Shown here: positions 1-64,000 of the stretch, piece after piece
Numbering within the stretch: the first letter of the stretch is position 1
Layout of the letters: each line of letters opens with the position of its first letter
Origin: Marinobacterium halophilum
GTDB taxonomy: Bacteria > Pseudomonadota > Gammaproteobacteria > Pseudomonadales > Balneatricaceae
Length of the DNA: 64,000 bases
Direction: 5' to 3'
NCBI RefSeq assembly: GCF_003014615.1
Contig: NZ_PYGI01000001.1
Coordinates: 1-64,000, forward strand
Program-made: the position numbers and the translations under genes
The notes under the pieces: generated by a model
The model's database searches: none
The model's input: the letters and a program-made list of their open reading frames with translations, nothing else
Told to the model about the DNA's origin: nothing

Positions 1-2
1 TG

Positions 3-137
3 CAGATGTTCATGAAACGGACCTGGGCGCTGGAAGCCTCCTGGGGCGACCGTGGATTCCATAAGGCGCGCATCAGTGACGCCATCTTTGCTGACGACGC
101 GCCGCTGGGCCCGGGTCAGACATTCGGGAGGTCATAA
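3..137 (+). CDS. 3' end of an unrecognised catabolic-operon gene (partial)
   Basis: Only the last 44 codons lie in the window, ending in a TAA that shares bases with the ATG of the next gene (TAATG). The tail is rich in charged and aromatic residues (FMKRTWALEASWGDRGF, then GPGQTFGRS). I could not assign it to a family; an acyl-CoA dehydrogenase or other CoA-thioester enzyme would suit the operon, but that rests on context alone. The start and most domains lie upstream of the window. Translational coupling to the thiolase suggests the two products are needed together. Confidence 0.6.
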   Translation, partial: QMFMKRTWALEASWGDRGFHKARISDAIFADDAPLGPGQTFGRS

Positions 138-1291
138 TGGCTGAAGCTTATATTGTCGATGCTCTGCGTACGCCCACCGGGCGGCGCAAGGGCGGGTTGT
201 CTCAGGTACACGCCATCGATCTGGGTGCGCATGTGCTCAAGGCGTTGGTCGAACGCAACGCCATTCCGGCTGACGAGTACGATGACGTCATCTTTGGCTG
301 CGTCGATACCATCGGTTCTCAGGCCGGTGATATCGCCCGCACCAGCTGGCTGGCCGCCGGTCTGCCGCTGAATGTGGCAGGCACCACGGTAGACCGTCAG
401 TGCGGTTCCTCACAGCAGGCGCTGCACTTTGCTGCGCAAGCGGTGATGAGCGGCACCCAGGATGTGATCGCCGTCGGTGGTGTACAGACCATGACTCAGA
501 TCCCGATCTCGTCGGCGATGCTGGCCGGTCAGCCGCTGGGCTTTACCACGCCCTTTGCCGAGAGCAAGGGCTGGCAGGCACGCTTCGGCGATGCCCCCGT
601 CAACCAGTTCTATGCCGCTCAGCGCATCGCTGATCACTGGGGCATCAGCCGTGCCGACATGGAAGTGTTCGCGCTGGAAAGCCACCGTCGCGCCATCGCG
701 GCGAGCGAAGCCGGTTACTTCGATCGTGAGATCGTGCCGCTGGAAGGGGTCGAGCGTGACGAAACGCCGCGTCAGACTACGCTGGAAAAAATGGCCGAGC
801 TGGAGCCGGTTGATCCGGAATACCCGTCCATTACGGCAGCGGTATCGAGCCAGACCTGTGACGCATCGGCCGCAATGCTGGTGGTCTCGGAGCAGGCGCT
901 CAAGCGTTACAACCTGACTCCGCGTGCCCGCATTCACCACCTCAGCGTCTGCGGTGATGATCCGATCTGGCATCTGCGTGCACCGATTCCGGCGACCGAA
1001 GCGGCACTGAAGAAAGCCGGTATGAGCATGGATCAGATCGACCTGGTCGAGATCAACGAAGCGTTTGCGTCCGTGGTCATGGCCTGGCAGCAGGAAACCG
1101 GTTACAGCCTCGACAAGATCAACGTCAACGGCGGCGCAATTGCTCTGGGTCACCCGTTGGGTGCGACCGGTGCACGTCTGATGACCGGCTTGCTGCATGA
1201 GCTGGAACGTCGCGGCGGCCGCTTTGGCCTGCAGACCATGTGCGAAGGCGGTGGCCAGGCCAACGTGACGATCATCGAGCGTCTGGGCTGA
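137..1291 (+). CDS. Thiolase (acetyl-CoA C-acyltransferase), FadA6-like
   Basis: A 384-residue thiolase that should cleave a 3-ketoacyl-CoA with free CoA. The acyl-accepting cysteine is C89 in QCGSSQQAL, the NEAFA loop lies near residue 309, the histidine motif GGAIALGHPLGATGAR follows, and the C-terminal cysteine is in CEGGGQAN, so all catalytic elements are intact. The N-terminus (MAEAYIVDALRTPTGRRKGG) and overall sequence read like FadA6 of the actinobacterial steroid C/D-ring pathway. The assignment to that pathway is inference; the neighbouring IpdF-like dehydrogenase supports it. The ATG overlaps the preceding stop, giving tight coupling, and a GGGAGG ribosome site lies just upstream. 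Confidence 0.93.
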   Translation: MAEAYIVDALRTPTGRRKGGLSQVHAIDLGAHVLKALVERNAIPADEYDDVIFGCVDTIGSQAGDIARTSWLAAGLPLNVAGTTVDRQCGSSQQALHFAAQAVMSGTQDVIAVGGVQTMTQIPISSAMLAGQPLGFTTPFAESKGWQARFGDAPVNQFYAAQRIADHWGISRADMEVFALESHRRAIAASEAGYFDREIVPLEGVERDETPRQTTLEKMAELEPVDPEYPSITAAVSSQTCDASAAMLVVSEQALKRYNLTPRARIHHLSVCGDDPIWHLRAPIPATEAALKKAGMSMDQIDLVEINEAFASVVMAWQQETGYSLDKINVNGGAIALGHPLGATGARLMTGLLHELERRGGRFGLQTMCEGGGQANVTIIERLG

Positions 1292-1388
1292 GTGTGACCC
1301 CGGGCACTCCATGTTTTGCCTGGGGACGATCCGAACTGAATTGACGGCTCGCGCTGCGGCGCAGCCATGACAGGTTGATGGGGAAGTT

Positions 1389-2273
1389 ATGTCTATATTG
1401 GAAGGCCGAGTGGCCATTATTACCGGCGCTGGCGGCGGCTTGGGTGCTGCCCACGCAAAAGTACTGGCAGCTGAAGGCTGTGCGGTTGTGGTGAATGATA
1501 TCAATGAAACCGCTGCACAGGCGGTGGTTGAAGAGATCACGGCGGCGGGCGGTAAGGCGGTGGTCAACACCTCTGACATCACCAACTACGAAGACAGCGC
1601 CCGCGCGGTGCAACAGGCGATCGATACTTTCGGTGACCTGCATGTCGTGTTGAACAATGCGGGCGTTAACCGTGACCGCATGTTTGCCTCCATGACCGAG
1701 CAGGAGTGGGACACCATTATGGCTGTCCACCTGAAAGGTCATTTCTGCATCACGTCCCATGCCGTGCATTACTGGCGTGATCAGGCCAAAGCCGGTAAAG
1801 CGGTCAGCGGTCGCATCATCAACACCACCTCCGGTGCCGGTTTGCAGGGTTCCATTGGCCAGTCCAACTATGCCGCCGCCAAAGGCGGTATCGCGGCACT
1901 GACACTGAACCAGGCGGCGGAGCTGGGTCGCTATGGCATCACCGCCAACGCTGTTGCTCCGGCAGCGCGTACCGGCATGACCACTGCGGTTGAAGCGATG
2001 GCTACCCGCATGGCCAAGCCGGAAGACGGTAGCTTCGATTACTGGGCACCGGAAAACGTCTCCACGCTGCTGGCCTGGCTGGCATCCGAGGAAGCGGGCG
2101 ATGTCACCGGCAAGGTGTTTGAGTCTGAAGGCGGCCGCATCTGCATCTGTGACGGCTGGCGCACCACCGAAGGCGTCAACAAGAACGAGCGTTGGGAGCC
2201 GTCCGAGCTGGGCGAAGTGGTACACAAAATGATTAAAGACGCCGTTCCGGCACAAAAAGTCTGGGGCAGCTGA
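1389..2273 (+). CDS. Short-chain dehydrogenase/reductase, 3-hydroxyacyl-CoA dehydrogenase type
   Basis: A 294-residue classical SDR. The cofactor loop TGAGGGLGAAHA lies near residue 12, followed by the NNAG element and the catalytic YAAAK near residue 161. It is longer than a typical 250-residue SDR; the extra C-terminal part after about residue 245 resembles the SDR domain of peroxisomal 17-beta-hydroxysteroid dehydrogenase type 4 and its bacterial relatives, which oxidise 3-hydroxyacyl-CoAs. It would supply the 3-keto substrate for one of the flanking thiolases. A GGGGAAG ribosome site precedes the ATG. The substrate is not determined by the sequence. Confidence 0.88.
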   Translation: MSILEGRVAIITGAGGGLGAAHAKVLAAEGCAVVVNDINETAAQAVVEEITAAGGKAVVNTSDITNYEDSARAVQQAIDTFGDLHVVLNNAGVNRDRMFASMTEQEWDTIMAVHLKGHFCITSHAVHYWRDQAKAGKAVSGRIINTTSGAGLQGSIGQSNYAAAKGGIAALTLNQAAELGRYGITANAVAPAARTGMTTAVEAMATRMAKPEDGSFDYWAPENVSTLLAWLASEEAGDVTGKVFESEGGRICICDGWRTTEGVNKNERWEPSELGEVVHKMIKDAVPAQKVWGS

Positions 2274-2284
2274 GGAGCACGCAC

Positions 2285-3070
2285 ATGAGCAAGATTCCGA
2301 CATACGTTGAAGGTCACGGCCTGCTGAAGGGCAAGTCTGTACTGATTACTGCTGCGGCCGGTGCCGGCATCGGTTTCTCCGCCGCCAAGCGTGCGGCCGA
2401 AGAGGGCTGCCGGGCGTTGATGATCTCCGATATCCATCCGCGTCGTCTGGAAGAGGCCGTTGCGGCACTCAAGCAGGAAACCGGACTGGATGCCATCTAC
2501 GGTCAGCTGTGTAACGTGACTGTAGAAGAAGAAGTACAGACCCTGATCGCCGAGGCGGAAGCCAAGCTGGGTGGTGTGGATGTACTGATCAACAACGCCG
2601 GTCTTGGCGGTCAGAAAACCGTCGTTGAGATGACCGATGAAGAATGGCATCGCGTGCTGGATATTACCCTCACCGGTACTTTCCGCATGACCCGCGCCAT
2701 GCTGCCGCACATGCAAAATCGTGGTGCTGGCGTGATCGTTAACAACGCCTCTGTACTGGGCTGGCGTGCGCAGAAAGAACAGGCGCACTATGCCGCAGCC
2801 AAGGCCGGTGTCATGGCGCTGACCCGTTGCAGCGCACTGGAAGCGGCTGAGCATGGCGTGCGTATCAATGCGGTATCACCGTCAATCGCGCTGCATGACT
2901 TCCTCAAGAAAGCGTCCAGCGAAGAACTGCTGGCGCAGCTGTCCAGCCGTGAAGCGTTCGGCCGTGCGGCTGAAGTATGGGAAGTGGCCAACGTGATGAT
3001 GTTCCTGGCCAGCGATTATTCCTCCTATATGACCGGCGAAGTGGTATCGGTCAGTTCCCAGCAGGCGTAA
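2285..3070 (+). CDS. Short-chain dehydrogenase/reductase, IpdF-like
   Basis: A 261-residue SDR with an unusual leader (GHGLLKGKSVLITAAAGAGIG) and catalytic YAAAK near residue 168. The leader and glycine loop AAGAGIGFSAAKRAAEEG look like IpdF, the reductase acting on hydroxylated indane-carboxyl-CoA intermediates during steroid C/D-ring degradation. That resemblance is recalled, not computed. The gene starts 11 bases after the preceding SDR with a GAGGAGC ribosome site, so it is in the same operon. The other possible role is a generic hydroxyacyl-CoA dehydrogenase for another alicyclic substrate. Confidence 0.85.
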   Translation: MSKIPTYVEGHGLLKGKSVLITAAAGAGIGFSAAKRAAEEGCRALMISDIHPRRLEEAVAALKQETGLDAIYGQLCNVTVEEEVQTLIAEAEAKLGGVDVLINNAGLGGQKTVVEMTDEEWHRVLDITLTGTFRMTRAMLPHMQNRGAGVIVNNASVLGWRAQKEQAHYAAAKAGVMALTRCSALEAAEHGVRINAVSPSIALHDFLKKASSEELLAQLSSREAFGRAAEVWEVANVMMFLASDYSSYMTGEVVSVSSQQA

Positions 3071-3080
3071 GGACTTCGAG

Positions 3081-3551
3081 ATGGCGAACCAGATTTTTGC
3101 CAGTGCCGACGCACTGTTGGCGGCTCAGGGCATGGACCTGGGCTGCAGTGAATGGCTGGAGATCACTCAAGAACGGATCAACCTGTTTGCTGAAGCAACC
3201 GGTGATCACCAGTGGATTCACGTGGACCCGGTGAAAGCCGCTGACGGCCCGTTCGGCAAGTGCATTGCCCACGGCTACCTGACCCTGTCGCTGGTTAACC
3301 TGTTTCTGCCCCAGCTGATGGCGGTCGAGAACCTGCAGATGGGCGTCAACTACGGCTGCGACAAGGTACGTTTCCCGGCAGCCGTGCCGGTAGGCAGCCG
3401 CATTCGCGGCCGTGGCGAAGTGGTAGCTGTTGAATCGGTCAAGCAGGCGGTGCAGGCGACAGTCCGCGTCACCGTTGAGATCGAAGGCAGCGACCGTCCC
3501 GGTTGCGTTATCGACACCATCAGCCGTTACACATTCAATCCGGCTCAATAA
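3081..3551 (+). CDS. MaoC-like (R)-specific enoyl-CoA hydratase
   Basis: A 156-residue single hot-dog protein. The hydratase-2 signature is visible: [15 protein letters not shown] (Asp and His of the catalytic dyad) near residues 38-52, then AHGYLTLSL. It should add or remove water across a 2-enoyl-CoA double bond. It lies 10 bases after the IpdF-like gene and 10 before the second thiolase, forming a hydration, oxidation and thiolysis set with its neighbours. Length is normal for the stand-alone MaoC/PhaJ-type family. The physiological substrate is not visible in the sequence. Confidence 0.9.
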
Positions 3552-3561
3552 GGAGAATAAG

Positions 3562-4767
3562 ATGAGCGAAGCAGTCATTGTATCTACGGCGCGTACTGCG
3601 CTGACCAAGTCGTTCCGCGGCTCCTTCAACGATACCGAAGCCCCGGTGCTGGGTGGCCATGTGGTCCGTGCAGTCGTCGAACGTGCCGGTATCGAGCCGG
3701 AAGCGGTTGAAGACGTGATCATGGGCGCAGCGGTGCAGCAGGGTACCCAGGCCTACAATATCGGCCGTCTGTGCGCCTACACCGGCGGCCTGCCGGACAG
3801 CGTGCCGGGCATGGCACTGGATCGCATGTGCGCGTCCGGCCTGATGACCATTGGCGTTGCCGCCAAGAACATCATTGCGGGCGAGATGAAAGTCGCCATT
3901 GCCGGGGGCGTCGAGTCTCTGTCGCTGACCCAGACCAAGCACAAGAACACCTACCGTGCCCAGTCCGAGGCGGTCAAGGAGATCGCTCCGAGCGCTTACA
4001 TCCCGATGATCGAGACCGCCGAGCTGGTCGCCGAGCGTTACGGTATCAGCCGTGAAGAGCAGGATCGCTATTCCCTGCAGAGCCAGCAGCGTACGGCAGC
4101 GGCACAGGAAGCGGGTCTGTTTGATGACGAGATCGTGCCGCTGACCGCTCAGCAGTTGGTGTTCGATGCCGATCGCAAGCCGGCCGGTCACAAGGAAGTT
4201 GTTGCCGACCGTGACGAGTGCAACCGTCCGCAGACCACCTATGAAAGTCTGGCAGGTCTGGTACCGGTCTGGAAAGACGGTCAGTGGATTGCCGAAGGCA
4301 AGCATGTCACCGCCGGTAACGCGTCCCAGTTCTCTGACGGTGCGTCTGCTGCGCTGGTGATGAGTCGCGAAGAAGCGGACCGTCGTGGTATCGCACCGCT
4401 GGGTGTCTATAAAGGTATCGCGGTTGCGGGCTGCAAGCCGGAAGAGATGGGTATTGGCCCGGTCTATGCCATTCCCAAGTTGCTGGAACGCTTCAACCTC
4501 AAAGTGGACGATGTCGGTCTGTGGGAAATCAACGAAGCTTTTGCCAGTCAGGTGCTGTATTGCCGTGACACGCTGGGCATCGCCAACGATCGCCTGAACG
4601 TGAACGGTGGCGCGATCTCTATCGGTCACCCGTTTGGCATGTCCGGTGCGCGCATGGTCGGTCACGCCCTGATTGAAGGCCGTCGCCGTGGCGTCAAGTA
4701 TGTGGTCGTTGCCATGTGCATCGGTGGTGGTATGGGTGCAGCCGGTCTGTTTGAAGTCTGCCCCTGA
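3562..4767 (+). CDS. Thiolase family protein (acetyl-CoA acetyltransferase type)
   Basis: A 401-residue thiolase and the second in the operon. The nucleophile is C90 in RMCASGLM, followed by the NEAFA loop, [16 protein letters not shown] and C-terminal [11 protein letters not shown], so all catalytic motifs are present. The start is the ATG with AAGGAG seven bases upstream; an in-frame extension back into the MaoC gene exists but is not credible. Two different thiolases in one operon suggest two chain-cleavage steps, or one ring-derived and one linear substrate. Whether it favours degradation or condensation cannot be read from the sequence. Confidence 0.92.
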
Positions 4768-4772
4768 TGTGT

Positions 4773-4821
4773 AGCCTCTGACATGAGGCTGCAGCGGTGC
4801 TGCCGTTAAGCGCGGCACCGC
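4773..4821 (+). other. Two tandem intercistronic hairpins
   Basis: Between the second thiolase and the next SDR, AGCCTC/GAGGCT (loop TGACAT) is followed at once by GCGGTGC/GCACCGC (12-base loop). There is no T-run, so a processing or mRNA-stabilising role is likelier than termination. The downstream gene keeps a good ribosome site and is probably still co-transcribed. Confidence 0.45.
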
Positions 4822-4853
4822 CATTATCAACGCTCAAGAATAAGGACAATGAC

Positions 4854-5609
4854 ATGAGCCAGAAATTGTTTGAACTCGACGGCCAGGTTGCCCTGGTTAC
4901 CGGTGCCGGTCAGGGCATGGGGTTGGGTGTCGCCCGTTCGTTGGCGACTCAGGGTGCCCGGGTTGTGGTCAACGACTACTATCCGGAACGTGCCGAAAGC
5001 GCCGCAGCCCAGCTACGCAGCGAAGGCTTTGAAGCCTGTGCCGCGCCGGGTGATATCACCTCGGCTGAGGTGCGTGACAGTATCGTTGCCACCGCCGAGC
5101 GTGAATTCGGTACGGTCAGCATTCTGGTCAACAACGCCGGTGTACCGCCGGGCATGCCGGACTCGCTGCGCCAGTTCAAGGATCTGGCGGATGAAGATTT
5201 CGAACTGCAGCTGGATCTGAACCTGCGCGCTATTCTCGGCCTTACCCGTCGTGTAATGGACGGCATGGTTGAGCAGGGTCATGGTCGTATCATCATTATC
5301 AGTTCCGAATCCTGGCGTACCGGCCTGCAGTTTGGCCTGACCAACTATGCTGCGGCCAAATCCGCCGCACTGGGCTTCATGCGCCACCTGGCACACGAAG
5401 TCGGCCGCAAGGGCATCACCGCCAACGCCGTCTCTCTGGGCACCATGAACAACTTCGGGGACTATGCCGAGTATGCCAAGGCAACGGCCGTTGGCCGTAC
5501 CGGTACACCGGAAGATGTGGGCGCTGCCGTGGCCTATCTGGCCTCGCGTGAAGCGTCCTGGATGTCAGGCCAGGTGCTGCCGCTCAACGGTGGTTCAATC
5601 ACGGCCTGA
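4854..5609 (+). CDS. Short-chain dehydrogenase/reductase (FabG-like)
   Basis: A 251-residue SDR with cofactor loop TGAGQGMGLG, ISSESW as the catalytic-serine strand, and YAAAKSA as the Tyr-x-x-x-Lys pair. The start is placed at the ATG preceded by AAGGA; a longer in-frame ORF runs 19 codons upstream through the hairpins and is rejected. It is the third dehydrogenase of the cluster and probably oxidises another hydroxyacyl-CoA or alcohol intermediate. The C-terminal PLNGGSITA is typical of the family. Substrate unknown. Confidence 0.87.
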   Translation: MSQKLFELDGQVALVTGAGQGMGLGVARSLATQGARVVVNDYYPERAESAAAQLRSEGFEACAAPGDITSAEVRDSIVATAEREFGTVSILVNNAGVPPGMPDSLRQFKDLADEDFELQLDLNLRAILGLTRRVMDGMVEQGHGRIIIISSESWRTGLQFGLTNYAAAKSAALGFMRHLAHEVGRKGITANAVSLGTMNNFGDYAEYAKATAVGRTGTPEDVGAAVAYLASREASWMSGQVLPLNGGSITA

Positions 5610-5645
5610 TATCCAGGCACGGGTGGCGAGGAGGCGAGAAGCGAT

Positions 5646-6299
5646 ATGCGTCGAACCAAAGAAGAAGCCGAGCTGACCCGACAGGTGATTATGGGGCGCG
5701 GACTGGAACTGTTCGCTGAACAGGGCGTTGCCGCGACCCGCCTGAGCGATATTGCCAAGGCTGCGGGTTTTACCCGCGGCGCGATCTACTGGCATTTTAA
5801 AAACAAGTGGGATCTGTTCGATGCCATTTGTGAGTTTTACTCGCAGCCGTTCAAAACCCTCAGCGATGCCTGCCTGTCTGATCAGGAGCAGGACCCGCTG
5901 GGCAAGCTGCGTGAGCTGCTGGTACGCCTGTTGTGCAAGGTAGAGCAGGACCGCAATTTCTGTCGCATGATGTTGATGTTTATCCGTGAAAGCTCCGGTG
6001 TCACCGCCGGCGGCACGGCTGAGCCGGTGGCCCGGTTCATGGAGTATCAGCATCAGCGCCGCCTGGGTGTTATTCACAATGCCATTCGACGTGGCCAGCT
6101 GCCGCCCACGGCGGATGCTGAAGCCGCATCCTGGTTGATCAAGGCGATGGTAGACGGGTTCGTTACCAGTTGGCTGCAGCGGGCCGAGTATTTTTCGATT
6201 TCAAGCAATGCAGACGTGTTTGTGGATACGGTGATCGCCAGCCTGAGTGCGCTACAACCGGTTCCGGACTCTGTCGATGATGAGGTATGTGCAGTATGA
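5646..6299 (+). CDS. TetR/AcrR-family transcriptional regulator
   Basis: A 217-residue regulator. Residues 10-58 form the TetR helix-turn-helix (GLELFAEQGVAATRLSDIAKAAGFTRGAIYWHFKNK), the most recognisable part; the rest is an all-helical ligand domain of the AcrR/TtgR type. A strong GAGGAGGCG ribosome site precedes the ATG. It lies 36 bases after the last SDR and overlaps the ETF-QO start (ATGA), so it is probably co-transcribed with the cluster and may control it in response to a pathway CoA-ester or substrate. That link is inference; no operator was identified. Confidence 0.9.
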   Translation: MRRTKEEAELTRQVIMGRGLELFAEQGVAATRLSDIAKAAGFTRGAIYWHFKNKWDLFDAICEFYSQPFKTLSDACLSDQEQDPLGKLRELLVRLLCKVEQDRNFCRMMLMFIRESSGVTAGGTAEPVARFMEYQHQRRLGVIHNAIRRGQLPPTADAEAASWLIKAMVDGFVTSWLQRAEYFSISSNADVFVDTVIASLSALQPVPDSVDDEVCAV

Positions 6300-7948
6300 G
6301 TCGTGAATCGATGGAATTTGATGTAGTGATCGTCGGCGCGGGCCCTGCGGGTTTGTCGGCGGCCTGTCGGCTGATGCAGCAGGCTGCGGCGGCAGAGCAG
6401 GAACTGACCGTCTGTGTAGTGGAAAAAGGCTCCGAGGTTGGCGCACACATTCTCTCGGGTGCGGTGATGGAAACCCGTGCGCTGGATGAGCTGTTCCCCA
6501 ACTGGAAAGAGCTGGGCGCACCGCTGAACACGGCGGTGACCGAGGATCGGGTGGTACTGCTCAAAAATGCCGAGAGTGCGGCCAAGATCCCCAATGCGTT
6601 TGTGCCGAAGCCGATGCACAACGACGGCAACTACATTGTCAGCCTGGGTAATGTCACCCGCTGGCTGGCGGAACAGGCTGAAGGGCTCGGGGTTGAAGTG
6701 TTCCCCGGCTTTGCCGCCGCCGAAGTCCTGTTCAATGACGATGGCAGCGTCAAGGGCATTGCCACCGGTGACATGGGTGTCACCGCTGCAGGCGAGCAGG
6801 GTCCCAATTACATGGAAGGCATGGAGCTGCATGCCAAGTACACCATCTTCTCTGAAGGCTGTCGTGGTCATTTGGGCAAACAGCTGATCAGCCGCTTCAA
6901 GCTGGATCAGGATGCCGACCCTCAGCATTACGGTATCGGTATCAAGGAGTTGTGGGATATCGATCCGGCCAAGCACCAGCCCGGTCTGGTGGTGCACGGG
7001 TCCGGCTGGCCGCTTAGCGATGCCGGTGCCAGCGGTGGTTTCTTCCTCTATCACACCGATGACAATCAGGTTGTCGTGGGACTGATCACCGACCTGAACT
7101 ATGCCAACCCCTGGCTGAGCCCGTTCGACGAGTTTCAGCGCATGAAGCACCATCCCGAGATCAGCCAGATTCTCGAAGGTGGCAAGCGGGTGGCGTACGG
7201 TGCCCGCGCCATTACCAAGGGCGGTTTCAATGCGTTGCCGAAGATGACCATGCCCGGTGCGCTGCTGCTGGGGTGTGATGCCGGTACGCTGAACTTCTCC
7301 AAGATCAAGGGCACGCACACGGCGATGAAGTCGGGCATGCTGGCGGCGGAAGCGATTACCGAGACTCTGTTCTCCGGTGATCAGGGCGGCCGTGATCTGA
7401 GTGGCTTTACCGACAAGTACAAGGCTTCATGGTTGTTCGACGAGCTGTATCGCTCGCGTAACTTTGGCCCGGCGATGCACAAGTTCGGTACCTGGGTGGG
7501 CGGCGCGTTCAACTACATCGACCAGAACTGGTTCGGCGGCAAAATCCCGGTCACTCTGCATGACCGCCACGAAGACCATGCTCAGCTGAAACCGGCCAGC
7601 GAGTGCGCGCAGATCGAATATCCGAAGCCGGACGGCATCTTGTCGTTCGACAAGCCCTCATCGGTGTTCCTCTCCAACACCAACCATGAGGAAGATCAGC
7701 CCTGTCACTTGCAGCTCAAGGATGCCAGCATCCCGATTGCGCATAACCTCAAACTTTATGCGGAGCCTGCGCAGCGCTTCTGCCCGGCAGGGGTTTATGA
7801 AGTGGTAGAAAGCGAGAGCGGCCCCCAGTTCCAGATCAACGGACAGAACTGCGTTCACTGCAAAACCTGCGACATCAAGGACCCGGCCCAGAACATCACT
7901 TGGGTGGTGCCGGAAGGGGCGGGCGGGCCGAACTACCCGAATATGTAA
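6296..7948 (+). CDS. Electron-transfer flavoprotein-ubiquinone oxidoreductase
   Basis: A 550-residue ETF-QO that moves electrons from reduced ETF, and so from acyl-CoA dehydrogenases, to membrane ubiquinone. The FAD-binding VIVGAGPAGLSAA lies near residue 12. The C-terminal ferredoxin-like part carries the four cysteines of the [4Fe-4S] cluster in RFCPAG and NCVHCKTCDIKDP, and the family end GPNYPNM is present. Length is standard. The chosen ATG overlaps the TetR stop; an in-frame codon 9 bases earlier is less likely. Its presence suggests that the catabolic cluster includes acyl-CoA dehydrogenase steps, probably upstream of the window. Confidence 0.95.
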   Translation: MSRESMEFDVVIVGAGPAGLSAACRLMQQAAAAEQELTVCVVEKGSEVGAHILSGAVMETRALDELFPNWKELGAPLNTAVTEDRVVLLKNAESAAKIPNAFVPKPMHNDGNYIVSLGNVTRWLAEQAEGLGVEVFPGFAAAEVLFNDDGSVKGIATGDMGVTAAGEQGPNYMEGMELHAKYTIFSEGCRGHLGKQLISRFKLDQDADPQHYGIGIKELWDIDPAKHQPGLVVHGSGWPLSDAGASGGFFLYHTDDNQVVVGLITDLNYANPWLSPFDEFQRMKHHPEISQILEGGKRVAYGARAITKGGFNALPKMTMPGALLLGCDAGTLNFSKIKGTHTAMKSGMLAAEAITETLFSGDQGGRDLSGFTDKYKASWLFDELYRSRNFGPAMHKFGTWVGGAFNYIDQNWFGGKIPVTLHDRHEDHAQLKPASECAQIEYPKPDGILSFDKPSSVFLSNTNHEEDQPCHLQLKDASIPIAHNLKLYAEPAQRFCPAGVYEVVESESGPQFQINGQNCVHCKTCDIKDPAQNITWVVPEGAGGPNYPNM

Positions 7949-8033
7949 ATATCGGCTGCGGTATGGTTATTCGTCATGACTCGAGTGCGAAACGCTCTTT
8001 TGGTCGAATATCCATGACGTTTTGAATATGCCA

Positions 8034-8073
8034 CGACACAGGGTCGGCTTTCATGCTGACCCTGTGTCGTTTT
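8034..8073 (+). terminator. Rho-independent terminator after ETF-QO
   Basis: A 12-base perfect arm, CGACACAGGGTC, pairs with GACCCTGTGTCG and extends three more pairs (GGC/GCT, one wobble) around a six-base loop. TTTT follows directly. It lies 86 bases after the ETF-QO stop and insulates the catabolic operon from the dcw cluster. Confidence 0.88.
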
Positions 8074-8307
8074 GCGTTAGTGGCTGAGCGGGTGCTATCG
8101 GTCGACTTAAACGGGCATTTTAACCCACTGTTTCATTTATGAAACCAGGTCTGTTTCACCTGTTAAACATAGCTAGGCTGTTGCTCTCCTTACGACTTTT
8201 TTGTTTTGCCCTGTGTGTCGTTAAGTCCATGTTAAATAAAGATATTAACTGTTTTTTTCGAGCTTTTTAAAAGTGTCGGAAATTTGTCATGCCTGCTTTA
8301 CATCACC

Positions 8308-8336
8308 TTGCATCTACTGTGCTTACTACCTATAGT
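8308..8336 (+). promoter_or_regulatory. Probable sigma-70 promoter of mraZ/dcw cluster
   Basis: TTGCAT (8308-8313) and TATAGT (8331-8336) are separated by 17 bases, close to the sigma-70 consensus. The initiation point would fall about seven bases downstream, at the left edge of the MraZ operator repeats, as expected for autorepression. Confidence 0.75.
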
Positions 8337-8344
8337 GTCGCGTA

Positions 8345-8379
8345 GTGGGAAAAAGTGGATAAAAGTGGGTGAACTTGGG
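8345..8379 (+). promoter_or_regulatory. MraZ operator: direct GTGGG-type repeats at 10-base spacing
   Basis: GTGGG at 8345, GTGGA at 8355, GTGGG at 8365 and TTGGG at 8375 recur with exact 10-base periodicity. This is the known layout of MraZ binding boxes, short G-rich pentamers one helical turn apart upstream of mraZ. It predicts autoregulation of the dcw cluster by its own first gene product. Confidence 0.85.
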
Positions 8380-8395
8380 GGTTGCGGTGGGCGTC

Positions 8396-8848
8396 ATGTT
8401 CCGCGGAGTCAATCCGATCAATCTCGATGCCAAAGGCCGCATGGCCCTGCCGGCTCGCTATCGCGAATCGGTGCGGGAGCATTCTGAAGGCCGCATGGTG
8501 GTGACGATTGATACGGAAGACCAATGCCTGCTGCTTTACCCACAGCCTGAATGGGATGAAATCCAGGCCAGGATTGATGCGTTGCCCAGTTTCAACAAGG
8601 CGGTGCGCCGTATTCAGCGCCTGCTGACCGGTCATGCGACCGATCTGGAGCTGGATACCAATGGGCGCATGCTATTACCGGCACCTCTGCGTGAGTATGC
8701 CGGACTGGACAAGAAGATCATTCTGCTTGGTCAGGGCAATAAATTTGAAATCTGGAGTGAAACACTCTGGAGCAGCACTCGAGACGCGTACCTGCAAGCG
8801 GATGATGGCGACGAGATCCCCGCCGAATTGCAGACGTTGTCGCTTTAA
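8396..8848 (+). CDS. mraZ: MraZ, transcriptional regulator of the dcw cluster
   Basis: A 150-residue protein made of two AbrB-like halves, each with the family's core: NLDAKGRMALPARYRE near residue 8 and ELDTNGRMLLPAPLREYA near residue 84. It forms ring-shaped oligomers that bind the repeats just upstream and repress the cluster. The start is the ATG giving MFRG, the universal MraZ N-terminus; a GTG 27 bases upstream is in frame but would add a non-conserved leader lying inside the operator. No strong Shine-Dalgarno sequence is seen. First gene of the dcw cluster. Confidence 0.96.
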   Translation: MFRGVNPINLDAKGRMALPARYRESVREHSEGRMVVTIDTEDQCLLLYPQPEWDEIQARIDALPSFNKAVRRIQRLLTGHATDLELDTNGRMLLPAPLREYAGLDKKIILLGQGNKFEIWSETLWSSTRDAYLQADDGDEIPAELQTLSL

Positions 8849-8869
8849 CTGACAAGATAGCGGAGCAAC

Positions 8870-9808
8870 ATGAGTCAGACATTCAGTCACATTACAGTGC
8901 TGCTCGACGAAGCGGTTCGCGAGCTGGTTCACGATCCGGATGGGTTCTATATAGACGGTACGTTCGGACGTGGCGGTCACAGTGCTCTGGTGCTTGAGCA
9001 GCTGTCGGACAAGGGCCACCTGATGGCCATCGATAAAGATCCGGAAGCGGTCCGCCACGCGCACCAGCGTTTTGCCGATGAACCCCGGTTCAGTATCGAG
9101 CACGGCTCCTTTGCGCAGCTGCAGTCCTTTGTCGAAGAACGTGGCCTGATGGGCAAAGTCAGCGGTGTGCTGCTTGACCTGGGTGTCAGTTCCCCTCAGC
9201 TGGATGACCCTGAGCGCGGCTTCAGCTTCATGAATGACGGCCCGCTGGATATGCGGATGGATACCAGTTCAGGCGAAAGTGCAGCCGACTGGATCAATCG
9301 TGCCTCTGAAACCGAGATTGCCGATGTGATCTACCAGTATGGCGAGGAGCGTTTTTCCCGCCGTATGGCGAAGGCCGTTGTGGCGGAGCGCGAGCAGGCA
9401 CCGATCACAACCACAGGGCGGCTGGCGAAAATCATTACCGAAGCCAATCCGCGCTGGGAAAAGGGTAAAAACCCTGCAACGCGCGCTTTTCAGGGTATCC
9501 GTATCCACATCAACCGTGAACTGGCGGATGTGGAAGCCTGTCTTGATCAAGCATTGGAAGTGCTGGCCCCAGGCGGCAAGCTGGTGGTGATCAGCTTCCA
9601 CTCATTGGAAGACCGGATCGTTAAACGCTTTATTCGGCGTCATGTAAAAGGTGATGAGCACTTGCCGCAGGGAATACCGTTTACCGATGCAATGCTTAAA
9701 CGCCGATTGAAGTCCGCAGGGAAAGCGGTGCGCGCAGGTAAGGATGAATTGGATGAGAACCCCCGGGCGCGCAGTGCTGTGATGCGTGCCGCTATCAAGC
9801 TGGCATGA
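8870..9808 (+). CDS. rsmH: 16S rRNA (cytosine-1402-N4)-methyltransferase RsmH
   Basis: A 312-residue SAM-dependent methyltransferase (former MraW) that methylates the N4 of C1402 in 16S rRNA. The opening FSHITVLLDEAVREL, the SAM loop DGTFGRGGHS near residue 28 and VISFHSLEDRIVKRF near the C-terminus are the family hallmarks. It starts 21 bases after mraZ and overlaps ftsL by four bases (ATGA). Length is normal. It has no direct part in the cell wall but is conserved at this position in dcw clusters. Confidence 0.97.
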   Translation: MSQTFSHITVLLDEAVRELVHDPDGFYIDGTFGRGGHSALVLEQLSDKGHLMAIDKDPEAVRHAHQRFADEPRFSIEHGSFAQLQSFVEERGLMGKVSGVLLDLGVSSPQLDDPERGFSFMNDGPLDMRMDTSSGESAADWINRASETEIADVIYQYGEERFSRRMAKAVVAEREQAPITTTGRLAKIITEANPRWEKGKNPATRAFQGIRIHINRELADVEACLDQALEVLAPGGKLVVISFHSLEDRIVKRFIRRHVKGDEHLPQGIPFTDAMLKRRLKSAGKAVRAGKDELDENPRARSAVMRAAIKLA

Positions 9809-10218
9809 TACTCACCCGCTTCAGTATCGGTAAGGCCGACCTGCGTGCGGGCTGGTATGCGCTGGTTTCCAGGGTGCAGGCGCGGCTGCCGCAGCGAGCC
9901 GTGGTGCCGCAGCCGACTACGATGTTGAGCGGCGCGCAGCTGCTGGGTCCGATACTGGCGGTAACCATTCTGATGCTGTTGGTAATGGGCAGCGCGATGG
10001 CCGTGATCTCTTCGGCTTACGAATATCGCCGCTTGTTCAATCAGCATCAGGTGCTGGTGCGGCAGTGGGATGATTTGCAGGTCGAGTGGGGCCAATATCT
10101 GCTGGAGCAGAGCGTGTGGTCGGCACACCATCGCGTTGAGGCATTGGCGGCTGATCAAATGAGAATGGTAGTGCCTGCAACTGAAGCGATTGAGATTGTG
10201 CGCTATGAGCAGCCGTAA
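9805..10218 (+). CDS. ftsL: Cell division protein FtsL
   Basis: A 137-residue bitopic membrane protein. About 50 cytoplasmic residues precede one transmembrane segment (LLGPILAVTILMLLVMGSAMAV region), then a short periplasmic coiled coil (YEYRRLFNQHQVLVRQWDDLQVEWGQ). FtsL forms the FtsQLB complex that activates septal synthesis. Identification rests on topology, length and location between rsmH and ftsI, since FtsL sequences diverge strongly. The cytoplasmic part is somewhat long. It starts in a four-base overlap with rsmH and overlaps ftsI by 14 bases. Confidence 0.9.
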   Translation: MILTRFSIGKADLRAGWYALVSRVQARLPQRAVVPQPTTMLSGAQLLGPILAVTILMLLVMGSAMAVISSAYEYRRLFNQHQVLVRQWDDLQVEWGQYLLEQSVWSAHHRVEALAADQMRMVVPATEAIEIVRYEQP

Positions 10219-11929
10219 AAATACACGCAAAGACACAGATGCCCATGCGGCTCGGAGCTGGCGTATTTGGCTGGTTTTGTCTCTGCTCGTACTGATTGTT
10301 GCTGCCATCACGTCCAAGCTGTTTTCACTGTACGTAGACGATCAGGACTTCCTGCGCAGTCAAGGCGATGCGCGTGCGCTACGTACCATGCTGATCCCGG
10401 CACACAGGGGTGTTATTACCGACCGCAACGGCGAACCCTTGGCCGTGAGTGCCCCGGTGGCAACCGTATGGGCAGATCCGTTACGGACTGACCTGCAGCA
10501 TGCTGCATTGCCGCGCTTGGCTCAATTGCTGGGACAGCGCCCTCAGGCGCTCATGGCCGAACTTGCCGCCAATCATGAGCGTCGCTTCCTCTATCTCAAA
10601 CGTCAAATTACCCCAGAGCTGGCCGAGTCCATTGAAGCTCTGGGCGTTGCCGGTATTCACGTCGACCGAGAATACAAACGTTACTACCCGGCAGGTGAAG
10701 TCAGCACTCACCTGGTTGGATTTACCAATGTAGACGGTGAGGGTCAGGAGGGGCTTGAGCTGGCCTACAATCACAGCCTGCGCGGGGAGCCCGGGCGCAA
10801 GCTGGTGCTGCGGGACCGGGTCGGGCGCACCGTTAAACATATTCGTTCATTGCAAGATGCCAACCCCGGCGACGATCTGCAGCTGAGTATCGACCTGCGG
10901 GTCCAGTACATGGCTTACCGTGAGCTTAAAGCGGCGGTTGAAGTGCATCAGGCCGACTCCGGTTCGGCGGTTGTATTGGATGCCCGCACCGGTGAGGTGC
11001 TTGCGCTGGTGAATCAGCCGTCTTACAACCCCAATGACCGTTCTGGCCTCAATACCGGAGCCTTGCGCAACCGCGCCTTGACCGACCTGTTTGAGCCCGG
11101 CTCGGCAATCAAGCCGCTGACCATTTCGGCGGCCATGATGAGCGGCGACTACACCCGCGACTCCATTATCGACACATCGCCTGGCTACATCCGAGTGGCG
11201 GGTGCCAGCATCAAGGATCATCGCAATTACGGTGAGCTGGATCTGACCGGCATTATCACCAAATCGAGCAATGTGGGTGTCACCAAGCTGGCACTGGCGA
11301 TGGAGCCGGATGCCGTGCGCAACCTGTTGCACAATGTCGGGCTGGGGCAGGATACCGGCACCGGTTTTCCGGGTGAGCGTAGCGGCGTGTTGCCCTACTT
11401 GAAAGCACGTCAGCATGTTGAGCGCGCCACGATGTCCTATGGCTATGGGCTGTCGTCAACCCTGCTGCAGCTGGCCCAGTCCTATCTGCCGCTGGCGGCC
11501 GATGGTGTGCTGCATCCGGTGACATTGCTCAAGCAGGATCAGCCGAGTGCGGGGGTTCGGGTGATGCCGCCGGGGATCGCGCCGCAGGTTCTGGAAATGC
11601 TGGAAACGGTTGTCGGTCCACGCGGGACAGGACGGAGAGCCGCGGTTGAGGGTTACCGCGTCGGCGGTAAAACCGGCACCGTACACAAGGCCAGTGGTGG
11701 CGGCTACGCCGATGACAAGTATGTATCGGTCTTTACCGGTGTGGCACCGATCAGCAAGCCCAGGCTGGTGATTGCCGTCATGGTGGATAACCCCAAAGGG
11801 CAGGAATATTACGGTGGACTTGTGGCGGCACCGGTCTTTTCACGGATTGCGGCAGGCTCTCTGCGCTTGCTCAATGTGCCGCCGGACCGCTGGCCTGAAA
11901 CGTCTTCAACACAGGTGGCACGGAAATGA
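10205..11929 (+). CDS. ftsI: Penicillin-binding protein 3, septal transpeptidase FtsI
   Basis: A 574-residue class B penicillin-binding protein that crosslinks septal peptidoglycan. One transmembrane anchor (residues about 19-40) is followed by the pedestal with RGVITDRNGEPLA. The three transpeptidase motifs are intact: SAIK (active-site serine in EPGSAIKP), SSN (KSSNVG) and KTGT (GGKTGTVHKA). The ATG is inside ftsL. It works with FtsW, encoded 5.3 kb downstream. A 4-base overlap joins it to murE. Confidence 0.97.
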   Translation: MSSRKNTRKDTDAHAARSWRIWLVLSLLVLIVAAITSKLFSLYVDDQDFLRSQGDARALRTMLIPAHRGVITDRNGEPLAVSAPVATVWADPLRTDLQHAALPRLAQLLGQRPQALMAELAANHERRFLYLKRQITPELAESIEALGVAGIHVDREYKRYYPAGEVSTHLVGFTNVDGEGQEGLELAYNHSLRGEPGRKLVLRDRVGRTVKHIRSLQDANPGDDLQLSIDLRVQYMAYRELKAAVEVHQADSGSAVVLDARTGEVLALVNQPSYNPNDRSGLNTGALRNRALTDLFEPGSAIKPLTISAAMMSGDYTRDSIIDTSPGYIRVAGASIKDHRNYGELDLTGIITKSSNVGVTKLALAMEPDAVRNLLHNVGLGQDTGTGFPGERSGVLPYLKARQHVERATMSYGYGLSSTLLQLAQSYLPLAADGVLHPVTLLKQDQPSAGVRVMPPGIAPQVLEMLETVVGPRGTGRRAAVEGYRVGGKTGTVHKASGGGYADDKYVSVFTGVAPISKPRLVIAVMVDNPKGQEYYGGLVAAPVFSRIAAGSLRLLNVPPDRWPETSSTQVARK

Positions 11930-13440
11930 GCCTTTATACCCAGTCACTTCTGACCCTGTTGCCGCAAGCGGCCGCCACGCTGGCGGCACTGCCTGTTGAT
12001 GCGCCGGTGACGATTTCCGGGCTGACCCTGGATAGCCGTCGGGTTGAGCCCGGCTATCTGTTCTTTGCTCGTAACGGCGTATCCAATCGCGGTGCGGACT
12101 TTGTCGCGGAGGCGCAGCGACGCGGTGCCACCGCCATTATGGTTGAATCAGGGGAGCTGACGCCTGCCGAGCGAGCATCGGTACAGGTGCCGCTGCTCGA
12201 GGTTTGCGGGCTTGATAAGGTGATCGGTGAAGTGGCCAGCCGTTTTTACGGCCACCCGAGCCACCATCTCAATGTAATTGGCATTACCGGCACTAACGGC
12301 AAGACTTCCTGCAGCAGTTATCTGGTGCAAGCACTCGAGCTGCTGGGGCATCGCGCCGCCATGATAGGTACTTTGGGCAACGGTTTTTTGAATGACCTCA
12401 AAACTGCCACGCATACCACGCCGGATGCGATTGCCCTGCAGGCCTTGCTGGCGGAGTTGCGTCAGGCCGGGGCCGATCATGTAGTGATGGAAGTGTCCAG
12501 CCATGCGCTTGATCAGCAGCGGGTCAGCGGGGTGCGTTTTGCTGCAGCCGGCTTTACCAACCTGACCCGTGATCATCTGGATTACCACGGCGACATGGCA
12601 GCCTACGGTGATGCCAAGGCCCTGCTGTTTACCGCGCATGCACCGGCATTGCAGGTGATTAATCTGGATGACGTCTTTGGTCGCGCATTGTGGCAGCGTC
12701 TGCAACCGATGCGCGCGCAGGTGCGCAGTTTTGCCCTCAGTGAGCCGGGGGCCGATGTGCGTGCCGATCATTTGGTGTTCACACCGGAAGGTGTCCGGTT
12801 CGAGCTGGTGACCGAAGCAGAGACTGTTGCGGTACAGACAACCTTGATGGGTGGCTTCAATGTCAGCAATCTGCTGTTGTGCGCGACCGTGCTGCAGTTG
12901 CTGGGTTATCCGTTATCAACGGTGGCTGATGTGCTGGGGCAGGTGCAGCCGGTTGATGGGCGCATGCAGGCGCTGCCCGCCGTGCCGAGCGCGCCGACGG
13001 TGGTGGTGGATTTTGCCCACACCCCTGATGCTCTGGCTCAGGCGCTGCAGGCGCTGCGTTTGCACCGCCCGGTGTCGGGACGCCTGATCTGTGTGTTCGG
13101 CTGTGGCGGTGACCGTGATGCCGGTAAGCGCCCTGAGATGGGGCGTGTTGTGGCCCAGTTGGCTGACCAGGTTGTTGTTACCAGTGATAACCCGCGTTCC
13201 GAATCGCCCGGTGCGATCATCAATGACATCCTTGCCGGTGTGCCGGAGACAGCGACAGTCCATGTGGAGTCGGACCGTGCTGCCGCGATCCGCTGGGCGC
13301 TGACGCATGCTTGTGCGGACGACATGGTACTGATTGCCGGCAAAGGGCATGAGCGTTATCAGGAAATAAACGGGGTTCGTGAGCCCTTTGATGACTGTCA
13401 ACAGGCATGGCATGTATTGCAAGAAGGAGCTGAGGTATGA
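11926..13440 (+). CDS. murE: UDP-MurNAc-L-Ala-D-Glu:meso-diaminopimelate ligase MurE
   Basis: A 504-residue Mur ligase that adds the third stem-peptide residue. The ATP loop ITGTNGKTSC lies near residue 121, and the substrate selector DNPR (TSDNPRSESP) is the form that recognises meso-diaminopimelate, so the peptidoglycan is the usual Gram-negative type. Late GKGHERYQE matches the family C-terminus. Both ends overlap neighbours by four bases (ftsI and murF), which couples translation through the set. Confidence 0.97.
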   Translation: MSLYTQSLLTLLPQAAATLAALPVDAPVTISGLTLDSRRVEPGYLFFARNGVSNRGADFVAEAQRRGATAIMVESGELTPAERASVQVPLLEVCGLDKVIGEVASRFYGHPSHHLNVIGITGTNGKTSCSSYLVQALELLGHRAAMIGTLGNGFLNDLKTATHTTPDAIALQALLAELRQAGADHVVMEVSSHALDQQRVSGVRFAAAGFTNLTRDHLDYHGDMAAYGDAKALLFTAHAPALQVINLDDVFGRALWQRLQPMRAQVRSFALSEPGADVRADHLVFTPEGVRFELVTEAETVAVQTTLMGGFNVSNLLLCATVLQLLGYPLSTVADVLGQVQPVDGRMQALPAVPSAPTVVVDFAHTPDALAQALQALRLHRPVSGRLICVFGCGGDRDAGKRPEMGRVVAQLADQVVVTSDNPRSESPGAIINDILAGVPETATVHVESDRAAAIRWALTHACADDMVLIAGKGHERYQEINGVREPFDDCQQAWHVLQEGAEV

Positions 13441-14810
13441 TGCGCGCCTTTGAGCTGAATGAGCTTCAGCAGGTGCTGAACGCACGGCAGCAGGGTGATA
13501 ACTGTACGATCCATCGGGTGGTGACGGACAGTCGTCTGCTGACGGCCGGTGATCTGTTTGTCGCGCTGCGCGGGCCGAATTTTGACGGTCACGATTTTGT
13601 CGGTGCTGCCGAGTTGAAGGGGGCTGCGGCGGTGGTGGTAGACCATCAGGTCGACACTCGTCTGCCGCAGTTGGTTGTCACCGACACCCTTACGGCGCTG
13701 GGGCAGCTGGGCGGTTTTAATCGCTCGCTGTTCCATGCTCCTGTCTTTGCTGTCACCGGTAGTGGTGGCAAAACCACGGTTAAGGAGATGCTGGCCAGTT
13801 TATTGGCAAGCAAGGGTGAGGTGCTGGCAACTGAGGGCAACCTCAATAACGAGATTGGCGCACCGATGACCTTGCTGCGCCTGGCACCGGAGCACCGTTC
13901 GGCGGTGATCGAGCTTGGGGCGAGTGGGCAAGGTGAAATTGCGCGCACGGTGGCGTTTACCCAGCCGGATGTGGCGGTGTTGAACAACGTCATGGGCGCG
14001 CACCTTGAAGGTTTTGGTGGCCTTGATGGTGTGGTTCGTGCCAAGGGCGAGATTTTTACCGGGCTCTGTTCCGGCGGTGTGGGGGTGGTCAATATGGACT
14101 CACCGTACGCATCGGTCTGGATCGAACGCCTGCACCGGTTGAAACGGCGCGTCTTTACCTTCGGGGTCGAAAACGGTGCGGCGGATATCAGTGCCAGTCT
14201 TTTGCAGATGAACGCTGACGGCAGTTGGCGTTTTGTGCTGGATGACGGCACTGATCAGTTGCCGGTCAGCCTGCAGGTGCTGGGTCGACATAATGTGGCC
14301 AACGCCACGGCTGCGGCGGCCGCGTGGGTTGCGGCAGGACAGCCGTTGACGCAGATTGCCGGAGTTCTGGACCGCTGTACGCCCGTGTCCGGCCGGCTCA
14401 GTCCGCACCCGCTGAGCAGCGGTGCGCTGGTGATTGATGACAGTTACAACGCCAATGCCGATGCGATCAAGGCGGCAACCGATCTATTGGCACAGCTGCC
14501 GGGCGAACGTGTACTGGTGCTGGGCGACATGGCTGAGTTAGGGGAAGACTCGCCCCGGCTGCATGCCGAGGTGGGTCATTATGCCGCCGAGCGCGGTATC
14601 GAACGGTTGCTGGCCACCGGGCCCAAAATGCAAGCGGCAGTGGATGCCTTTACTGCGCTCAGGGTTGGGGCGGAACACTTTACGGAACAAGCGACATTGA
14701 TTGAACGACTGAAAACACTGCTGGCACCCGAGCTCACCGTACTGGTCAAGGGATCGCGCAGCGCGCACATGGACAGGGTGGTGACAGCCCTGATTGAAGG
14801 GGAACACTGA
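13437..14810 (+). CDS. murF: UDP-MurNAc-tripeptide:D-Ala-D-Ala ligase MurF
   Basis: A 457-residue Mur ligase completing the UDP-MurNAc pentapeptide. The ATP loop [13 protein letters not shown] lies near residue 105 and the central [11 protein letters not shown] and [10 protein letters not shown] motifs are typical of MurF rather than other Mur ligases. It starts in the murE stop (ATGA; a second ATG follows directly). MraY begins a few bases after its stop. Cytoplasmic; uses the dipeptide made by DdlB, encoded later in the cluster. Confidence 0.97.
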
Positions 14811-14814
14811 CACC

Positions 14815-15897
14815 ATGCTTTTGTTACTTGCAGACTACCTGTCCCAGTTCCATACCGGCTTCGGGGTGTTCCGCTATATCACTCTACGCGGCATTATGGG
14901 TATTTTGACTGCGCTGGGGATCTCCCTGTTCATGGGGCCCTGGCTGATCCGCCGCCTGAAAGAGAAGCAGATCGGCCAGGCGATACGTGATGATGGCCCG
15001 CAGTCGCACTTGAGCAAGGCGGGCACACCGACCATGGGCGGAGCCTTGATTCTGCTCTCAATCGCCATCAGTACCCTGCTGTGGAGTGACTTGAGCAGCC
15101 GTTACGTCTGGGTGACCTTGATTGTAACGTTGATCTTTGGTGCGGTCGGCTGGGTCGATGACTGGCGCAAAGTAGTGGAAAAGAACCCGCGTGGCCTACC
15201 GGCGCGTTGGAAGTACTTCTGGCAGTCGGTGGCAGGTATCGGTGCTGCTGTGGTGTTGTACATGACCGCGCAGTCGCCGGTGGAAACCCAATTGATCCTG
15301 CCGTTCTTCAAAGACGTGGCGATCGACATGGGAATCTTCTTCATTGTCTTCACTTATTTCGTCATCGTCGGCAGCTCCAATGCGGTGAATCTGACCGATG
15401 GTCTTGATGGGCTGGCGATCATGCCAACGGTGATGGTGGCTGCGGCTCTGGCCGTATTCGCCTATCTGAGTGGCCATCTGCAGTTCGCCAACTATCTGCA
15501 AATCCCGTATGTGGCCGGCTCCGGTGAGCTGATCATCTTCTGTGGTGCCATCGTCGGTGCCGGGCTTGGCTTCCTCTGGTTCAACACCTATCCGGCCCAG
15601 GTATTCATGGGCGATGTCGGTGCGCTATCGCTGGGTGCAGCGCTGGGTGTGGTGGCCGTCATTGTGCGCCAGGAATTGGTGTTGGTGATTATGGGCGGTG
15701 TGTTCGTGATGGAGACTGTTTCGGTCATTCTACAGGTGGCATCGTTCAAGCTCACCGGACGCCGCATCTTCCGCATGGCACCGATCCATCACCATTTTGA
15801 ACTCAAGGGCTGGCCTGAACCGCGGGTCATCGTACGTTTCTGGATTATCACGGTGGTGCTGGTGCTGATTGGCCTGGCCACACTGAAGATTCGATAA
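14815..15897 (+). CDS. mraY: Phospho-MurNAc-pentapeptide transferase MraY
   Basis: A 360-residue polytopic membrane enzyme that moves phospho-MurNAc-pentapeptide to undecaprenyl phosphate, forming lipid I. About ten hydrophobic segments are visible. Catalytic motifs are intact: VDDWRK (first acidic pair), [13 protein letters not shown], and the HHHFELKGW loop. The start is set at the ATG giving MLLLLADYL and the family's standard length; an earlier in-frame ATG within murF is less likely. It is followed 12 bases later by murD. Confidence 0.97.
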
Positions 15898-15909
15898 CAG
15901 GAGAGCAGG

Positions 15910-17268
15910 GTGAGTCTGATCACGACTGACAAACAGCGCATTATTATCGGTCTGGGCCAGACCGGACTCTCCTGTGCGCGTTATTTTCAGCGCGCAGGTG
16001 TTCGCTTTGCCGTGTGTGATACCCGTGAAGCACCAGCCGCAGCGGTGTCATTCCGCTCCGAGTTTCCAGGCGTAGATCTGCATCTCGGTGAGCTGGATGC
16101 CGACTGGCTGGCGCAGGCGCAAGAGCTGGTGATCAGTCCCGGTATCGACAAACGCCATCCGGCCATTGAGGCGGCAGTGGCTGCCGGTGCATCGCTGATT
16201 GGTGATATTGACCTGTTTTGCCGCGAAGCCGTGGCTCCGATTGTGGCCATTACCGGTTCCAATGCAAAAAGCACGGTAACCACGCTGGTGGGCTTGATGG
16301 CCGAGCAGTCGGGTATGGCGGTGGGTGTTGGCGGCAATATTGGCACGCCTGCGCTGGATTTGCTGATGCAGCCAGCCGAACTTTACGTATTGGAGCTGTC
16401 CAGTTTCCAGCTGGAAACAACCCATGAGCTGCGTGCAGCGGCTGCGACGGTACTCAACGTCAGCCCGGACCATCTCGACCGCTATACCGGCATGCAGGAC
16501 TACACCCTGACCAAACAGCGCATCTACCGGGGGGCATCTGTTGTGGTTGCCAATCGCCAGGATCCGCTGACCCAGCCGCTGATGGCGCAGGGTGTCGAAC
16601 AACGTACTTTCGGGCTGAATGCACCGGATTTGAAGCAGTACGGCGTGCTCGAACACGACGGCGAGGCCTGGCTCGCCTGCGGTCTTGAGCGGCTGTTACC
16701 GGAACGCGCACTGAAAATACGCGGACGACATAACCTGGCCAATGCGCTGGCGGCGTTGGCGCTGGCGGATGCAGTGGATGTTCCGCGAGAGGCATCCTTG
16801 CAGGCACTGCAGGCGTTTGCCGGTCTTGAGCATCGTTGCCAATGGGTCGCCGAGATTGATGGGGTCAGCTTTTTCAATGACTCCAAGGGCACCAATGTCG
16901 GTGCCACATTAGCGGCTCTTGAAGGGCTAGGGGCAACGTTGCCTGCAGGCAATCAACTGATCCTGATTGCGGGCGGAGTGGGCAAGGAGCAGTCCTTTGC
17001 CGGGCTCAACGCACCATTGAAGCGCTACAGTCGCGATCTGGTGCTGATGGGCCGGGATGCTGGCCTGATTGCGGCCGAAGTTGATGGGCCGAGTGTTCAC
17101 ATGGCGGCGTCATTGCCGGATGCGGTCATGCGTGCGCAGGCACTGGCCAGCGCAGGGGATATTGTGCTGCTGTCACCGGCCTGTGCCAGTTTCGACATGT
17201 TCAGTGGTTACACCGAACGCGGTGATGTCTTTGTTCAGGCCGTGGAGGGCATCGCCACGTGCGCATGA
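15910..17268 (+). CDS. murD: UDP-MurNAc-L-alanine:D-glutamate ligase MurD
   Basis: A 452-residue Mur ligase adding D-glutamate. A Rossmann-like N-terminus (IIIGLGQTGLSCARYF) and the ATP loop ITGSNAKSTVTTLVG, in which the usual glycine before Lys is alanine as is common in MurD, identify it. FNDSKGTN and LLSPACASFDMF late in the chain are MurD-typical. The start is a GTG with AGGAGAGCAGG upstream. It overlaps ftsW by four bases at its end. Confidence 0.97.
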   Translation: MSLITTDKQRIIIGLGQTGLSCARYFQRAGVRFAVCDTREAPAAAVSFRSEFPGVDLHLGELDADWLAQAQELVISPGIDKRHPAIEAAVAAGASLIGDIDLFCREAVAPIVAITGSNAKSTVTTLVGLMAEQSGMAVGVGGNIGTPALDLLMQPAELYVLELSSFQLETTHELRAAAATVLNVSPDHLDRYTGMQDYTLTKQRIYRGASVVVANRQDPLTQPLMAQGVEQRTFGLNAPDLKQYGVLEHDGEAWLACGLERLLPERALKIRGRHNLANALAALALADAVDVPREASLQALQAFAGLEHRCQWVAEIDGVSFFNDSKGTNVGATLAALEGLGATLPAGNQLILIAGGVGKEQSFAGLNAPLKRYSRDLVLMGRDAGLIAAEVDGPSVHMAASLPDAVMRAQALASAGDIVLLSPACASFDMFSGYTERGDVFVQAVEGIATCA

Positions 17269-18491
17269 ATTTCCGGTTGCCATTGCCGGCACTGCCGACG
17301 CGATTGCAGGTACCCACGGGCGTGGCCCCGGTAGACCCGCTGTTGCTGTGCTGTGCGCTGGCATTGATGTTGATCGGACTGGTGATGATCACGTCTGCAT
17401 CAATGGATGTGGCAGCACGGGATTTTGGTTCGCCGCTGTATTTCATTGTGCGTCATGGCAGTTTCTTTGTATTGGCCCTGGTGGCTGCAGGTCTGGCGTT
17501 GATGGTGCCTGTGCGGGCCTGGAAGCAATACGATGTGGTATTGCTGCTCTTTGGCGCAGCGCTGCTGGTGCTGGTGCTGGTGCCCGGCATCGGGCGCGAG
17601 GTCAATGGCTCGCGGCGCTGGATCGGCCTCGGGCCGGTCAACCTGCAGGCATCCGAAATTGCCAAGATGTGCATGGTGATCTTTATCAGCGGCTATCTGG
17701 TGCGGCGTCTGGCCGAAGTACGCAGCAGCTGGTGGGGCGTGATCAAACCGGCATTGCCGATGGGCGTTTACGGTGCCCTGTTGCTGGCAGAGCCTGACTA
17801 TGGCGCGCTGGTGGTGATGGTGGGAACTGTCGCAGGCATGGTGTTTTTGGGCGGCATGCAGTTTGCCCAGCTGGTCGTTGTTGTACTGGGTGGCGGAGGA
17901 CTGATTGCGGTGCTGGCGTTTGCCCAGCCGTACCGCCTTGAGCGTCTGAAAAGTTTTACCGACCCCTGGGCGGACCCGTTCGGTGCCGGATATCAGTTGT
18001 CACAGGCGCAGATCGCATTTGGCCGTGGTGACTGGTTTGGTACCGGGCTGGGGAACAGTGTGCAGAAGCTGTTCTATCTGCCGGAAGCGCATACGGATTT
18101 TGTCTACTCGGTACTGGCTGAAGAGCTGGGGCTGGTCGGGGCGGTCCTGATCATCGGTCTGTACGTGCTCATGGTGGCGCGTACCTTTCTGATTGGTCGT
18201 CAGGCCGAGAAGCAGCAGCGGTTTTACATGGCATACCTGACCTATGGTTTCGGCTTCATCATTGCCGGCCAGGCTCTGATCAACATCGGCGTTAACGTTG
18301 GTGCGTTGCCGACCAAGGGTTTGACCCTGCCTCTGCTTAGTTATGGCGGCTCTAGCCTGTTGGTATGTGCCGTCATGATCGCAATCGTGTTGCGGGTGGA
18401 TTACGAATTGAAGTGTCAGCGGTTAAAGGTGCAGCCGCGTGAGCTGCCCTGGCTGCGGCGGTTATTGAGACTTGAGGAGAAGGTGGCATGA
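17265..18491 (+). CDS. ftsW: Peptidoglycan glycosyltransferase FtsW
   Basis: A 408-residue SEDS-family membrane glycosyltransferase that polymerises lipid II at the septum with FtsI. Roughly ten transmembrane segments are seen. The signature PLLSYGGSSLL and the catalytic-loop region with LKSFTDPWADPFGAGYQ are present. The ATG at the murD stop (ATGA) is chosen; a GTG six bases earlier is possible. An unusually proline-rich N-terminal tail (PLPALPTRLQVP) precedes the first membrane segment. Overlaps murG by four bases. Confidence 0.96.
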   Translation: MNFRLPLPALPTRLQVPTGVAPVDPLLLCCALALMLIGLVMITSASMDVAARDFGSPLYFIVRHGSFFVLALVAAGLALMVPVRAWKQYDVVLLLFGAALLVLVLVPGIGREVNGSRRWIGLGPVNLQASEIAKMCMVIFISGYLVRRLAEVRSSWWGVIKPALPMGVYGALLLAEPDYGALVVMVGTVAGMVFLGGMQFAQLVVVVLGGGGLIAVLAFAQPYRLERLKSFTDPWADPFGAGYQLSQAQIAFGRGDWFGTGLGNSVQKLFYLPEAHTDFVYSVLAEELGLVGAVLIIGLYVLMVARTFLIGRQAEKQQRFYMAYLTYGFGFIIAGQALINIGVNVGALPTKGLTLPLLSYGGSSLLVCAVMIAIVLRVDYELKCQRLKVQPRELPWLRRLLRLEEKVA

Positions 18492-19566
18492 GTATCCGGG
18501 GACGCAAGGTGCTGATCATGGCGGGCGGTACCGGTGGCCACGTGTTTCCCGCACTGGCGACGGCCGAGAAACTGCAGCAGCAAGGTATTGACGTTGAATG
18601 GCTGGGCAGTATGGCCGGTATCGAGAACGATATTGTGCCAGCAGCAGGTATACCTTTGCATAGAATTTCCGTGACCGGCCTGCGTGGCAAGGGGAGGTTA
18701 AGCTTACTGCTGGCACCCTTCCGGCTCGCTAAAGCGTTGGGGCAGGCGTTGGCGGTTCTGCGTCGGGTGCGCCCTGATGCCGTATTGGGCATGGGTGGTT
18801 TTGCGTCGGGCCCCGGTGGGTTGGCAGCCTGGTTGCTGCGGGTGCCGCTGGTAGTGCATGAGCAGAATGCCATTCCGGGCATGACCAACCGGACGCTGGC
18901 GCGGCTGGCGACACGGGTGCTACAGGCCTTTCCGCAAGCGTTTGCCGGTCGTTCGGGCGTTGAAACCACAGGTAATCCGGTACGTGGACCGATTTTAGAG
19001 CTGCCGGCACCGGAGCAGCGCTTATCCACGCATGAGGGCGCGCTGCGTTTGCTGGTAGTCGGAGGAAGTCTGGGCGCGTTGGCAATCAATACGATCATGC
19101 CGCAGGCGTTGGCCAAATTGCCATCCGAACAGCGACCGCAAGTGTGGCACCAGACTGGCAAGCGGCATTTGGATGTGACCCGGCAGGCTTATGCTGATGC
19201 TGGTGTGGACGCTAACGTGGTGCCGTTCATTGACCGGATGGATAAAGCGTACGGCTGGGCCGATCTGGTGTTGTGTCGCGCGGGCGCATTGACCGTCAGC
19301 GAGATTGAGATTGCCGGTCTGGGGGCGATTTTTGTGCCGTTTCCACATGCGGTAGATGACCACCAAACGGCGAATGCACAACATTTGCAGCAGGCAGGTG
19401 CCGCTCAAGTGATTCAGCAGAGTGAGCTCGATGCCGACCGGTTGGCTGAGTTGTTACAGACACTGAACGAACGAGAACAACTTATGGATATGGCGAAGCG
19501 TGCACGACAGCAGGCACGCCCTGATGCCAGTGACAGGGTAGCAGCGGTCTGCCTGGAGGTAATGAA

Positions 19567-19570
<4 letters not shown>
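18488..19570 (+). CDS. murG: UDP-GlcNAc:lipid I N-acetylglucosaminyltransferase MurG
   Basis: A 360-residue GT-B enzyme making lipid II at the inner membrane face. The N-terminal glycine loop [14 protein letters not shown] and the C-terminal donor site [31 protein letters not shown] are the family landmarks. Overlap of four bases with ftsW and with murC. Length and motifs are standard. It takes lipid I from MraY and passes lipid II to the flippase and then to FtsW. Confidence 0.97.
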
Positions 19571-21961
<2,391 letters not shown>

Positions 21962-21963
21962 GC

Positions 21964-22716
21964 ATGACCGAGGCGTCGATGACAGCCGAAAGCGGACTTG
22001 ACCGGCACTGGCGTGCTGTTGTCATTTTGACGTTACTGGTGGTCTTCGTAGGCATCGGCAGCTCGCTACTGCGTGAACTCTGGCACTGGCTCAACCAGCC
22101 GGTTGCCGAAGTACGTATCGCGGGCGCAACACGACATCTGGATAAAGTGGGGCTGGCGCAGCAGTTGGCGGCCGGACTGGATCGACCCCTGCTGCAGCTG
22201 GATTTGCAGGCACTGCAGGAACAATTGGTGCAAGACCCCTGGGTGTACAGCGCCAGTATTCGGCGGCAGTGGCCACCGGCGCTGGAGGTGCAGCTGGAAG
22301 AAGAAGTGCCGGTGGCACGCTGGGGTGACAAGGGGTTGCTCAATCATCAGGGCGACATCTTCTGGCCGGCGCTCAAGCCCGAGTATGCGGCCCTGCCCAG
22401 ACTGACCGGCCCGGCTCATGAAACCGTGCGCATCATGCAGCAGTTCCATGACCTGAACCGAATGTTTTCGGCAGCCGGCTTGCACCTGACCGGCCTGGTG
22501 CTGGAATCGCGGGGGGCCTGGACGCTGGAGCTTGATAACGGCATTCGCGTGGTAGCGGGCCGTGAGCAACTGGTGCCACGACTGAAAAGGTTTATACGGA
22601 TTTATCGCTTGAGTCTGGTGGATCGAGCCGATCAGATCGAGCAGGTTGATATTCGCTACACGAATGGCGTGGCAGTAAGCTGGCGCGCAGAAACAGGAAA
22701 AAACGATGCAGGTTAA
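21964..22716 (+). CDS. ftsQ: Cell division protein FtsQ
   Basis: A 250-residue bitopic protein of the FtsQLB complex. A short cytoplasmic tail and one membrane segment (AVVILTLLVVFVGIGSSLL) precede the POTRA domain (VAEVRIAGATRHLDKVGLAQQLA) and the beta domain, where DPWVYSASIRRQWPPALEVQLEEEVPVARWGD is the usual conserved stretch. Standard length. It starts two bases after ddlB and slightly overlaps the probable ftsA start. Confidence 0.95.
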   Translation: MTEASMTAESGLDRHWRAVVILTLLVVFVGIGSSLLRELWHWLNQPVAEVRIAGATRHLDKVGLAQQLAAGLDRPLLQLDLQALQEQLVQDPWVYSASIRRQWPPALEVQLEEEVPVARWGDKGLLNHQGDIFWPALKPEYAALPRLTGPAHETVRIMQQFHDLNRMFSAAGLHLTGLVLESRGAWTLELDNGIRVVAGREQLVPRLKRFIRIYRLSLVDRADQIEQVDIRYTNGVAVSWRAETGKNDAG

Positions 22717-23995
22717 GGGTGACATGACAGGCAACATGATTGTTGCACTCGATATCGGCACATCGAAGGTGGTGTGTCTGGTCGGAGAGTTGACACCTCA
22801 AGGTATAATCGAGATTGTCGGTGTCGGTTCCCAGCCGTCACGAGGGCTGAAGCGCGGCGTTGTAGTCAATATCGAGTCTACCGTGAGTTCAATTCAGCGT
22901 GCGGTGGAAGAAGCTGAACTGATGGCTGGCTGTAAGGTCCATGGTGTCAGTGTGGGGATTGCCGGTAGCCATATCAGCAGCCTCAATTCCCATGGCATTG
23001 TTGCCGTTCGTGACCGAGAAGTGTCGGACTACGATCTGGAGCGAGTCATTGATGCGGCGCGTGCGGTTGCGATTCCGGCGGATCAGAAAATTCTGCATAT
23101 TCTGCCGCAGGAATACCTGATCGATAACCAGGAAGGCATCAAGGAACCGCTGGGCATGTCCGGTGTGCGCCTTGAAGCCAAGGTGCATCTGGTGACCGGT
23201 GCGACCAATGCGATCCAGAACATCGAGAAGTGCATTCGTCGCTGTGGTCTGGAAGTGGATGCGGTGGTGCTGGAACAATTGGCGTCAAGTTACGCCGTGC
23301 TTACCGATGACGAGAAGGACTTGGGAGTCTGTATCGTCGATATAGGTGGCGGTACCACTGATATTGCTGTATTTACCGGTGGCTCGATCCGGCATACAGC
23401 TGTAATTCCGATCGCAGGGGACCAGGTGACCAATGATATCGCCATGGCCCTGCGGACGCCGACCCAGCACGCCGAGCAGATCAAGATCAAATACGCCTGC
23501 GCCCTGGCACAGCTGGCGCAAGCGAACGAGATGATCAAGGTGCCGAGCGTGGGTGATCGCCCGGCTCGGGATCTGTCGCGCCAGGCATTGGCCGAAGTGG
23601 TCGAGCCGCGCTACGAAGAGTTGTTTACGCTGGTGCAGGCTGAGCTGCGACGCAGTGGCTTTGAAGATCTGGTCGCGGCAGGCATCGTGCTGACCGGTGG
23701 TACCGCCAAGATGGAAGGGGCAGTTGAGCTGGCAGAGGAGATATTCCATATGCCGGTACGCCTGGCCAAGCCGCAAGGCATCCGTGGCATGGAGGCCCAG
23801 CTGAGTAATCCGATTTATGCCACCGGCATCGGCCTGCTGCATTATGCACGCCAGGATCACGAAGTACCGATGGCTCCAACATCGATGGTAGCCACCCACT
23901 CGCGAGAGCTGGCTTTGGTGGAAGAGCGTGCGCCAAGACCGAGTCCGTCCGAGTATGTGAAGCGTTTTAAAGAGTGGTTGCAGGGCAACTTCTAA
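22706..23995 (+). CDS. ftsA: Cell division protein FtsA
   Basis: A 429-residue actin-like ATPase that anchors FtsZ to the membrane and recruits later division proteins. Phosphate loops IVALDIGTSKVVCLVG and DIGGGTTDIAVF, and the C-terminal amphipathic membrane helix (EYVKRFKEWLQGNF) are intact. The first ATG follows AGGAAAAAACG; an in-frame ATG 18 bases later with AAGGGTGAC is equally plausible and would give 423 residues. Sequence reads very close to pseudomonad FtsA. Confidence 0.96.
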   Translation: MQVKGDMTGNMIVALDIGTSKVVCLVGELTPQGIIEIVGVGSQPSRGLKRGVVVNIESTVSSIQRAVEEAELMAGCKVHGVSVGIAGSHISSLNSHGIVAVRDREVSDYDLERVIDAARAVAIPADQKILHILPQEYLIDNQEGIKEPLGMSGVRLEAKVHLVTGATNAIQNIEKCIRRCGLEVDAVVLEQLASSYAVLTDDEKDLGVCIVDIGGGTTDIAVFTGGSIRHTAVIPIAGDQVTNDIAMALRTPTQHAEQIKIKYACALAQLAQANEMIKVPSVGDRPARDLSRQALAEVVEPRYEELFTLVQAELRRSGFEDLVAAGIVLTGGTAKMEGAVELAEEIFHMPVRLAKPQGIRGMEAQLSNPIYATGIGLLHYARQDHEVPMAPTSMVATHSRELALVEERAPRPSPSEYVKRFKEWLQGNF

Positions 23996-24064
23996 GAATT
24001 CATTTTAATGACAGTCGTCGGAAACGCCGGAAGGTAGTGGCAGGCGTCCGGAGAGGAGGGGAAA

Positions 24065-25249
24065 ATGTTTGAACTGGTCGAGAGTGTAACGCAAAGTGCG
24101 CTGATCAAAGTGATTGGTGTAGGCGGCGGCGGCGGCAACGCCGTGCAGTACATGGTGGATCGTGAGGTCGAGGGCGTCGAGTTCATCTGCGCCAATACCG
24201 ATGCACAGGCACTGAGTCGTAACGCGGCACGTACCGCGCTGCATATCGGTGGTGAGCTGACTAAAGGGCTGGGGGCGGGTGCGAATCCCGAGATCGGTCG
24301 TCAGGCGGCGCTCGAAGACCGTGAACGCATTGCGGAAACCCTGGCCGGTGCAGACATGGTGTTCATTACCGCAGGTATGGGTGGTGGTACCGGTACCGGT
24401 GCTGCACCGATCGTCGCTGAGGTTGCTCGCGAACTGGGTATTCTCACCGTTGCCGTGGTAACGCGTCCGTTCCCGTTCGAGGGACGCAAGCGCATGAAGA
24501 TCGCTGAAGCGGGCATCGCCGAACTGCGTGATGCGGTCGATTCGTTGATCATCATCCCGAACGAAAAATTGATGCAGGTACTGGGCAAGAACTGCAGTCT
24601 GGTTAATGCATTCAGTGCGGCCAATGATGTGCTCAAGGGTGCCGTACAGGGTATCGCCGACCTGATCACCCGTCCTGGCATGATCAACGTCGATTTCGCC
24701 GACGTGCGTACCGTGATGTCTGAAATGGGCATGGCGATGATGGGCAGCGCGATTGCCAAGGGCGATAACCGTGCCGAAGAAGCGGCAGAAGCTGCAATCC
24801 GCAGTCCGCTGCTGGAAGATATCGATCTGCGCGGTGCCAGCGGTATCCTGGTGAATATCGCGGCGGGTGAAGACCTCAGCCTGGGCGAGTTTACCGAAGT
24901 CGGTAATATCGTTGAGCAGTATGCCGATGAAGATGCGACCATTGTGGTCGGTACCGTCATCGATCCGTCGTTGGGCGATAACCTGAAAGTCACCGTCGTG
25001 GCAACCGGTCTTGACCGTGCCCGCGCGCCGGAAATGGCTGTGGTGCAGGGCCATGCCAATAACGGTAGCCGCAAGCCGGATGGATCATTGAACCTGGACG
25101 AAATCGAACTGCCGACCATTTTGCGCCGTCAGCGTGAAGAAGCGCTGGTCGACAAGCCGAAACAGGATCTGAGCGGCGACAAGAGCGCGCAGAAAGATGA
25201 TTACGGCAGTCTCGACATTCCGACCTTCCTGCGCCGTCAGGCTGACTGA
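24065..25249 (+). CDS. ftsZ: Cell division protein FtsZ
   Basis: A 394-residue tubulin-like GTPase forming the Z-ring. The GTP-binding GGGTGTGAAP lies near residue 103, the N-terminal GVGGGGGNAV is intact, and a variable linker leads to the conserved C-terminal peptide DYGSLDIPTFLRRQAD, which binds FtsA and ZipA. A strong GGAGAGGAGGGG site precedes the ATG, consistent with the high expression expected of FtsZ. The 69-base gap after ftsA has no T-run hairpin. Confidence 0.98.
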   Translation: MFELVESVTQSALIKVIGVGGGGGNAVQYMVDREVEGVEFICANTDAQALSRNAARTALHIGGELTKGLGAGANPEIGRQAALEDRERIAETLAGADMVFITAGMGGGTGTGAAPIVAEVARELGILTVAVVTRPFPFEGRKRMKIAEAGIAELRDAVDSLIIIPNEKLMQVLGKNCSLVNAFSAANDVLKGAVQGIADLITRPGMINVDFADVRTVMSEMGMAMMGSAIAKGDNRAEEAAEAAIRSPLLEDIDLRGASGILVNIAAGEDLSLGEFTEVGNIVEQYADEDATIVVGTVIDPSLGDNLKVTVVATGLDRARAPEMAVVQGHANNGSRKPDGSLNLDEIELPTILRRQREEALVDKPKQDLSGDKSAQKDDYGSLDIPTFLRRQAD

Positions 25250-25288
25250 TAAGACTGACAAATAGTCAGTGCTTGGGGACAGTGCTCA

Positions 25289-25318
25289 TTGATAGATTAG
25301 GGGCAGGTTTGTTAAAAT
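25289..25318 (+). promoter_or_regulatory. Probable lpxC promoter
   Basis: TTGATA (25289-25294) and TAAAAT (25313-25318) are separated by 18 bases in the 105-base gap between ftsZ and lpxC. A small perfect hairpin (ACTGAC/GTCAGT, 25254-25270) lies just after the ftsZ stop but lacks a T-run. Independent transcription of lpxC would be usual for this arrangement. Confidence 0.55.
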
Positions 25319-25354
25319 TTCAAGATTATTGCAATTTTCAGGTTGGCAGAGCGG

Positions 25355-26269
25355 ATGATCAAACAGCGAACACTTAAGAACAGCATCAAGGCCACTGGCG
25401 TCGGTCTTCATACAGGCCAGAAGGTGTACTTGACGCTGAAGCCGGCACCGGTGAATACCGGTATCGTGTTTCGCCGAGTAGATCTGGACCCGGTCTTTGA
25501 AATCAAGGCATTTGCCGACAAGGTGTTTGACACGACTCTGTCGACCAACCTGTCGCATGACGGGACACGTGTTGCCACCGTGGAGCATCTGCTGTCCGCA
25601 TTGGCGGGTCTGGGCATCGATAATGCCTATGTCGAGCTTAGTGCCGAAGAAGTGCCGATCATGGATGGCAGTGCTGCGCCGTTCGTATTCCTGATTCAGT
25701 CGGCAGGGATCGAAGAGCAGAATGCACCCAAGGAATTTATCCGCATCAAGCAGGAAGTGAGTGTGACTCACGAAGGCAAGACTGCGACATTCCGTCCGTT
25801 TAACGGTTTTAAAGTCGGTTTCTGTATCGAATTCGATCACCCGGCCTTTGCCAACCGTAACATGGAAGCGGTTCTGGATTTCTCCAGCACGTCGTTCGTG
25901 AAAGAAGTCAGCCGTGCCCGTACCTTCGGCTTTATGCGCGATATCGAGTACCTGCGTTCGCAGAACCTGGTACTGGGTGGCAGCTTCGAGAACGCCATCG
26001 TCGTCGATGACTTCAAGATTCTGAATGAAGACGGCTTGCGCTACGAAGATGAATTCGTCAAGCACAAGGTGCTGGATGCGGTTGGTGATCTCTACCTGCT
26101 CGGCAAGAGCCTGATTGGTGAATTCTACGGTTACAAATCAGGGCATTATCTGAACAACATGCTGTTGCGCAAGTTGTTGGCAACTGAAGGTGCCTGGGAG
26201 CTGGTCACCTTTGAAAACGCGGACGATGTGGTACCCATTTCCTACCATCGTCCTGTTGCGGCAGGATAA
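25355..26269 (+). CDS. lpxC: UDP-3-O-acyl-N-acetylglucosamine deacetylase LpxC
   Basis: A 304-residue zinc deacetylase, the committed step of lipid A synthesis. Metal and catalytic motifs are intact: [16 protein letters not shown] (first zinc His), [12 protein letters not shown], and [15 protein letters not shown] (second His and Asp). The ATG giving MIKQRTLKN is the standard start; four earlier codons in frame are rejected. It confirms a lipopolysaccharide-bearing outer membrane. A rho-independent terminator follows directly. Confidence 0.97.
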
Positions 26270-26280
26270 GTTCTCCTCCG

Positions 26281-26308
26281 AAAGCCGGCTTGAAATAGCC
26301 GGCTTTTT
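26281..26308 (+). terminator. Rho-independent terminator after lpxC
   Basis: Ten-base arms AAAGCCGGCT and AGCCGGCTTT enclose the loop TGAAAT and run into TTTTT. It lies 11 bases after the lpxC stop and ends the dcw/lpxC transcript before secA. Confidence 0.9.
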
Positions 26309-26366
26309 CGTATCTGGTAACGTGATGCTGTAGCGGCTGCGGTACAGATCAAAATACTGATACGTT

Positions 26367-26403
26367 GACATTCTATTATCTGCCCCAATACAGGTAGAAT
26401 GTC
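26367..26403 (+). other. Inverted repeat in the secA leader
   Basis: GACATTCTA (26367-26375) and TAGAATGTC (26395-26403) are perfect 9-base arms around 19 bases, 76 bases before the secA start. No T-run follows. It could be a leader-RNA hairpin or a dyad operator. No SecM-like arrest gene occurs here. Function unknown. Confidence 0.5.
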
Positions 26404-26478
26404 GTATCCATTTTTTCTGGCAAAGCCGGCATCCCGAGTGGGGCGTGGCTTTGCATTCAACCGGTTAAAAGTCGAATT

Positions 26479-29238
<2,760 letters not shown>

Positions 29239-29272
29239 TCATTGTCAGTCAACGACTAAGGAAGACAGCATC

Positions 29273-30490
29273 ATGGCAGTTGGTCCGGCTACTTTGCCTC
29301 AGTTACATCCGGTAAGCGGGTTTCGTCTCGGTATTGCATCGGCGGGGATCAAGAAACCGGGTCGACGTGATGTGGTGCTGATGGAGCTTGCCGAAGGCAG
29401 CTCCGTTGCTGGCGTGTTTACCTTGAATGCCTTCTGCGCGGCTCCGGTACGGATCTGCAAACAGCATCTGGCCGCTGCGCCTGCGCGTTACCTGCTGGTC
29501 AACACCGGTAATGCCAATGCCGGTACCGGTGAGCAGGGCATGGTGGATGCCATGACGTGTTGTGAAGCCGTTGCTGAGCGTTGCGCGGTACCGGTTGCAG
29601 CGGTGCTGCCGTTTTCCACCGGTGTCATTGGCGAGCCGTTGCCGGTCGAGAAGATCGTCACCGTGCTGAATGATGCCAAGGCCGACTTGTCCGAAGATAA
29701 CTGGGAAGCGGCGGCGGTGGGCATCATGACCACGGACACGCGACCGAAAGCAGCCAGCGAGCAGATCGAGTATCAGGGCAAAACCATTACCCTGACCGGT
29801 ATCTCCAAGGGCTCGGGCATGATCATGCCGAATATGGCGACCATGCTGGGCTACGTAGCAACGGATGCGGAAGTGCCGCAGCCGCTGTTGCAGCAATGGC
29901 TGAGCAACGTGGCTGACCGTTCGTTCAACCGCATCACCGTGGATGGCGATACGTCGACCAATGATTCCTGCATGCTGGTGGCCACCGGTGCCAGCGGCGT
30001 TGTCGTTGATGGCTCCGACTATGAACTGGCGACCCTGTTCAGCGATGCGCTGGAGCGCATCATGCTGGCGCTGGCACAGGCCATTGTCCGTGACGGCGAA
30101 GGCGCTACCAAGTTTGTTGAAATCTGTGTCGAGTCGGCCGGTACCAGCCAGGAAGCATTGGCCGTGGCCTACACCATTGCGCACTCGCCCCTGGTGAAGA
30201 CTGCACTGTTCGCCAGCGATCCCAACTGGGGCCGCATTCTGGCCTGTGTAGGCCGTGCCGGTATCGACAACCTGGATCTGGATGCACTGCAGATCTATCT
30301 CAACGATGTCTGCATTGTCGAGAAGGGCGGTCGTGCGGCGAGCTACACCGAAGAGGCCGGTCAGGCGGTTATGGACGGCGAAGAGATCCTGATCCGCGTG
30401 GTACTCAACCGTGGTCAGGTGATCGAACGGGTCTGGACCACCGACTTGTCCCAGGAGTACGTCAGCATCAATGCGGATTACCGTAGCTGA
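29273..30490 (+). CDS. argJ: Bifunctional ornithine acetyltransferase / N-acetylglutamate synthase ArgJ
   Basis: A 405-residue ArgJ that transfers acetyl from N-acetylornithine to glutamate in the cyclic arginine pathway. It self-cleaves before the Thr in PNMATMLGYVATDAE; this autoprocessing threonine is present near residue 190. NTGNANAGTG, FNRITVDGDTSTND and the end YVSINADYRS are family hallmarks. Start ATG follows AAGGAAGACAGC. Placement after secA is common in pseudomonads and relatives. Confidence 0.96.
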   Translation: MAVGPATLPQLHPVSGFRLGIASAGIKKPGRRDVVLMELAEGSSVAGVFTLNAFCAAPVRICKQHLAAAPARYLLVNTGNANAGTGEQGMVDAMTCCEAVAERCAVPVAAVLPFSTGVIGEPLPVEKIVTVLNDAKADLSEDNWEAAAVGIMTTDTRPKAASEQIEYQGKTITLTGISKGSGMIMPNMATMLGYVATDAEVPQPLLQQWLSNVADRSFNRITVDGDTSTNDSCMLVATGASGVVVDGSDYELATLFSDALERIMLALAQAIVRDGEGATKFVEICVESAGTSQEALAVAYTIAHSPLVKTALFASDPNWGRILACVGRAGIDNLDLDALQIYLNDVCIVEKGGRAASYTEEAGQAVMDGEEILIRVVLNRGQVIERVWTTDLSQEYVSINADYRS

Positions 30491-30493
30491 CCC

Positions 30494-31429
30494 ATGCCGA
30501 AACTGATTCATGTTGCCGCTGCCGTCATTCGTGACCGCAGCGGCCAGATTTTGATTGCGCGCCGTCCCGACGATAAGCATCAGGGCGGCCTCTGGGAATT
30601 CCCCGGCGGTAAAGTGGAGCCCGATGAACCGGTAGCGACGGCGCTTGCGCGTGAGCTGCAGGAAGAACTGGGCATCCAGGTGACTGCTGCTCGTCCGCTG
30701 ATTCGTATTCCACACCACTATCCCGACAAGTCAGTTCTGCTCGATGTATGGCTGGTCGATGGTTTTGATGGCGAAGCACACGGTGCTGAAGGTCAGCCGG
30801 TGCGCTGGGTCATGCCTGGGGCGCTGGATGATTACAGCTTTCCGGCTGCCAATGCGCCGATTTTGGCCGCGGCCCGGTTGTCACAGCGGCTGCTGATCAC
30901 CGGCGCGGCGGCAACAGCTGATGAATATGCCGCACGTGTACAGGTGGCACTGAACAACGGCATTCGCCAGATCATGCTCAGAGCCAAGTCGCTGGATGAC
31001 GCTGCCTTTGCCGAGTTGTACGGCCGGTTACAGCCGTTGTGTGAGCAGCAGGGGGCCGTGCTGGGTGTCAATGCGTCGGTCGAGCAGGCCAACGCGCTAG
31101 GCGTAGAACACCTGCATCTGACCTCGGCACGGTTGGCAACGCTGAGCGACCGTACGGCCTTCACGGGCCGCTGGTTGAGTGCATCCTGTCACGATGCGGC
31201 GCAGATTCGGATGGCGCAAGAGAAAGGCGTTGATTTCATCACCCTGTCGCCGGTGCTGGCGACTCAGTCTCATCCGGGTGAGCCTTCGCTGGGTTGGGAA
31301 GCCTTTGCTGAGCTGGTGGCCGAGTGTACGCTGCCGGTGTATGCGTTGGGCGGGGTGAGCGAAGCCGATCTGGCAACGGCGCAGACCTGTGGCGCTCAGG
31401 GAGTTGCGGCCATTTCAGCCTGGTGGTGA
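30494..31429 (+). CDS. mutT: Nudix hydrolase (MutT type) fused to a ThiE-like domain
   Basis: A 311-residue two-domain protein. Residues 1-130 are a MutT-type Nudix domain with a complete Nudix box (GGKVEPDEPVATALARELQEELGI), expected to hydrolyse oxidised dGTP. Residues about 135-311 resemble the TIM barrel of thiamine phosphate synthase (QIMLRAKS, SASCHDAAQIRMA, FITLSPVLATQSHPG, YALGGV). The fusion is known in pseudomonads and relatives; the role of the second domain is not established. It starts three bases after argJ and is co-transcribed. Confidence 0.93.
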   Translation: MPKLIHVAAAVIRDRSGQILIARRPDDKHQGGLWEFPGGKVEPDEPVATALARELQEELGIQVTAARPLIRIPHHYPDKSVLLDVWLVDGFDGEAHGAEGQPVRWVMPGALDDYSFPAANAPILAAARLSQRLLITGAAATADEYAARVQVALNNGIRQIMLRAKSLDDAAFAELYGRLQPLCEQQGAVLGVNASVEQANALGVEHLHLTSARLATLSDRTAFTGRWLSASCHDAAQIRMAQEKGVDFITLSPVLATQSHPGEPSLGWEAFAELVAECTLPVYALGGVSEADLATAQTCGAQGVAAISAWW

Positions 31430-31479
31430 GTTCGCGATAGGTTGCGCTATGCAGAGCTTGTGATGTCGCCGGACGCTCT

Positions 31480-32163
31480 TTATAGGTTTTCAGTGTCTAC
31501 AAAGTGCGTTGTTGTCACGACTGTGCGTAGCTGATTTTCGTATACAATTGCGACCTGATAGTCCTCCAACTTAAATTCGGAAAGTTGCCACTTAAACTGT
31601 CCATTTTTCAATTGAAGGTAAGATAGACTTGTCAAAGCTGTTGTGGATTGCTTAACCAAAGGTAGAGCCTTGTACAGGGCTTCTTTGGCACACCATAAAC
31701 GGTAAAAATACTGATGTTGCTCGATATCAGTTTCCGGTAGTTGTTGTAGTTCACGGTTATTCATGAACAGCTCAGCCATTAATTTCACGTTCTTTCTGGG
31801 ACGTGTTTTCTCTATATCAACGCCGATTCTAAGTGGGTTGAGGGTAAAACACATCAATTCATGGCTGTGGCTCAGGCTGATATGACCGGGAGTAGGCAGG
31901 TTATGAATAATGGGAGGGGAGTTTTCAGGCTCTTCAATTTTCCAGCTTGTGCTGGGGCGCTGGTAGTGTCGAGATAAAGCCGTACATATCAGGAGTCTGC
32001 TGTACAGATATTCCTGCCGTCGTTTATCTGATCTTAAGGAGTAGTAGCGCAGTTGTTGCCTCGGTGGCAGCAGATGCAGCTGTGCATCAGGGGGTCGTTG
32101 AGCGTTCACCCGGACTCTGGTATACCAGAGCCGGATGTGAGGATTCAGCTGCTTAGCGGGCAA
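31480..32163 (-). CDS. 4'-phosphopantetheinyl transferase (Sfp/AcpT type)
   Basis: A 227-residue transferase expected to load the phosphopantetheine arm on the two carrier proteins of the adjacent polyene cluster. The two magnesium and CoA motifs are visible: LRIGVDIEKTRPRKN near residue 115 and RLWCAKEALYKALP near residue 158; HISLSHSHELM provides the upstream histidine element. The start appears to be a TTG that overlaps the stop of the upstream exported protein by 11 bases; an internal GTG 17 codons in is an alternative. It is convergent with mutT and is transcribed away from the main biosynthetic operon. Confidence 0.85.
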   Translation of the reverse strand: MPAKQLNPHIRLWYTRVRVNAQRPPDAQLHLLPPRQQLRYYSLRSDKRRQEYLYSRLLICTALSRHYQRPSTSWKIEEPENSPPIIHNLPTPGHISLSHSHELMCFTLNPLRIGVDIEKTRPRKNVKLMAELFMNNRELQQLPETDIEQHQYFYRLWCAKEALYKALPLVKQSTTALTSLSYLQLKNGQFKWQLSEFKLEDYQVAIVYENQLRTVVTTTHFVDTENL

Positions 32164-32593
32164 GCTTGACCACTTCGCCGGTCAGTGCAACACCGGCCAT
32201 GATCGCGCCAGCATGGCATTCATATTGTTTGCTGTTTATTACCTTGTTTTTCTTGTAGTAGCTGGCAATGTTGATGACAGCATTACCGCCTTCTTTCTTT
32301 GCGCGCTCCTGTAAGGTCAATAGGGCAGATAGCATTACCCAGCGGCACGCTTCCTCATCGCTTTTGTTGAAGGCGTTGGTCTTTTTGTTGGTCGAAAAAT
32401 TTCCAAATGATTGCGAGATTTTTGGATGTTTCTGGCTACCAAAATAAAACCGGATACTCGGATCCAGTTTTTCTTTGAAATCCGGAGATTGCAGTGCCTC
32501 TTGTATAGATAACATATGTTTGGTGTCACGACTAAAGGCCTGAGGTGATACCAGAATAAGAAAGACTGAGAGGCATGCGGCGATTTTTTTCAC
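32153..32593 (-). CDS. Small exported protein of the polyene cluster (excinuclease-like annotation family)
   Basis: A 146-residue protein with a Sec signal peptide (MKKIAACLSVFLILVSPQAFS) and a compact mature part ending GGNAVINIASYYKKNK...YECHAGAIMAGVALTGEVVKL, a fold seen in small RcsF/YbjQ-like exported proteins. Similar proteins near aryl polyene genes are often labelled excinuclease ATPase subunit, which the sequence does not support. It has three cysteines, two in the mature part (ACRW, YECHAG), that could form a disulfide. It heads the short minus-strand operon with the phosphopantetheinyl transferase, divergent from the main operon. Role unknown. Confidence 0.8.
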   Translation of the reverse strand: MKKIAACLSVFLILVSPQAFSRDTKHMLSIQEALQSPDFKEKLDPSIRFYFGSQKHPKISQSFGNFSTNKKTNAFNKSDEEACRWVMLSALLTLQERAKKEGGNAVINIASYYKKNKVINSKQYECHAGAIMAGVALTGEVVKLAR

Positions 32594-32789
32594 GTTGTAC
32601 TCCTTGTGTAATCAGATTCCTGAATGCCGCAGATTATAGGTATGGTAGGCCCATTTTTCAAACGACAGCTCTTTGCATTGACAGATTGTGCGGGTAGAAT
32701 CCGCTTGTCCCTCAATAGGGACAAAGTTGTCAAGACTGGGATAGCGGGTCTGCTTGGTTTTGAGTGTGTGGCAGGCAGGAGTAGGGACG

Positions 32790-33509
32790 TTGTTGAGTTT
32801 TAAGTTGCAAGCATGGAATGCACAGGCACCAGGGTTGGAAAGCATCTCTGACTGGGGTCATTGGCTGGAACAGCCTTTCCCGTTATCACATGAGTTGCCT
32901 AAGCTCTCTCTGAAACAGATTCCTCCCATGTTAAGGCGGCGTTTTACCGAGCTTGGCCGCTGTGCTGCGGGGGCTGCCTTGCCTTTGCTTGAAGATGTTA
33001 CTGCTATTCCAGGGGTCTTCGCTTCCAGGCATGGAGATACCCCGTTGACATTATCCTTGCTGGAAGGCATCGCAGATGGCGAGCCAATGTCGCCCACGGG
33101 GTTCAGCCTGGCGGTACATAATGCCGTGAGTGGGTTGCTGTCAATCGCCCGTAAAGATGTCAGTGAAGTCACCGCGATTGCAGCATTCGACAACCTGATT
33201 CCGCATGCACTGTTGGAAGCAGCGACTCAGTTGCAGAGTCGGGATAAGGTCTTGTGTCTTATTTACGATGTCCCCTTGCCAGAGCTGTACCAGGCCTATA
33301 GTCCTAGCGAACCTTTCCCTTTCGCCCTCGCCATGCTGCTCAGTCGCGATGAGGGCGTCGATATATCTATACAACAGCATCCGTCCGAGGATACTCAATC
33401 CCTCTCAAGTGACGTGCTTCGCATGATGCGTTTCATGTGTGGGCTTGATCGCCAGGTACATTTTGCCGGTAAGGCACACATGGGCTGGACTCTGTGTCGT
33501 GAAGCGTAA
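32790..33509 (+). CDS. apeC: Ketosynthase-like protein without active-site cysteine (ApeC-like chain-length factor)
   Basis: A 239-residue truncated ketosynthase N-terminal-like protein (Ketoacyl-synt_2 type). The opening LQAWNAQAPGLES and the later MSPTGFSLAVHNAVSGLLSIARKD match the ApeC group, and where an active ketosynthase has its cysteine there is none, so it probably acts as chain-length factor with the ApeO-type ketosynthase encoded 11 kb downstream. There is no ATG nearby; a TTG with AGGAG eight bases upstream is chosen as start, and TTG three bases later is an alternative. First gene of the long plus-strand operon. Confidence 0.8.
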   Translation: MLSFKLQAWNAQAPGLESISDWGHWLEQPFPLSHELPKLSLKQIPPMLRRRFTELGRCAAGAALPLLEDVTAIPGVFASRHGDTPLTLSLLEGIADGEPMSPTGFSLAVHNAVSGLLSIARKDVSEVTAIAAFDNLIPHALLEAATQLQSRDKVLCLIYDVPLPELYQAYSPSEPFPFALAMLLSRDEGVDISIQQHPSEDTQSLSSDVLRMMRFMCGLDRQVHFAGKAHMGWTLCREA

Positions 33510-33510
33510 G

Positions 33511-34326
33511 ATGCTCGCTCATATCAATCATGCCTGGCGCTGGTGTGGGACCGTATTCAGTTTCCTGGTGTTTGGTGTTGGTGGTTTATTGCTGCCGATT
33601 ATTGCTATGCCTATTCTCTATGTTCTTCCGGGGAGTACAGAGCTGCGGGAACAAAGGGGACAGCGCGTGATTCATCATGCCTTTCGTTTCTATATCGGGC
33701 TGATGAAATTTTTGGGTGTGCTCAGCTATGAAGTGGAAGGCATTGAAAAACTGAGCAATGCTCGACTGATTTTGGCTAATCATCCGTCGTTGATTGACGT
33801 GATTTTCCTGATCTCCCTGATGCCCAACGCCAGTTGCGTAGTGAAAGGTAAACTGATTCGAAATCCCTTTACCCGCGGGCCTGTTAAAACTGCAGGTTAC
33901 ATTCTTAATGAAGAAAGTGACAAAGTGATCGCCGCTGCGGGCGAAGCCTTTTCTAAACGGCGTGCATTGATTATTTTTCCAGAGGGGACACGCACGACAC
34001 CAGGAAAACCGCTGGTGCTTAAACGGGGAGCCGCTAATATAGCCATCCGTACTGCGGCAGATATTACCCCGGTATTGATTTCCTGCCGCCCTACCACATT
34101 GACCAAGGAAAATCGCTGGTATCAGGTGCCTGCATCAAAAGTACATATGCGCCTTAGGGTGGATGACCTGATCTCGGTGGCACCCTATTTGCGTGATAAT
34201 ACCCCCTCAGTAGCGGCAAGGCAGCTGACGGCTGATCTTGCTGATTATTTTGATAAGGAGTTAAGACTTTATGAGCAATCTGCACCAGGAAATAAAGCAG
34301 ATGATTATCGATGCGCTCGATCTTGA
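33511..34326 (+). CDS. 1-acyl-glycerol-3-phosphate acyltransferase-like protein (ApeD-like)
   Basis: A 271-residue PlsC-type membrane acyltransferase. One or two hydrophobic segments near residues 12-45 precede the catalytic NHPSLIDVIF (His-x4-Asp) and the substrate loop FPEGTRTTPGKP. It may move a polyene or fatty acyl chain to a lipid acceptor. The start lies directly after the ApeC-like stop; a GTG 12 bases earlier is also possible and would overlap. Its end overlaps the first carrier-protein gene by 56 bases, an unusually long overlap. Confidence 0.87.
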   Translation: MLAHINHAWRWCGTVFSFLVFGVGGLLLPIIAMPILYVLPGSTELREQRGQRVIHHAFRFYIGLMKFLGVLSYEVEGIEKLSNARLILANHPSLIDVIFLISLMPNASCVVKGKLIRNPFTRGPVKTAGYILNEESDKVIAAAGEAFSKRRALIIFPEGTRTTPGKPLVLKRGAANIAIRTAADITPVLISCRPTTLTKENRWYQVPASKVHMRLRVDDLISVAPYLRDNTPSVAARQLTADLADYFDKELRLYEQSAPGNKADDYRCARS

Positions 34327-34534
34327 AGATATTGAAGCGGCGGAAATTCATGATGACGAACCGCTATTTGTTGACGGGTTGGGACTGGACTCTATTGATG
34401 CCTTGGAGATCGGGCTGGCCTTGCAAAAGCATTACGGTATCAAGCTGAAGTCAGACTCTGAAGAGACGCGCCAGCATTTTGCCAGTGTGAATGCGTTGGC
34501 TGCACTGATTCAATCTCAATCTAACAATAAGTGA
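34271..34534 (+). CDS. apeE: Acyl carrier protein (ApeE-like)
   Basis: An 87-residue carrier protein. The phosphopantetheine serine is in GLDSIDALEIGLAL near residue 41. It begins inside the preceding acyltransferase gene and its stop overlaps a GTG at the next carrier gene. Paired carrier proteins are a hallmark of aryl polyene type II pathways, where one usually holds the starter and growing chain. Activation should depend on the phosphopantetheinyl transferase encoded at 31.5-32.2 kb. Confidence 0.92.
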   Translation: MSNLHQEIKQMIIDALDLEDIEAAEIHDDEPLFVDGLGLDSIDALEIGLALQKHYGIKLKSDSEETRQHFASVNALAALIQSQSNNK

Positions 34535-34539
34535 TTATT

Positions 34540-34785
34540 ATGTCAGGTCAGGAAAACACCTACCAGAAAATAGCACAGGTCCTTGTAGAACTGTTTGAAA
34601 TCGACCCAGATGCTATTCATCCCGATGCAAACCTCTATGCAGATCTGGACATTGACAGTATTGATGCAGTCGATCTGGTTGTGGAATTGAAGAAAATGAC
34701 CGGTAAAAAAATCAAGCCGGAAGACTTTAAGTCAGTGCGCACCGTGCAGGATGTCGTGACCGAAGTTGAAAAGCTGCTCGACTGA
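34540..34785 (+). CDS. apeF: Acyl carrier protein (ApeF-like)
   Basis: An 81-residue carrier protein with the phosphopantetheine serine in DIDSIDAVDLVVEL near residue 37. It is distinct from the preceding carrier (only the serine helix is clearly shared). ATG at the sixth base after the upstream stop is chosen; a GTG overlapping that stop is in frame. It is rich in acidic and lysine residues as typical for carrier proteins. The two carriers may divide starter and extender work. Confidence 0.92.
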   Translation: MSGQENTYQKIAQVLVELFEIDPDAIHPDANLYADLDIDSIDAVDLVVELKKMTGKKIKPEDFKSVRTVQDVVTEVEKLLD

Positions 34786-34790
34786 CCCTG

Positions 34791-35330
34791 ATGCTGATTC
34801 GAATGCTGGTTACATTGCTGACGTTGAGCTACCCATTTTTGGTGTACTGGGGACTGCAGCGTTTCGATGTGCTCGCCTTGTTACCCGTGCTGATAGTGGT
34901 ATTGCTGCTGCGTTGGCTTGTGGGCGGGCACAAGCGTGATCGGCTGGTGATTATTGTCAGTGCGCTGGGTGTCTTAATCATCACACTGCTGTGGGATGCT
35001 CACCGGGGCCTCAAGTTTTATCCGGTGCTGGTTAATCTTGGCCTGCTGCTGGTGTTTGGCAGCAGTCTCTTTGCCTCACAGACGGTTGTCGAACGGCTTG
35101 CCCGAATCAAAGAACCGGAGCTACCGCCAGAAGGTGTGTGTTATACCCGCAAAGTGACGCAGGTCTGGTGCTTGTTCTTTGTGTTCAACGCCACCGTTTC
35201 GATGGCGACCATGCTCTGGGCCTCAGACAAAGTATGGGCGCTCTACAATGGTCTGATAGCTTACCTTTTTATTGGGCTTATATTGGCGCTGGAATGGATT
35301 GTTCGACAGCGTGTCAGGGGGCGGGTATGA
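34791..35330 (+). CDS. Polytopic membrane protein (ApeG-like)
   Basis: A 179-residue inner-membrane protein with about five to six hydrophobic segments and few long loops (one carries ARIKEPELPPEGVCYTRKVTQVW). It matches the unnamed membrane protein found between carrier proteins and ligase in aryl polyene clusters (COG4648-type). No catalytic motif is visible. It starts five bases after the second carrier gene and overlaps the ligase by four bases. Role unknown; a membrane scaffold for the polyene enzymes is a guess. Confidence 0.8.
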   Translation: MLIRMLVTLLTLSYPFLVYWGLQRFDVLALLPVLIVVLLLRWLVGGHKRDRLVIIVSALGVLIITLLWDAHRGLKFYPVLVNLGLLLVFGSSLFASQTVVERLARIKEPELPPEGVCYTRKVTQVWCLFFVFNATVSMATMLWASDKVWALYNGLIAYLFIGLILALEWIVRQRVRGRV

Positions 35331-37021
35331 CTAACCTGGTAGCTTTGTCGAGCTGGTTGGTCCAGGCTCCCGATGTCCCCGTGGCTCTGGACGAAGCAGG
35401 GCTTATTTCCCGTTCAGACATCAGAAATCGAGTCGCTTACTGGTGCCAAAGGTTGCCAGCCGCGCCTGGGCAGCGTTGGGCTGTCTATCATCAGGATACA
35501 ATTGAGTTTCTGGCCCTGTCGCTGGCTCTTTGGCAGTTGGGCTGTACCGTTTGTGTTCCCGGGGATAACCGCCCCGTAACCAATGAGCGCTTGCAGCGCA
35601 GAGTGGCAGGTTTTGCTGGTCAGTACCCCAAATCGCTAGTGCCGTACACCGAACGTTGTCTGACAACGGCAAAGTTACTGCGTTGGCGGCCTTTGCCCGC
35701 CGATTTTCCGGCGTTGGAGATTTTTACCTCTGGTTCGACGGGAGAACCTAAACCGATCCTGAAAACCTTTGCTCAGATAGAAGATGAGCTGGAGGCGCTG
35801 GAGCGGTTATGGCCCGAGCAGAAACAGGCAGTGGTTGTGACCACCGTAACGCATCAGCACTTGTATGGATTAACCTTCCGTTTGTTTTGGCCGCTCTGCA
35901 GGGGACAGGTTTTCGAGCGAAGTAATTGTCAATTCGCCGAAGATATCTTTACTAGAGCACAGCAGCATTCACGGTTTGTGCTGGTTTCCACGCCGTCGCA
36001 TCTAAGCCGACTGAATCCGGCATTTGACTGGCAGAGCCTGCAACTATGCTGTGAGGGAGTGTTGTCGTCGGCAGCACCGTTACAACGTGCAGATAGCCTA
36101 CAGGTATCGGAGCTGCTGCAGGCACCGGTACGTGAAATCTATGGCAGTTCTGAAACAGGAGCGGTGGCCTGGCGTGTACAGAACTCTGAAACTGAGGTCC
36201 GTTGGCAGCCGCTACCAGGGGTGGGTTGTACACTGACCCAGGATTCGACTCTTCAGGTGAGCGCGCCTCATGTGCAATGTGGCCGTCAAGTGCTGTCTGA
36301 CCGAGTTGAACTGGCGCAGGATGGCAGTTTCCTTCTGCAAGGCCGCACAGACCGTATTGCCAAGATAGAAGGCAAGCGTATTTCTTTGGTGGAAGTGGAG
36401 CGGGTGGCTGAGCAACAAAGGTTGATCAAAACCGCAAAAGCACTTGTTCTGCACGGCCGCCGCACGGAATTGGCCATAGTGGCAGAGCTGACTCCTGAGG
36501 GTGAGCGGTACCTGAAAACAGAGAAGAAGAGAGCTCTAGTACATCAGTTACGTCAGGCATTCAGTCAGCATTTTGAACCGGTGGCATTACCCCGGCGGTG
36601 GCGTTTTGTTGAACGTATGCCTTACAACCCGCAAGGAAAAATTACAGTGGATTCATTGCAGGCAATGTTTCAGCAGGATGAGATTAAGTGGCCGCGAGTG
36701 GTAAGCCAAACCCGTGCCGATCAGGCCATCGAGCTAACGCTGAAAATACCGGGACAGTTGATCTATTTCAGCGGTCATTTTGCCGGCAACCCGATACTAC
36801 CGGGGATTGTCCAAGTGCATTGGGCCGTACATTACGGACGCGAACTGCTTGGGGTCAAGGGGGAGTTTTGCCGCTTGGAAGCTACAAAGTTTCAGCAGGT
36901 CATTTTTCCCGAAGCAGAGGTGAATTTGCTGCTCGAATACTCGAAAGAGAAGCAAAAACTGACATTCCAGTATGTCTCGGAGAAAGGAGGCCATTCCAGT
37001 GGACGGATCTGTTTCAATTGA
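35327..37021 (+). CDS. Fusion of AMP-dependent acyl ligase and hot-dog dehydratase (ApeH-ApeI)
   Basis: A 564-residue two-domain protein. Residues 1-440 are an adenylate-forming ligase (phosphate loop IFTSGSTGEPKP near 133, EIYGSSETGAVAW, QGRTDRIAKIEGKRISLVEVE, PYNPQGKI with the catalytic lysine), expected to load an aryl starter acid on a carrier protein. The last 110 residues are a FabZ/FabA-like dehydratase with GHFAGNPILPGIVQVHW; the His is present but the partner acidic residue after PG is not obvious. The ATG overlaps the preceding stop; an in-frame start 189 bases upstream is rejected. Chain activation and dehydration are thus physically linked. Confidence 0.88.
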   Translation: MTNLVALSSWLVQAPDVPVALDEAGLISRSDIRNRVAYWCQRLPAAPGQRWAVYHQDTIEFLALSLALWQLGCTVCVPGDNRPVTNERLQRRVAGFAGQYPKSLVPYTERCLTTAKLLRWRPLPADFPALEIFTSGSTGEPKPILKTFAQIEDELEALERLWPEQKQAVVVTTVTHQHLYGLTFRLFWPLCRGQVFERSNCQFAEDIFTRAQQHSRFVLVSTPSHLSRLNPAFDWQSLQLCCEGVLSSAAPLQRADSLQVSELLQAPVREIYGSSETGAVAWRVQNSETEVRWQPLPGVGCTLTQDSTLQVSAPHVQCGRQVLSDRVELAQDGSFLLQGRTDRIAKIEGKRISLVEVERVAEQQRLIKTAKALVLHGRRTELAIVAELTPEGERYLKTEKKRALVHQLRQAFSQHFEPVALPRRWRFVERMPYNPQGKITVDSLQAMFQQDEIKWPRVVSQTRADQAIELTLKIPGQLIYFSGHFAGNPILPGIVQVHWAVHYGRELLGVKGEFCRLEATKFQQVIFPEAEVNLLLEYSKEKQKLTFQYVSEKGGHSSGRICFN

Positions 37022-37766
37022 GCCGCGGTTCAGGGCTGCCATCGTCATACCGGTCTATAACCATGAAGAAGCCATAGGACCAACCTTGGCCAGCGTGCTC
37101 GAATACGGTTATCCGGTACTGTTGGTGGATGATGGTAGTAGCCCAGTCTGTCGCGATGTACTGATGAGTCTCGACCAGCAGTATGATGATCGGGTGCGGT
37201 TAATCAGGTTGGCACAAAACAGTGGCAAGGGTGCAGCGGTGAAAGCGGGGCTGAGGCATCTGTTGGCGTTGGACTATACCCATGCGGTTCAAATCGATGC
37301 GGACGGCCAGCATGACCTGACCGATCTGCCTACTTTTATGGCCACCGGACAACGCGAACCCGATGCGCTGGTGACTGGATATCCCCGTTATGACGAGTCG
37401 GTGCCTGCGCTGCGTTACTATGCCCGTTACCTTACTCATGTCTGGGTCTGGATCAATACATTGTCGCTGCGTATCAAGGACACCATGTGTGGCTTTAGAG
37501 TGTACCCCTTGGCCAAGGTGGTAGAGTTGCTGGATCAGGAACCCTGTGGCAATCGTATGGATTTTGATCCTGAAGTAATTGTGCGGTGGGCTTGGCGTGG
37601 TTTTGCGGTGGAAAATCTGCCTACCCAGGTGCGTTACCCAATTGATGGCGTATCTCACTTTAACGCGGTCAAAGATAACGTATTGATTTCGTTGATGCAT
37701 GCCAGACTCTTTTTTGGCATGCTTGTGCGCCTACCGAAGATCTTGAGTAATCGTCGTCATGGCTGA
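36999..37766 (+). CDS. Family 2 glycosyltransferase (ApeJ-like)
   Basis: A 255-residue GT-A enzyme of the dolichol-phosphate-mannose-synthase type. IVIPVYNHEEAIGPTL opens the nucleotide fold and VQIDADGQHDLTDLP contains the Asp-Ala-Asp metal site near residue 95. GTG with AGGAGG eight bases upstream is preferred as start; an ATG nine codons earlier is in frame but would put that ribosome site inside the gene. It overlaps the ligase-dehydratase end and the next acyltransferase. It may glycosylate the polyene or its lipid anchor; the acceptor is unknown. Confidence 0.87.
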   Translation: MDGSVSIEPRFRAAIVIPVYNHEEAIGPTLASVLEYGYPVLLVDDGSSPVCRDVLMSLDQQYDDRVRLIRLAQNSGKGAAVKAGLRHLLALDYTHAVQIDADGQHDLTDLPTFMATGQREPDALVTGYPRYDESVPALRYYARYLTHVWVWINTLSLRIKDTMCGFRVYPLAKVVELLDQEPCGNRMDFDPEVIVRWAWRGFAVENLPTQVRYPIDGVSHFNAVKDNVLISLMHARLFFGMLVRLPKILSNRRHG

Positions 37767-38736
37767 AGCTGGCAAGCACTGGGCCGGTATTGGCGAAGCC
37801 GGTACCCTGCTGGGTATGAAGAGCCTGTTACTGGCCTATCGGTTGTTTGGTCGTACCGGTTTTCGGATCTTCCTCTTGCCTGTGATGGCCTATTTCTACC
37901 TGACGCGCAGCGAGTCTCGCCGTGCTTCCAAAGCCTATTTGCAGCGAATGCTCGACCAGTTGCCCCCAGAGCAACATTCGGGGTTGAGCCCATTCCGCCA
38001 CTTCTGGTGCTTTGGTGAAATTCTGCTGGATAAGCTGCTGGTCTGGATGGGGCACATTCGCCACGAAGATGTGGTGTTCGAAACGCCTGACGCGTTTGAT
38101 GAAATCGACAGGAACCGCAGCGGCGGTATTATCATCGTTTCTCACCTTGGCAATACAGAAGTGTGTAGTGCTCTGGCACATCAGTTGCCGGATGTCGGCG
38201 TAACCATGCTGGTTTACACCCGGCATGCCGAAAAATTTAATCGACTCATGAAGCAAACGAATGATACTGCCGCGATCAACCTGATGCAGGTAACCGACAT
38301 GTCTCCTGCAACGGCCATGTTATTGTCGGAAAGGGTAGCGTCAGGGGAGTACATTGTTATCGCTGGCGATCGTACCCCGGTCCATGGAGGGGGGCGTACT
38401 TCAACGGTCAGTTTTCTCGGTGACGAGGCTGAATTCCCCCAGGGTGCCTTTATCCTCGCCAGCCTGCTGCGTTGCCCTGTATACCTGATGTTCTGCCTGA
38501 AGGAGTCGGACCGCTACCACCTTTATCTGGAACAGTTCAGTGAGCAGTTGTCGTGGCCGCGCAAAAGTCGAAACGAAGGTCTGCAGCGGGCGGTTCAGGA
38601 TTATGCCAACCGGTTGGCTGAATATTGTCGCCGTGCGCCCCTGCAGTGGTTTAATTTCTTCCCCTTTTGGTTGGCCGATCAGGACAAAAACCGTTCATCA
38701 GAACATGAGTGTTCTCAGTCAAAAAAGCACTCATGA
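37759..38736 (+). CDS. LpxL/HtrB-like lipid acyltransferase (ApeK-like)
   Basis: A 325-residue membrane-associated acyltransferase. An N-terminal hydrophobic stretch (FRIFLLPVMAYFYL) is followed by the late-acyltransferase motif IIIVSHLGNTEVCSALA, where His plus an acidic residue form the catalytic pair, and by VIAGDRTPVHGGGRTSTVSFLG. It probably attaches the polyene chain or a fatty acid to a lipid. In several known aryl polyene clusters an ammonia lyase gene comes next; here it does not. The C-terminus (SSEHECSQSKKHS) is hydrophilic and variable. Confidence 0.87.
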   Translation: MAEAGKHWAGIGEAGTLLGMKSLLLAYRLFGRTGFRIFLLPVMAYFYLTRSESRRASKAYLQRMLDQLPPEQHSGLSPFRHFWCFGEILLDKLLVWMGHIRHEDVVFETPDAFDEIDRNRSGGIIIVSHLGNTEVCSALAHQLPDVGVTMLVYTRHAEKFNRLMKQTNDTAAINLMQVTDMSPATAMLLSERVASGEYIVIAGDRTPVHGGGRTSTVSFLGDEAEFPQGAFILASLLRCPVYLMFCLKESDRYHLYLEQFSEQLSWPRKSRNEGLQRAVQDYANRLAEYCRRAPLQWFNFFPFWLADQDKNRSSEHECSQSKKHS

Positions 38737-38748
38737 ACAGGAATACAC

Positions 38749-39156
38749 ATGGTTAAAACTGCAGTCGAACTTGATATTCCCTTTCACGATGTGGATATCA
38801 TGCGTATCGCCTGGCATGGGCACTATGCGAAGTACCTTGAAATTGCGCGCTGTGCATTGCTTGAACAGATTGACTATAACGTGCCGCAAATGGAGGCATC
38901 CGGTTATGCCTGGCCAGTGATTGATATGCGTATTCGCTACGCACAACCTCTGCATTTTCAGCAAAAAATCCGGGTGGAAGCGAGCCTGACCGAGTGGGAA
39001 CACCGCCTGAAGATCGACTATATGATCAAAGATGCCGTGAGCGGAAAGCGACTGACAAAGGCCTACACGGTGCAAGTGGCTGTGGCGATAGAATCGGGTG
39101 AAATGCTTTACGCTTCACCTGCAGTCCTGCTGCAAAAACTGGGGTTGGAACCATGA
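38749..39156 (+). CDS. 4-hydroxybenzoyl-CoA-thioesterase-type hot-dog protein
   Basis: A 135-residue single hot-dog thioesterase of the 4HBT/YbgC group. The opening IPFHDVDIMRIAWHGHYAKYLEIARC carries the Asp and His-Gly-His-Tyr catalytic region near residues 12-30. It could release the finished chain or edit stalled carrier proteins. It starts 12 bases after the acyltransferase and overlaps the LolA-like gene by four bases. Substrate not visible. Confidence 0.88.
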   Translation: MVKTAVELDIPFHDVDIMRIAWHGHYAKYLEIARCALLEQIDYNVPQMEASGYAWPVIDMRIRYAQPLHFQQKIRVEASLTEWEHRLKIDYMIKDAVSGKRLTKAYTVQVAVAIESGEMLYASPAVLLQKLGLEP

Positions 39157-39716
39157 GGTATTTTTTTGCGTTGTGGCTGGCCGTCCTGCTAGTGCCTCCA
39201 GCTCTGGCCGAACCGGGCTATCGAGCAGTGGAAGCACTGATGGAAGCACCGACCTCCCTTAATGGTCGTTTTGAGCAGAGCAAATATTTGGCCGCTCTTG
39301 AGACCGACATCGGCTCGTCAGGTCGTTTTTCCTATCAACAGGATATCGAAATCAACTGGCATACCCTGGCACCGATCGAAAACCTGCTGCGGCTGACACC
39401 AGATCAAATTACAAGTGAACAGGATGGCGCATTACTAACGCGGCTGGAAACCCGCAGTAACCCGGTTGTCGCGCTGTTTAGCGAGATCTTTTTTGGGGTT
39501 ATGACGGCTCGCTGGGACAGGCTGGATGAGCATTTCAGGGCCGAGACCCACGTCAACGGGTCGGATTGGCAGGCGATTCTGGTGCCTCGGGAGGTTCGTG
39601 TTCAGCGGGTTGTGTCCAGAGTTGAGTTACAGGGTGACCACTACCTCAGGCAGGTGGTGTTGTACGAAGAAGGAGGGGACTGGACCCGTATCCGGTTCTA
39701 CGATTTGCAGCAATGA
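39153..39716 (+). CDS. LolA-like periplasmic lipid/lipoprotein carrier
   Basis: A 187-residue protein with a clear Sec signal peptide (MRYFFALWLAVLLVPPALA) and a mature part with the LolA/LolB-like pattern (LNGRFEQSKYLAAL, GRFSYQQDIEINWHTLAP, LLRLTPDQITSEQDG). It probably carries the hydrophobic product, or a lipoprotein, through the periplasm and would cooperate with the MMPL exporter directly downstream, with which it overlaps by four bases. No lipobox, so it is soluble. Family assignment is by fold pattern and context. Confidence 0.85.
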   Translation: MRYFFALWLAVLLVPPALAEPGYRAVEALMEAPTSLNGRFEQSKYLAALETDIGSSGRFSYQQDIEINWHTLAPIENLLRLTPDQITSEQDGALLTRLETRSNPVVALFSEIFFGVMTARWDRLDEHFRAETHVNGSDWQAILVPREVRVQRVVSRVELQGDHYLRQVVLYEEGGDWTRIRFYDLQQ

Positions 39717-42052
39717 TTTCGTCCCGTTCAGGCAGAAAAGTAGCTGCATGGGTATGGCTGCTGGTTGTGCTGACACTCGGCTTTACCGCCCTGCGCCAAG
39801 GGGCTGTCATCGATACCAGTTTGATGGCGCTACTTCCGGCCAGTGAGCAGCAGCCCTTGATTAAACGAGCAACCGAGCAGCAGGCGGCGGCTTATGCTGA
39901 CAAGTTGCTGCTGGTGATTTCGGCTGAGGACGAGCTGCTGGCGCGGACAGGCGTACAGTTGGCGGTTGATCGCTTGAAGGCGCTTGACACACAAACCCGC
40001 CTGACCTGGCAGGCTCCTGATTCAGAAACTGCAGTGGATGAACTTTATCCGTACCGTTTCACTCTGTTGAGCCAGGAAACCCGGACGCGACTGTCTACTG
40101 GCAACGGTAGCTTGCAGTACCAATTGGCACTTCAGCGACTGCTTAATCCGATTTCTGGCTTTGGGAGTGACCCGCTGCAAGATCCGTTTGGCCTCTATAC
40201 TGACCTGATGCTTTCGTTGCAGTCAGACGTGCCTGTGTATTTTGACTCAGGGCTGCTGCGTCTAAAAGCCTCAGAGCAGCCAGCATATCTGCTCAGCCTG
40301 CAACTGCTGGAAGACCCGTTCAGCCTTTCAGTACAGCATACAGTTAATGCCGTGCTTGAGCCGTTGATGTTGGAACTGGCGCAGCAGGGAATCAGCCTGC
40401 ATCGCTCAGGGCTCCTGCTGCACGCAGCAGCGGGTGCCGAGCAGGCCCGTACCGAAATGTCTACCATCGGGCTGGGTTCGTTGTTGGGTATCATTCTGCT
40501 GATTACATTCGTTTTCAGAAGCCCTCTGCCGCTGGTACTGGTGCTGCTGCCGGTCGCGACGGGTGCATTAATGGCCGTGGCAGCAACTCAGCTGTTGTTT
40601 GGCCGTGTGCATATGATTACGGTGGCCTTCGGCGCGGGCCTCGTAGGTGTGGCCGTTGATTATGCTCTGCACTTTCTATGTGAGGCTCGTGTGTTGCCGT
40701 TGGACAGGATCATCCGCAAGCTGTTCGCCGGGCTGCTGCTGGGCCTGATTTCCAGCGTACTGGCATATGCGGGGCTGGCGCTGGCACCTTTTCCGGGACT
40801 TCGCCAGATGGCAGTGTTTTGTGCGGTAGGACTCATTGCGGCATGGCTGACTGTGCTGTTCTGGCTGCCGGTGCTGAGTTGTAAAAATGCTACAGGTCAG
40901 CTACCAGCAGCGGTTTGGCTTAACCGTTGGCGCAGTTCCTGTCCTCGTATCAGTCAGTCGTCTTGGCTGGCTGGTTTGCTGCTGGTACTGAGCTTGGGGA
41001 GTATTGTCGTTATTTGGCAGGGTGAGGCCCGTGACGATGTGACTCTGTTGCAAACATCACCACACGCCCTGTTGCAGGAAGATCGAAGAGTACAGTCCCT
41101 GCTTGGGAATGGTAGCAGTGCAGCCTTTCTATTGGTGACGGGGAAAAATTTCGAGCAGGTATTGCAAACCGAGGAGCGCATACAGTCATCCCTGATGCGC
41201 CTCCGGGATGAAGCATCCTTGCAGGGATTCAAGGCACTGTCCCAAGTGTTGCCCTCACAGCAGCGCCAGATGCAAAGCGCACAGCGGGTTCGAGCGCTTT
41301 ATGCGTCCCAATGGCCACGTATGGCCAATCTGCTGAAATTATCCCCGCAGCAGAGGGCCACCGCTCTGGAAAATATGCAACAGGCCGCCGGTACGGTGTT
41401 AACACCCAGAGAGTGGCAACAGCTGCTGCTGAGCAAGGCATGGTCGCAACACATTATTAGTGATGGTGCCGATGTGGCGACCGTGATCCAGTTGCAGGGG
41501 GATGTCAGCCAGTCGTTAAAACAGTCATTGATAAACCTGGCTGAGCAGGAGCCAGCTGTATACTTTGTCGACAGGGTGAGCGACATGAGTGACCTGTTGG
41601 CACGTTATCGAGCTGAAATAACAAGCTGGCTACTGCTGGCCTATGGCTGTGTGGTGCTGATGCTAGTGCTGCGCTACCGACAGCGTTGTTGGCGTATTCT
41701 ATTGCCGCCTTTGTTAGCTTCCTTGATGACCTTTGCTGGCTTCCAGCTGTTAACCGACGGCTATAACCTGTTTAACCTGATCGCATTGATGCTGGTTTTG
41801 GGAGTGGGTCTGGATATGGGCATTTTCCTCAACGAAACCGGTGACAGCGATCATACCTGGCTGGCGGTCAGTCTGTCGGCGCTGAGCAGTTTGCTTGCCT
41901 TTGGGTTGCTGGCTTTGAGCCAAACCCCAGTACTTTATCATTTTGGTGTCATTATCCTGCCCGGTTTATTGCTGACCTGGCTGCTGGCAACCCTTATGCG
42001 CAACCCCTCTACAGGAGAAACAACGAATGGCAGAGTTACAGGGACGTTATGA
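39713..42052 (+). CDS. MMPL/RND-family exporter
   Basis: A 779-residue inner-membrane exporter. The hydrophobic pattern is that of MMPL proteins: one N-terminal segment, a large periplasmic loop, five segments (around residues 255-400), a further segment and second loop, and a final five-segment block with LGVGLDMGIFLNETGDSDH. The first block contains GAGLVGVAVDYALHFLCEARV, the expected proton-relay segment. It likely moves the polyene lipid across the inner membrane to the LolA-like carrier. Overlaps the flavoprotein gene by 26 bases. Confidence 0.9.
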   Translation: MISSRSGRKVAAWVWLLVVLTLGFTALRQGAVIDTSLMALLPASEQQPLIKRATEQQAAAYADKLLLVISAEDELLARTGVQLAVDRLKALDTQTRLTWQAPDSETAVDELYPYRFTLLSQETRTRLSTGNGSLQYQLALQRLLNPISGFGSDPLQDPFGLYTDLMLSLQSDVPVYFDSGLLRLKASEQPAYLLSLQLLEDPFSLSVQHTVNAVLEPLMLELAQQGISLHRSGLLLHAAAGAEQARTEMSTIGLGSLLGIILLITFVFRSPLPLVLVLLPVATGALMAVAATQLLFGRVHMITVAFGAGLVGVAVDYALHFLCEARVLPLDRIIRKLFAGLLLGLISSVLAYAGLALAPFPGLRQMAVFCAVGLIAAWLTVLFWLPVLSCKNATGQLPAAVWLNRWRSSCPRISQSSWLAGLLLVLSLGSIVVIWQGEARDDVTLLQTSPHALLQEDRRVQSLLGNGSSAAFLLVTGKNFEQVLQTEERIQSSLMRLRDEASLQGFKALSQVLPSQQRQMQSAQRVRALYASQWPRMANLLKLSPQQRATALENMQQAAGTVLTPREWQQLLLSKAWSQHIISDGADVATVIQLQGDVSQSLKQSLINLAEQEPAVYFVDRVSDMSDLLARYRAEITSWLLLAYGCVVLMLVLRYRQRCWRILLPPLLASLMTFAGFQLLTDGYNLFNLIALMLVLGVGLDMGIFLNETGDSDHTWLAVSLSALSSLLAFGLLALSQTPVLYHFGVIILPGLLLTWLLATLMRNPSTGETTNGRVTGTL

Positions 42053-43259
42053 TGTAATTGTGATTGGTGCTGGCCCCTCCGGCTCTGTCGCAGCGACATC
42101 ATTGGCGAACCATGGCTACCGAGTGCTGATTCTGGAGCAACAGCATTTCCCCCGCTTTTCCATTGGCGAGAGCCTTTTGCCCCAAAGCATGGAATTTCTG
42201 GAACAGGCTGGTATGTTACAGGCCGTGATTGAATCCGGCTTTCAGCACAAAAATGGTGCCGCCTTCTGTCGAGGTCATGAATATGACTACTTTGACTTCC
42301 GGCAGAAGTTTTCCGATGGATGGGGTACCACCTTCCAGGTGCAGCGTAGTCGCTTTGACAAGACGCTTGCCGATGTGGCTGAACAGCGTGGAGTCGTAAT
42401 TCGTTACGGCCAAACGGTGACAGCAGTCGATCAGTGTGAGGGCGGGATCACCGTGGAGGTGAAATCCGAAGAGGGATCCGTCTACCATGTGACAGCAGAT
42501 TTTTTGCTCGATGGAAGTGGTTTCGGACGCGTGCTGCCGCGACTAATGAATCTGGAAAAAGCATCCCAACTGGGCACACGTATTGCCTTGTTTACTCATA
42601 TTGAGGATAACATCCGGGATAGTCGTTTTGATCGCAATAAAATCCTGATCACAGTGCACCCCGAAAATCCAGAAATATGGTATTGGCTAATCCCGTTCAG
42701 CGATGGTCGTGCGTCGGTGGGTGTAGTGCTGCCGCGGGAGCTGTTTGATGAAGCCAGCCAAGAGCAGAAGGCAACCCTACAGCGTTATATTAGTGAAGGC
42801 GGGATGCTGAGCGAAGTTTTGGCCAACGCAGTGTTCGATACTCCTGTACGGACATTGGGTGGATACTCCTGTGATGTGAAAAGCCTCTACGGTGAACGTT
42901 TTGCACTGCTGGGTAACGCCGGAGAATTTCTAGATCCAGTGTTTTCATCCGGTGTCACCATAGCGCTTAAATCAGCGACTCTGGCTGCTGCCACCGTACA
43001 CCGTCAACTACAGGGACTTGAGCCTGACTGGGAACTCGAATACGCGGCCCCACTGAAAACCGGTATCGATACGTTCAGGGTGTTCGTGGAAGGCTGGTAT
43101 GACGGCCGGTTGCAGGATGTAATTTTCGCTGGCAGCAAAAATGAGTCTGTGAAGGGAATGATCAGCTCTATTTTAGCCGGTTATGCCTGGGATACGCGTA
43201 ACCCCTATGTCCGCGAGCCTGCGCGACTGAGCACGCTGGCCGAACTATGTCGTCTTTGA
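42027..43259 (+). CDS. FAD-dependent oxidoreductase, flavin-halogenase-like
   Basis: A 410-residue flavoprotein. The FAD loop VIGAGPSGSVAATSL is at residue 11, followed by LLEQ-type acidic strand and ESLLPQSMEFLEQAG, as in geranylgeranyl reductase and halogenase relatives. WYWLIP at residues 218-223 matches the WxWxIP motif of flavin-dependent halogenases. It could oxidise, hydroxylate or halogenate the aryl head. Similar proteins occur in other aryl polyene and xanthomonadin loci. An ATG with AGGAGAAACAACG is used; the 3' end is coupled to the lipoprotein gene. Confidence 0.85.
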   Translation: MAELQGRYDVIVIGAGPSGSVAATSLANHGYRVLILEQQHFPRFSIGESLLPQSMEFLEQAGMLQAVIESGFQHKNGAAFCRGHEYDYFDFRQKFSDGWGTTFQVQRSRFDKTLADVAEQRGVVIRYGQTVTAVDQCEGGITVEVKSEEGSVYHVTADFLLDGSGFGRVLPRLMNLEKASQLGTRIALFTHIEDNIRDSRFDRNKILITVHPENPEIWYWLIPFSDGRASVGVVLPRELFDEASQEQKATLQRYISEGGMLSEVLANAVFDTPVRTLGGYSCDVKSLYGERFALLGNAGEFLDPVFSSGVTIALKSATLAAATVHRQLQGLEPDWELEYAAPLKTGIDTFRVFVEGWYDGRLQDVIFAGSKNESVKGMISSILAGYAWDTRNPYVREPARLSTLAELCRL

Positions 43260-43801
43260 TGCGTTACCTGTTGCCGGTGGTGTTCTGTTTGCTGTCAGGT
43301 TGCTCGCTTTTTCGTCCCGCTCCCGAGGTGCCCCCAATGCTGGCATTGCTACCACCGGTTGACGGTCCGGCACCGATGCTCTTGAAGCAGAAAGTAACCA
43401 TGCAGGCACGGGGTGAGCGTTTCCAGTTTCTGATCGTTAGCCGGTTCGATGCCACACAGGCCCGGTTGGTGGCATTAATGCCAACCGGCCAACAATTGAT
43501 AGCACTGGAATATGACGGTAAACAGCTACATCAAAGCGTTGCCGTTCCGGTGGAACTACCGGGCGAGGCGATTCTGGCCACGATACAGTTTGCTTTCTGG
43601 CCGGAAGCGTCAGTGCGCCAATATTACCCGCCAGAGCTGGGCTGGACCCTTCGTCTAGAGGCGAATCGGCGTCAGTTGTGGCATTATGACGCGCACTTTC
43701 TGGATATCGTTCAGGAGGCGGGTACCACGCGAGTGAAAAACTACCCGGGTGAGTATCAAGTAACCATCAAGACACTTGAACAAAAGGACCTGGAACAGTG
43801 A
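43247..43801 (+). CDS. Outer-membrane-type lipoprotein (DUF3261-like)
   Basis: A 184-residue lipoprotein: basic and hydrophobic leader, then lipobox LLSGC (Cys near residue 20), then a LolB-like beta-rich mature part (KQKVTMQARGERFQFLIVSRFDATQARLVALMPTGQ). It fits the DUF3261 protein regularly present in aryl polyene clusters and may receive the product at the outer membrane. The ATG overlapping the flavoprotein is used; a second ATG four codons later at the stop (TGATG) is equally possible. Confidence 0.83.
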   Translation: MSSLMRYLLPVVFCLLSGCSLFRPAPEVPPMLALLPPVDGPAPMLLKQKVTMQARGERFQFLIVSRFDATQARLVALMPTGQQLIALEYDGKQLHQSVAVPVELPGEAILATIQFAFWPEASVRQYYPPELGWTLRLEANRRQLWHYDAHFLDIVQEAGTTRVKNYPGEYQVTIKTLEQKDLEQ

Positions 43802-44967
43802 CCCGGTGCTATTTAAATGCCCAGTCAATGGTAAGTGCCATGGGGAGCAGTTGCCAGGCGGCATCCGACCGTTTGAAAGCGGGTAAGGCCCGATTGGCGG
43901 TAACGGATCAGTTCAGTCCGGGAGTCTGCATGCCATTGGGCCTCTATTCCGGAGCCTTGCCAGAAGTGACACTGCCGGAACCGTATTGGCACAGCCGTAA
44001 TAATCGCATGGCCTTGTTAGCCTTGAACCAGATAAGAGGCGCGGCTGAAGATGTCAGGCGACGCTTTGGTGCCCACCGTATCGGAGTTGTAATCGGTACC
44101 TCGACTTCGGGTATCAGTGACAGTGAAGCCTTTTTGAAACAGCGTGCCGCAACCGGTGCCATACCGAAAGAATATGACTACCGTTTACAGGAAATGGGAG
44201 CGACAGCGGCCTTTGTGGCCGCTGAGCTTCAGTTGAGCGGGCCAGTGTTTGGGATCTCCACCGCCTGCTCGTCCGGAGCCAAGGCCCTTGCTTCGGCACG
44301 AAGGCTGCTGCGAGCAGGGGTCTGCGATGCAGTGATTGCTGGTGGTGTAGATACGCTCTGTTACTTGACCGTACAGGGTTTTTCATCGCTGGAAGCGGTC
44401 AGCCAGCAGCCCTGCAATCCGTTTAGTGTTAATCGTAACGGCATCAACATTGGTGAGGGTGCCGGTTTGTTTCTGCTCAGTCGTGAAGAGGGGCCACAGG
44501 AACTTGCCGGTATTGGCGAAAGCTCTGATGCACACCATATCTCAGCACCTGACCCCAGCGGTGCCGGGGCAATGCGCTGCATGCAGGCCGCCTTGGCGGA
44601 TGCTGGCATTGCGCCAGAAGCGGTTGGCTATATAAACCTGCACGGCACGGCTACGGCGCTGAATGATCAGATGGAAGCGCGAGCCGTTGCCGAGGTATTT
44701 GGCCGCACTGTGCCCTGTAGTTCAACCAAGCCCTTTACCGGCCACACGCTGGGGGCCGCAGGAGCAATTGAAGTCGCGATTTGTGCCCTTGCGCTGGGGG
44801 AGCGATTTATCCCTGGCCATGCCTGGGATGGGCAGCCGGATCCGGGCTTGCCACCCCTGAACCTTGCTGTTCGGCAGTCTGAAATTGCTGATTTCGAATA
44901 TGCCTTAAGCAATTCTTTTGCTTTTGGTGGCAACAATATCTCCGTGATTTTGAGACGAAGCACATGA
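43798..44967 (+). CDS. apeO: Beta-ketoacyl-ACP synthase (ApeO-like)
   Basis: A 389-residue ketosynthase with the complete Cys-His-His triad: TACSSGAKALA, NLHGTATALND and KPFTGHTLGAAG. It is the chain-extending condensing enzyme expected to pair with the cysteine-less ApeC-like protein. GTG start overlapping the lipoprotein stop (GTGA). It overlaps the dehydratase gene by four bases. Clearly different from the other ketosynthase at the end of the operon, so they are not a recent duplication. Confidence 0.92.
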   Translation: MTRCYLNAQSMVSAMGSSCQAASDRLKAGKARLAVTDQFSPGVCMPLGLYSGALPEVTLPEPYWHSRNNRMALLALNQIRGAAEDVRRRFGAHRIGVVIGTSTSGISDSEAFLKQRAATGAIPKEYDYRLQEMGATAAFVAAELQLSGPVFGISTACSSGAKALASARRLLRAGVCDAVIAGGVDTLCYLTVQGFSSLEAVSQQPCNPFSVNRNGINIGEGAGLFLLSREEGPQELAGIGESSDAHHISAPDPSGAGAMRCMQAALADAGIAPEAVGYINLHGTATALNDQMEARAVAEVFGRTVPCSSTKPFTGHTLGAAGAIEVAICALALGERFIPGHAWDGQPDPGLPPLNLAVRQSEIADFEYALSNSFAFGGNNISVILRRST

Positions 44968-45416
44968 AACCTGAATTCAGTGTCGATGAATTGGTGCCCC
45001 ATTCCGGACAGATGAGTTTACTGTCGGAAATTACGGGTTATGGCGAAGACTGGTTATCGGCGGCGGTCGATATCACGCCTGCCTCCATGTTCGCGGATGA
45101 GCAAGGTGTACCCGCTTGGGTAGGGCTGGAGTATATGGCACAAGCGATCGGAGCCTATGCAGGACTACAGGAACGACACAACGGAGGGGTACCCCGGGTG
45201 GGCTTCCTGCTGGGAACACGCAGGTACAGTATTCCCGTGCCTCATTTTGCACAGGGAGAGCGTGTCCATCTTAAGGTTATTAAAAATATGCAGGCAGAGA
45301 ACGGCCTTTGTGCTTTTGATTGCGAGCTGATGGGAAATGGATATACAGCGACAGCCAGCCTCAATATATATCAGCCGGAAGATGCCGAGATGTTTCTACG
45401 GGATGCCAAACAATGA
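44964..45416 (+). CDS. apeP: 3-hydroxyacyl-ACP dehydratase-like hot-dog protein (ApeP-like)
   Basis: A 150-residue hot-dog protein. LVPHSGQMSLLSEITGYGEDWL and VPAWVGLEYMAQAIGAYAGLQ are typical of the ApeP-type dehydratases, which work as a pair with the FabZ-like ApeI unit; here ApeI is fused to the ligase. It should make the double bond after each extension round. It is joined to the ketosynthase and ketoreductase by ATGA overlaps at both ends. Confidence 0.88.
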   Translation: MKPEFSVDELVPHSGQMSLLSEITGYGEDWLSAAVDITPASMFADEQGVPAWVGLEYMAQAIGAYAGLQERHNGGVPRVGFLLGTRRYSIPVPHFAQGERVHLKVIKNMQAENGLCAFDCELMGNGYTATASLNIYQPEDAEMFLRDAKQ

Positions 45417-46138
45417 CAGCAACAGTTTTAGTAACCGGTTCCAGCAGGGGCATCGGTAGAGGGATCGCGCTGCGCCTGGCACAAGACGGTTATGATCTCG
45501 TTTTGCATTGCCGCTCAGGCCTGAACGCTGTGCAAGCGGTAGCTGACGAAGTTGAAGCGTTGGGCCGCAGTGCACGCATTCTACAGTTTGATATTGCTGA
45601 CCGAGAAGAGTGTCGCCAGGTATTGGAGCAGGACGTAGATGCTCATGGTGCTTACTACGGTGTGGTATGCAATGCCGGTATTGCTCGTGATAATGCTTTT
45701 CCGGCCATGCCTGAAGAGGACTGGGATATGGTACTCAGGACTAACCTGGACGGGTTTTATAATGTATTGCACCCGTTGGTCATGCCCATGATTCGGCGTA
45801 GAAAACCGGGTCGCATTGTCACACTTTCATCGGTGTCTGGTGAAATGGGTAATCGTGGACAGGTTAATTACAGTGCAGCAAAGGCTGGTATTATCGGTGC
45901 AACCAAGGCGTTGGCAGTTGAGCTGGCCAAGCGCAAGATAACTGTAAACTGTGTCGCTCCGGGACTAATTGAAACCGAAATGACCGAGCACCTGCCTATG
46001 GAAGAGGCGCTGAAAATGATACCCATGCAGAGAGTCGGCAGTGTCAATGAAATAGCCGGTACGGTCAGTTTCCTTATGTCGGAAGAGGCGGGGTACATAA
46101 CGCGCCAGGTAATATCAGTGAATGGTGGAATGTACTGA
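45413..46138 (+). CDS. apeQ: 3-oxoacyl-ACP reductase, FabG type (ApeQ-like)
   Basis: A 241-residue SDR with the NADP loop GSSRGIGRGIALRLA, the NAGIARD element, SSVSG with the catalytic serine, and YSAAKAG. It reduces the 3-keto group after each condensation. The ATG overlapping the dehydratase stop is chosen over a 31-codon in-frame extension. The stop and the next start share bases (TGATG). FabG proteins of aryl polyene clusters have this length and position. Confidence 0.93.
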   Translation: MTATVLVTGSSRGIGRGIALRLAQDGYDLVLHCRSGLNAVQAVADEVEALGRSARILQFDIADREECRQVLEQDVDAHGAYYGVVCNAGIARDNAFPAMPEEDWDMVLRTNLDGFYNVLHPLVMPMIRRRKPGRIVTLSSVSGEMGNRGQVNYSAAKAGIIGATKALAVELAKRKITVNCVAPGLIETEMTEHLPMEEALKMIPMQRVGSVNEIAGTVSFLMSEEAGYITRQVISVNGGMY

Positions 46139-47364
46139 TGAAACGGGTTGTTGTAACCGGAATGGCCGGCTTTTCTCCAATCGGTAATGACTGGTCGACC
46201 ATCAAAGAAAATCTGGCAGCTGGCCGCAGTGGTATTGTTAGAATGCATGACTGGGACCGCTATGAGGGGTTAAATACCCGATTGGCGGCGCCGGTTTCTA
46301 ATTTCAAAATGCCCTCGTATTACAACCGTAAGGCGCTGCGCAGCATGGGGCGGGTTGCCCAGTTTGGTGTGTATGCGGCGGAGCGGGCACTTGATGATGC
46401 AAACCTGCTGGACTGGGAACAACTAGGTAATGGGCGTGTTGGCATTTCATTTGGTTCATCGGCGGGTGATACCAATGCCTTCGTGGACTTTGGCAACATG
46501 CTGATGAACTGCTCCTCAGATGGACTCAATGCCAACTCTTACATCAAAATGATGGCGCACACTGGACCTGTGAACATCAGTGTACGTTTCGGTATTCGCG
46601 GTCGCGTAATTACTACTTCAAGCGCCTGTACATCGGGTAGCCAGGGCATAGGCTATGCCTATGAAGCGATCAAATTCGGTACTCAAGATGTGATGGTCGC
46701 TGGCGGCAGTGAAGGTTTGTGCGCCACCGAGGCGGCCGTATTCGATACTCTTTATGCCACCAGTGTAATGAATGACATGCCGCACTTGTCACCTCGTCCT
46801 TTTGATCGAGACCGGGATGGCCTGGTTATCGGAGAGGGTGGAGGTGTGCTGATATTAGAAGAGCTGGAGCATGCCCGTGCTCGTGGTGCCAGAATTCACG
46901 CCGAAATCGTCGGTTTTGGTACAAACTCCGACGGCAGTCATGTGACCCAACCAAGTGCCGCAACCATGGAAGTCGCTATCCGTCAGGCGTTGGATAATGC
47001 TCAGGTGTCACCCGCTGAAATTGGTTATATCAGTGCCCACGGCACCGCCACTGATCGTGGTGACATTGCCGAAAGCCAGGCCACTCATGCTGTATTTGGC
47101 GCTTCGACCCCTATTAGCTCACTGAAAAGCTATACCGGGCATACCCTTGGTGCCTGCGGTGCTTTGGAGGCATGGACCGCAATTGAAATGATGAATGAAG
47201 GCTGGTTTTCACCTACGATCAATTTAGAAAATGTAGATCCCAATTGTGCCGATTTGGATTATCTAATGCATGAAGGTCGACGTATCGACACTGAATACGT
47301 CATGAGTAATAACTTTGCGTTTGGTGGTGTCAATACCTCTTTGATTTTTAAACATTGGCGCTAA
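46138..47364 (+). CDS. apeR: Beta-ketoacyl-ACP synthase, FabF type (ApeR-like)
   Basis: A 408-residue ketosynthase with intact triad: SSACTSGSQGIGYAYEA, SAHGTATDRGD and KSYTGHTLGACG. In aryl polyene clusters the last-gene FabF-like enzyme probably carries out the first or early condensation. It completes the ketosynthase, dehydratase, reductase, ketosynthase set. Start and preceding stop overlap by one base. It is the last gene of the overlapping chain that begins at 32.8 kb. Confidence 0.92.
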   Translation: MKRVVVTGMAGFSPIGNDWSTIKENLAAGRSGIVRMHDWDRYEGLNTRLAAPVSNFKMPSYYNRKALRSMGRVAQFGVYAAERALDDANLLDWEQLGNGRVGISFGSSAGDTNAFVDFGNMLMNCSSDGLNANSYIKMMAHTGPVNISVRFGIRGRVITTSSACTSGSQGIGYAYEAIKFGTQDVMVAGGSEGLCATEAAVFDTLYATSVMNDMPHLSPRPFDRDRDGLVIGEGGGVLILEELEHARARGARIHAEIVGFGTNSDGSHVTQPSAATMEVAIRQALDNAQVSPAEIGYISAHGTATDRGDIAESQATHAVFGASTPISSLKSYTGHTLGACGALEAWTAIEMMNEGWFSPTINLENVDPNCADLDYLMHEGRRIDTEYVMSNNFAFGGVNTSLIFKHWR

Positions 47365-47500
47365 GTGATCAGGATAAAAAATAGGGATATAAATAATTCA
47401 CTACTGGAATTACTACTTTTGACTGTATAAGAACATAGTCGAAGTGGAAAGATACGCGAAGAAAATATTACTAACCTTTTTGTTAAAAATAGGCATAAAA

Positions 47501-47956
47501 ATGTTGAAAAAAACTTGCACTGTTATTCTACTGGCGGCAGCTGTTTCAGGCTGCTCAATTAAACAGCATGTGGATACGGCTGAAATTGATCGCGGAACTA
47601 CTCTCTGTGTGATAGAGAATACAGACGTACGTGAGGGCTTCTTGAACTCGATGAAGTCTGCATTGACAGAAAAAGGTGTACGGTATCAGGTAGTCAATCT
47701 CGATGCCATGCCAGCTGATTGTCGTTGGACAGCCAGTTATACAGCCCGCTGGAGTTGGGACATGGCGCTCTATATGTCTTTTGCCGAGATTCAGATCCAC
47801 AAGGACGGTATGTTACAAGGTCAGGCCCTTTACGACTCTACTCATGGCGGTGCGAATATGGGTAAGTTTATTGATGCCGAAAACAAGATAAAAGAATTGG
47901 TGGGTTCGCTACTGACCGTTAAAACAGCCGCGATATTTAACCGCTTCTTCGGATAA
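47501..47956 (+). CDS. Lipoprotein of the Sbal_3080-like family
   Basis: A 151-residue lipoprotein. MLKKTCTVILLAAAVSGCSIKQ is a type II signal with the cysteine at residue 18; the mature part holds CVIENTDVREGFLNSMKSALTEKGV and SWDMALYMSFAEIQI, which resemble the Sbal_3080-type lipoproteins. Nothing in it is catalytic. It lies 136 bases after ApeR-like in AT-richer DNA, so it may have its own promoter. The ATG is placed at the signal peptide; an in-frame ATG 19 codons earlier lacks sense. Role unknown. Confidence 0.75.
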   Translation: MLKKTCTVILLAAAVSGCSIKQHVDTAEIDRGTTLCVIENTDVREGFLNSMKSALTEKGVRYQVVNLDAMPADCRWTASYTARWSWDMALYMSFAEIQIHKDGMLQGQALYDSTHGGANMGKFIDAENKIKELVGSLLTVKTAAIFNRFFG

Positions 47957-48112
47957 CTATTCGTCCTATGGCGCTGAGGGCTTAGGTAAAGTGCTCAGTT
48001 CCTGTCGCCGTTAATCAATACCTTTTTATGCATGGCGTACTTATTGTCTGCAATTATTTTGAGACCACTGCCAAGTTTGTGCTGGCAGATAAAATTCTAA
48101 TTTTATCCACTG

Positions 48113-48146
48113 GAGGTGCCGACTTTATCGGCCCTCACAGCTTTTT
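48113..48146 (+). terminator. Possible terminator in the convergent gap before nadC
   Basis: GAGG-T-GCCGA pairs with TCGGC-CCTC (nine pairs, one bulge) around CTTTA; TTTTT follows five bases later. It would end transcription from the lipoprotein side. A second AT-only palindrome, GATAAAAT/ATTTTATC, lies at 48088-48107. Confidence 0.4.
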
Positions 48147-48166
48147 AATATTAGTGGATGGTCGTC

Positions 48167-49012
48167 TTACTCTTCAATAATCCGCATCGACAGATCCACC
48201 GCCTGACAGTGTTTGGTCAGCGCGCCGATGGAGATGTAATCCACTCCCGTACGCGCATAATCAACCAGCGTTGCATCGGTGATATTGCCTGAGGCTTCCA
48301 GCTTGGCGCGTCCTGCGGTCTGGGCGACGGCCGCAACCATGCGCTCTGGACTGAAGTTGTCCAGCATGACGATATCAGCACCCGCTACCAGTGCGCGTTC
48401 CAGCTGTTCTTCGGTTTCCACCTCAATCTCGACCGGTTTGCCCGGATGATTGGTGCGTGCGGTTGTGATCGCCTGCTCAATGCCGCCACAGGCCATGATG
48501 TGATTTTCCTTGATCAGGAACGCATCATAGAGGCCGATACGGTGGTTGAAGCAACCGCCACAGCTGACTGCATATTTCTGTGCCATGCGCAGACCGGGAA
48601 TGGTCTTGCGGGTGTCGAGCAGCTTGACGCCGGTAGCGGCGACACGCTGAGCGTAGTCATGGCTGACGGTAGCCGTGCCGGACAGGGTCTGCAGGAAGTT
48701 CAGGGCGGCACGTTCGCCGGTCAGCAATGAGCGTGCCGAGCCTTCAAGGCGGAACAATACCTGATCGCGTTCAACGCGGTCACCGTCTGCAACCAGCCAG
48801 TGCACCTGAACACTGGGGTCCACCTGGCGAAAAACTTCGTCGACCCAGGCGCGGCCGCAGATAACAGCGTCCTGGCGTGAGATGACCCGTGCTTTGGCCA
48901 AGTCGCTGGCCGGAATCAATTCGGCGGTGATATCACCGTTGCCGACATCCTCCAGCAGCGCGGTACGGACATTCTGTTCAATGATCGGTGTAAGCTCGGT
49001 CAGTGTCAGCAT
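48167..49012 (-). CDS. nadC: Nicotinate-nucleotide pyrophosphorylase NadC
   Basis: A 281-residue quinolinate phosphoribosyltransferase of NAD synthesis. The sequence [17 protein letters not shown] at residues 21-37, [44 protein letters not shown] and the barrel strands [14 protein letters not shown] and [10 protein letters not shown] are the standard landmarks. Transcribed on the minus strand, divergent from ampD with about 100 bases between. Divergent nadC/ampD is a common gammaproteobacterial arrangement. Confidence 0.97.
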
Positions 49013-49115
49013 GGTGGCGGGCCTGTCCCTATGATGTACTATGGAGCGCGCATTTTAACGGAAATTGGACAGCCTGAGTATGCTGTCGTGGAACGTCTAT
49101 TAAAGAGTACACGTA

Positions 49116-49670
49116 TTGGACCCGAAACCGCTCGCCATTGTTGACCATCGTGTCACTGCCGCCCAGTTCATTCCTTCGCCCAACTGCAATGATCGTCCCG
49201 CAGGCGAAGTCTCCCTGTTGGTGATTCACAATATCAGTTTGCCACCGGGCCAGTTCGGCGGCGGCCATATCGAAGCTCTTTTTACCAACCGGCTCGACGC
49301 GACAGCGCATCCGTACTTTGCCCGCATTGCGGCACTGGAAGTGTCGGCGCACCTGTTGATTGAGCGTACTGGCGCGATGATTCAGTTTGTACCCTTTGAT
49401 CGGCGGGCCTGGCATGCGGGACAGTCCTGTTTTGAAGGGCGTGAAGCCTGTAACGACTTCTCCATCGGCATCGAGCTGGAAGGCGCGGATGATATCGCCT
49501 ACACCGATGCGCAATATGCAGCGTTGAGTGCCGTCACCCATGCCCTGCTGCAGACCTATCCGCAGCTGAGCCGTGAACGGATTACCGGCCACAGCGATAT
49601 TGCCCCCGGCCGCAAGACCGACCCCGGCCCAGCCTTTGATTGGGAACGTTTTCTCGACACGCTTGGATGA
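49116..49670 (+). CDS. ampD: 1,6-anhydro-N-acetylmuramyl-L-alanine amidase AmpD
   Basis: A 184-residue zinc amidase of cell wall recycling, cytoplasmic. LLVIHNISLPPGQFGG supplies the first zinc histidine, AHLLIERTGAMIQFVPFDRRAWHAGQS the second His region, and GHSDIAPGRKTDPGPAFDWERF the final His and Asp. There is no ATG in place; a TTG with AAAGAG eight bases upstream is the start. Its action removes the muropeptides that activate AmpR-type beta-lactamase control; no ampC/ampR is in this window. Confidence 0.94.
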   Translation: MDPKPLAIVDHRVTAAQFIPSPNCNDRPAGEVSLLVIHNISLPPGQFGGGHIEALFTNRLDATAHPYFARIAALEVSAHLLIERTGAMIQFVPFDRRAWHAGQSCFEGREACNDFSIGIELEGADDIAYTDAQYAALSAVTHALLQTYPQLSRERITGHSDIAPGRKTDPGPAFDWERFLDTLG

Positions 49671-49673
49671 TTT

Positions 49674-49693
49674 GAGAATGGTTTTCAATTATC
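49674..49693 (+). promoter_or_regulatory. Probable Fur box upstream of the ABC ATPase gene
   Basis: GAGAATGGTTTTCAATTATC resembles the Fur consensus (GATAATGATAATCATTATC) in both half-sites and lies 36 bases before the start of an FbpC-type ATPase. Iron-dependent repression is predicted. Only the consensus match supports it. Confidence 0.6.
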
Positions 49694-49729
49694 ATATGAC
49701 CCCCGATTTTCTTCCATCCCGAGGACAGC

Positions 49730-50794
49730 ATGGCCGCTTTGCTCAGTATTGAAGGTCTCAAATGTGCGTATCAGTCGCAGCTGGTACTCGATGACGTTGC
49801 GCTCTCGATAGAGCAGGGCGAAATCGCCTGTCTGCTGGGCCCCAGCGGGTGTGGCAAGACCACGGTCCTGCGCGCGATTGCCGGTTTCATTGCGCCGCTG
49901 GCGGGCACGATTCGCCTTGGCGAGCAGATCATCAGCAGCCATGAACAGGTCGTGCCGCCGGAAAAACGCGGCATGGGGATGGTGTTTCAGGATTACGCGC
50001 TGTTTCCGCACCTGAGCATTGCCGACAACATCGCCTTTGGCCTTGGCAACCTGAGCCGGGCGGACAAGCGCAAGCGCATTCAGGATGTGCTTGATCTGGT
50101 CGAGCTGCCGGACCTCAGTGACCGTTACCCGCACGAACTCTCCGGCGGGCAGCAGCAGCGTGTCGCTCTGGCACGTGCGCTGGCCCCTGATCCGCGTTTG
50201 CTGCTGATGGACGAGCCGTTTTCCAATCTGGATACCGACCTGCGTCGCCAGCTGTCACAGGAAGTCCGCGACATCCTCAAGCAGCGTGGCATTGCCGCCA
50301 TCATGGTGACTCACGACCAGCAGGAAGCCTTCACCATCAGTGACAAGATCGGCATTCTGTCAGCCGGTCGAGTACAGCAGTGGGGCGCACCGGAAGAGCT
50401 CTATTACCATCCGGCCACCCCTGAAGTGGCGGCGTTTGTCGGCAAGGGCGAGCTGTTCAACGGTTGTGTCACCGAAGAGATGGCGGTGGACACCGAACTG
50501 GGTCTGCTGGATTTTGCCGAGCCGCTGGGGGTTGAAGCCGGTGGCAAGGTACAGCTGTTTCTGCGTCCGGGCGATCTGTACCTCAGCCACGAAGGCGGCA
50601 TGCAGGGGGAGATTCTCGGCTCTGAGTTTCAGGGCAGCCTGACCCTGTACCGCATCCGCCTGAGCAGTGGCCGTGAAGTGGAAGTACTGGAACAGGGCTT
50701 ATGCCGCTACCCGGAAGGGGAACCGGTCCGTGTGCATGTGACCGCGCACCGCCCCATCGTATTCTCTGACACTGTGTCTGCACGTCACGCCTGA
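49730..50794 (+). CDS. Iron(III)-type ABC transporter ATP-binding protein (FbpC-like)
   Basis: A 354-residue ABC ATPase of the iron/sulfate/polyamine (CUT1-like) group. Walker A GPSGCGKTTVLRAIAG, signature LSGGQQQRVALARAL, Walker B LLLMDEPFSNLD and the H-loop MVTHDQQEA are intact. The last 120 residues form the TOBE-like regulatory domain, with GSEFQGSLTLYRIRL. The upstream Fur box points to ferric iron. No permease or binding protein gene is adjacent in the window, so partners must lie elsewhere or the gene is a relic of a split operon. Confidence 0.9.
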   Translation: MAALLSIEGLKCAYQSQLVLDDVALSIEQGEIACLLGPSGCGKTTVLRAIAGFIAPLAGTIRLGEQIISSHEQVVPPEKRGMGMVFQDYALFPHLSIADNIAFGLGNLSRADKRKRIQDVLDLVELPDLSDRYPHELSGGQQQRVALARALAPDPRLLLMDEPFSNLDTDLRRQLSQEVRDILKQRGIAAIMVTHDQQEAFTISDKIGILSAGRVQQWGAPEELYYHPATPEVAAFVGKGELFNGCVTEEMAVDTELGLLDFAEPLGVEAGGKVQLFLRPGDLYLSHEGGMQGEILGSEFQGSLTLYRIRLSSGREVEVLEQGLCRYPEGEPVRVHVTAHRPIVFSDTVSARHA

Positions 50795-50833
50795 GCTGAC
50801 GGCTGGCACAGTTCCTGCAAGTTACCTGCTGAA

Positions 50834-50854
50834 GACCCGCACAGGGTCATTTTT
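50834..50854 (+). terminator. Weak terminator-like hairpin after the ABC ATPase
   Basis: GACCC pairs with GGGTC around GCACA, followed by A and TTTTT, 39 bases after the ATPase stop. The stem is only five pairs, so termination may be partial. Confidence 0.4.
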
Positions 50855-50943
50855 CCTGCGGGCGGCACTCTGGTAGTGCATGATCCTCGGGGTCGTGTAC
50901 GCACGCACAATTTTGGTGCGCGTGCCCAGCAGGAATAGTGGCC

Positions 50944-53900
50944 ATGGGTGCTTCCCAGCGAATCTACAAAGTACGTCGACGATATAACAAGTGGGTAGCC
51001 GACCAGACCCTGGAAGACTACGCCTTGCGGTTTACTGCGCGTAGCGGACGCACGATGAGCATCGAGCGTGTGGCGATGACGGCACTGGGCGCTACGGCCT
51101 TTCTGGCGCTTGAGAGCATCGCCGCCGCCGTCACCCTGACCTACGGCTTCACCAATACCCTGATTGCGATGCTGGTGGTGTGTACCCTGCTGTTCATCAC
51201 CGGCTTTCCGATTGTCTATCACGCCGCCCGCAATGGCCTGGATATCGACCTGCTGACCCGTGGGGCCGGTTTTGGCTATCTCGGCTCCACCATTACCTCA
51301 CTGGTCTACGCCAGCTTTACCTTCATCTTTTTTGCCATAGAAGCGGCCATTCTGGCGGCGGCCCTGCGTGCCCTGTTCGGGATTCCACTGGCGTTGGGGT
51401 ACCTGCTCAGTGCGCTGGCGGTGATCCCGATCGTAACGCACGGGATCAAGGCGATCAGCCGCTTTCAGCTGGGCACGCAGCCACTGTGGTTGCTGTTGCA
51501 GGTGAGCGCGTTGGCGGTCGTTATCGTCCATGAGTCCGCCCAGTATGAGCACTGGACCGGCTTTGTACCTGAAGGTCTGGACGGGGGCGGGCAGTTCAAC
51601 CTGATGCTGTTCGGGGCGGCGGCCTCGGTGTTCTTCGCCATGGTGGCCCAGATTGGTGAGCAGGTGGATTACCTGCGTTTCATGCCGGAAAAAACCACTG
51701 AAAACCGCCGCCGCTGGTGGTTCTGGCTGGTGCTGGCGGGGCCGGGCTGGGTGTTCATCGGCATGATCAAAATGCTGCTGGGCTCGTTTCTGGCCTATAT
51801 CGCTCTGTCGGAAGGTGCCGGGTTTGCGGTGGCCACCGACCCGACACTGATGTACCAGCGCGTGTTCGGGTATCTGACCCATTCCGACGGGCTGGCGCTG
51901 CTGCTGGCCGGGGTGATGGTGATCGTCTCGCAGATGAAGATCAACGTCACCAACGCCTATGCCGGTTCCATCGCCTGGTCCAACTTCTTCTCCCGGCTGA
52001 CCCACAGCCATCCGGGGCGGGTGGTGTGGCTGGTGTTCAACGTCACCATCGCGCTGATCTTGATGGAGCTGGGCATCTATGAGGCACTGGAAGCCATTCT
52101 CGGGGTGTTTGCCATTGTTGCGGTGAGCTGGCTGGGCTCGCTGTCCGCCGAGTTGCTGATCAACAAACCGTTGGGGCTGAGTCCGCCGGGGATCGAGTTC
52201 AAACGTGCCCACCTGTATGACGTTAATCCGGTGGGTGTCGGCTCGATGATGATGGCGGTGCTGGTCGGGATGCTGGCCTATCTGGGCGTGCTCGGTGACG
52301 AAGCACAAACCCTGAGCCACTTCATCAGCCTGGGCTGCTGCTTCGTGATGATGCCGCTACTGGCCTGGCTGACGGGCGGGCGCTTCTACCTGGCGCGGCC
52401 GACCGGTGAACTGACCTTGCTGGAGGTCGATTCAGCGCATGATCAGCAGCGTTGTGGGGTCTGTGAAAACCGATTTGAAACCGAGGATCTGAGTTACTGC
52501 CCCGCCTATGATTTGCCGATCTGCTCGCTGTGCTGTTCGCTGGATGCCCGCTGTCTCGATAGCTGCAAACCCCATGCACGCTTTTCCCAACAGGTGGTGG
52601 ACTTCCTGCGGCTGTTTTTCCCGCAGTCACTGGTCAACCGCATCAACTCCAGACTGGGTCGCTTTGTCGGCCTGTTGCTGAGCATCAATCTGCTGCTCGC
52701 CGGTCTGCTGGCCGTGGTTTACCGCCATATGCATCCCGGCACGGCAGAGGGCAGTGCCTTGTTGGGCCAGACCCTCTGGGCGCTGTTTTTTGTGTTGTTG
52801 ATCGTGTCGGGTGTGATGGCCTGGCTGTTTCTGCTGGCGCATGAAAGCCGAGTGGTGGCGCAGCAGGAGTCCAACCGGCAGACGCGAAAACTGCTGCAGG
52901 AAATCGAAGCACACAAGGAAACCGACCGTGCGCTACAGGCCGCCAAGGAGCTGGCCGAGCGCGCCAGTGAGGCCAAGAGTCGTTATATGTCGGGCATCAG
53001 CCATGAACTGCGTACGCCGCTGCAGTCGATCATCGGCTACGCCCAGTTGATGCAGGGGCGTGACAGCCTGGAGCGCAGCGACCATGAAGGGCTGAAAATC
53101 ATTCATCGCAGCGGTGAATATCTGGCCGACTTGATCGAAGGGTTATTGGACATCTCCCGCATCGAAGCCGGGCGGCTGGAGTTATGCCGAGGGGCCGTGG
53201 CATTGCCGGAGTTGATCACTCAACTTGAGCAGATGTTCAGTTTTCAGGCGGCACAGAAGCGGGTCAAATTCATATGCGAACTGCCGGAGCGCCTGCCTGC
53301 CGTGGTGATGACCGATGAAAAACGCCTGCGCCAGATCCTCATCAACCTGCTCTCCAACGCGGTGAAGTACACGCTTGAAGGCGAGGTGCATTTCCGTATC
53401 CGCTACCGTAATCAGGTGGCGGAATTCTGCATTGAAGACACCGGCATCGGGATCAACACGGCGGATCTGGAACGGATTTTCGACCCCTTTGAACGGGTGC
53501 GTACCGCCGATACGCCCAACCTGCCGGGGACCGGATTGGGGCTGACCATCGTCAAGCTGCTGACCGAAATCATGGGCGGCGACCTGCAGGTGGAAAGTAC
53601 ACCGGGGCAGGGCAGCCGGTTCCGCGTGTCGTTGATGCTGCCCTGGGCAGACGGGGCACAGGTGCGTACCGACGTGCAGCAGCCGATCATCGGCTATGCC
53701 GGTAACGAACGCCAAATCTGCATTGTGGATGATGATCCTGTACTGCGGGGCCTGTTGTCGGATCTGTTGATGCCGCTGGGGTTTCGTATTCTGGAAGCCC
53801 GCGATGCGCAGGCTTGCCTTGAGCTGGTCGCCCAAACGCAGCCTGACCTGTTCCTGCTCGATATCTCCATGCCGGGCATGGACGGTTTGACGCTGGCGGG

Positions 53901-54351
53901 CGAGCTTCGCCGCAGCGGGCATCGGGCACCGATCCTCATGCTCTCGGCCGATGTACAGGAACAGCGCCGTCAGCCGGTGGGCGAGGCCATATATGACGAA
54001 TATCTGGTCAAACCGATCAGCAATCACCTGCTGGTGGAACGGGTGGGGCACTATTTGAATCTGGACTGGGAACGCCAGCCGCCACGTTCAGCCCCCACGG
54101 ACGCCGTCATTGCCGCGCCGGTCGCGGTGGTCACCGACGCCAATGCCCCCCGTGATCCCTTGCCGGCCCACCCCTTGCTGCGCGAGCTCAAAGGCTGTGC
54201 CGAGATCGGCTACCGGCGCGGCGTGTGTGACGTGATGCAGCGGCTGGAGCAGGCCGAAGTGGTGACGGGCGAGGTAATGGCACACCTGCAAGCATTAACG
54301 GACGGCATGCAATTCAGTCAGTTGGCCGAATATCTGGAGAGGCAGACATGA
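50944..54351 (+). CDS. Hybrid sensor histidine kinase with NCS1 permease-like N-terminus
   Basis: A 1135-residue membrane kinase. Residues about 35-480 form some twelve hydrophobic segments that read like a purine/cytosine (NCS1) permease (QMKINVTNAYAGSIAWSN). Residues 504-543 form a cysteine-rich module (CGVCEN, CPAY, CSLCC, C, C) that could bind zinc. Two more membrane segments precede the HisKA box with phosphorylatable H687 (SHELRTPLQ), the HATPase domain (ending near 900), a receiver with D973 (LLDISMPGMDG) and a helical C-terminal tail. ATG chosen with AGGA nine bases upstream. It overlaps its response regulator by four bases. A nucleobase-like ligand is inference. Confidence 0.9.
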   Translation: MGASQRIYKVRRRYNKWVADQTLEDYALRFTARSGRTMSIERVAMTALGATAFLALESIAAAVTLTYGFTNTLIAMLVVCTLLFITGFPIVYHAARNGLDIDLLTRGAGFGYLGSTITSLVYASFTFIFFAIEAAILAAALRALFGIPLALGYLLSALAVIPIVTHGIKAISRFQLGTQPLWLLLQVSALAVVIVHESAQYEHWTGFVPEGLDGGGQFNLMLFGAAASVFFAMVAQIGEQVDYLRFMPEKTTENRRRWWFWLVLAGPGWVFIGMIKMLLGSFLAYIALSEGAGFAVATDPTLMYQRVFGYLTHSDGLALLLAGVMVIVSQMKINVTNAYAGSIAWSNFFSRLTHSHPGRVVWLVFNVTIALILMELGIYEALEAILGVFAIVAVSWLGSLSAELLINKPLGLSPPGIEFKRAHLYDVNPVGVGSMMMAVLVGMLAYLGVLGDEAQTLSHFISLGCCFVMMPLLAWLTGGRFYLARPTGELTLLEVDSAHDQQRCGVCENRFETEDLSYCPAYDLPICSLCCSLDARCLDSCKPHARFSQQVVDFLRLFFPQSLVNRINSRLGRFVGLLLSINLLLAGLLAVVYRHMHPGTAEGSALLGQTLWALFFVLLIVSGVMAWLFLLAHESRVVAQQESNRQTRKLLQEIEAHKETDRALQAAKELAERASEAKSRYMSGISHELRTPLQSIIGYAQLMQGRDSLERSDHEGLKIIHRSGEYLADLIEGLLDISRIEAGRLELCRGAVALPELITQLEQMFSFQAAQKRVKFICELPERLPAVVMTDEKRLRQILINLLSNAVKYTLEGEVHFRIRYRNQVAEFCIEDTGIGINTADLERIFDPFERVRTADTPNLPGTGLGLTIVKLLTEIMGGDLQVESTPGQGSRFRVSLMLPWADGAQVRTDVQQPIIGYAGNERQICIVDDDPVLRGLLSDLLMPLGFRILEARDAQACLELVAQTQPDLFLLDISMPGMDGLTLAGELRRSGHRAPILMLSADVQEQRRQPVGEAIYDEYLVKPISNHLLVERVGHYLNLDWERQPPRSAPTDAVIAAPVAVVTDANAPRDPLPAHPLLRELKGCAEIGYRRGVCDVMQRLEQAEVVTGEVMAHLQALTDGMQFSQLAEYLERQT

Positions 54352-55259
54352 AACAGGACGCGATAAAACGGGATTTGGTGCTGGTGGTGGATGACTCCCC
54401 GGATGCTCTCAGCCTGATCAACGATGTGCTGGAAGCAGCCGGCATGGACGTATTGGTGGCGCTGGAAGGCCGCCAGGCGCTGAGCATTGCCGCCCGTATG
54501 CCGCCCGATATCATCCTGCTGGATGCGGTGATGCCGCACATGGATGGTTTTGCGACCTGTGAAGCGTTCAAGCAAGACCCCGCGCTCTGTGCCATACCGG
54601 TCATTTTCATGACCGGCCTGACCGAAACGGAGAATGTCGTCCGTGGCCTTGATGTGGGTGGAGTCGATTACCTGACCAAACCGATCCGCCCGGATGAGTT
54701 GCTGGCGCGAATGCGGGTGCATCTGAACAATGCCCGCCTGACCCAGAGCGCGCATTCTGCGCTGGACACCACCGGCCAGCACCTGCTGACCGTAGCGCCG
54801 GAAGGCCTGTTGCAGTGGGCCACGCCCCAAACCCACGCCTTGCTGGCGCGGGCCAATGCCGACGAACTCTGGATTACCCAGTCACTACAGCCGCAGCTGG
54901 CCGATTGGCTGCGCCGCAAACCGGCGGTGAATGACCAAGTGGCGCTTAAAGGGCTGGAATATGCACTGTCGGTCCGCTTGCTCAGCCACCAGAGCAACGG
55001 CGATTACCTGTTCAAACTGGTAGACGAACAGCGGGGCACCGGCCCCGCGTTACTGCAGGCACAACTCGACCTGACCGCCCGTGCCGCTGAAGTGCTGTAC
55101 TGGATCGCCAATGGTAAAACCAACAAGGATATCGGCGAGATTCTTGGCATGAGCCCACGCACCGTCAACAAACACCTGGAGCAGGTCTACCCGGCGCTGG
55201 GCGTCGAAAACCGCACCGCCGCCGCCGGTGTGGCACTCAGGATTATGGTGCGGGAATAA
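54348..55259 (+). CDS. LuxR-family response regulator
   Basis: A 303-residue regulator. The N-terminal receiver (VLVVDDSPDALSLI, IILLDAVMPHMDG with the phosphorylatable Asp, IPVIFMTGLTE, YLTKPIRPDELLAR) is followed by a roughly 100-residue linker of unknown fold and a C-terminal LuxR helix-turn-helix (LTARAAEVLYWIANGKTNKDIGEILGMSPRTVNKHLEQVY). It is translationally coupled to the permease-like kinase and is its obvious partner. Target genes are not adjacent downstream, where mobile-element debris begins. Confidence 0.93.
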   Translation: MKQDAIKRDLVLVVDDSPDALSLINDVLEAAGMDVLVALEGRQALSIAARMPPDIILLDAVMPHMDGFATCEAFKQDPALCAIPVIFMTGLTETENVVRGLDVGGVDYLTKPIRPDELLARMRVHLNNARLTQSAHSALDTTGQHLLTVAPEGLLQWATPQTHALLARANADELWITQSLQPQLADWLRRKPAVNDQVALKGLEYALSVRLLSHQSNGDYLFKLVDEQRGTGPALLQAQLDLTARAAEVLYWIANGKTNKDIGEILGMSPRTVNKHLEQVYPALGVENRTAAAGVALRIMVRE

Positions 55260-55563
55260 ACGTTTTTGACCCTGGGTGAAAATGCCCGCCTTTCTAACTC
55301 CTACAGCCCTACGCCTATTTGCGACTGGAATAAGCGACTGAAATGGGGCAGTATCGAAGCATTAAGGACATAGTGCTGCGAGATACTGCTCACAACCCTG
55401 CATTACGCACATGCTTAGTTTTCAGCGGAGGAAAATGGCAGTGACTCATCACTTCTTCAATATATACAGTTAGTTAGTCGCCTTTCAATGCCTCTTTGCT
55501 TGAGCAAAAATCCACATGCGTAGTATTAAAATAATGAAATAGGTGCCCATCATATACTGCTAG

Positions 55564-55650
55564 TTGGTAGCAATGGCAAACAAGCTGGCACGTATAGCAT
55601 GGGCATTATTGAATAAATGGCAGCGGTACATAGAACCGGCTGCTGAATAA
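55564..55650 (+). pseudogene. C-terminal remnant of an IS110/IS1111-family transposase
   Basis: The frame through 55567-55650 reads VAMANKLARIAWALLNKWQRY and ends IEPAAE-stop, closely matching the last residues of IS110/IS1111 transposases (the ANKLARIAWALL core followed by a short tail). A TAG in the same frame immediately upstream ends any longer reading, so the catalytic parts are gone. Confidence 0.75.
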
Positions 55651-55891
55651 ACCAATGACAGGAACGCGCTGAGGTTTGCGTGGGCAGAACTTGCTGATGA
55701 CAGACAGGTAGAGCCGAGACTGGATAAAGCTGCGACTAACATCGTTCGTACAGAGAACGTTAAAATGATTAGCATCCAGTCAGCGGAATTCATCAGGGAT
55801 AGAGGTTAATACCTCTTAAAAATCCGGATAGATGGCTGCAATACCTTTATGTCACGAAATGTTTTACTTGCACAAAACGGGGCGTCCATAG
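55564..55891 (+). mobile_element. Truncated IS110 (IS1111 group) right end
   Basis: After the transposase stop, about 240 non-coding bases begin ACCAATGACAGGAACG and include AACTTGCTGATGACAGACAG, then end with CTTGCAC followed by AAACGGGGCGTCCATAG. This is the layout I recall for IS1111-group downstream ends, which encode the element's guide (seek/bridge) RNA. The left end and most of the transposase are missing, so the element cannot move itself. Confidence 0.62.
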
Positions 55892-55907
55892 ATGTTATAC
55901 GAAAATT

Positions 55908-55958
55908 AAGGGGGCAGAGTTGTTGAAAATGGTTCTATTGATAAATCAACTACTCTGA
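55908..55958. repeat. REP-like palindrome, left of the ABC operon
   Basis: AAGGGGGCAGAGTTGTTG is answered by CAACTACTCTGACA, giving an imperfect hairpin (CAGAGT-TGTTG with CAACTACTCTG). Its start nearly repeats the sequence at 62043-62060, right of the operon. Such GGGGCAGA palindromes resemble RAYT-associated REP elements. Confidence 0.55.
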
Positions 55959-55999
55959 CATACCTTGATCGGTGTTGCGGCTAAATTTAAGGAGTATTT

Positions 56000-57052
56000 A
56001 TGGGAATTACCGTAAGAGTCCTTGAAGCAAATCATGGAGATTGCATTTTAGTCAGTCATGAGGGTGCTTCTGGTACTGTCAATATTTTAATTGACGGGGG
56101 GACATCAGCGACTTTTAGACATGGGCTGAGGCAGCGTTATAACGGAGCACTTTGCCAAGCACTAGATGATATCAAAAGTAAAGGGCAGTACGTCGATCTT
56201 GCGGTGCTGACTCATATTGATGACGACCATATTCATGGCTTGATAAAAGCTTTTGAAACACCTGGTTACCTATGTGAACTCGTCAAATCTATTTGGTTTA
56301 ACTCATCCCGTTTGATTACACAATATTTTGATGCCCCTGAGATTCCGGAAAATAATATTCTACTGACCGACGATTCTGCTCAAACAAGTGTACGTCAGGG
56401 AAAAGAGCTTGAAACACTACTTGATGAAATTGGTTGTAACCGAGCTCCTCTCATAATGGCTGGGAAATACTATACTGTTGGTCCGTTCACATTGACAGTA
56501 TTGTCTCCCGAGCGAAATCAGCTAGAGCGGTTATTGCATAAATGGCCTTCTGAAGTTGAGGCAGGTGCTACAGCAGCTCATGATAATGATTACCAGCTTT
56601 CTCTAGAAGAAATTTGGGCAGCAGACGAATTTGAGTCAGATTCATCCGTTTACAATGGCAGTTCAATCGCATTTTTGTTGGAAGTCGATAATACAAAAAT
56701 GCTCTTTCTTGGAGACGCTCATGACCAAATCGTAGTGGAAAATCTCAAAGAACTAGGCTTTAGTGAGACAAATAAGCTTAACCTTGACCTTGTTAAGGTT
56801 TCACATCACGGCAGCCAATACAATACCAGTTCTGAGTTTCTTTCTATACTCAAGTCATCTCGTTACGTAATTTCGACCAATGGTACGAGACATGGTCTTC
56901 CAAACAAGAGAACAATCGCAAGAATTATTAAGGAAACTGATGGTCAGATTTTCTTCAATTACAGTGAAGTAATTAAGCCGTTGCTATTAGATCATGAAGT
57001 TGAGAGCTATGCCTCTCGTCTAGAAACGTTGGATGAGGATATCCGTCTCTAA
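56000..57052 (+). CDS. Metallo-beta-lactamase-fold hydrolase of a four-gene ABC-3C-like operon
   Basis: A 350-residue MBL-fold protein, related in pattern to the ComEC/Rec2 C-terminal hydrolase. Metal motif HIDDDHIHG at residues 72-80 (His, Asp and His ligands), GDAHD with D239, and SHHGSQYNTS at 268-277 indicate an intact dinuclear metal centre. It lacks membrane segments and a signal peptide, so is cytoplasmic. AAGGAG precedes the ATG; the protease gene starts one base after the stop. Phosphodiesterase or nuclease activity on nucleic acid or nucleotide is likely from family knowledge, but not shown. First gene of the operon. Confidence 0.88.
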   Translation: MGITVRVLEANHGDCILVSHEGASGTVNILIDGGTSATFRHGLRQRYNGALCQALDDIKSKGQYVDLAVLTHIDDDHIHGLIKAFETPGYLCELVKSIWFNSSRLITQYFDAPEIPENNILLTDDSAQTSVRQGKELETLLDEIGCNRAPLIMAGKYYTVGPFTLTVLSPERNQLERLLHKWPSEVEAGATAAHDNDYQLSLEEIWAADEFESDSSVYNGSSIAFLLEVDNTKMLFLGDAHDQIVVENLKELGFSETNKLNLDLVKVSHHGSQYNTSSEFLSILKSSRYVISTNGTRHGLPNKRTIARIIKETDGQIFFNYSEVIKPLLLDHEVESYASRLETLDEDIRL

Positions 57053-57053
57053 C

Positions 57054-58355
57054 ATGACAGTCTCTGAAATCATGCAGTCATACTGCGTTAAAGTGAATGG
57101 TGGTAGTGGCGTACTAGTAAACGCAATGACACGAGATTATTCTTATGTACTGACTGCTGCTCATGTAATTTTTGAAAAACGGGATGATATCGTTGTCCTT
57201 GATTACCAAGAGACTCCACTTGGCGTTTTATCTGTGCACATCCCTCCAGAGTGGATAGACTCAAAATTAGAGCGTTATGATTTTGCAATTTTAAAAGTTG
57301 ATTATCAGGAACGAGTGGCACAAAGCAGTCTTACTGCTTCAGACTTAATTTACCGTTCCCCTCTTACTCTTGTTGGGTTCCCCGAAACAGAGAGAGATTC
57401 CTCGGATCCTATTAAAGAATATATAGGGCATAAGATTAGTGTGGCTAATGAACTTGTTATTATGTCTCTTGATGGTGGACCTGGAACAACAACGATTAGA
57501 GGCATGTCTGGTGGTGGTGTTTATAATGTTCAAGGTGAGAAAGCTTTACTCATCGGTGTTGAGTTTCAAATGGATGGAACTGGTCGTGAGCAACAGTATG
57601 GACGTGTTCAATGCCACAGTCTTGCAAGGTTCGAGGAATTAATTATAGCGAATTCAAGCGCACCAATGATCCCCGCCTATTTGGAGTGTTTTTCAAATAT
57701 GCGGGACAGGATATTCTCGTTTAATGTTGTTGAACCAAATAACGTATCTAATCTTAAACTGGAACTTAAAAACGCAGCCGATTATTTAATCGAAAATGGC
57801 TTGCTTCCACCTTATAAAGTAATGGAGCAATATCACTCAGAACTTTTAGTCGATCCTACAAAGCTTGGGGATCTTAAAACCTATGAATTGTGGGTGGCAT
57901 ATTTGGAGTTCTTAGTGATTAGTGTATTGATTGACCAATCAGGGAGTGCAGATGATAGTTATCTGAAAGGTTTAGAGCGGAAACGTCGGTTAATATATAC
58001 AAGCGATGGTACTAATTGGATCGGTCACTTGGAAGACTTACTTAAAACTGCTCGTAGGCTTTTAGATAAAGATGGGACTTTGATAGTTGCTTCTCCTGAA
58101 CCAGCAGCAAGAGTATTGCCGCAAACATTTCGACTAGAAAAGGTTATAAGCAACATTTCTGTTGTTCCAAATAAAGGGCCATTCCCTGTTATTGATTCAT
58201 CTGAAAGCGCGATCTTTAAAAGCTTTAAATTGACCCACTTAGAAGGTCTTCGCAATAAGTGCGTAGTAGATATTGAAGATGAATATCCAAGCTTACAAGC
58301 AGGTAAGTTGCAATCGGATTTACTGAGAGAAAAGCTAAGTGAAATTATTAATTAA
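57054..58355 (+). CDS. Trypsin-like serine protease with C-terminal ABC-3C-type domain
   Basis: A 433-residue cytoplasmic protein. Residues 1-200 are a trypsin-fold protease with all three catalytic residues: H37 (LTAAH), D76 (YDFAILKV) and S152 (GMSGGGV). There is no signal peptide, unusual for this fold. Residues about 215-433 are a helical region without a recognisable motif, which I read as the partner-binding C-terminal domain that links effectors to ABC-three-component systems. The ATG sits one base after the MBL stop, and the end overlaps the next gene by 17 bases. Target unknown. Confidence 0.85.
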   Translation: MTVSEIMQSYCVKVNGGSGVLVNAMTRDYSYVLTAAHVIFEKRDDIVVLDYQETPLGVLSVHIPPEWIDSKLERYDFAILKVDYQERVAQSSLTASDLIYRSPLTLVGFPETERDSSDPIKEYIGHKISVANELVIMSLDGGPGTTTIRGMSGGGVYNVQGEKALLIGVEFQMDGTGREQQYGRVQCHSLARFEELIIANSSAPMIPAYLECFSNMRDRIFSFNVVEPNNVSNLKLELKNAADYLIENGLLPPYKVMEQYHSELLVDPTKLGDLKTYELWVAYLEFLVISVLIDQSGSADDSYLKGLERKRRLIYTSDGTNWIGHLEDLLKTARRLLDKDGTLIVASPEPAARVLPQTFRLEKVISNISVVPNKGPFPVIDSSESAIFKSFKLTHLEGLRNKCVVDIEDEYPSLQAGKLQSDLLREKLSEIIN

Positions 58356-58878
58356 AGGAATTGACCTAGAATTTTTATCTGGACAATATGAAAACATAAA
58401 GTTTCATATGCTTCGTTCTGATGATCGTCTTTCTTTTATATCTTGTATTGTATGTGTATGTGAAACGGCATGTGACATCGTAGATAATTGGCGATCTATC
58501 CAGAATATGGTGGCTGTTTATTATCAACATTCAGGTGGCTTTGATGCTTGGAACATGTATTTGGCATTTGCTTCTGTTGAAAAAATTCCTGTATGGGAAA
58601 AATATGAAATCGAAAATAATAAGTTTTCTGCGCGTAAAATAGTATTGGATGATTTTCAAGAAATACCAAATATTGGAGAGTTAATTACTGAGCTAGATAA
58701 ACAGTTATTGGGTTCAGATCTAACACTCGAAAGTCGATCATGCCAGCTAGAGGAAGGTGTATCGTATCTAGAAAACTACTATCGTGGCGCTCCTTTAGAT
58801 TCTAAAACTGAGTCTAGAGAAAAACGAGCATTGATGCTCGATAAAATAATTCAAAGTTTGAACAGTAATGAAAATTAA
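58339..58878 (+). CDS. Putative ABC-3C middle component
   Basis: A 179-residue protein I do not recognise by sequence. It has no signal, membrane segment or catalytic motif; it is rich in acidic residues and tryptophan/tyrosine pairs (NWRSIQNMVAVYYQH, DAWNMYLAF). Size and position between the protease and the SMC-like ATPase are those of the small middle component of ABC-three-component systems; similarly small adaptor proteins are known in other SMC-type defence modules. GTG start inside the protease gene; its end overlaps the ATPase ATG by 11 bases. Confidence 0.7.
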   Translation: MKLLIKGIDLEFLSGQYENIKFHMLRSDDRLSFISCIVCVCETACDIVDNWRSIQNMVAVYYQHSGGFDAWNMYLAFASVEKIPVWEKYEIENNKFSARKIVLDDFQEIPNIGELITELDKQLLGSDLTLESRSCQLEEGVSYLENYYRGAPLDSKTESREKRALMLDKIIQSLNSNEN

Positions 58879-61800
58879 AAAAGTTGAGATCGAGGCATTT
58901 CGAGCCTACCAATCAAAGTCAGATGGAACTTTTGATTTTACACATGATGGAGAAGAGCCTGCTAATTTTGTTGCACTTTATGCTCCAAATGGCTTTGGGA
59001 AAAGTTCTTTTTACGATGCAGTAGAGTGGGCTGTTACCAATCATTTAGAAAGGCTTGGTGGAGAATACAATAAATCAAACAATCAAAGCGCAGCTAAGTC
59101 GACTAAGAGTCCGAATGAAGGGCTAAAAATTCTACGCAACAAGTACGCAGACGAAAGAGTAGACACCACAGTTGTAGTGTCCACCAAGGGTAAGAGTACC
59201 TTTGAACGTAAGCTTCCGAAGCCCCGTAGGAATCAGATCGACATTCGGATAGGGGATTATAAAAAACGAGAAAATGATTACTTTCGGCGTGTCATTCTTA
59301 GCCAAGACGAAATTGATAGGTTCCTTCGAGAAGCAAAGCCACAGGAGCGCTACTCGAAGTTCATGGAAAGCTTTGGTAGCGATATTGAGACTGCTCGCAA
59401 GGAACTGTCCGCACTTATAAATGATAACAAGTCGGAGCTAAGTGACCTTGCTAAAAAACGTGAATCTCTGCTTGAGGAATTGAAGGAACCAATTGATCTT
59501 TCGATGTTTGAGCAGTTCAATTCGGTTGCGACTGAACTTAACTCGTTGGGTGAGAGTATTGTATTACCTGATGAAAATATTTCATCTCAGAGCGTTCATA
59601 AACTTAATGCTAACCTTGTGTCACGACGGCATGAATTGAATACATCAATCCATGCTAATAGTGAAATTCTTGAAGCATTGTCAGAACGTTTAAACAAAAT
59701 GCCCGAAATAGAGCTTCATGTGAGATATGAAGTAGAGCAAAAAACTAAGCTTTCTCGGCTTTTGAAAGGTGTTATTGACGCTGAAAAATATAAAGGGTTA
59801 TTAGACTCATACGAAAAATGTGTAGAGGATCAGAAACAGGCGAATCTGCGCCTAAGTCATCTGATTGAAATAGCTGAAAGTGCGGAGTTTTTTTTAAAAA
59901 CAGATTTCCGTCTTAAAGAGATAACTAAAACTAAAAATGATCTCACGGAAGAGTACTCCAAACTAAATGCTAAATTAGCCGGCTTTCAGGAAAACTTAAA
60001 AGAGTTAAACTACAAGCTTAAGATTGATGACGACAGAGCTTCCTTTCTAAGAAGTTCGTTGGATAGCTCTGGTCCAATTTATGCCGAGCTATCGAACAAT
60101 CGGAAGCGGTTCAACGAATTAAATCAGCAAATAACTGATAAAAAAAATGAGATCCAAGCAGGTAGTACCCAGCGAGAAAAAATTAGTAGTGAATTGAAAG
60201 AATTATCTGCTTTAAAGGTTACATCTAGTTTGTTATTAGCTGGAAATATGGGAGCCATGACTTTCGAAAAAGAAAAAATAGAACAGCTAGCAAAATGTCA
60301 CGCTGATCTAGATCTTCTCGAAGTACATACGCAGACTTTGCATTCTACTCAGAAAGCTTTAACAGAACAAATGGAATTGCATGAAAGGTTGATTTCCATA
60401 GGCTTGGATTATCTTAGTGTTGAATCCTCACATATTTGCCCTTTATGTACAGCTTCTCATCAATCTCCTGGAGAGCTTATAGATAAAGTTCAGAGCCAAA
60501 ATTTGCTGTCTGAGCTGAGTCAAGAAAACTCTAGAAAGATCTCACAGTCTTCAGCTCGTCAGAAGGAACTTAGAGATGAAATTCAAAAAATTACTCAGCA
60601 AGCAGTAGAGTCACAGGCTCAACAACTCACCGGCCTTCGCAGTAATCTATATGAAATTGGAGCTAAACTTGCTAAAGCTGATCAGGATATAAATACTTTT
60701 GCAGGAAAGTGCAAAGACTTAAATGAAAGAAATTCTGAACTAGAGAGCTCTGTTTGGGGACTTTCAAGTCAAGAGCTTGTAACTAGAGTCGAAGCCGAGC
60801 TTAGCCAGTTATCCTTAAAGCGGCCTAATCTTATCCAGCAACAAGCAAACTTAACTTCTCAAATTCAAGTGGCTACTGAGTCGCTTACAGCCAAGCGCGT
60901 TGAGTACGGTGCGCTAGAGTCTGAAATGGAGACTAAAAGTAGTGCTCATGTTTATGTCACAGTATTGACATATCTAAATGAAAATTCTATTTCTTCTCAA
61001 GATATAAACAAGCACTGCAAAATTAAAAAAAATGAACTTGAAGCAGTTTTGCAAGGATATAGAAATTCATGTGAATCTCTGGTTAGTCAGCGCCATGATT
61101 TAAAACAAACGATGATAGTTGATGGTACATGGGTGGACTTTTCACTGTTGAGAAAAGAAAAAGAATCCTTAGATGTAGCCCTCACCAATACTCAATCAGT
61201 TATTAATGCGTTTTATAATAGTTTATCCAACATCGTGAACACTAACTCTGAGGAAACATTAGAGCAAGTAAAAGTGAAAGTAACAGCTAAGATCGACGAA
61301 TGCCAGGTTCGTGCTCATGAGCTAGGAAAATTGCTAAATGGTGTTGAGCTGCTCTTAGCATTAATGACTTCATTTACGCCTTACATAAAACATATATCTA
61401 CTCAGATAGAACTGGATGCCTTAGAGCGGCAGCTAGAGCAGAGAAATAAAGTTGACGAGGTTTTAGTTGCAGAAAGGACGGTCATAATAGAAAAGCTAGA
61501 ATTGATAATTAATAAATTTTTCTTCGAAGACCTTATCAACTCTATTTACAAGAAGATAGACCCACATCCTACATTCAAAAAAGTAGAGTTCAAAGTTAGC
61601 TTTGAGACAGAAAAGCCAACTTTAAATATTTTGGTAAGTGATGGCGCCGGTGGAATGATATCCCCAATTCTCTATTTCAGTGCTGCCCAAACGAATATTC
61701 TAAGCTTGAGTGTATTCCTAGCGAATGCGCTCCACGCGACAGATGATGAAGGAAATTCTATTAATGTTATTCTGATCGATGACCCAATCCAATCAATGGA

Positions 61801-61999
61801 TTCGATTAACGTCCTTTCAATGATAGACCTTTTACGTAGCATATGTTTGCAGTTTGACAAACAGCTCATAATATCGACACATGATGAAAATTTCTTTGGG
61901 CTACTCCAAAGGAAAATACCTTCGGAAGTTTTTGGTTCAAAATTTCTTCAATTGGAAAGATTTGGTGTTGTTTCGCCAGTAGAGCCGATCCTAAATTAG
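58868..61999 (+). CDS. SMC/Rad50-like ABC ATPase with zinc hook, ABC-3C type
   Basis: A 1043-residue ATPase. Walker A is APNGFGKSS (39-47); long coiled coils flank a central CPLC zinc hook at 524-527, almost exactly mid-chain; the tail has Walker B ILIDDPIQSMDS (D971, D972) and the H-loop STHDEN (H1005). The ABC signature is divergent (YFSAAQ instead of LSGGQ/E). The head, coiled-coil and hook layout allows a Rad50-like dimer able to hold DNA. It is the last gene of the operon. Coding is AT-rich compared with the host core. SbcC is excluded by absence of sbcD and by divergence. Confidence 0.9.
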   Translation: MKIKKVEIEAFRAYQSKSDGTFDFTHDGEEPANFVALYAPNGFGKSSFYDAVEWAVTNHLERLGGEYNKSNNQSAAKSTKSPNEGLKILRNKYADERVDTTVVVSTKGKSTFERKLPKPRRNQIDIRIGDYKKRENDYFRRVILSQDEIDRFLREAKPQERYSKFMESFGSDIETARKELSALINDNKSELSDLAKKRESLLEELKEPIDLSMFEQFNSVATELNSLGESIVLPDENISSQSVHKLNANLVSRRHELNTSIHANSEILEALSERLNKMPEIELHVRYEVEQKTKLSRLLKGVIDAEKYKGLLDSYEKCVEDQKQANLRLSHLIEIAESAEFFLKTDFRLKEITKTKNDLTEEYSKLNAKLAGFQENLKELNYKLKIDDDRASFLRSSLDSSGPIYAELSNNRKRFNELNQQITDKKNEIQAGSTQREKISSELKELSALKVTSSLLLAGNMGAMTFEKEKIEQLAKCHADLDLLEVHTQTLHSTQKALTEQMELHERLISIGLDYLSVESSHICPLCTASHQSPGELIDKVQSQNLLSELSQENSRKISQSSARQKELRDEIQKITQQAVESQAQQLTGLRSNLYEIGAKLAKADQDINTFAGKCKDLNERNSELESSVWGLSSQELVTRVEAELSQLSLKRPNLIQQQANLTSQIQVATESLTAKRVEYGALESEMETKSSAHVYVTVLTYLNENSISSQDINKHCKIKKNELEAVLQGYRNSCESLVSQRHDLKQTMIVDGTWVDFSLLRKEKESLDVALTNTQSVINAFYNSLSNIVNTNSEETLEQVKVKVTAKIDECQVRAHELGKLLNGVELLLALMTSFTPYIKHISTQIELDALERQLEQRNKVDEVLVAERTVIIEKLELIINKFFFEDLINSIYKKIDPHPTFKKVEFKVSFETEKPTLNILVSDGAGGMISPILYFSAAQTNILSLSVFLANALHATDDEGNSINVILIDDPIQSMDSINVLSMIDLLRSICLQFDKQLIISTHDENFFGLLQRKIPSEVFGSKFLQLERFGVVSPVEPILN

Positions 62000-62041
62000 T
62001 TGAATGGAAGCAGTAATTAAAAAATGAATCAAGAGGCTAAT

Positions 62042-62110
62042 CAAGGGGGCAGATTTTTTGAAACTACCACCCCCTTGACGTTAACCGCAGAAGAACAATT
62101 ACTCTGCCCC
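62042..62110. repeat. REP-like palindrome, right of the ABC operon
   Basis: CAAGGGGG (62042-62049) pairs with CCCCCTTG (62070-62077); in addition GGGGCAGA (62046-62053) is inverted as TCTGCCCC (62103-62110). The start (AATCAAGGGGGCAGA) nearly repeats the left copy at 55905-55919 in direct orientation. Confidence 0.6.
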
Positions 62111-62231
62111 ATGTTCGTTCCACTCTTAGGCGGCTCAACTGAATATGCTACGGAGTTCCGCGGGCAGTTTACCTAATTCAATATCCGCTGATGGCCGGAC
62201 TTGGAGATAGCCGTTAGATGGTGCAGATCAC

Positions 62232-62300
62232 GTATAACAAGAGCAAGCACTCGGAACAAATTTTCGCTGCGTTACAATTTGTCCGATGTTGCGGGCATTA
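62232..62300 (+). other. Integron attC-like recombination site
   Basis: TATAACAAG opens the site. TCGGAACAAATT (62251-62262) pairs with AATTTGTCCGA (62276-62286) leaving one unpaired A, and further outward AGCAAGCA pairs with TGTTGC with two more single-base bulges. Extra-helical bases and the TTTTCGCTGCGTTACA centre are typical of chromosomal-integron attC sites. The right end is GGCATTAC rather than the usual GGCGTTA. Confidence 0.6.
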
Positions 62301-62315
62301 CACGATGTAAATAAT

Positions 62316-62648
62316 ATGAATTTATTCTTTATCCGTCCGGGTTATGAATCAGATCATGATCTAATCGAATTTAGCGGTGATCACCGATCTGATGATTTTA
62401 CTTCTGTTTTTCCCATATTGGAAAATGCTCTAAAGCCATCAAGAATTACACTGGAAGACTTTGTAACGGATGATTATGTTTGGGAATTCGAATTTGAGAG
62501 CGGGATATTCGAATTAAATGATGATTGGGGTGGCTTGTTTATCATTACTAAAACTAATCATGAAAATGTAATCAATCAGATTTCAAAAGCACTCGTGTCT
62601 TCAGGCTATTTTAAGGAGATTAAAGTTGATACAAGCCAGTACACATAA
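62316..62648 (+). CDS. Hypothetical protein in a probable gene cassette
   Basis: A 110-residue, strongly acidic protein (DDFTSVFPILENAL, FESGIFELNDDWGGLFI) of no family I recognise; no signal or membrane segment. It starts 16 bases after the attC-like site and ends just before a 21-base palindrome, as expected of a one-gene integron cassette. The ATG giving MNLFFIRP is chosen; an upstream in-frame ATG would lie inside the attC-like site. No clear ribosome site, which is common in cassettes. AT-rich. Confidence 0.6.
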   Translation: MNLFFIRPGYESDHDLIEFSGDHRSDDFTSVFPILENALKPSRITLEDFVTDDYVWEFEFESGIFELNDDWGGLFIITKTNHENVINQISKALVSSGYFKEIKVDTSQYT

Positions 62649-62661
62649 CAAGGTTATGTGT
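62641..62661 (+). repeat. Perfect 9-base palindrome, possible collapsed attC
   Basis: ACACATAAC and GTTATGTGT flank AAG. Its halves look like the outer ends of an attC site (ATAACAAG and GTTATG) with the middle deleted. No T-run follows, so it is not a standard terminator. Confidence 0.5.
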
Positions 62662-62691
62662 TCCAAGTAAAGCTGAAAACCAGGAGTAACA

Positions 62692-63051
62692 ATGCCGACA
62701 CTATTCTCATACGGAACACTGCAACAAAAGGAAGTTCAAATTGCCAATTTTGGCCGTGAGCTTTTGGGCAAGAAAGACATGCTGCAAGGCTATATTGTGG
62801 GTGAGATTGAAATTACCGATGAGCGAGTGCTTCGGGAAAGTGGCAAAGCGATTCACCCGATCTTGCGTTTCACTGGCAATGTGGCAGATGAGGTGAGTGG
62901 TACGGTATTTGAGATTACGGATGTAGAGCTTGCGCAAGCCGATGACTATGAAGTTGATGATTACGTGCGTACGCTAGTAAAACTTCAGTCTGGTCAAGAG
63001 TGTTGGATTTATGCAGCGGCAACCGATGCAGGCAATGATGGTGGACGCTGA
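62692..63051 (+). CDS. Gamma-glutamylcyclotransferase (AIG2/GGCT-fold) family protein
   Basis: A 119-residue GGCT-fold protein. The signature FSYGTLQQKEVQIANFGREL opens the barrel, and the acidic segment DYEVDDYVRTLVKLQSGQECWIYAA matches the rest; the catalytic Glu is probably in the DDYEVDDY region. It may act on gamma-glutamyl dipeptides or on related amines. The ATG follows AGGAGTAAC. Small GGCT-fold genes are frequent integron cassettes, consistent with the palindrome just upstream. Substrate unknown. Confidence 0.88.
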   Translation: MPTLFSYGTLQQKEVQIANFGRELLGKKDMLQGYIVGEIEITDERVLRESGKAIHPILRFTGNVADEVSGTVFEITDVELAQADDYEVDDYVRTLVKLQSGQECWIYAAATDAGNDGGR

Positions 63052-63252
63052 GAGTCAGCTGGCTGCAAAGGTTTGCCATGTGGCACCTGCTTGCTTATGT
63101 GAGAGCGAGTCAGCCTACAGCCAGTCAGGTTCTCTTGTCTAAATCCAAGTGTGTCAGTTGATATGGGAATCCAGGCTTTGCTGAAGAGCTGGCTTACCCG
63201 ATACACAAGCTGGAAAAGCCGACGCCTTAACCTTGGGATTTTACCGCAAGCC

Positions 63253-63525
63253 ATGACTTTAAATGACGAAATAAATGCCCTTAACGGCCTTTTGGTTAAG
63301 TATCAAGAGCAAAAGTGGCGGCTGCCCACCGTACAGGGGAAGCAGGATGCCACACGGATATTGAGCAAAATGGCTGGCATGGGCAGCCTAAATGATCTGT
63401 ATATTAGCGCCGCTAACGGCCACAACATAGCGCCCTCGGAAGAAGACGCCGTTAATCATCTGCTTAGAACGCATTTAGCGGCGATACGTCACGGCTGTGA
63501 TAGCCTGTTGTCTCAGCAAGGCTGA
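63253..63525 (+). CDS. Hypothetical protein, possibly DUF6966-like
   Basis: A 90-residue cytoplasmic protein starting MTLNDEINALNGLLVKYQEQ, with KMAGMGSLNDLYI in the middle and a helical end (RTHLAAIRHGCDSLL). The GMGSxNDL core reminds me of the DUF6966 group, but this is a weak recollection. The ATG chosen has no clear ribosome site; the same frame is open for 34 codons further upstream, starting around 63151, and the true start is uncertain. No function can be given. Confidence 0.55.
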   Translation: MTLNDEINALNGLLVKYQEQKWRLPTVQGKQDATRILSKMAGMGSLNDLYISAANGHNIAPSEEDAVNHLLRTHLAAIRHGCDSLLSQQG

Positions 63526-63579
63526 TGATTCACGCATAGCGTTACCGTCATTGGGGTGCGTCTCAGATAAGGTAAAGGG

Positions 63580-63699
63580 ATGTACGGTATGAGGTCTTTT
63601 ATAAAATGGTTTCTGGTTTTGGTCGCAGTGCTTTTTCTGCTCGTAAACCCGGTTATTTCCATGATTCTTCTTTTTATAGCGTTCTTGATTTGGAAATAA
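63580..63699 (+). CDS. 39-residue membrane peptide
   Basis: An ORF of 39 codons reading MYGMRSFIKW followed by two hydrophobic stretches (FLVLVAVLFLLV and ISMILLFIAFLIW) broken by NP. AAGG lies seven bases before the first ATG; an ATG three codons later is an alternative. Composition is that of a membrane hairpin or single tilted helix, as in small toxins or regulatory membrane peptides. No partner RNA was identified. Confidence 0.5.
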   Translation: MYGMRSFIKWFLVLVAVLFLLVNPVISMILLFIAFLIWK

Positions 63700-63755
63700 T
63701 ACGTCATGCTTAGCAAAGAGCCTGTACCAAGATACTGAAGCGAAGGACGATCACC

Positions 63756-64000
63756 ATGAATGACAATACACGTTTTACCGAGGCCAGATCCAGAATGTTG
63801 CCGCTGGGGCGGGCTGAGCACTCGTATGATCTGCTGATGTCGCATTTTGCCGGCTGTTATCTCGATATGCAGAATGCTGGCTACGATAATCTGCCTGATC
63901 TAGAGGTGCTGCATACCTGGCTGCGGGAGCTGAACTTTGTCATTCGCCCGAACCTGATTGAAGCCTGGAAACTGATGGCGGAACATTTCGGTTTTTCACT
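63756..64000 (+). CDS. 5' end of an unrecognised gene (partial)
   Basis: An open frame with AAGGA nine bases before its ATG runs off the window after 81 codons. The start reads MNDNTRFTEARSRMLPLGRAEHSYDLLMSHFAG, later LEVLHTWLRELNFVIRPNLIEAWKLMAEHFGF. It looks soluble and helical; I do not recognise the family. Its base composition returns toward that of the host core, so the accessory segment may end just before it. Confidence 0.6.
   Translation, partial: MNDNTRFTEARSRMLPLGRAEHSYDLLMSHFAGCYLDMQNAGYDNLPDLEVLHTWLRELNFVIRPNLIEAWKLMAEHFGFS

Follow-up and report, generated by a model that had tools for sequence, protein, structure and literature searches.

A Lamassu (ABC-three-component) operon of Marinobacterium halophilum with an effector protease and an MBL hydrolase carrying Thr at two candidate cut sites

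ABC-three-component (ABC-3C) systems belong to the Lamassu superfamily, some of whose members have already been challenged with phages and plasmids, as set out in the accessible part of a review (PMC10586767). In the available portion of PMC12799240, nucleases opened by a partner protease are demonstrated for Hachiman and AVAST, with cut positions in EpiAvs1a at I134 and I234, and protease-gated activation in Lamassu is given as a model only. The published account of Lamassu activation, in the text accessible, rests on a Cap4-type effector, unlike the protease and MBL of the operon described here.

The operon lies in a window of 64,000 nucleotides of Marinobacterium halophilum (contig NZ_PYGI01000001.1) and, by its profile matches, is a complete chromosomal Lamassu (ABC-3C) system with an effector protease and an MBL hydrolase. 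Its identity is of an already known kind; the new, testable detail is that its protease seems to cut after Thr, where the published residue is Ile. An earlier note, made from the DNA letters, had filed the operon under ABC-3C, and rightly so, as CTD4 and MComp1, both found here, are Pfam families named for ABC-3C. Its remark that few, if any, such systems had been tested is out of date (PMC10586767, accessible part), and its picture of an ATPase and middle component relaying a signal to two hydrolases in parallel should probably be replaced by a serial one, by analogy with PMC12799240.

Gene content of the operon

Four intact ORFs span 56000-61999 on the forward strand, neighbours overlapping by 20, 17 and 11 nt (Table 1), and the tight coupling noted earlier is borne out. 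So is the AT-rich composition, the operon (GC 0.36-0.41 over 56-62 kb) adjoining a chromosome of about 60% GC (0.60-0.62 over 50-55 kb). All four proteins were identified as Lamassu/ABC-3C by Pfam and PADLOC profile matches, which rule out chance ORFs. Scans for promoters (15 found versus 19.7 in shuffles) and terminators (8 versus 5.4) gave nothing usable. The left copy of a flanking direct repeat overlaps a possible hairpin (fold z -2.93), and a pattern built from both copies has no other occurrence in the genome.

Table 1. Coordinates of the operon genes, flanking repeats and protein motifs, numbered from the first letter of the window.
Feature	Position	Strand	Detail
MBL gene	56000-57052	+	350 aa ORF
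LmuA gene	57033-58355	+	440 aa ORF
LmuC gene	58339-58878	+	179 aa ORF, GTG start
LmuB gene	58868-61999	+	1043 aa ORF
Left copy, 25-nt flanking direct repeat	55904-55928	+	88% identical to right copy
Right copy, flanking direct repeat	62039-62063	+	fold z -2.61
MBL metal-binding motif HxDxDH, residues 72-77	56213-56230	+	MBL sequence
T129, predicted P1, gating-loop site 1 (TSVRQG)	56384-56386	+	aligns with Ile136 of Avs1a L052
T191, predicted P1, gating-loop site 2 (TAAH)	56570-56572	+	by-eye counterpart of Ile237 of L052
Catalytic triad span, His44, Asp83, Ser159	57162-57509	+	LmuA sequence
Zinc-hook CPLC, LmuB residues 524-527	60437-60448	+	sequence motif

The MBL protein, a putative pro-nuclease, has a ComEC-like MBL fold (Pfam Lactamase_B, 2e-7) and matches the PADLOC LmuA (MBL) model at 1.6e-130 (433 bits); its active-site motifs (HxDxDH from H72, GDAH at 238 and SHHGS at 268) are all present, in keeping with its earlier description as an intact hydrolase. 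It also matches PADLOC Avs1a at 2.4e-46, and this match, together with its alignment to the Avs1a proteins of L052 and L053 near the published cuts, identifies it by sequence as kin of the gated nucleases. The protease, LmuA, was likewise correctly called trypsin-like: it carries the full triad and matches Trypsin_2 (1.5e-8), and its supposed helical tail is Pfam ABC-3C CTD4 (7.8e-68). It matches the PADLOC LmuA model at 2.8e-135. Across the MBL-trypsin loci the triad is conserved (His in 33/33, Asp in 32/33 and Ser in all 31 aligned). Translation of LmuA may start instead at a downstream ATG (M8), which is also the point at which the ORF begins in the relative L039.

A profile check of the 179-residue protein, which had been passed over as unrecognised, identified it as LmuC (Pfam MComp1, ABC-3C middle component 1, 1.2e-12; PADLOC LmuC, 6.3e-49). 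LmuB, a Rad50/SMC-like ATPase, matches the PADLOC LmuB model PDLC03865 (E=0, 1012.6 bits) and Pfam AAA_23 (1.6e-14). Walker A (GFGKS at 42), hook, Walker B (VILIDDP at 967) and H-loop (STHDE at 1003) are all present, which agrees with the zinc-hook SMC-like ATPase read earlier, and CPxC recurs in all of the 10 other LmuB proteins compared. Pfam SMC_N (RecF/RecN/SMC) fell below its cut-off for LmuB (33.9 versus 40 bits) and an NCBIfam search of LmuB returned nothing above a cut-off; together with the PADLOC match, these results lead us to reject a housekeeping identity for LmuB, such as the SbcC/RecN/RecF clade that the earlier note had named as evidence against its own reading.

Against solved structures, neither MBL nor LmuB gave a match at E<=0.001; the seven matches of LmuC are at chance level (E 0.76-0.9), and the four of LmuA are weak and all to MASP-2 (E 0.058-0.095). 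Structures were predicted for MBL (window and two relatives) and LmuA (window and three relatives), at mean pLDDT values of 47.6 and 34.1 that make the models unreliable and unusable; the variable stretches of MBL were defined by alignment, the models being too poor for gating loops.

Distribution across genomes

In 33 of 58 MBL loci the MBL gene is immediately followed by one for a trypsin-like protease; the remaining 25, lacking an adjacent trypsin, were omitted from the P1 test below. MBL, LmuA, LmuC and LmuB occur in the same order at 15 of these 33 loci (window included), so the co-occurrence check proposed earlier came out positive, and the pair stands without LmuC/LmuB at the other 18. 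The four-gene loci range from Photobacterium, Pseudomonas and E. coli to plasmids of Bacillota, with LmuB split into two ORFs in L004 and L050 and represented by only a 213-aa match in L111. In RefSeq-derived annotation, homologues are named 'ABC-three component system'.

A zinc-hook SMC/Rad50-like protein could also belong to an SbcC/Rad50-like housekeeping or repair operon with no defence role, an idea to which we give almost no credence. Besides the strength of the LmuB model match, the operon's MBL is sporadic, found in 8/390, 11/398, 6/369 and 10/320 genomes in four scans (the first three include its own genome, and a few genomes recur); four other genomes of the genus with the same left neighbour carry other DNA at this position; and some homologues lie on plasmids, others beside integrases. 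Two scans of viral contigs turned up a single relative, L111, which has the same MBL sequence as L047, and 3 of 50,697 phage records had an MBL match, at 24-36% identity. Among plasmid records with an MBL match, 22 of 66 were taken, with 1 of 69 from a second scan and a further 1 of 5 (H5); plasmids of Vibrio parahaemolyticus and Agrobacterium were left aside, and the locus sample is uneven.

Candidate cut residues in the MBL loops

Through Ile136 of L052, T129 aligns near the published I134 of EpiAvs1a, and T191 is the loop-2 counterpart, matched by eye, of L052 Ile237 and the published I234. The window operon has Thr and not Ile at both predicted cut sites; Ile is perhaps not defining, since Canu nucleases have Gly. 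Within 107-132, T129 alone stays unchanged across all 11 distinct sequences of the T class (window included), and within 186-196 the same holds for T191 alone. When the two sites were tabulated by hand over the 33 loci, residue types matched in all 15 Lamassu loci (as T, M, I or V) and in 12/18 of the others; T/T occurs in 12/33 and I/I in 9/33. Four loci are discordant (I/V in L068 and L092, I/L in L105, T/L in L086) and two, L072 and L108, have no by-eye site 2; under a loose rule an unrelated Val-Gly makes L108 count as matching, and site 2 is ambiguous in L085 and L092.

With loci grouped into 24 clusters at 60% identity, the cluster's own site-1 residue followed by S/A/G occurred in the loop-2 window in 19, versus 9.9 expected (p 0.0005 by a shuffle that ignores relatedness). 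One of 16 control offsets (-8) was also raised (p 0.034 with S/A/G; 19/24 clusters, p 0.0005, with S/A/G/T). A tree-controlled test of P1 pairing gave nothing significant, the independent pairs on supported branches being too few (n=1 for T, with site 2 not differing; n=2 for I and n=2 for V, agreeing in direction in 1.6 of 2 on average and never opposed). At minimum, the tree calls for 7 changes at site 1 and 10 changes at site 2.

On balance we favour cuts after T129 and T191. It is less probable, but worth weighing, that activation is serial and that T129 and T191 are conserved for folding or protease docking, with the true cuts elsewhere in the loops, an explanation that overlaps the favoured one. 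All T/T loci belong to one clade, and a single inheritance could account for their conservation; against this, the Avs1a Ile aligned with site 1 lies close to a published cut, a counterpart exists for site 2, and in other Lamassu T gives way to M, I or V at the two sites together.

We tentatively propose, at somewhat short of even confidence, that in gated defence nucleases the two loops share one P1 residue, which changes in step with the S1 pocket of the protease they are paired with and so makes up a paired cut-site code. The window operon would then fall in a Lamassu Thr branch, marked in the protease by Gly161 and Glu177; other Lamassu branches would use Met, Val or Ile, and an Ala branch would lie elsewhere. 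Such a code could keep nuclease-protease systems that share a cell from activating one another. Glu177 occurs only in the T class, Gly161 is found in one other protease as well (L092), and the protease of L086 (T/L) lacks both; because all T/T loci fall in one clade, the S1-pocket correlation is inseparable from shared ancestry. If the code is true, sequence could serve to predict protease specificity and nuclease partner in AVAST, Hachiman, DRT and Lamassu alike, and the question could be put of why such systems do not trigger one another.

Proposed mechanism and comparison with known systems

The window operon combines identified genes, intact catalytic motifs, a conserved gene order and two conserved Thr residues; triggering and cleavage we infer by analogy. 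We consider it likely that this is a Lamassu in which the protease activates the MBL nuclease, the two hydrolases probably acting in series, an order drawn from the published analogy (PMC12799240). LmuB and LmuC would keep LmuA inactive by way of its C-terminal domain and would sense abnormal phage or plasmid DNA, upon which LmuA may be freed or oligomerised and its trypsin-like domain become active. LmuA would then cut two disordered loops covering the MBL active site, the cuts being predicted to follow T129 and T191; once opened, the nuclease would degrade DNA, and the cell would die or stop growing before the phage spreads.

Quite unlikely, in our estimate, are parallel effectors, in which the protease would cut host or phage proteins and the MBL would cut DNA or a small molecule without proteolysis. 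In many other Lamassu the effector is a single enzyme (PMC10586767, accessible part), and the cleavage tests in the available text of PMC12799240 concern Hachiman and AVAST; yet the MBL-trypsin pair recurs without LmuC/LmuB, both MBL loops hold matched, constrained residues, and serial activation is shown in those two sister systems. Two point mutants, at T129 and T191, and an E. coli-native homologue would bring the protease-gated Lamassu model of that paper within reach of a test.

Three E. coli loci (L113-L115) share the four-gene order and the T/T P1 pair of the window operon, and the DNA of L113 over MBL, LmuA and LmuC is 69.4% identical to it. Unlike the window operon, L113 adjoins integrases and tRNA-Phe, and L114 and L115 adjoin IS3 elements. 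Lamassu type II/ABC-3C (LmuA-LmuC-LmuB; DdmABC), in the sources as accessible, likewise joins an effector bearing a C-terminal domain, a middle component and a Rad50-like LmuB in one operon, whereas here a trypsin-like protease and a separate upstream MBL gene take the place of Cap4. LmuB has 1043 aa here versus about 650 aa in the accessible part of the review, and its Walker B reads IDDP versus the Glu-to-Gln change reported there (PMC10586767).

The available portion of PMC12799240 describes in Hachiman (HamMAB) and AVAST type 1 (Avs1a/Avs1b), as found here, a fused trypsin-like protease whose gene immediately follows that of an MBL nuclease, and a pair of variable loops bearing candidate cut residues that match. 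The operon differs from both in its sensor, which here would be LmuB/LmuC, and in its predicted P1, Thr versus Ile at both cut sites of HamM and Avs1a. Canu caspase-nuclease loci, in the same text, have a homologous MBL nuclease with two gating insertions and differ in having a caspase partner and conserved glycines in the loops.

Operon identity and chromosomal setting

The four genes lie on the + strand and overlap successively by 20, 17 and 11 nt, and the DNA across the operon has a GC content of 36-41% compared with 60-62% in the chromosome before it. Catalytic motifs are intact in all three enzymes (MBL, protease, ATPase), which bears out the earlier note's description of the cluster. That note also proposed an ABC-three-component-like system, and profile searches agreed, placing the 179-residue LmuC in a middle-component family and the end of the protease in an ABC-3C C-terminal domain family (see table), although Lamassu is the better name. 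According to a review (PMC10586767), the Lamassu superfamily takes in ABC-3C and DdmABC; given this placement and the Pfam and PADLOC matches, the operon is a known kind of system, a Lamassu with both hydrolase and protease as effector. A search of all four proteins against NCBIfam gave no match above any cut-off. This subtype is called Lamassu with hydrolase-protease effector.

Features of the operon and its flanks
Feature	Coordinates	Matches or remarks
Operon	56000-61999	MBL, LmuA, LmuC, LmuB
MBL		Pfam Lactamase_B; PADLOC LmuA (MBL) 1.6e-130
LmuA protease		Pfam Trypsin_2 and CTD4 (C-terminal domain 4 of ABC-3C) 7.8e-68; PADLOC LmuA 2.8e-135
LmuC		Pfam MComp1 (middle component 1) 1.2e-12; PADLOC LmuC 6.3e-49
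LmuB		Pfam AAA_23; PADLOC LmuB E=0
Imperfect 25-nt direct repeat	55904-55928 and 62039-62063	Flanks operon; each copy overlaps a possible hairpin
Third repeat copy	62096-62111	Inverted
120-aa ORF	62286-62648	Just right of operon; no match in Pfam; next gene is gamma-glutamyl cyclotransferase-like

The gene left of the operon was found in 43 of the 144 relatives searched (own genome counted), including four other genomes of the genus; three more same-genus genomes are listed without a match. In these four, similarity to the window ends near 55255 and different genes follow (one of the contigs, L027, ends 3.6 kb beyond the break), so the operon sits in a variable interval. The next gene in common with L029, also among the four, is an RNA methyltransferase starting near 67056 on the window's contig. 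A pattern built from both direct repeat copies has no further occurrence in the 3.65 Mb genome; a looser form occurs three times in the window versus 0.53 expected. Looser forms (GGGGTCAGA..) are present in two comparison loci, L045 and L068. Among 11 other operon loci compared for their flanking sequence, none has the 25-nt repeat. The repeat may delimit a transferred cassette.

Co-occurrence and distribution

Among 58 sampled loci with an MBL homolog, the next gene downstream is trypsin-like in 33. The earlier note would have abandoned its reading if the four genes did not recur together; LmuC and LmuB follow in the same order in 15/33 (the window, L003, L004, L039, L040, L041, L046-L050, L111 and L113-L115), so this objection fails. 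LmuB is split over two ORFs in L004 and L050, and its match in L111 is only 213 aa long. LmuC and LmuB were absent from the search results for the remaining 18, where the pair has other partners, such as Avs1b-like proteins in L052 and L053; in L092 (Lysinibacillus plasmid, 4998-9331) the MBL precedes a trypsin-like domain inside a protein annotated NACHT. Outside the 33, the contig start truncates L002 before any MBL, and L051 (Acinetobacter ursingii plasmid, 7211-11148) retains LmuC (51% identical), LmuB (62%) and a 97-aa end of LmuA, with no MBL match found in that stretch, which suggests effector decay or exchange.

The distribution is sporadic. The MBL model matched 8/390 genomes of the order (E limit 1e-30), 6/369 of the class and 11/398 of the phylum (both 1e-20), own genome counted in each, and 10/320 of another order (1e-25); a few genomes recur between sets, and several of the matches fall outside Lamassu. 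The LmuA protease model matched one of 369 genomes, the window's own. MBL-to-LmuC DNA was matched in 12 of 5426 E. coli genomes, at least 80% covered in 3; in two weaker matches that were inspected, L114 and L115, the annotation likewise shows all four genes.

Paired candidate cut-site residues

Hachiman and AVAST have MBL nucleases that are made as gated pro-nucleases: two disordered insertions obstruct the active site and are cleaved by a partner trypsin-like protease after conserved Ile residues. In HamM these are I118/I218, located by mass spectrometry; in EpiAvs1a they are I134, for which blot and mutants give support, and I234, for which mutants do. Lamassu appears in that study as a model only (PMC12799240). 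The Avs1a locus L052 has Ile136 and Ile237 near the published numbers. Their window counterparts are T129, by alignment, and T191, by a by-eye match within a gapped loop; structure models were unusable for MBL and LmuA.

With site 2 assigned visually, and uncertain in L085 and L092, the residue pairs in the 33 loci were T/T 12, I/I 9, V/V 4, M/M 1 and A/A 1, the others being I/V (2), I/L (1), T/L (1) and two with site 2 missing. Concordance was 15/15 in Lamassu (12 T; M, I and V one each) and 12/18 in other systems. A fixed rule, the locus's own site-1 residue plus S/A/G in the loop-2 window, held in 19/24 clusters versus 9.9 expected (shuffle p 0.0005), with an offset derived from the published cut sites, an alignment already inspected before the test, and one match (L108) outside any credible site. 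Fifteen of 16 control offsets failed to reach significance at the 0.05 level; the exception, offset -8, was elevated (p 0.034) and, with T also allowed after the residue, gave 19/24 (p 0.0005). Among 11 distinct MBLs with Thr at both sites (window counted), T129 is the sole invariant residue of 107-132 and T191 of 186-196. Gly161 and Glu177 are both present in every partner protease of the 12 T/T loci. Position 161 is Ser in the remaining three Lamassu proteases, and position 177 in them is Phe, Ile or a gap; among 18 non-Lamassu proteases Gly161 occurs in one (L092) and Glu177 in none that aligns.

The T/T loci form one clade. A tree with the sites masked left one to two independent pairs on supported branches for each residue, none of which reached significance, and the single supported T pair runs against pairing, site 2 not differing in it. 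The word "Threonine" is absent from the main text of PMC12799240, the part searched, and the pairing may already be visible in its supplements.

Ten MBL loci lacking an adjacent trypsin gene were also compared. L078, L080, L084 and L094 have Leu-Gly at site 1 and again in loop 2, and L077 has Leu-Ala at site 1 and Leu-Gly in loop 2; L087 (Tyr/Phe), L090 (Phe/Tyr), L069, L071 and L093 are unmatched. Judged from these residues, a matched pair may reach past trypsin partners. The divergent MBL of L107 (G1250) carries Ala-Ser at each candidate site and may represent an Ala class; it sits on a long branch of uncertain placement. In L085 (Runella plasmid, 763-6041), three MBL-fold-annotated genes, with other genes between them, lie within 5.3 kb, and one serine protease gene follows downstream.

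Comparison with known systems

According to a review addendum, activated Lamassu releases LmuA, which forms a tetramer (PMC12409362), and a further review names hairpins and ends of DNA as what triggers the system (PMC12904381). Joining these findings with the gated pro-nucleases of Hachiman and AVAST yields a serial model, in which LmuB and LmuC would sense the trigger, the protease would be released, it would cleave the MBL loops, and DNA would then be destroyed. By analogy, the operon's mechanism would be the published one. The comparison makes a specific prediction of threonine cut sites in the operon's MBL: whereas the Hachiman and AVAST nucleases have isoleucine at their cut sites, the window MBL has threonine at the counterparts, T129 and T191, as predicted P1 residues.
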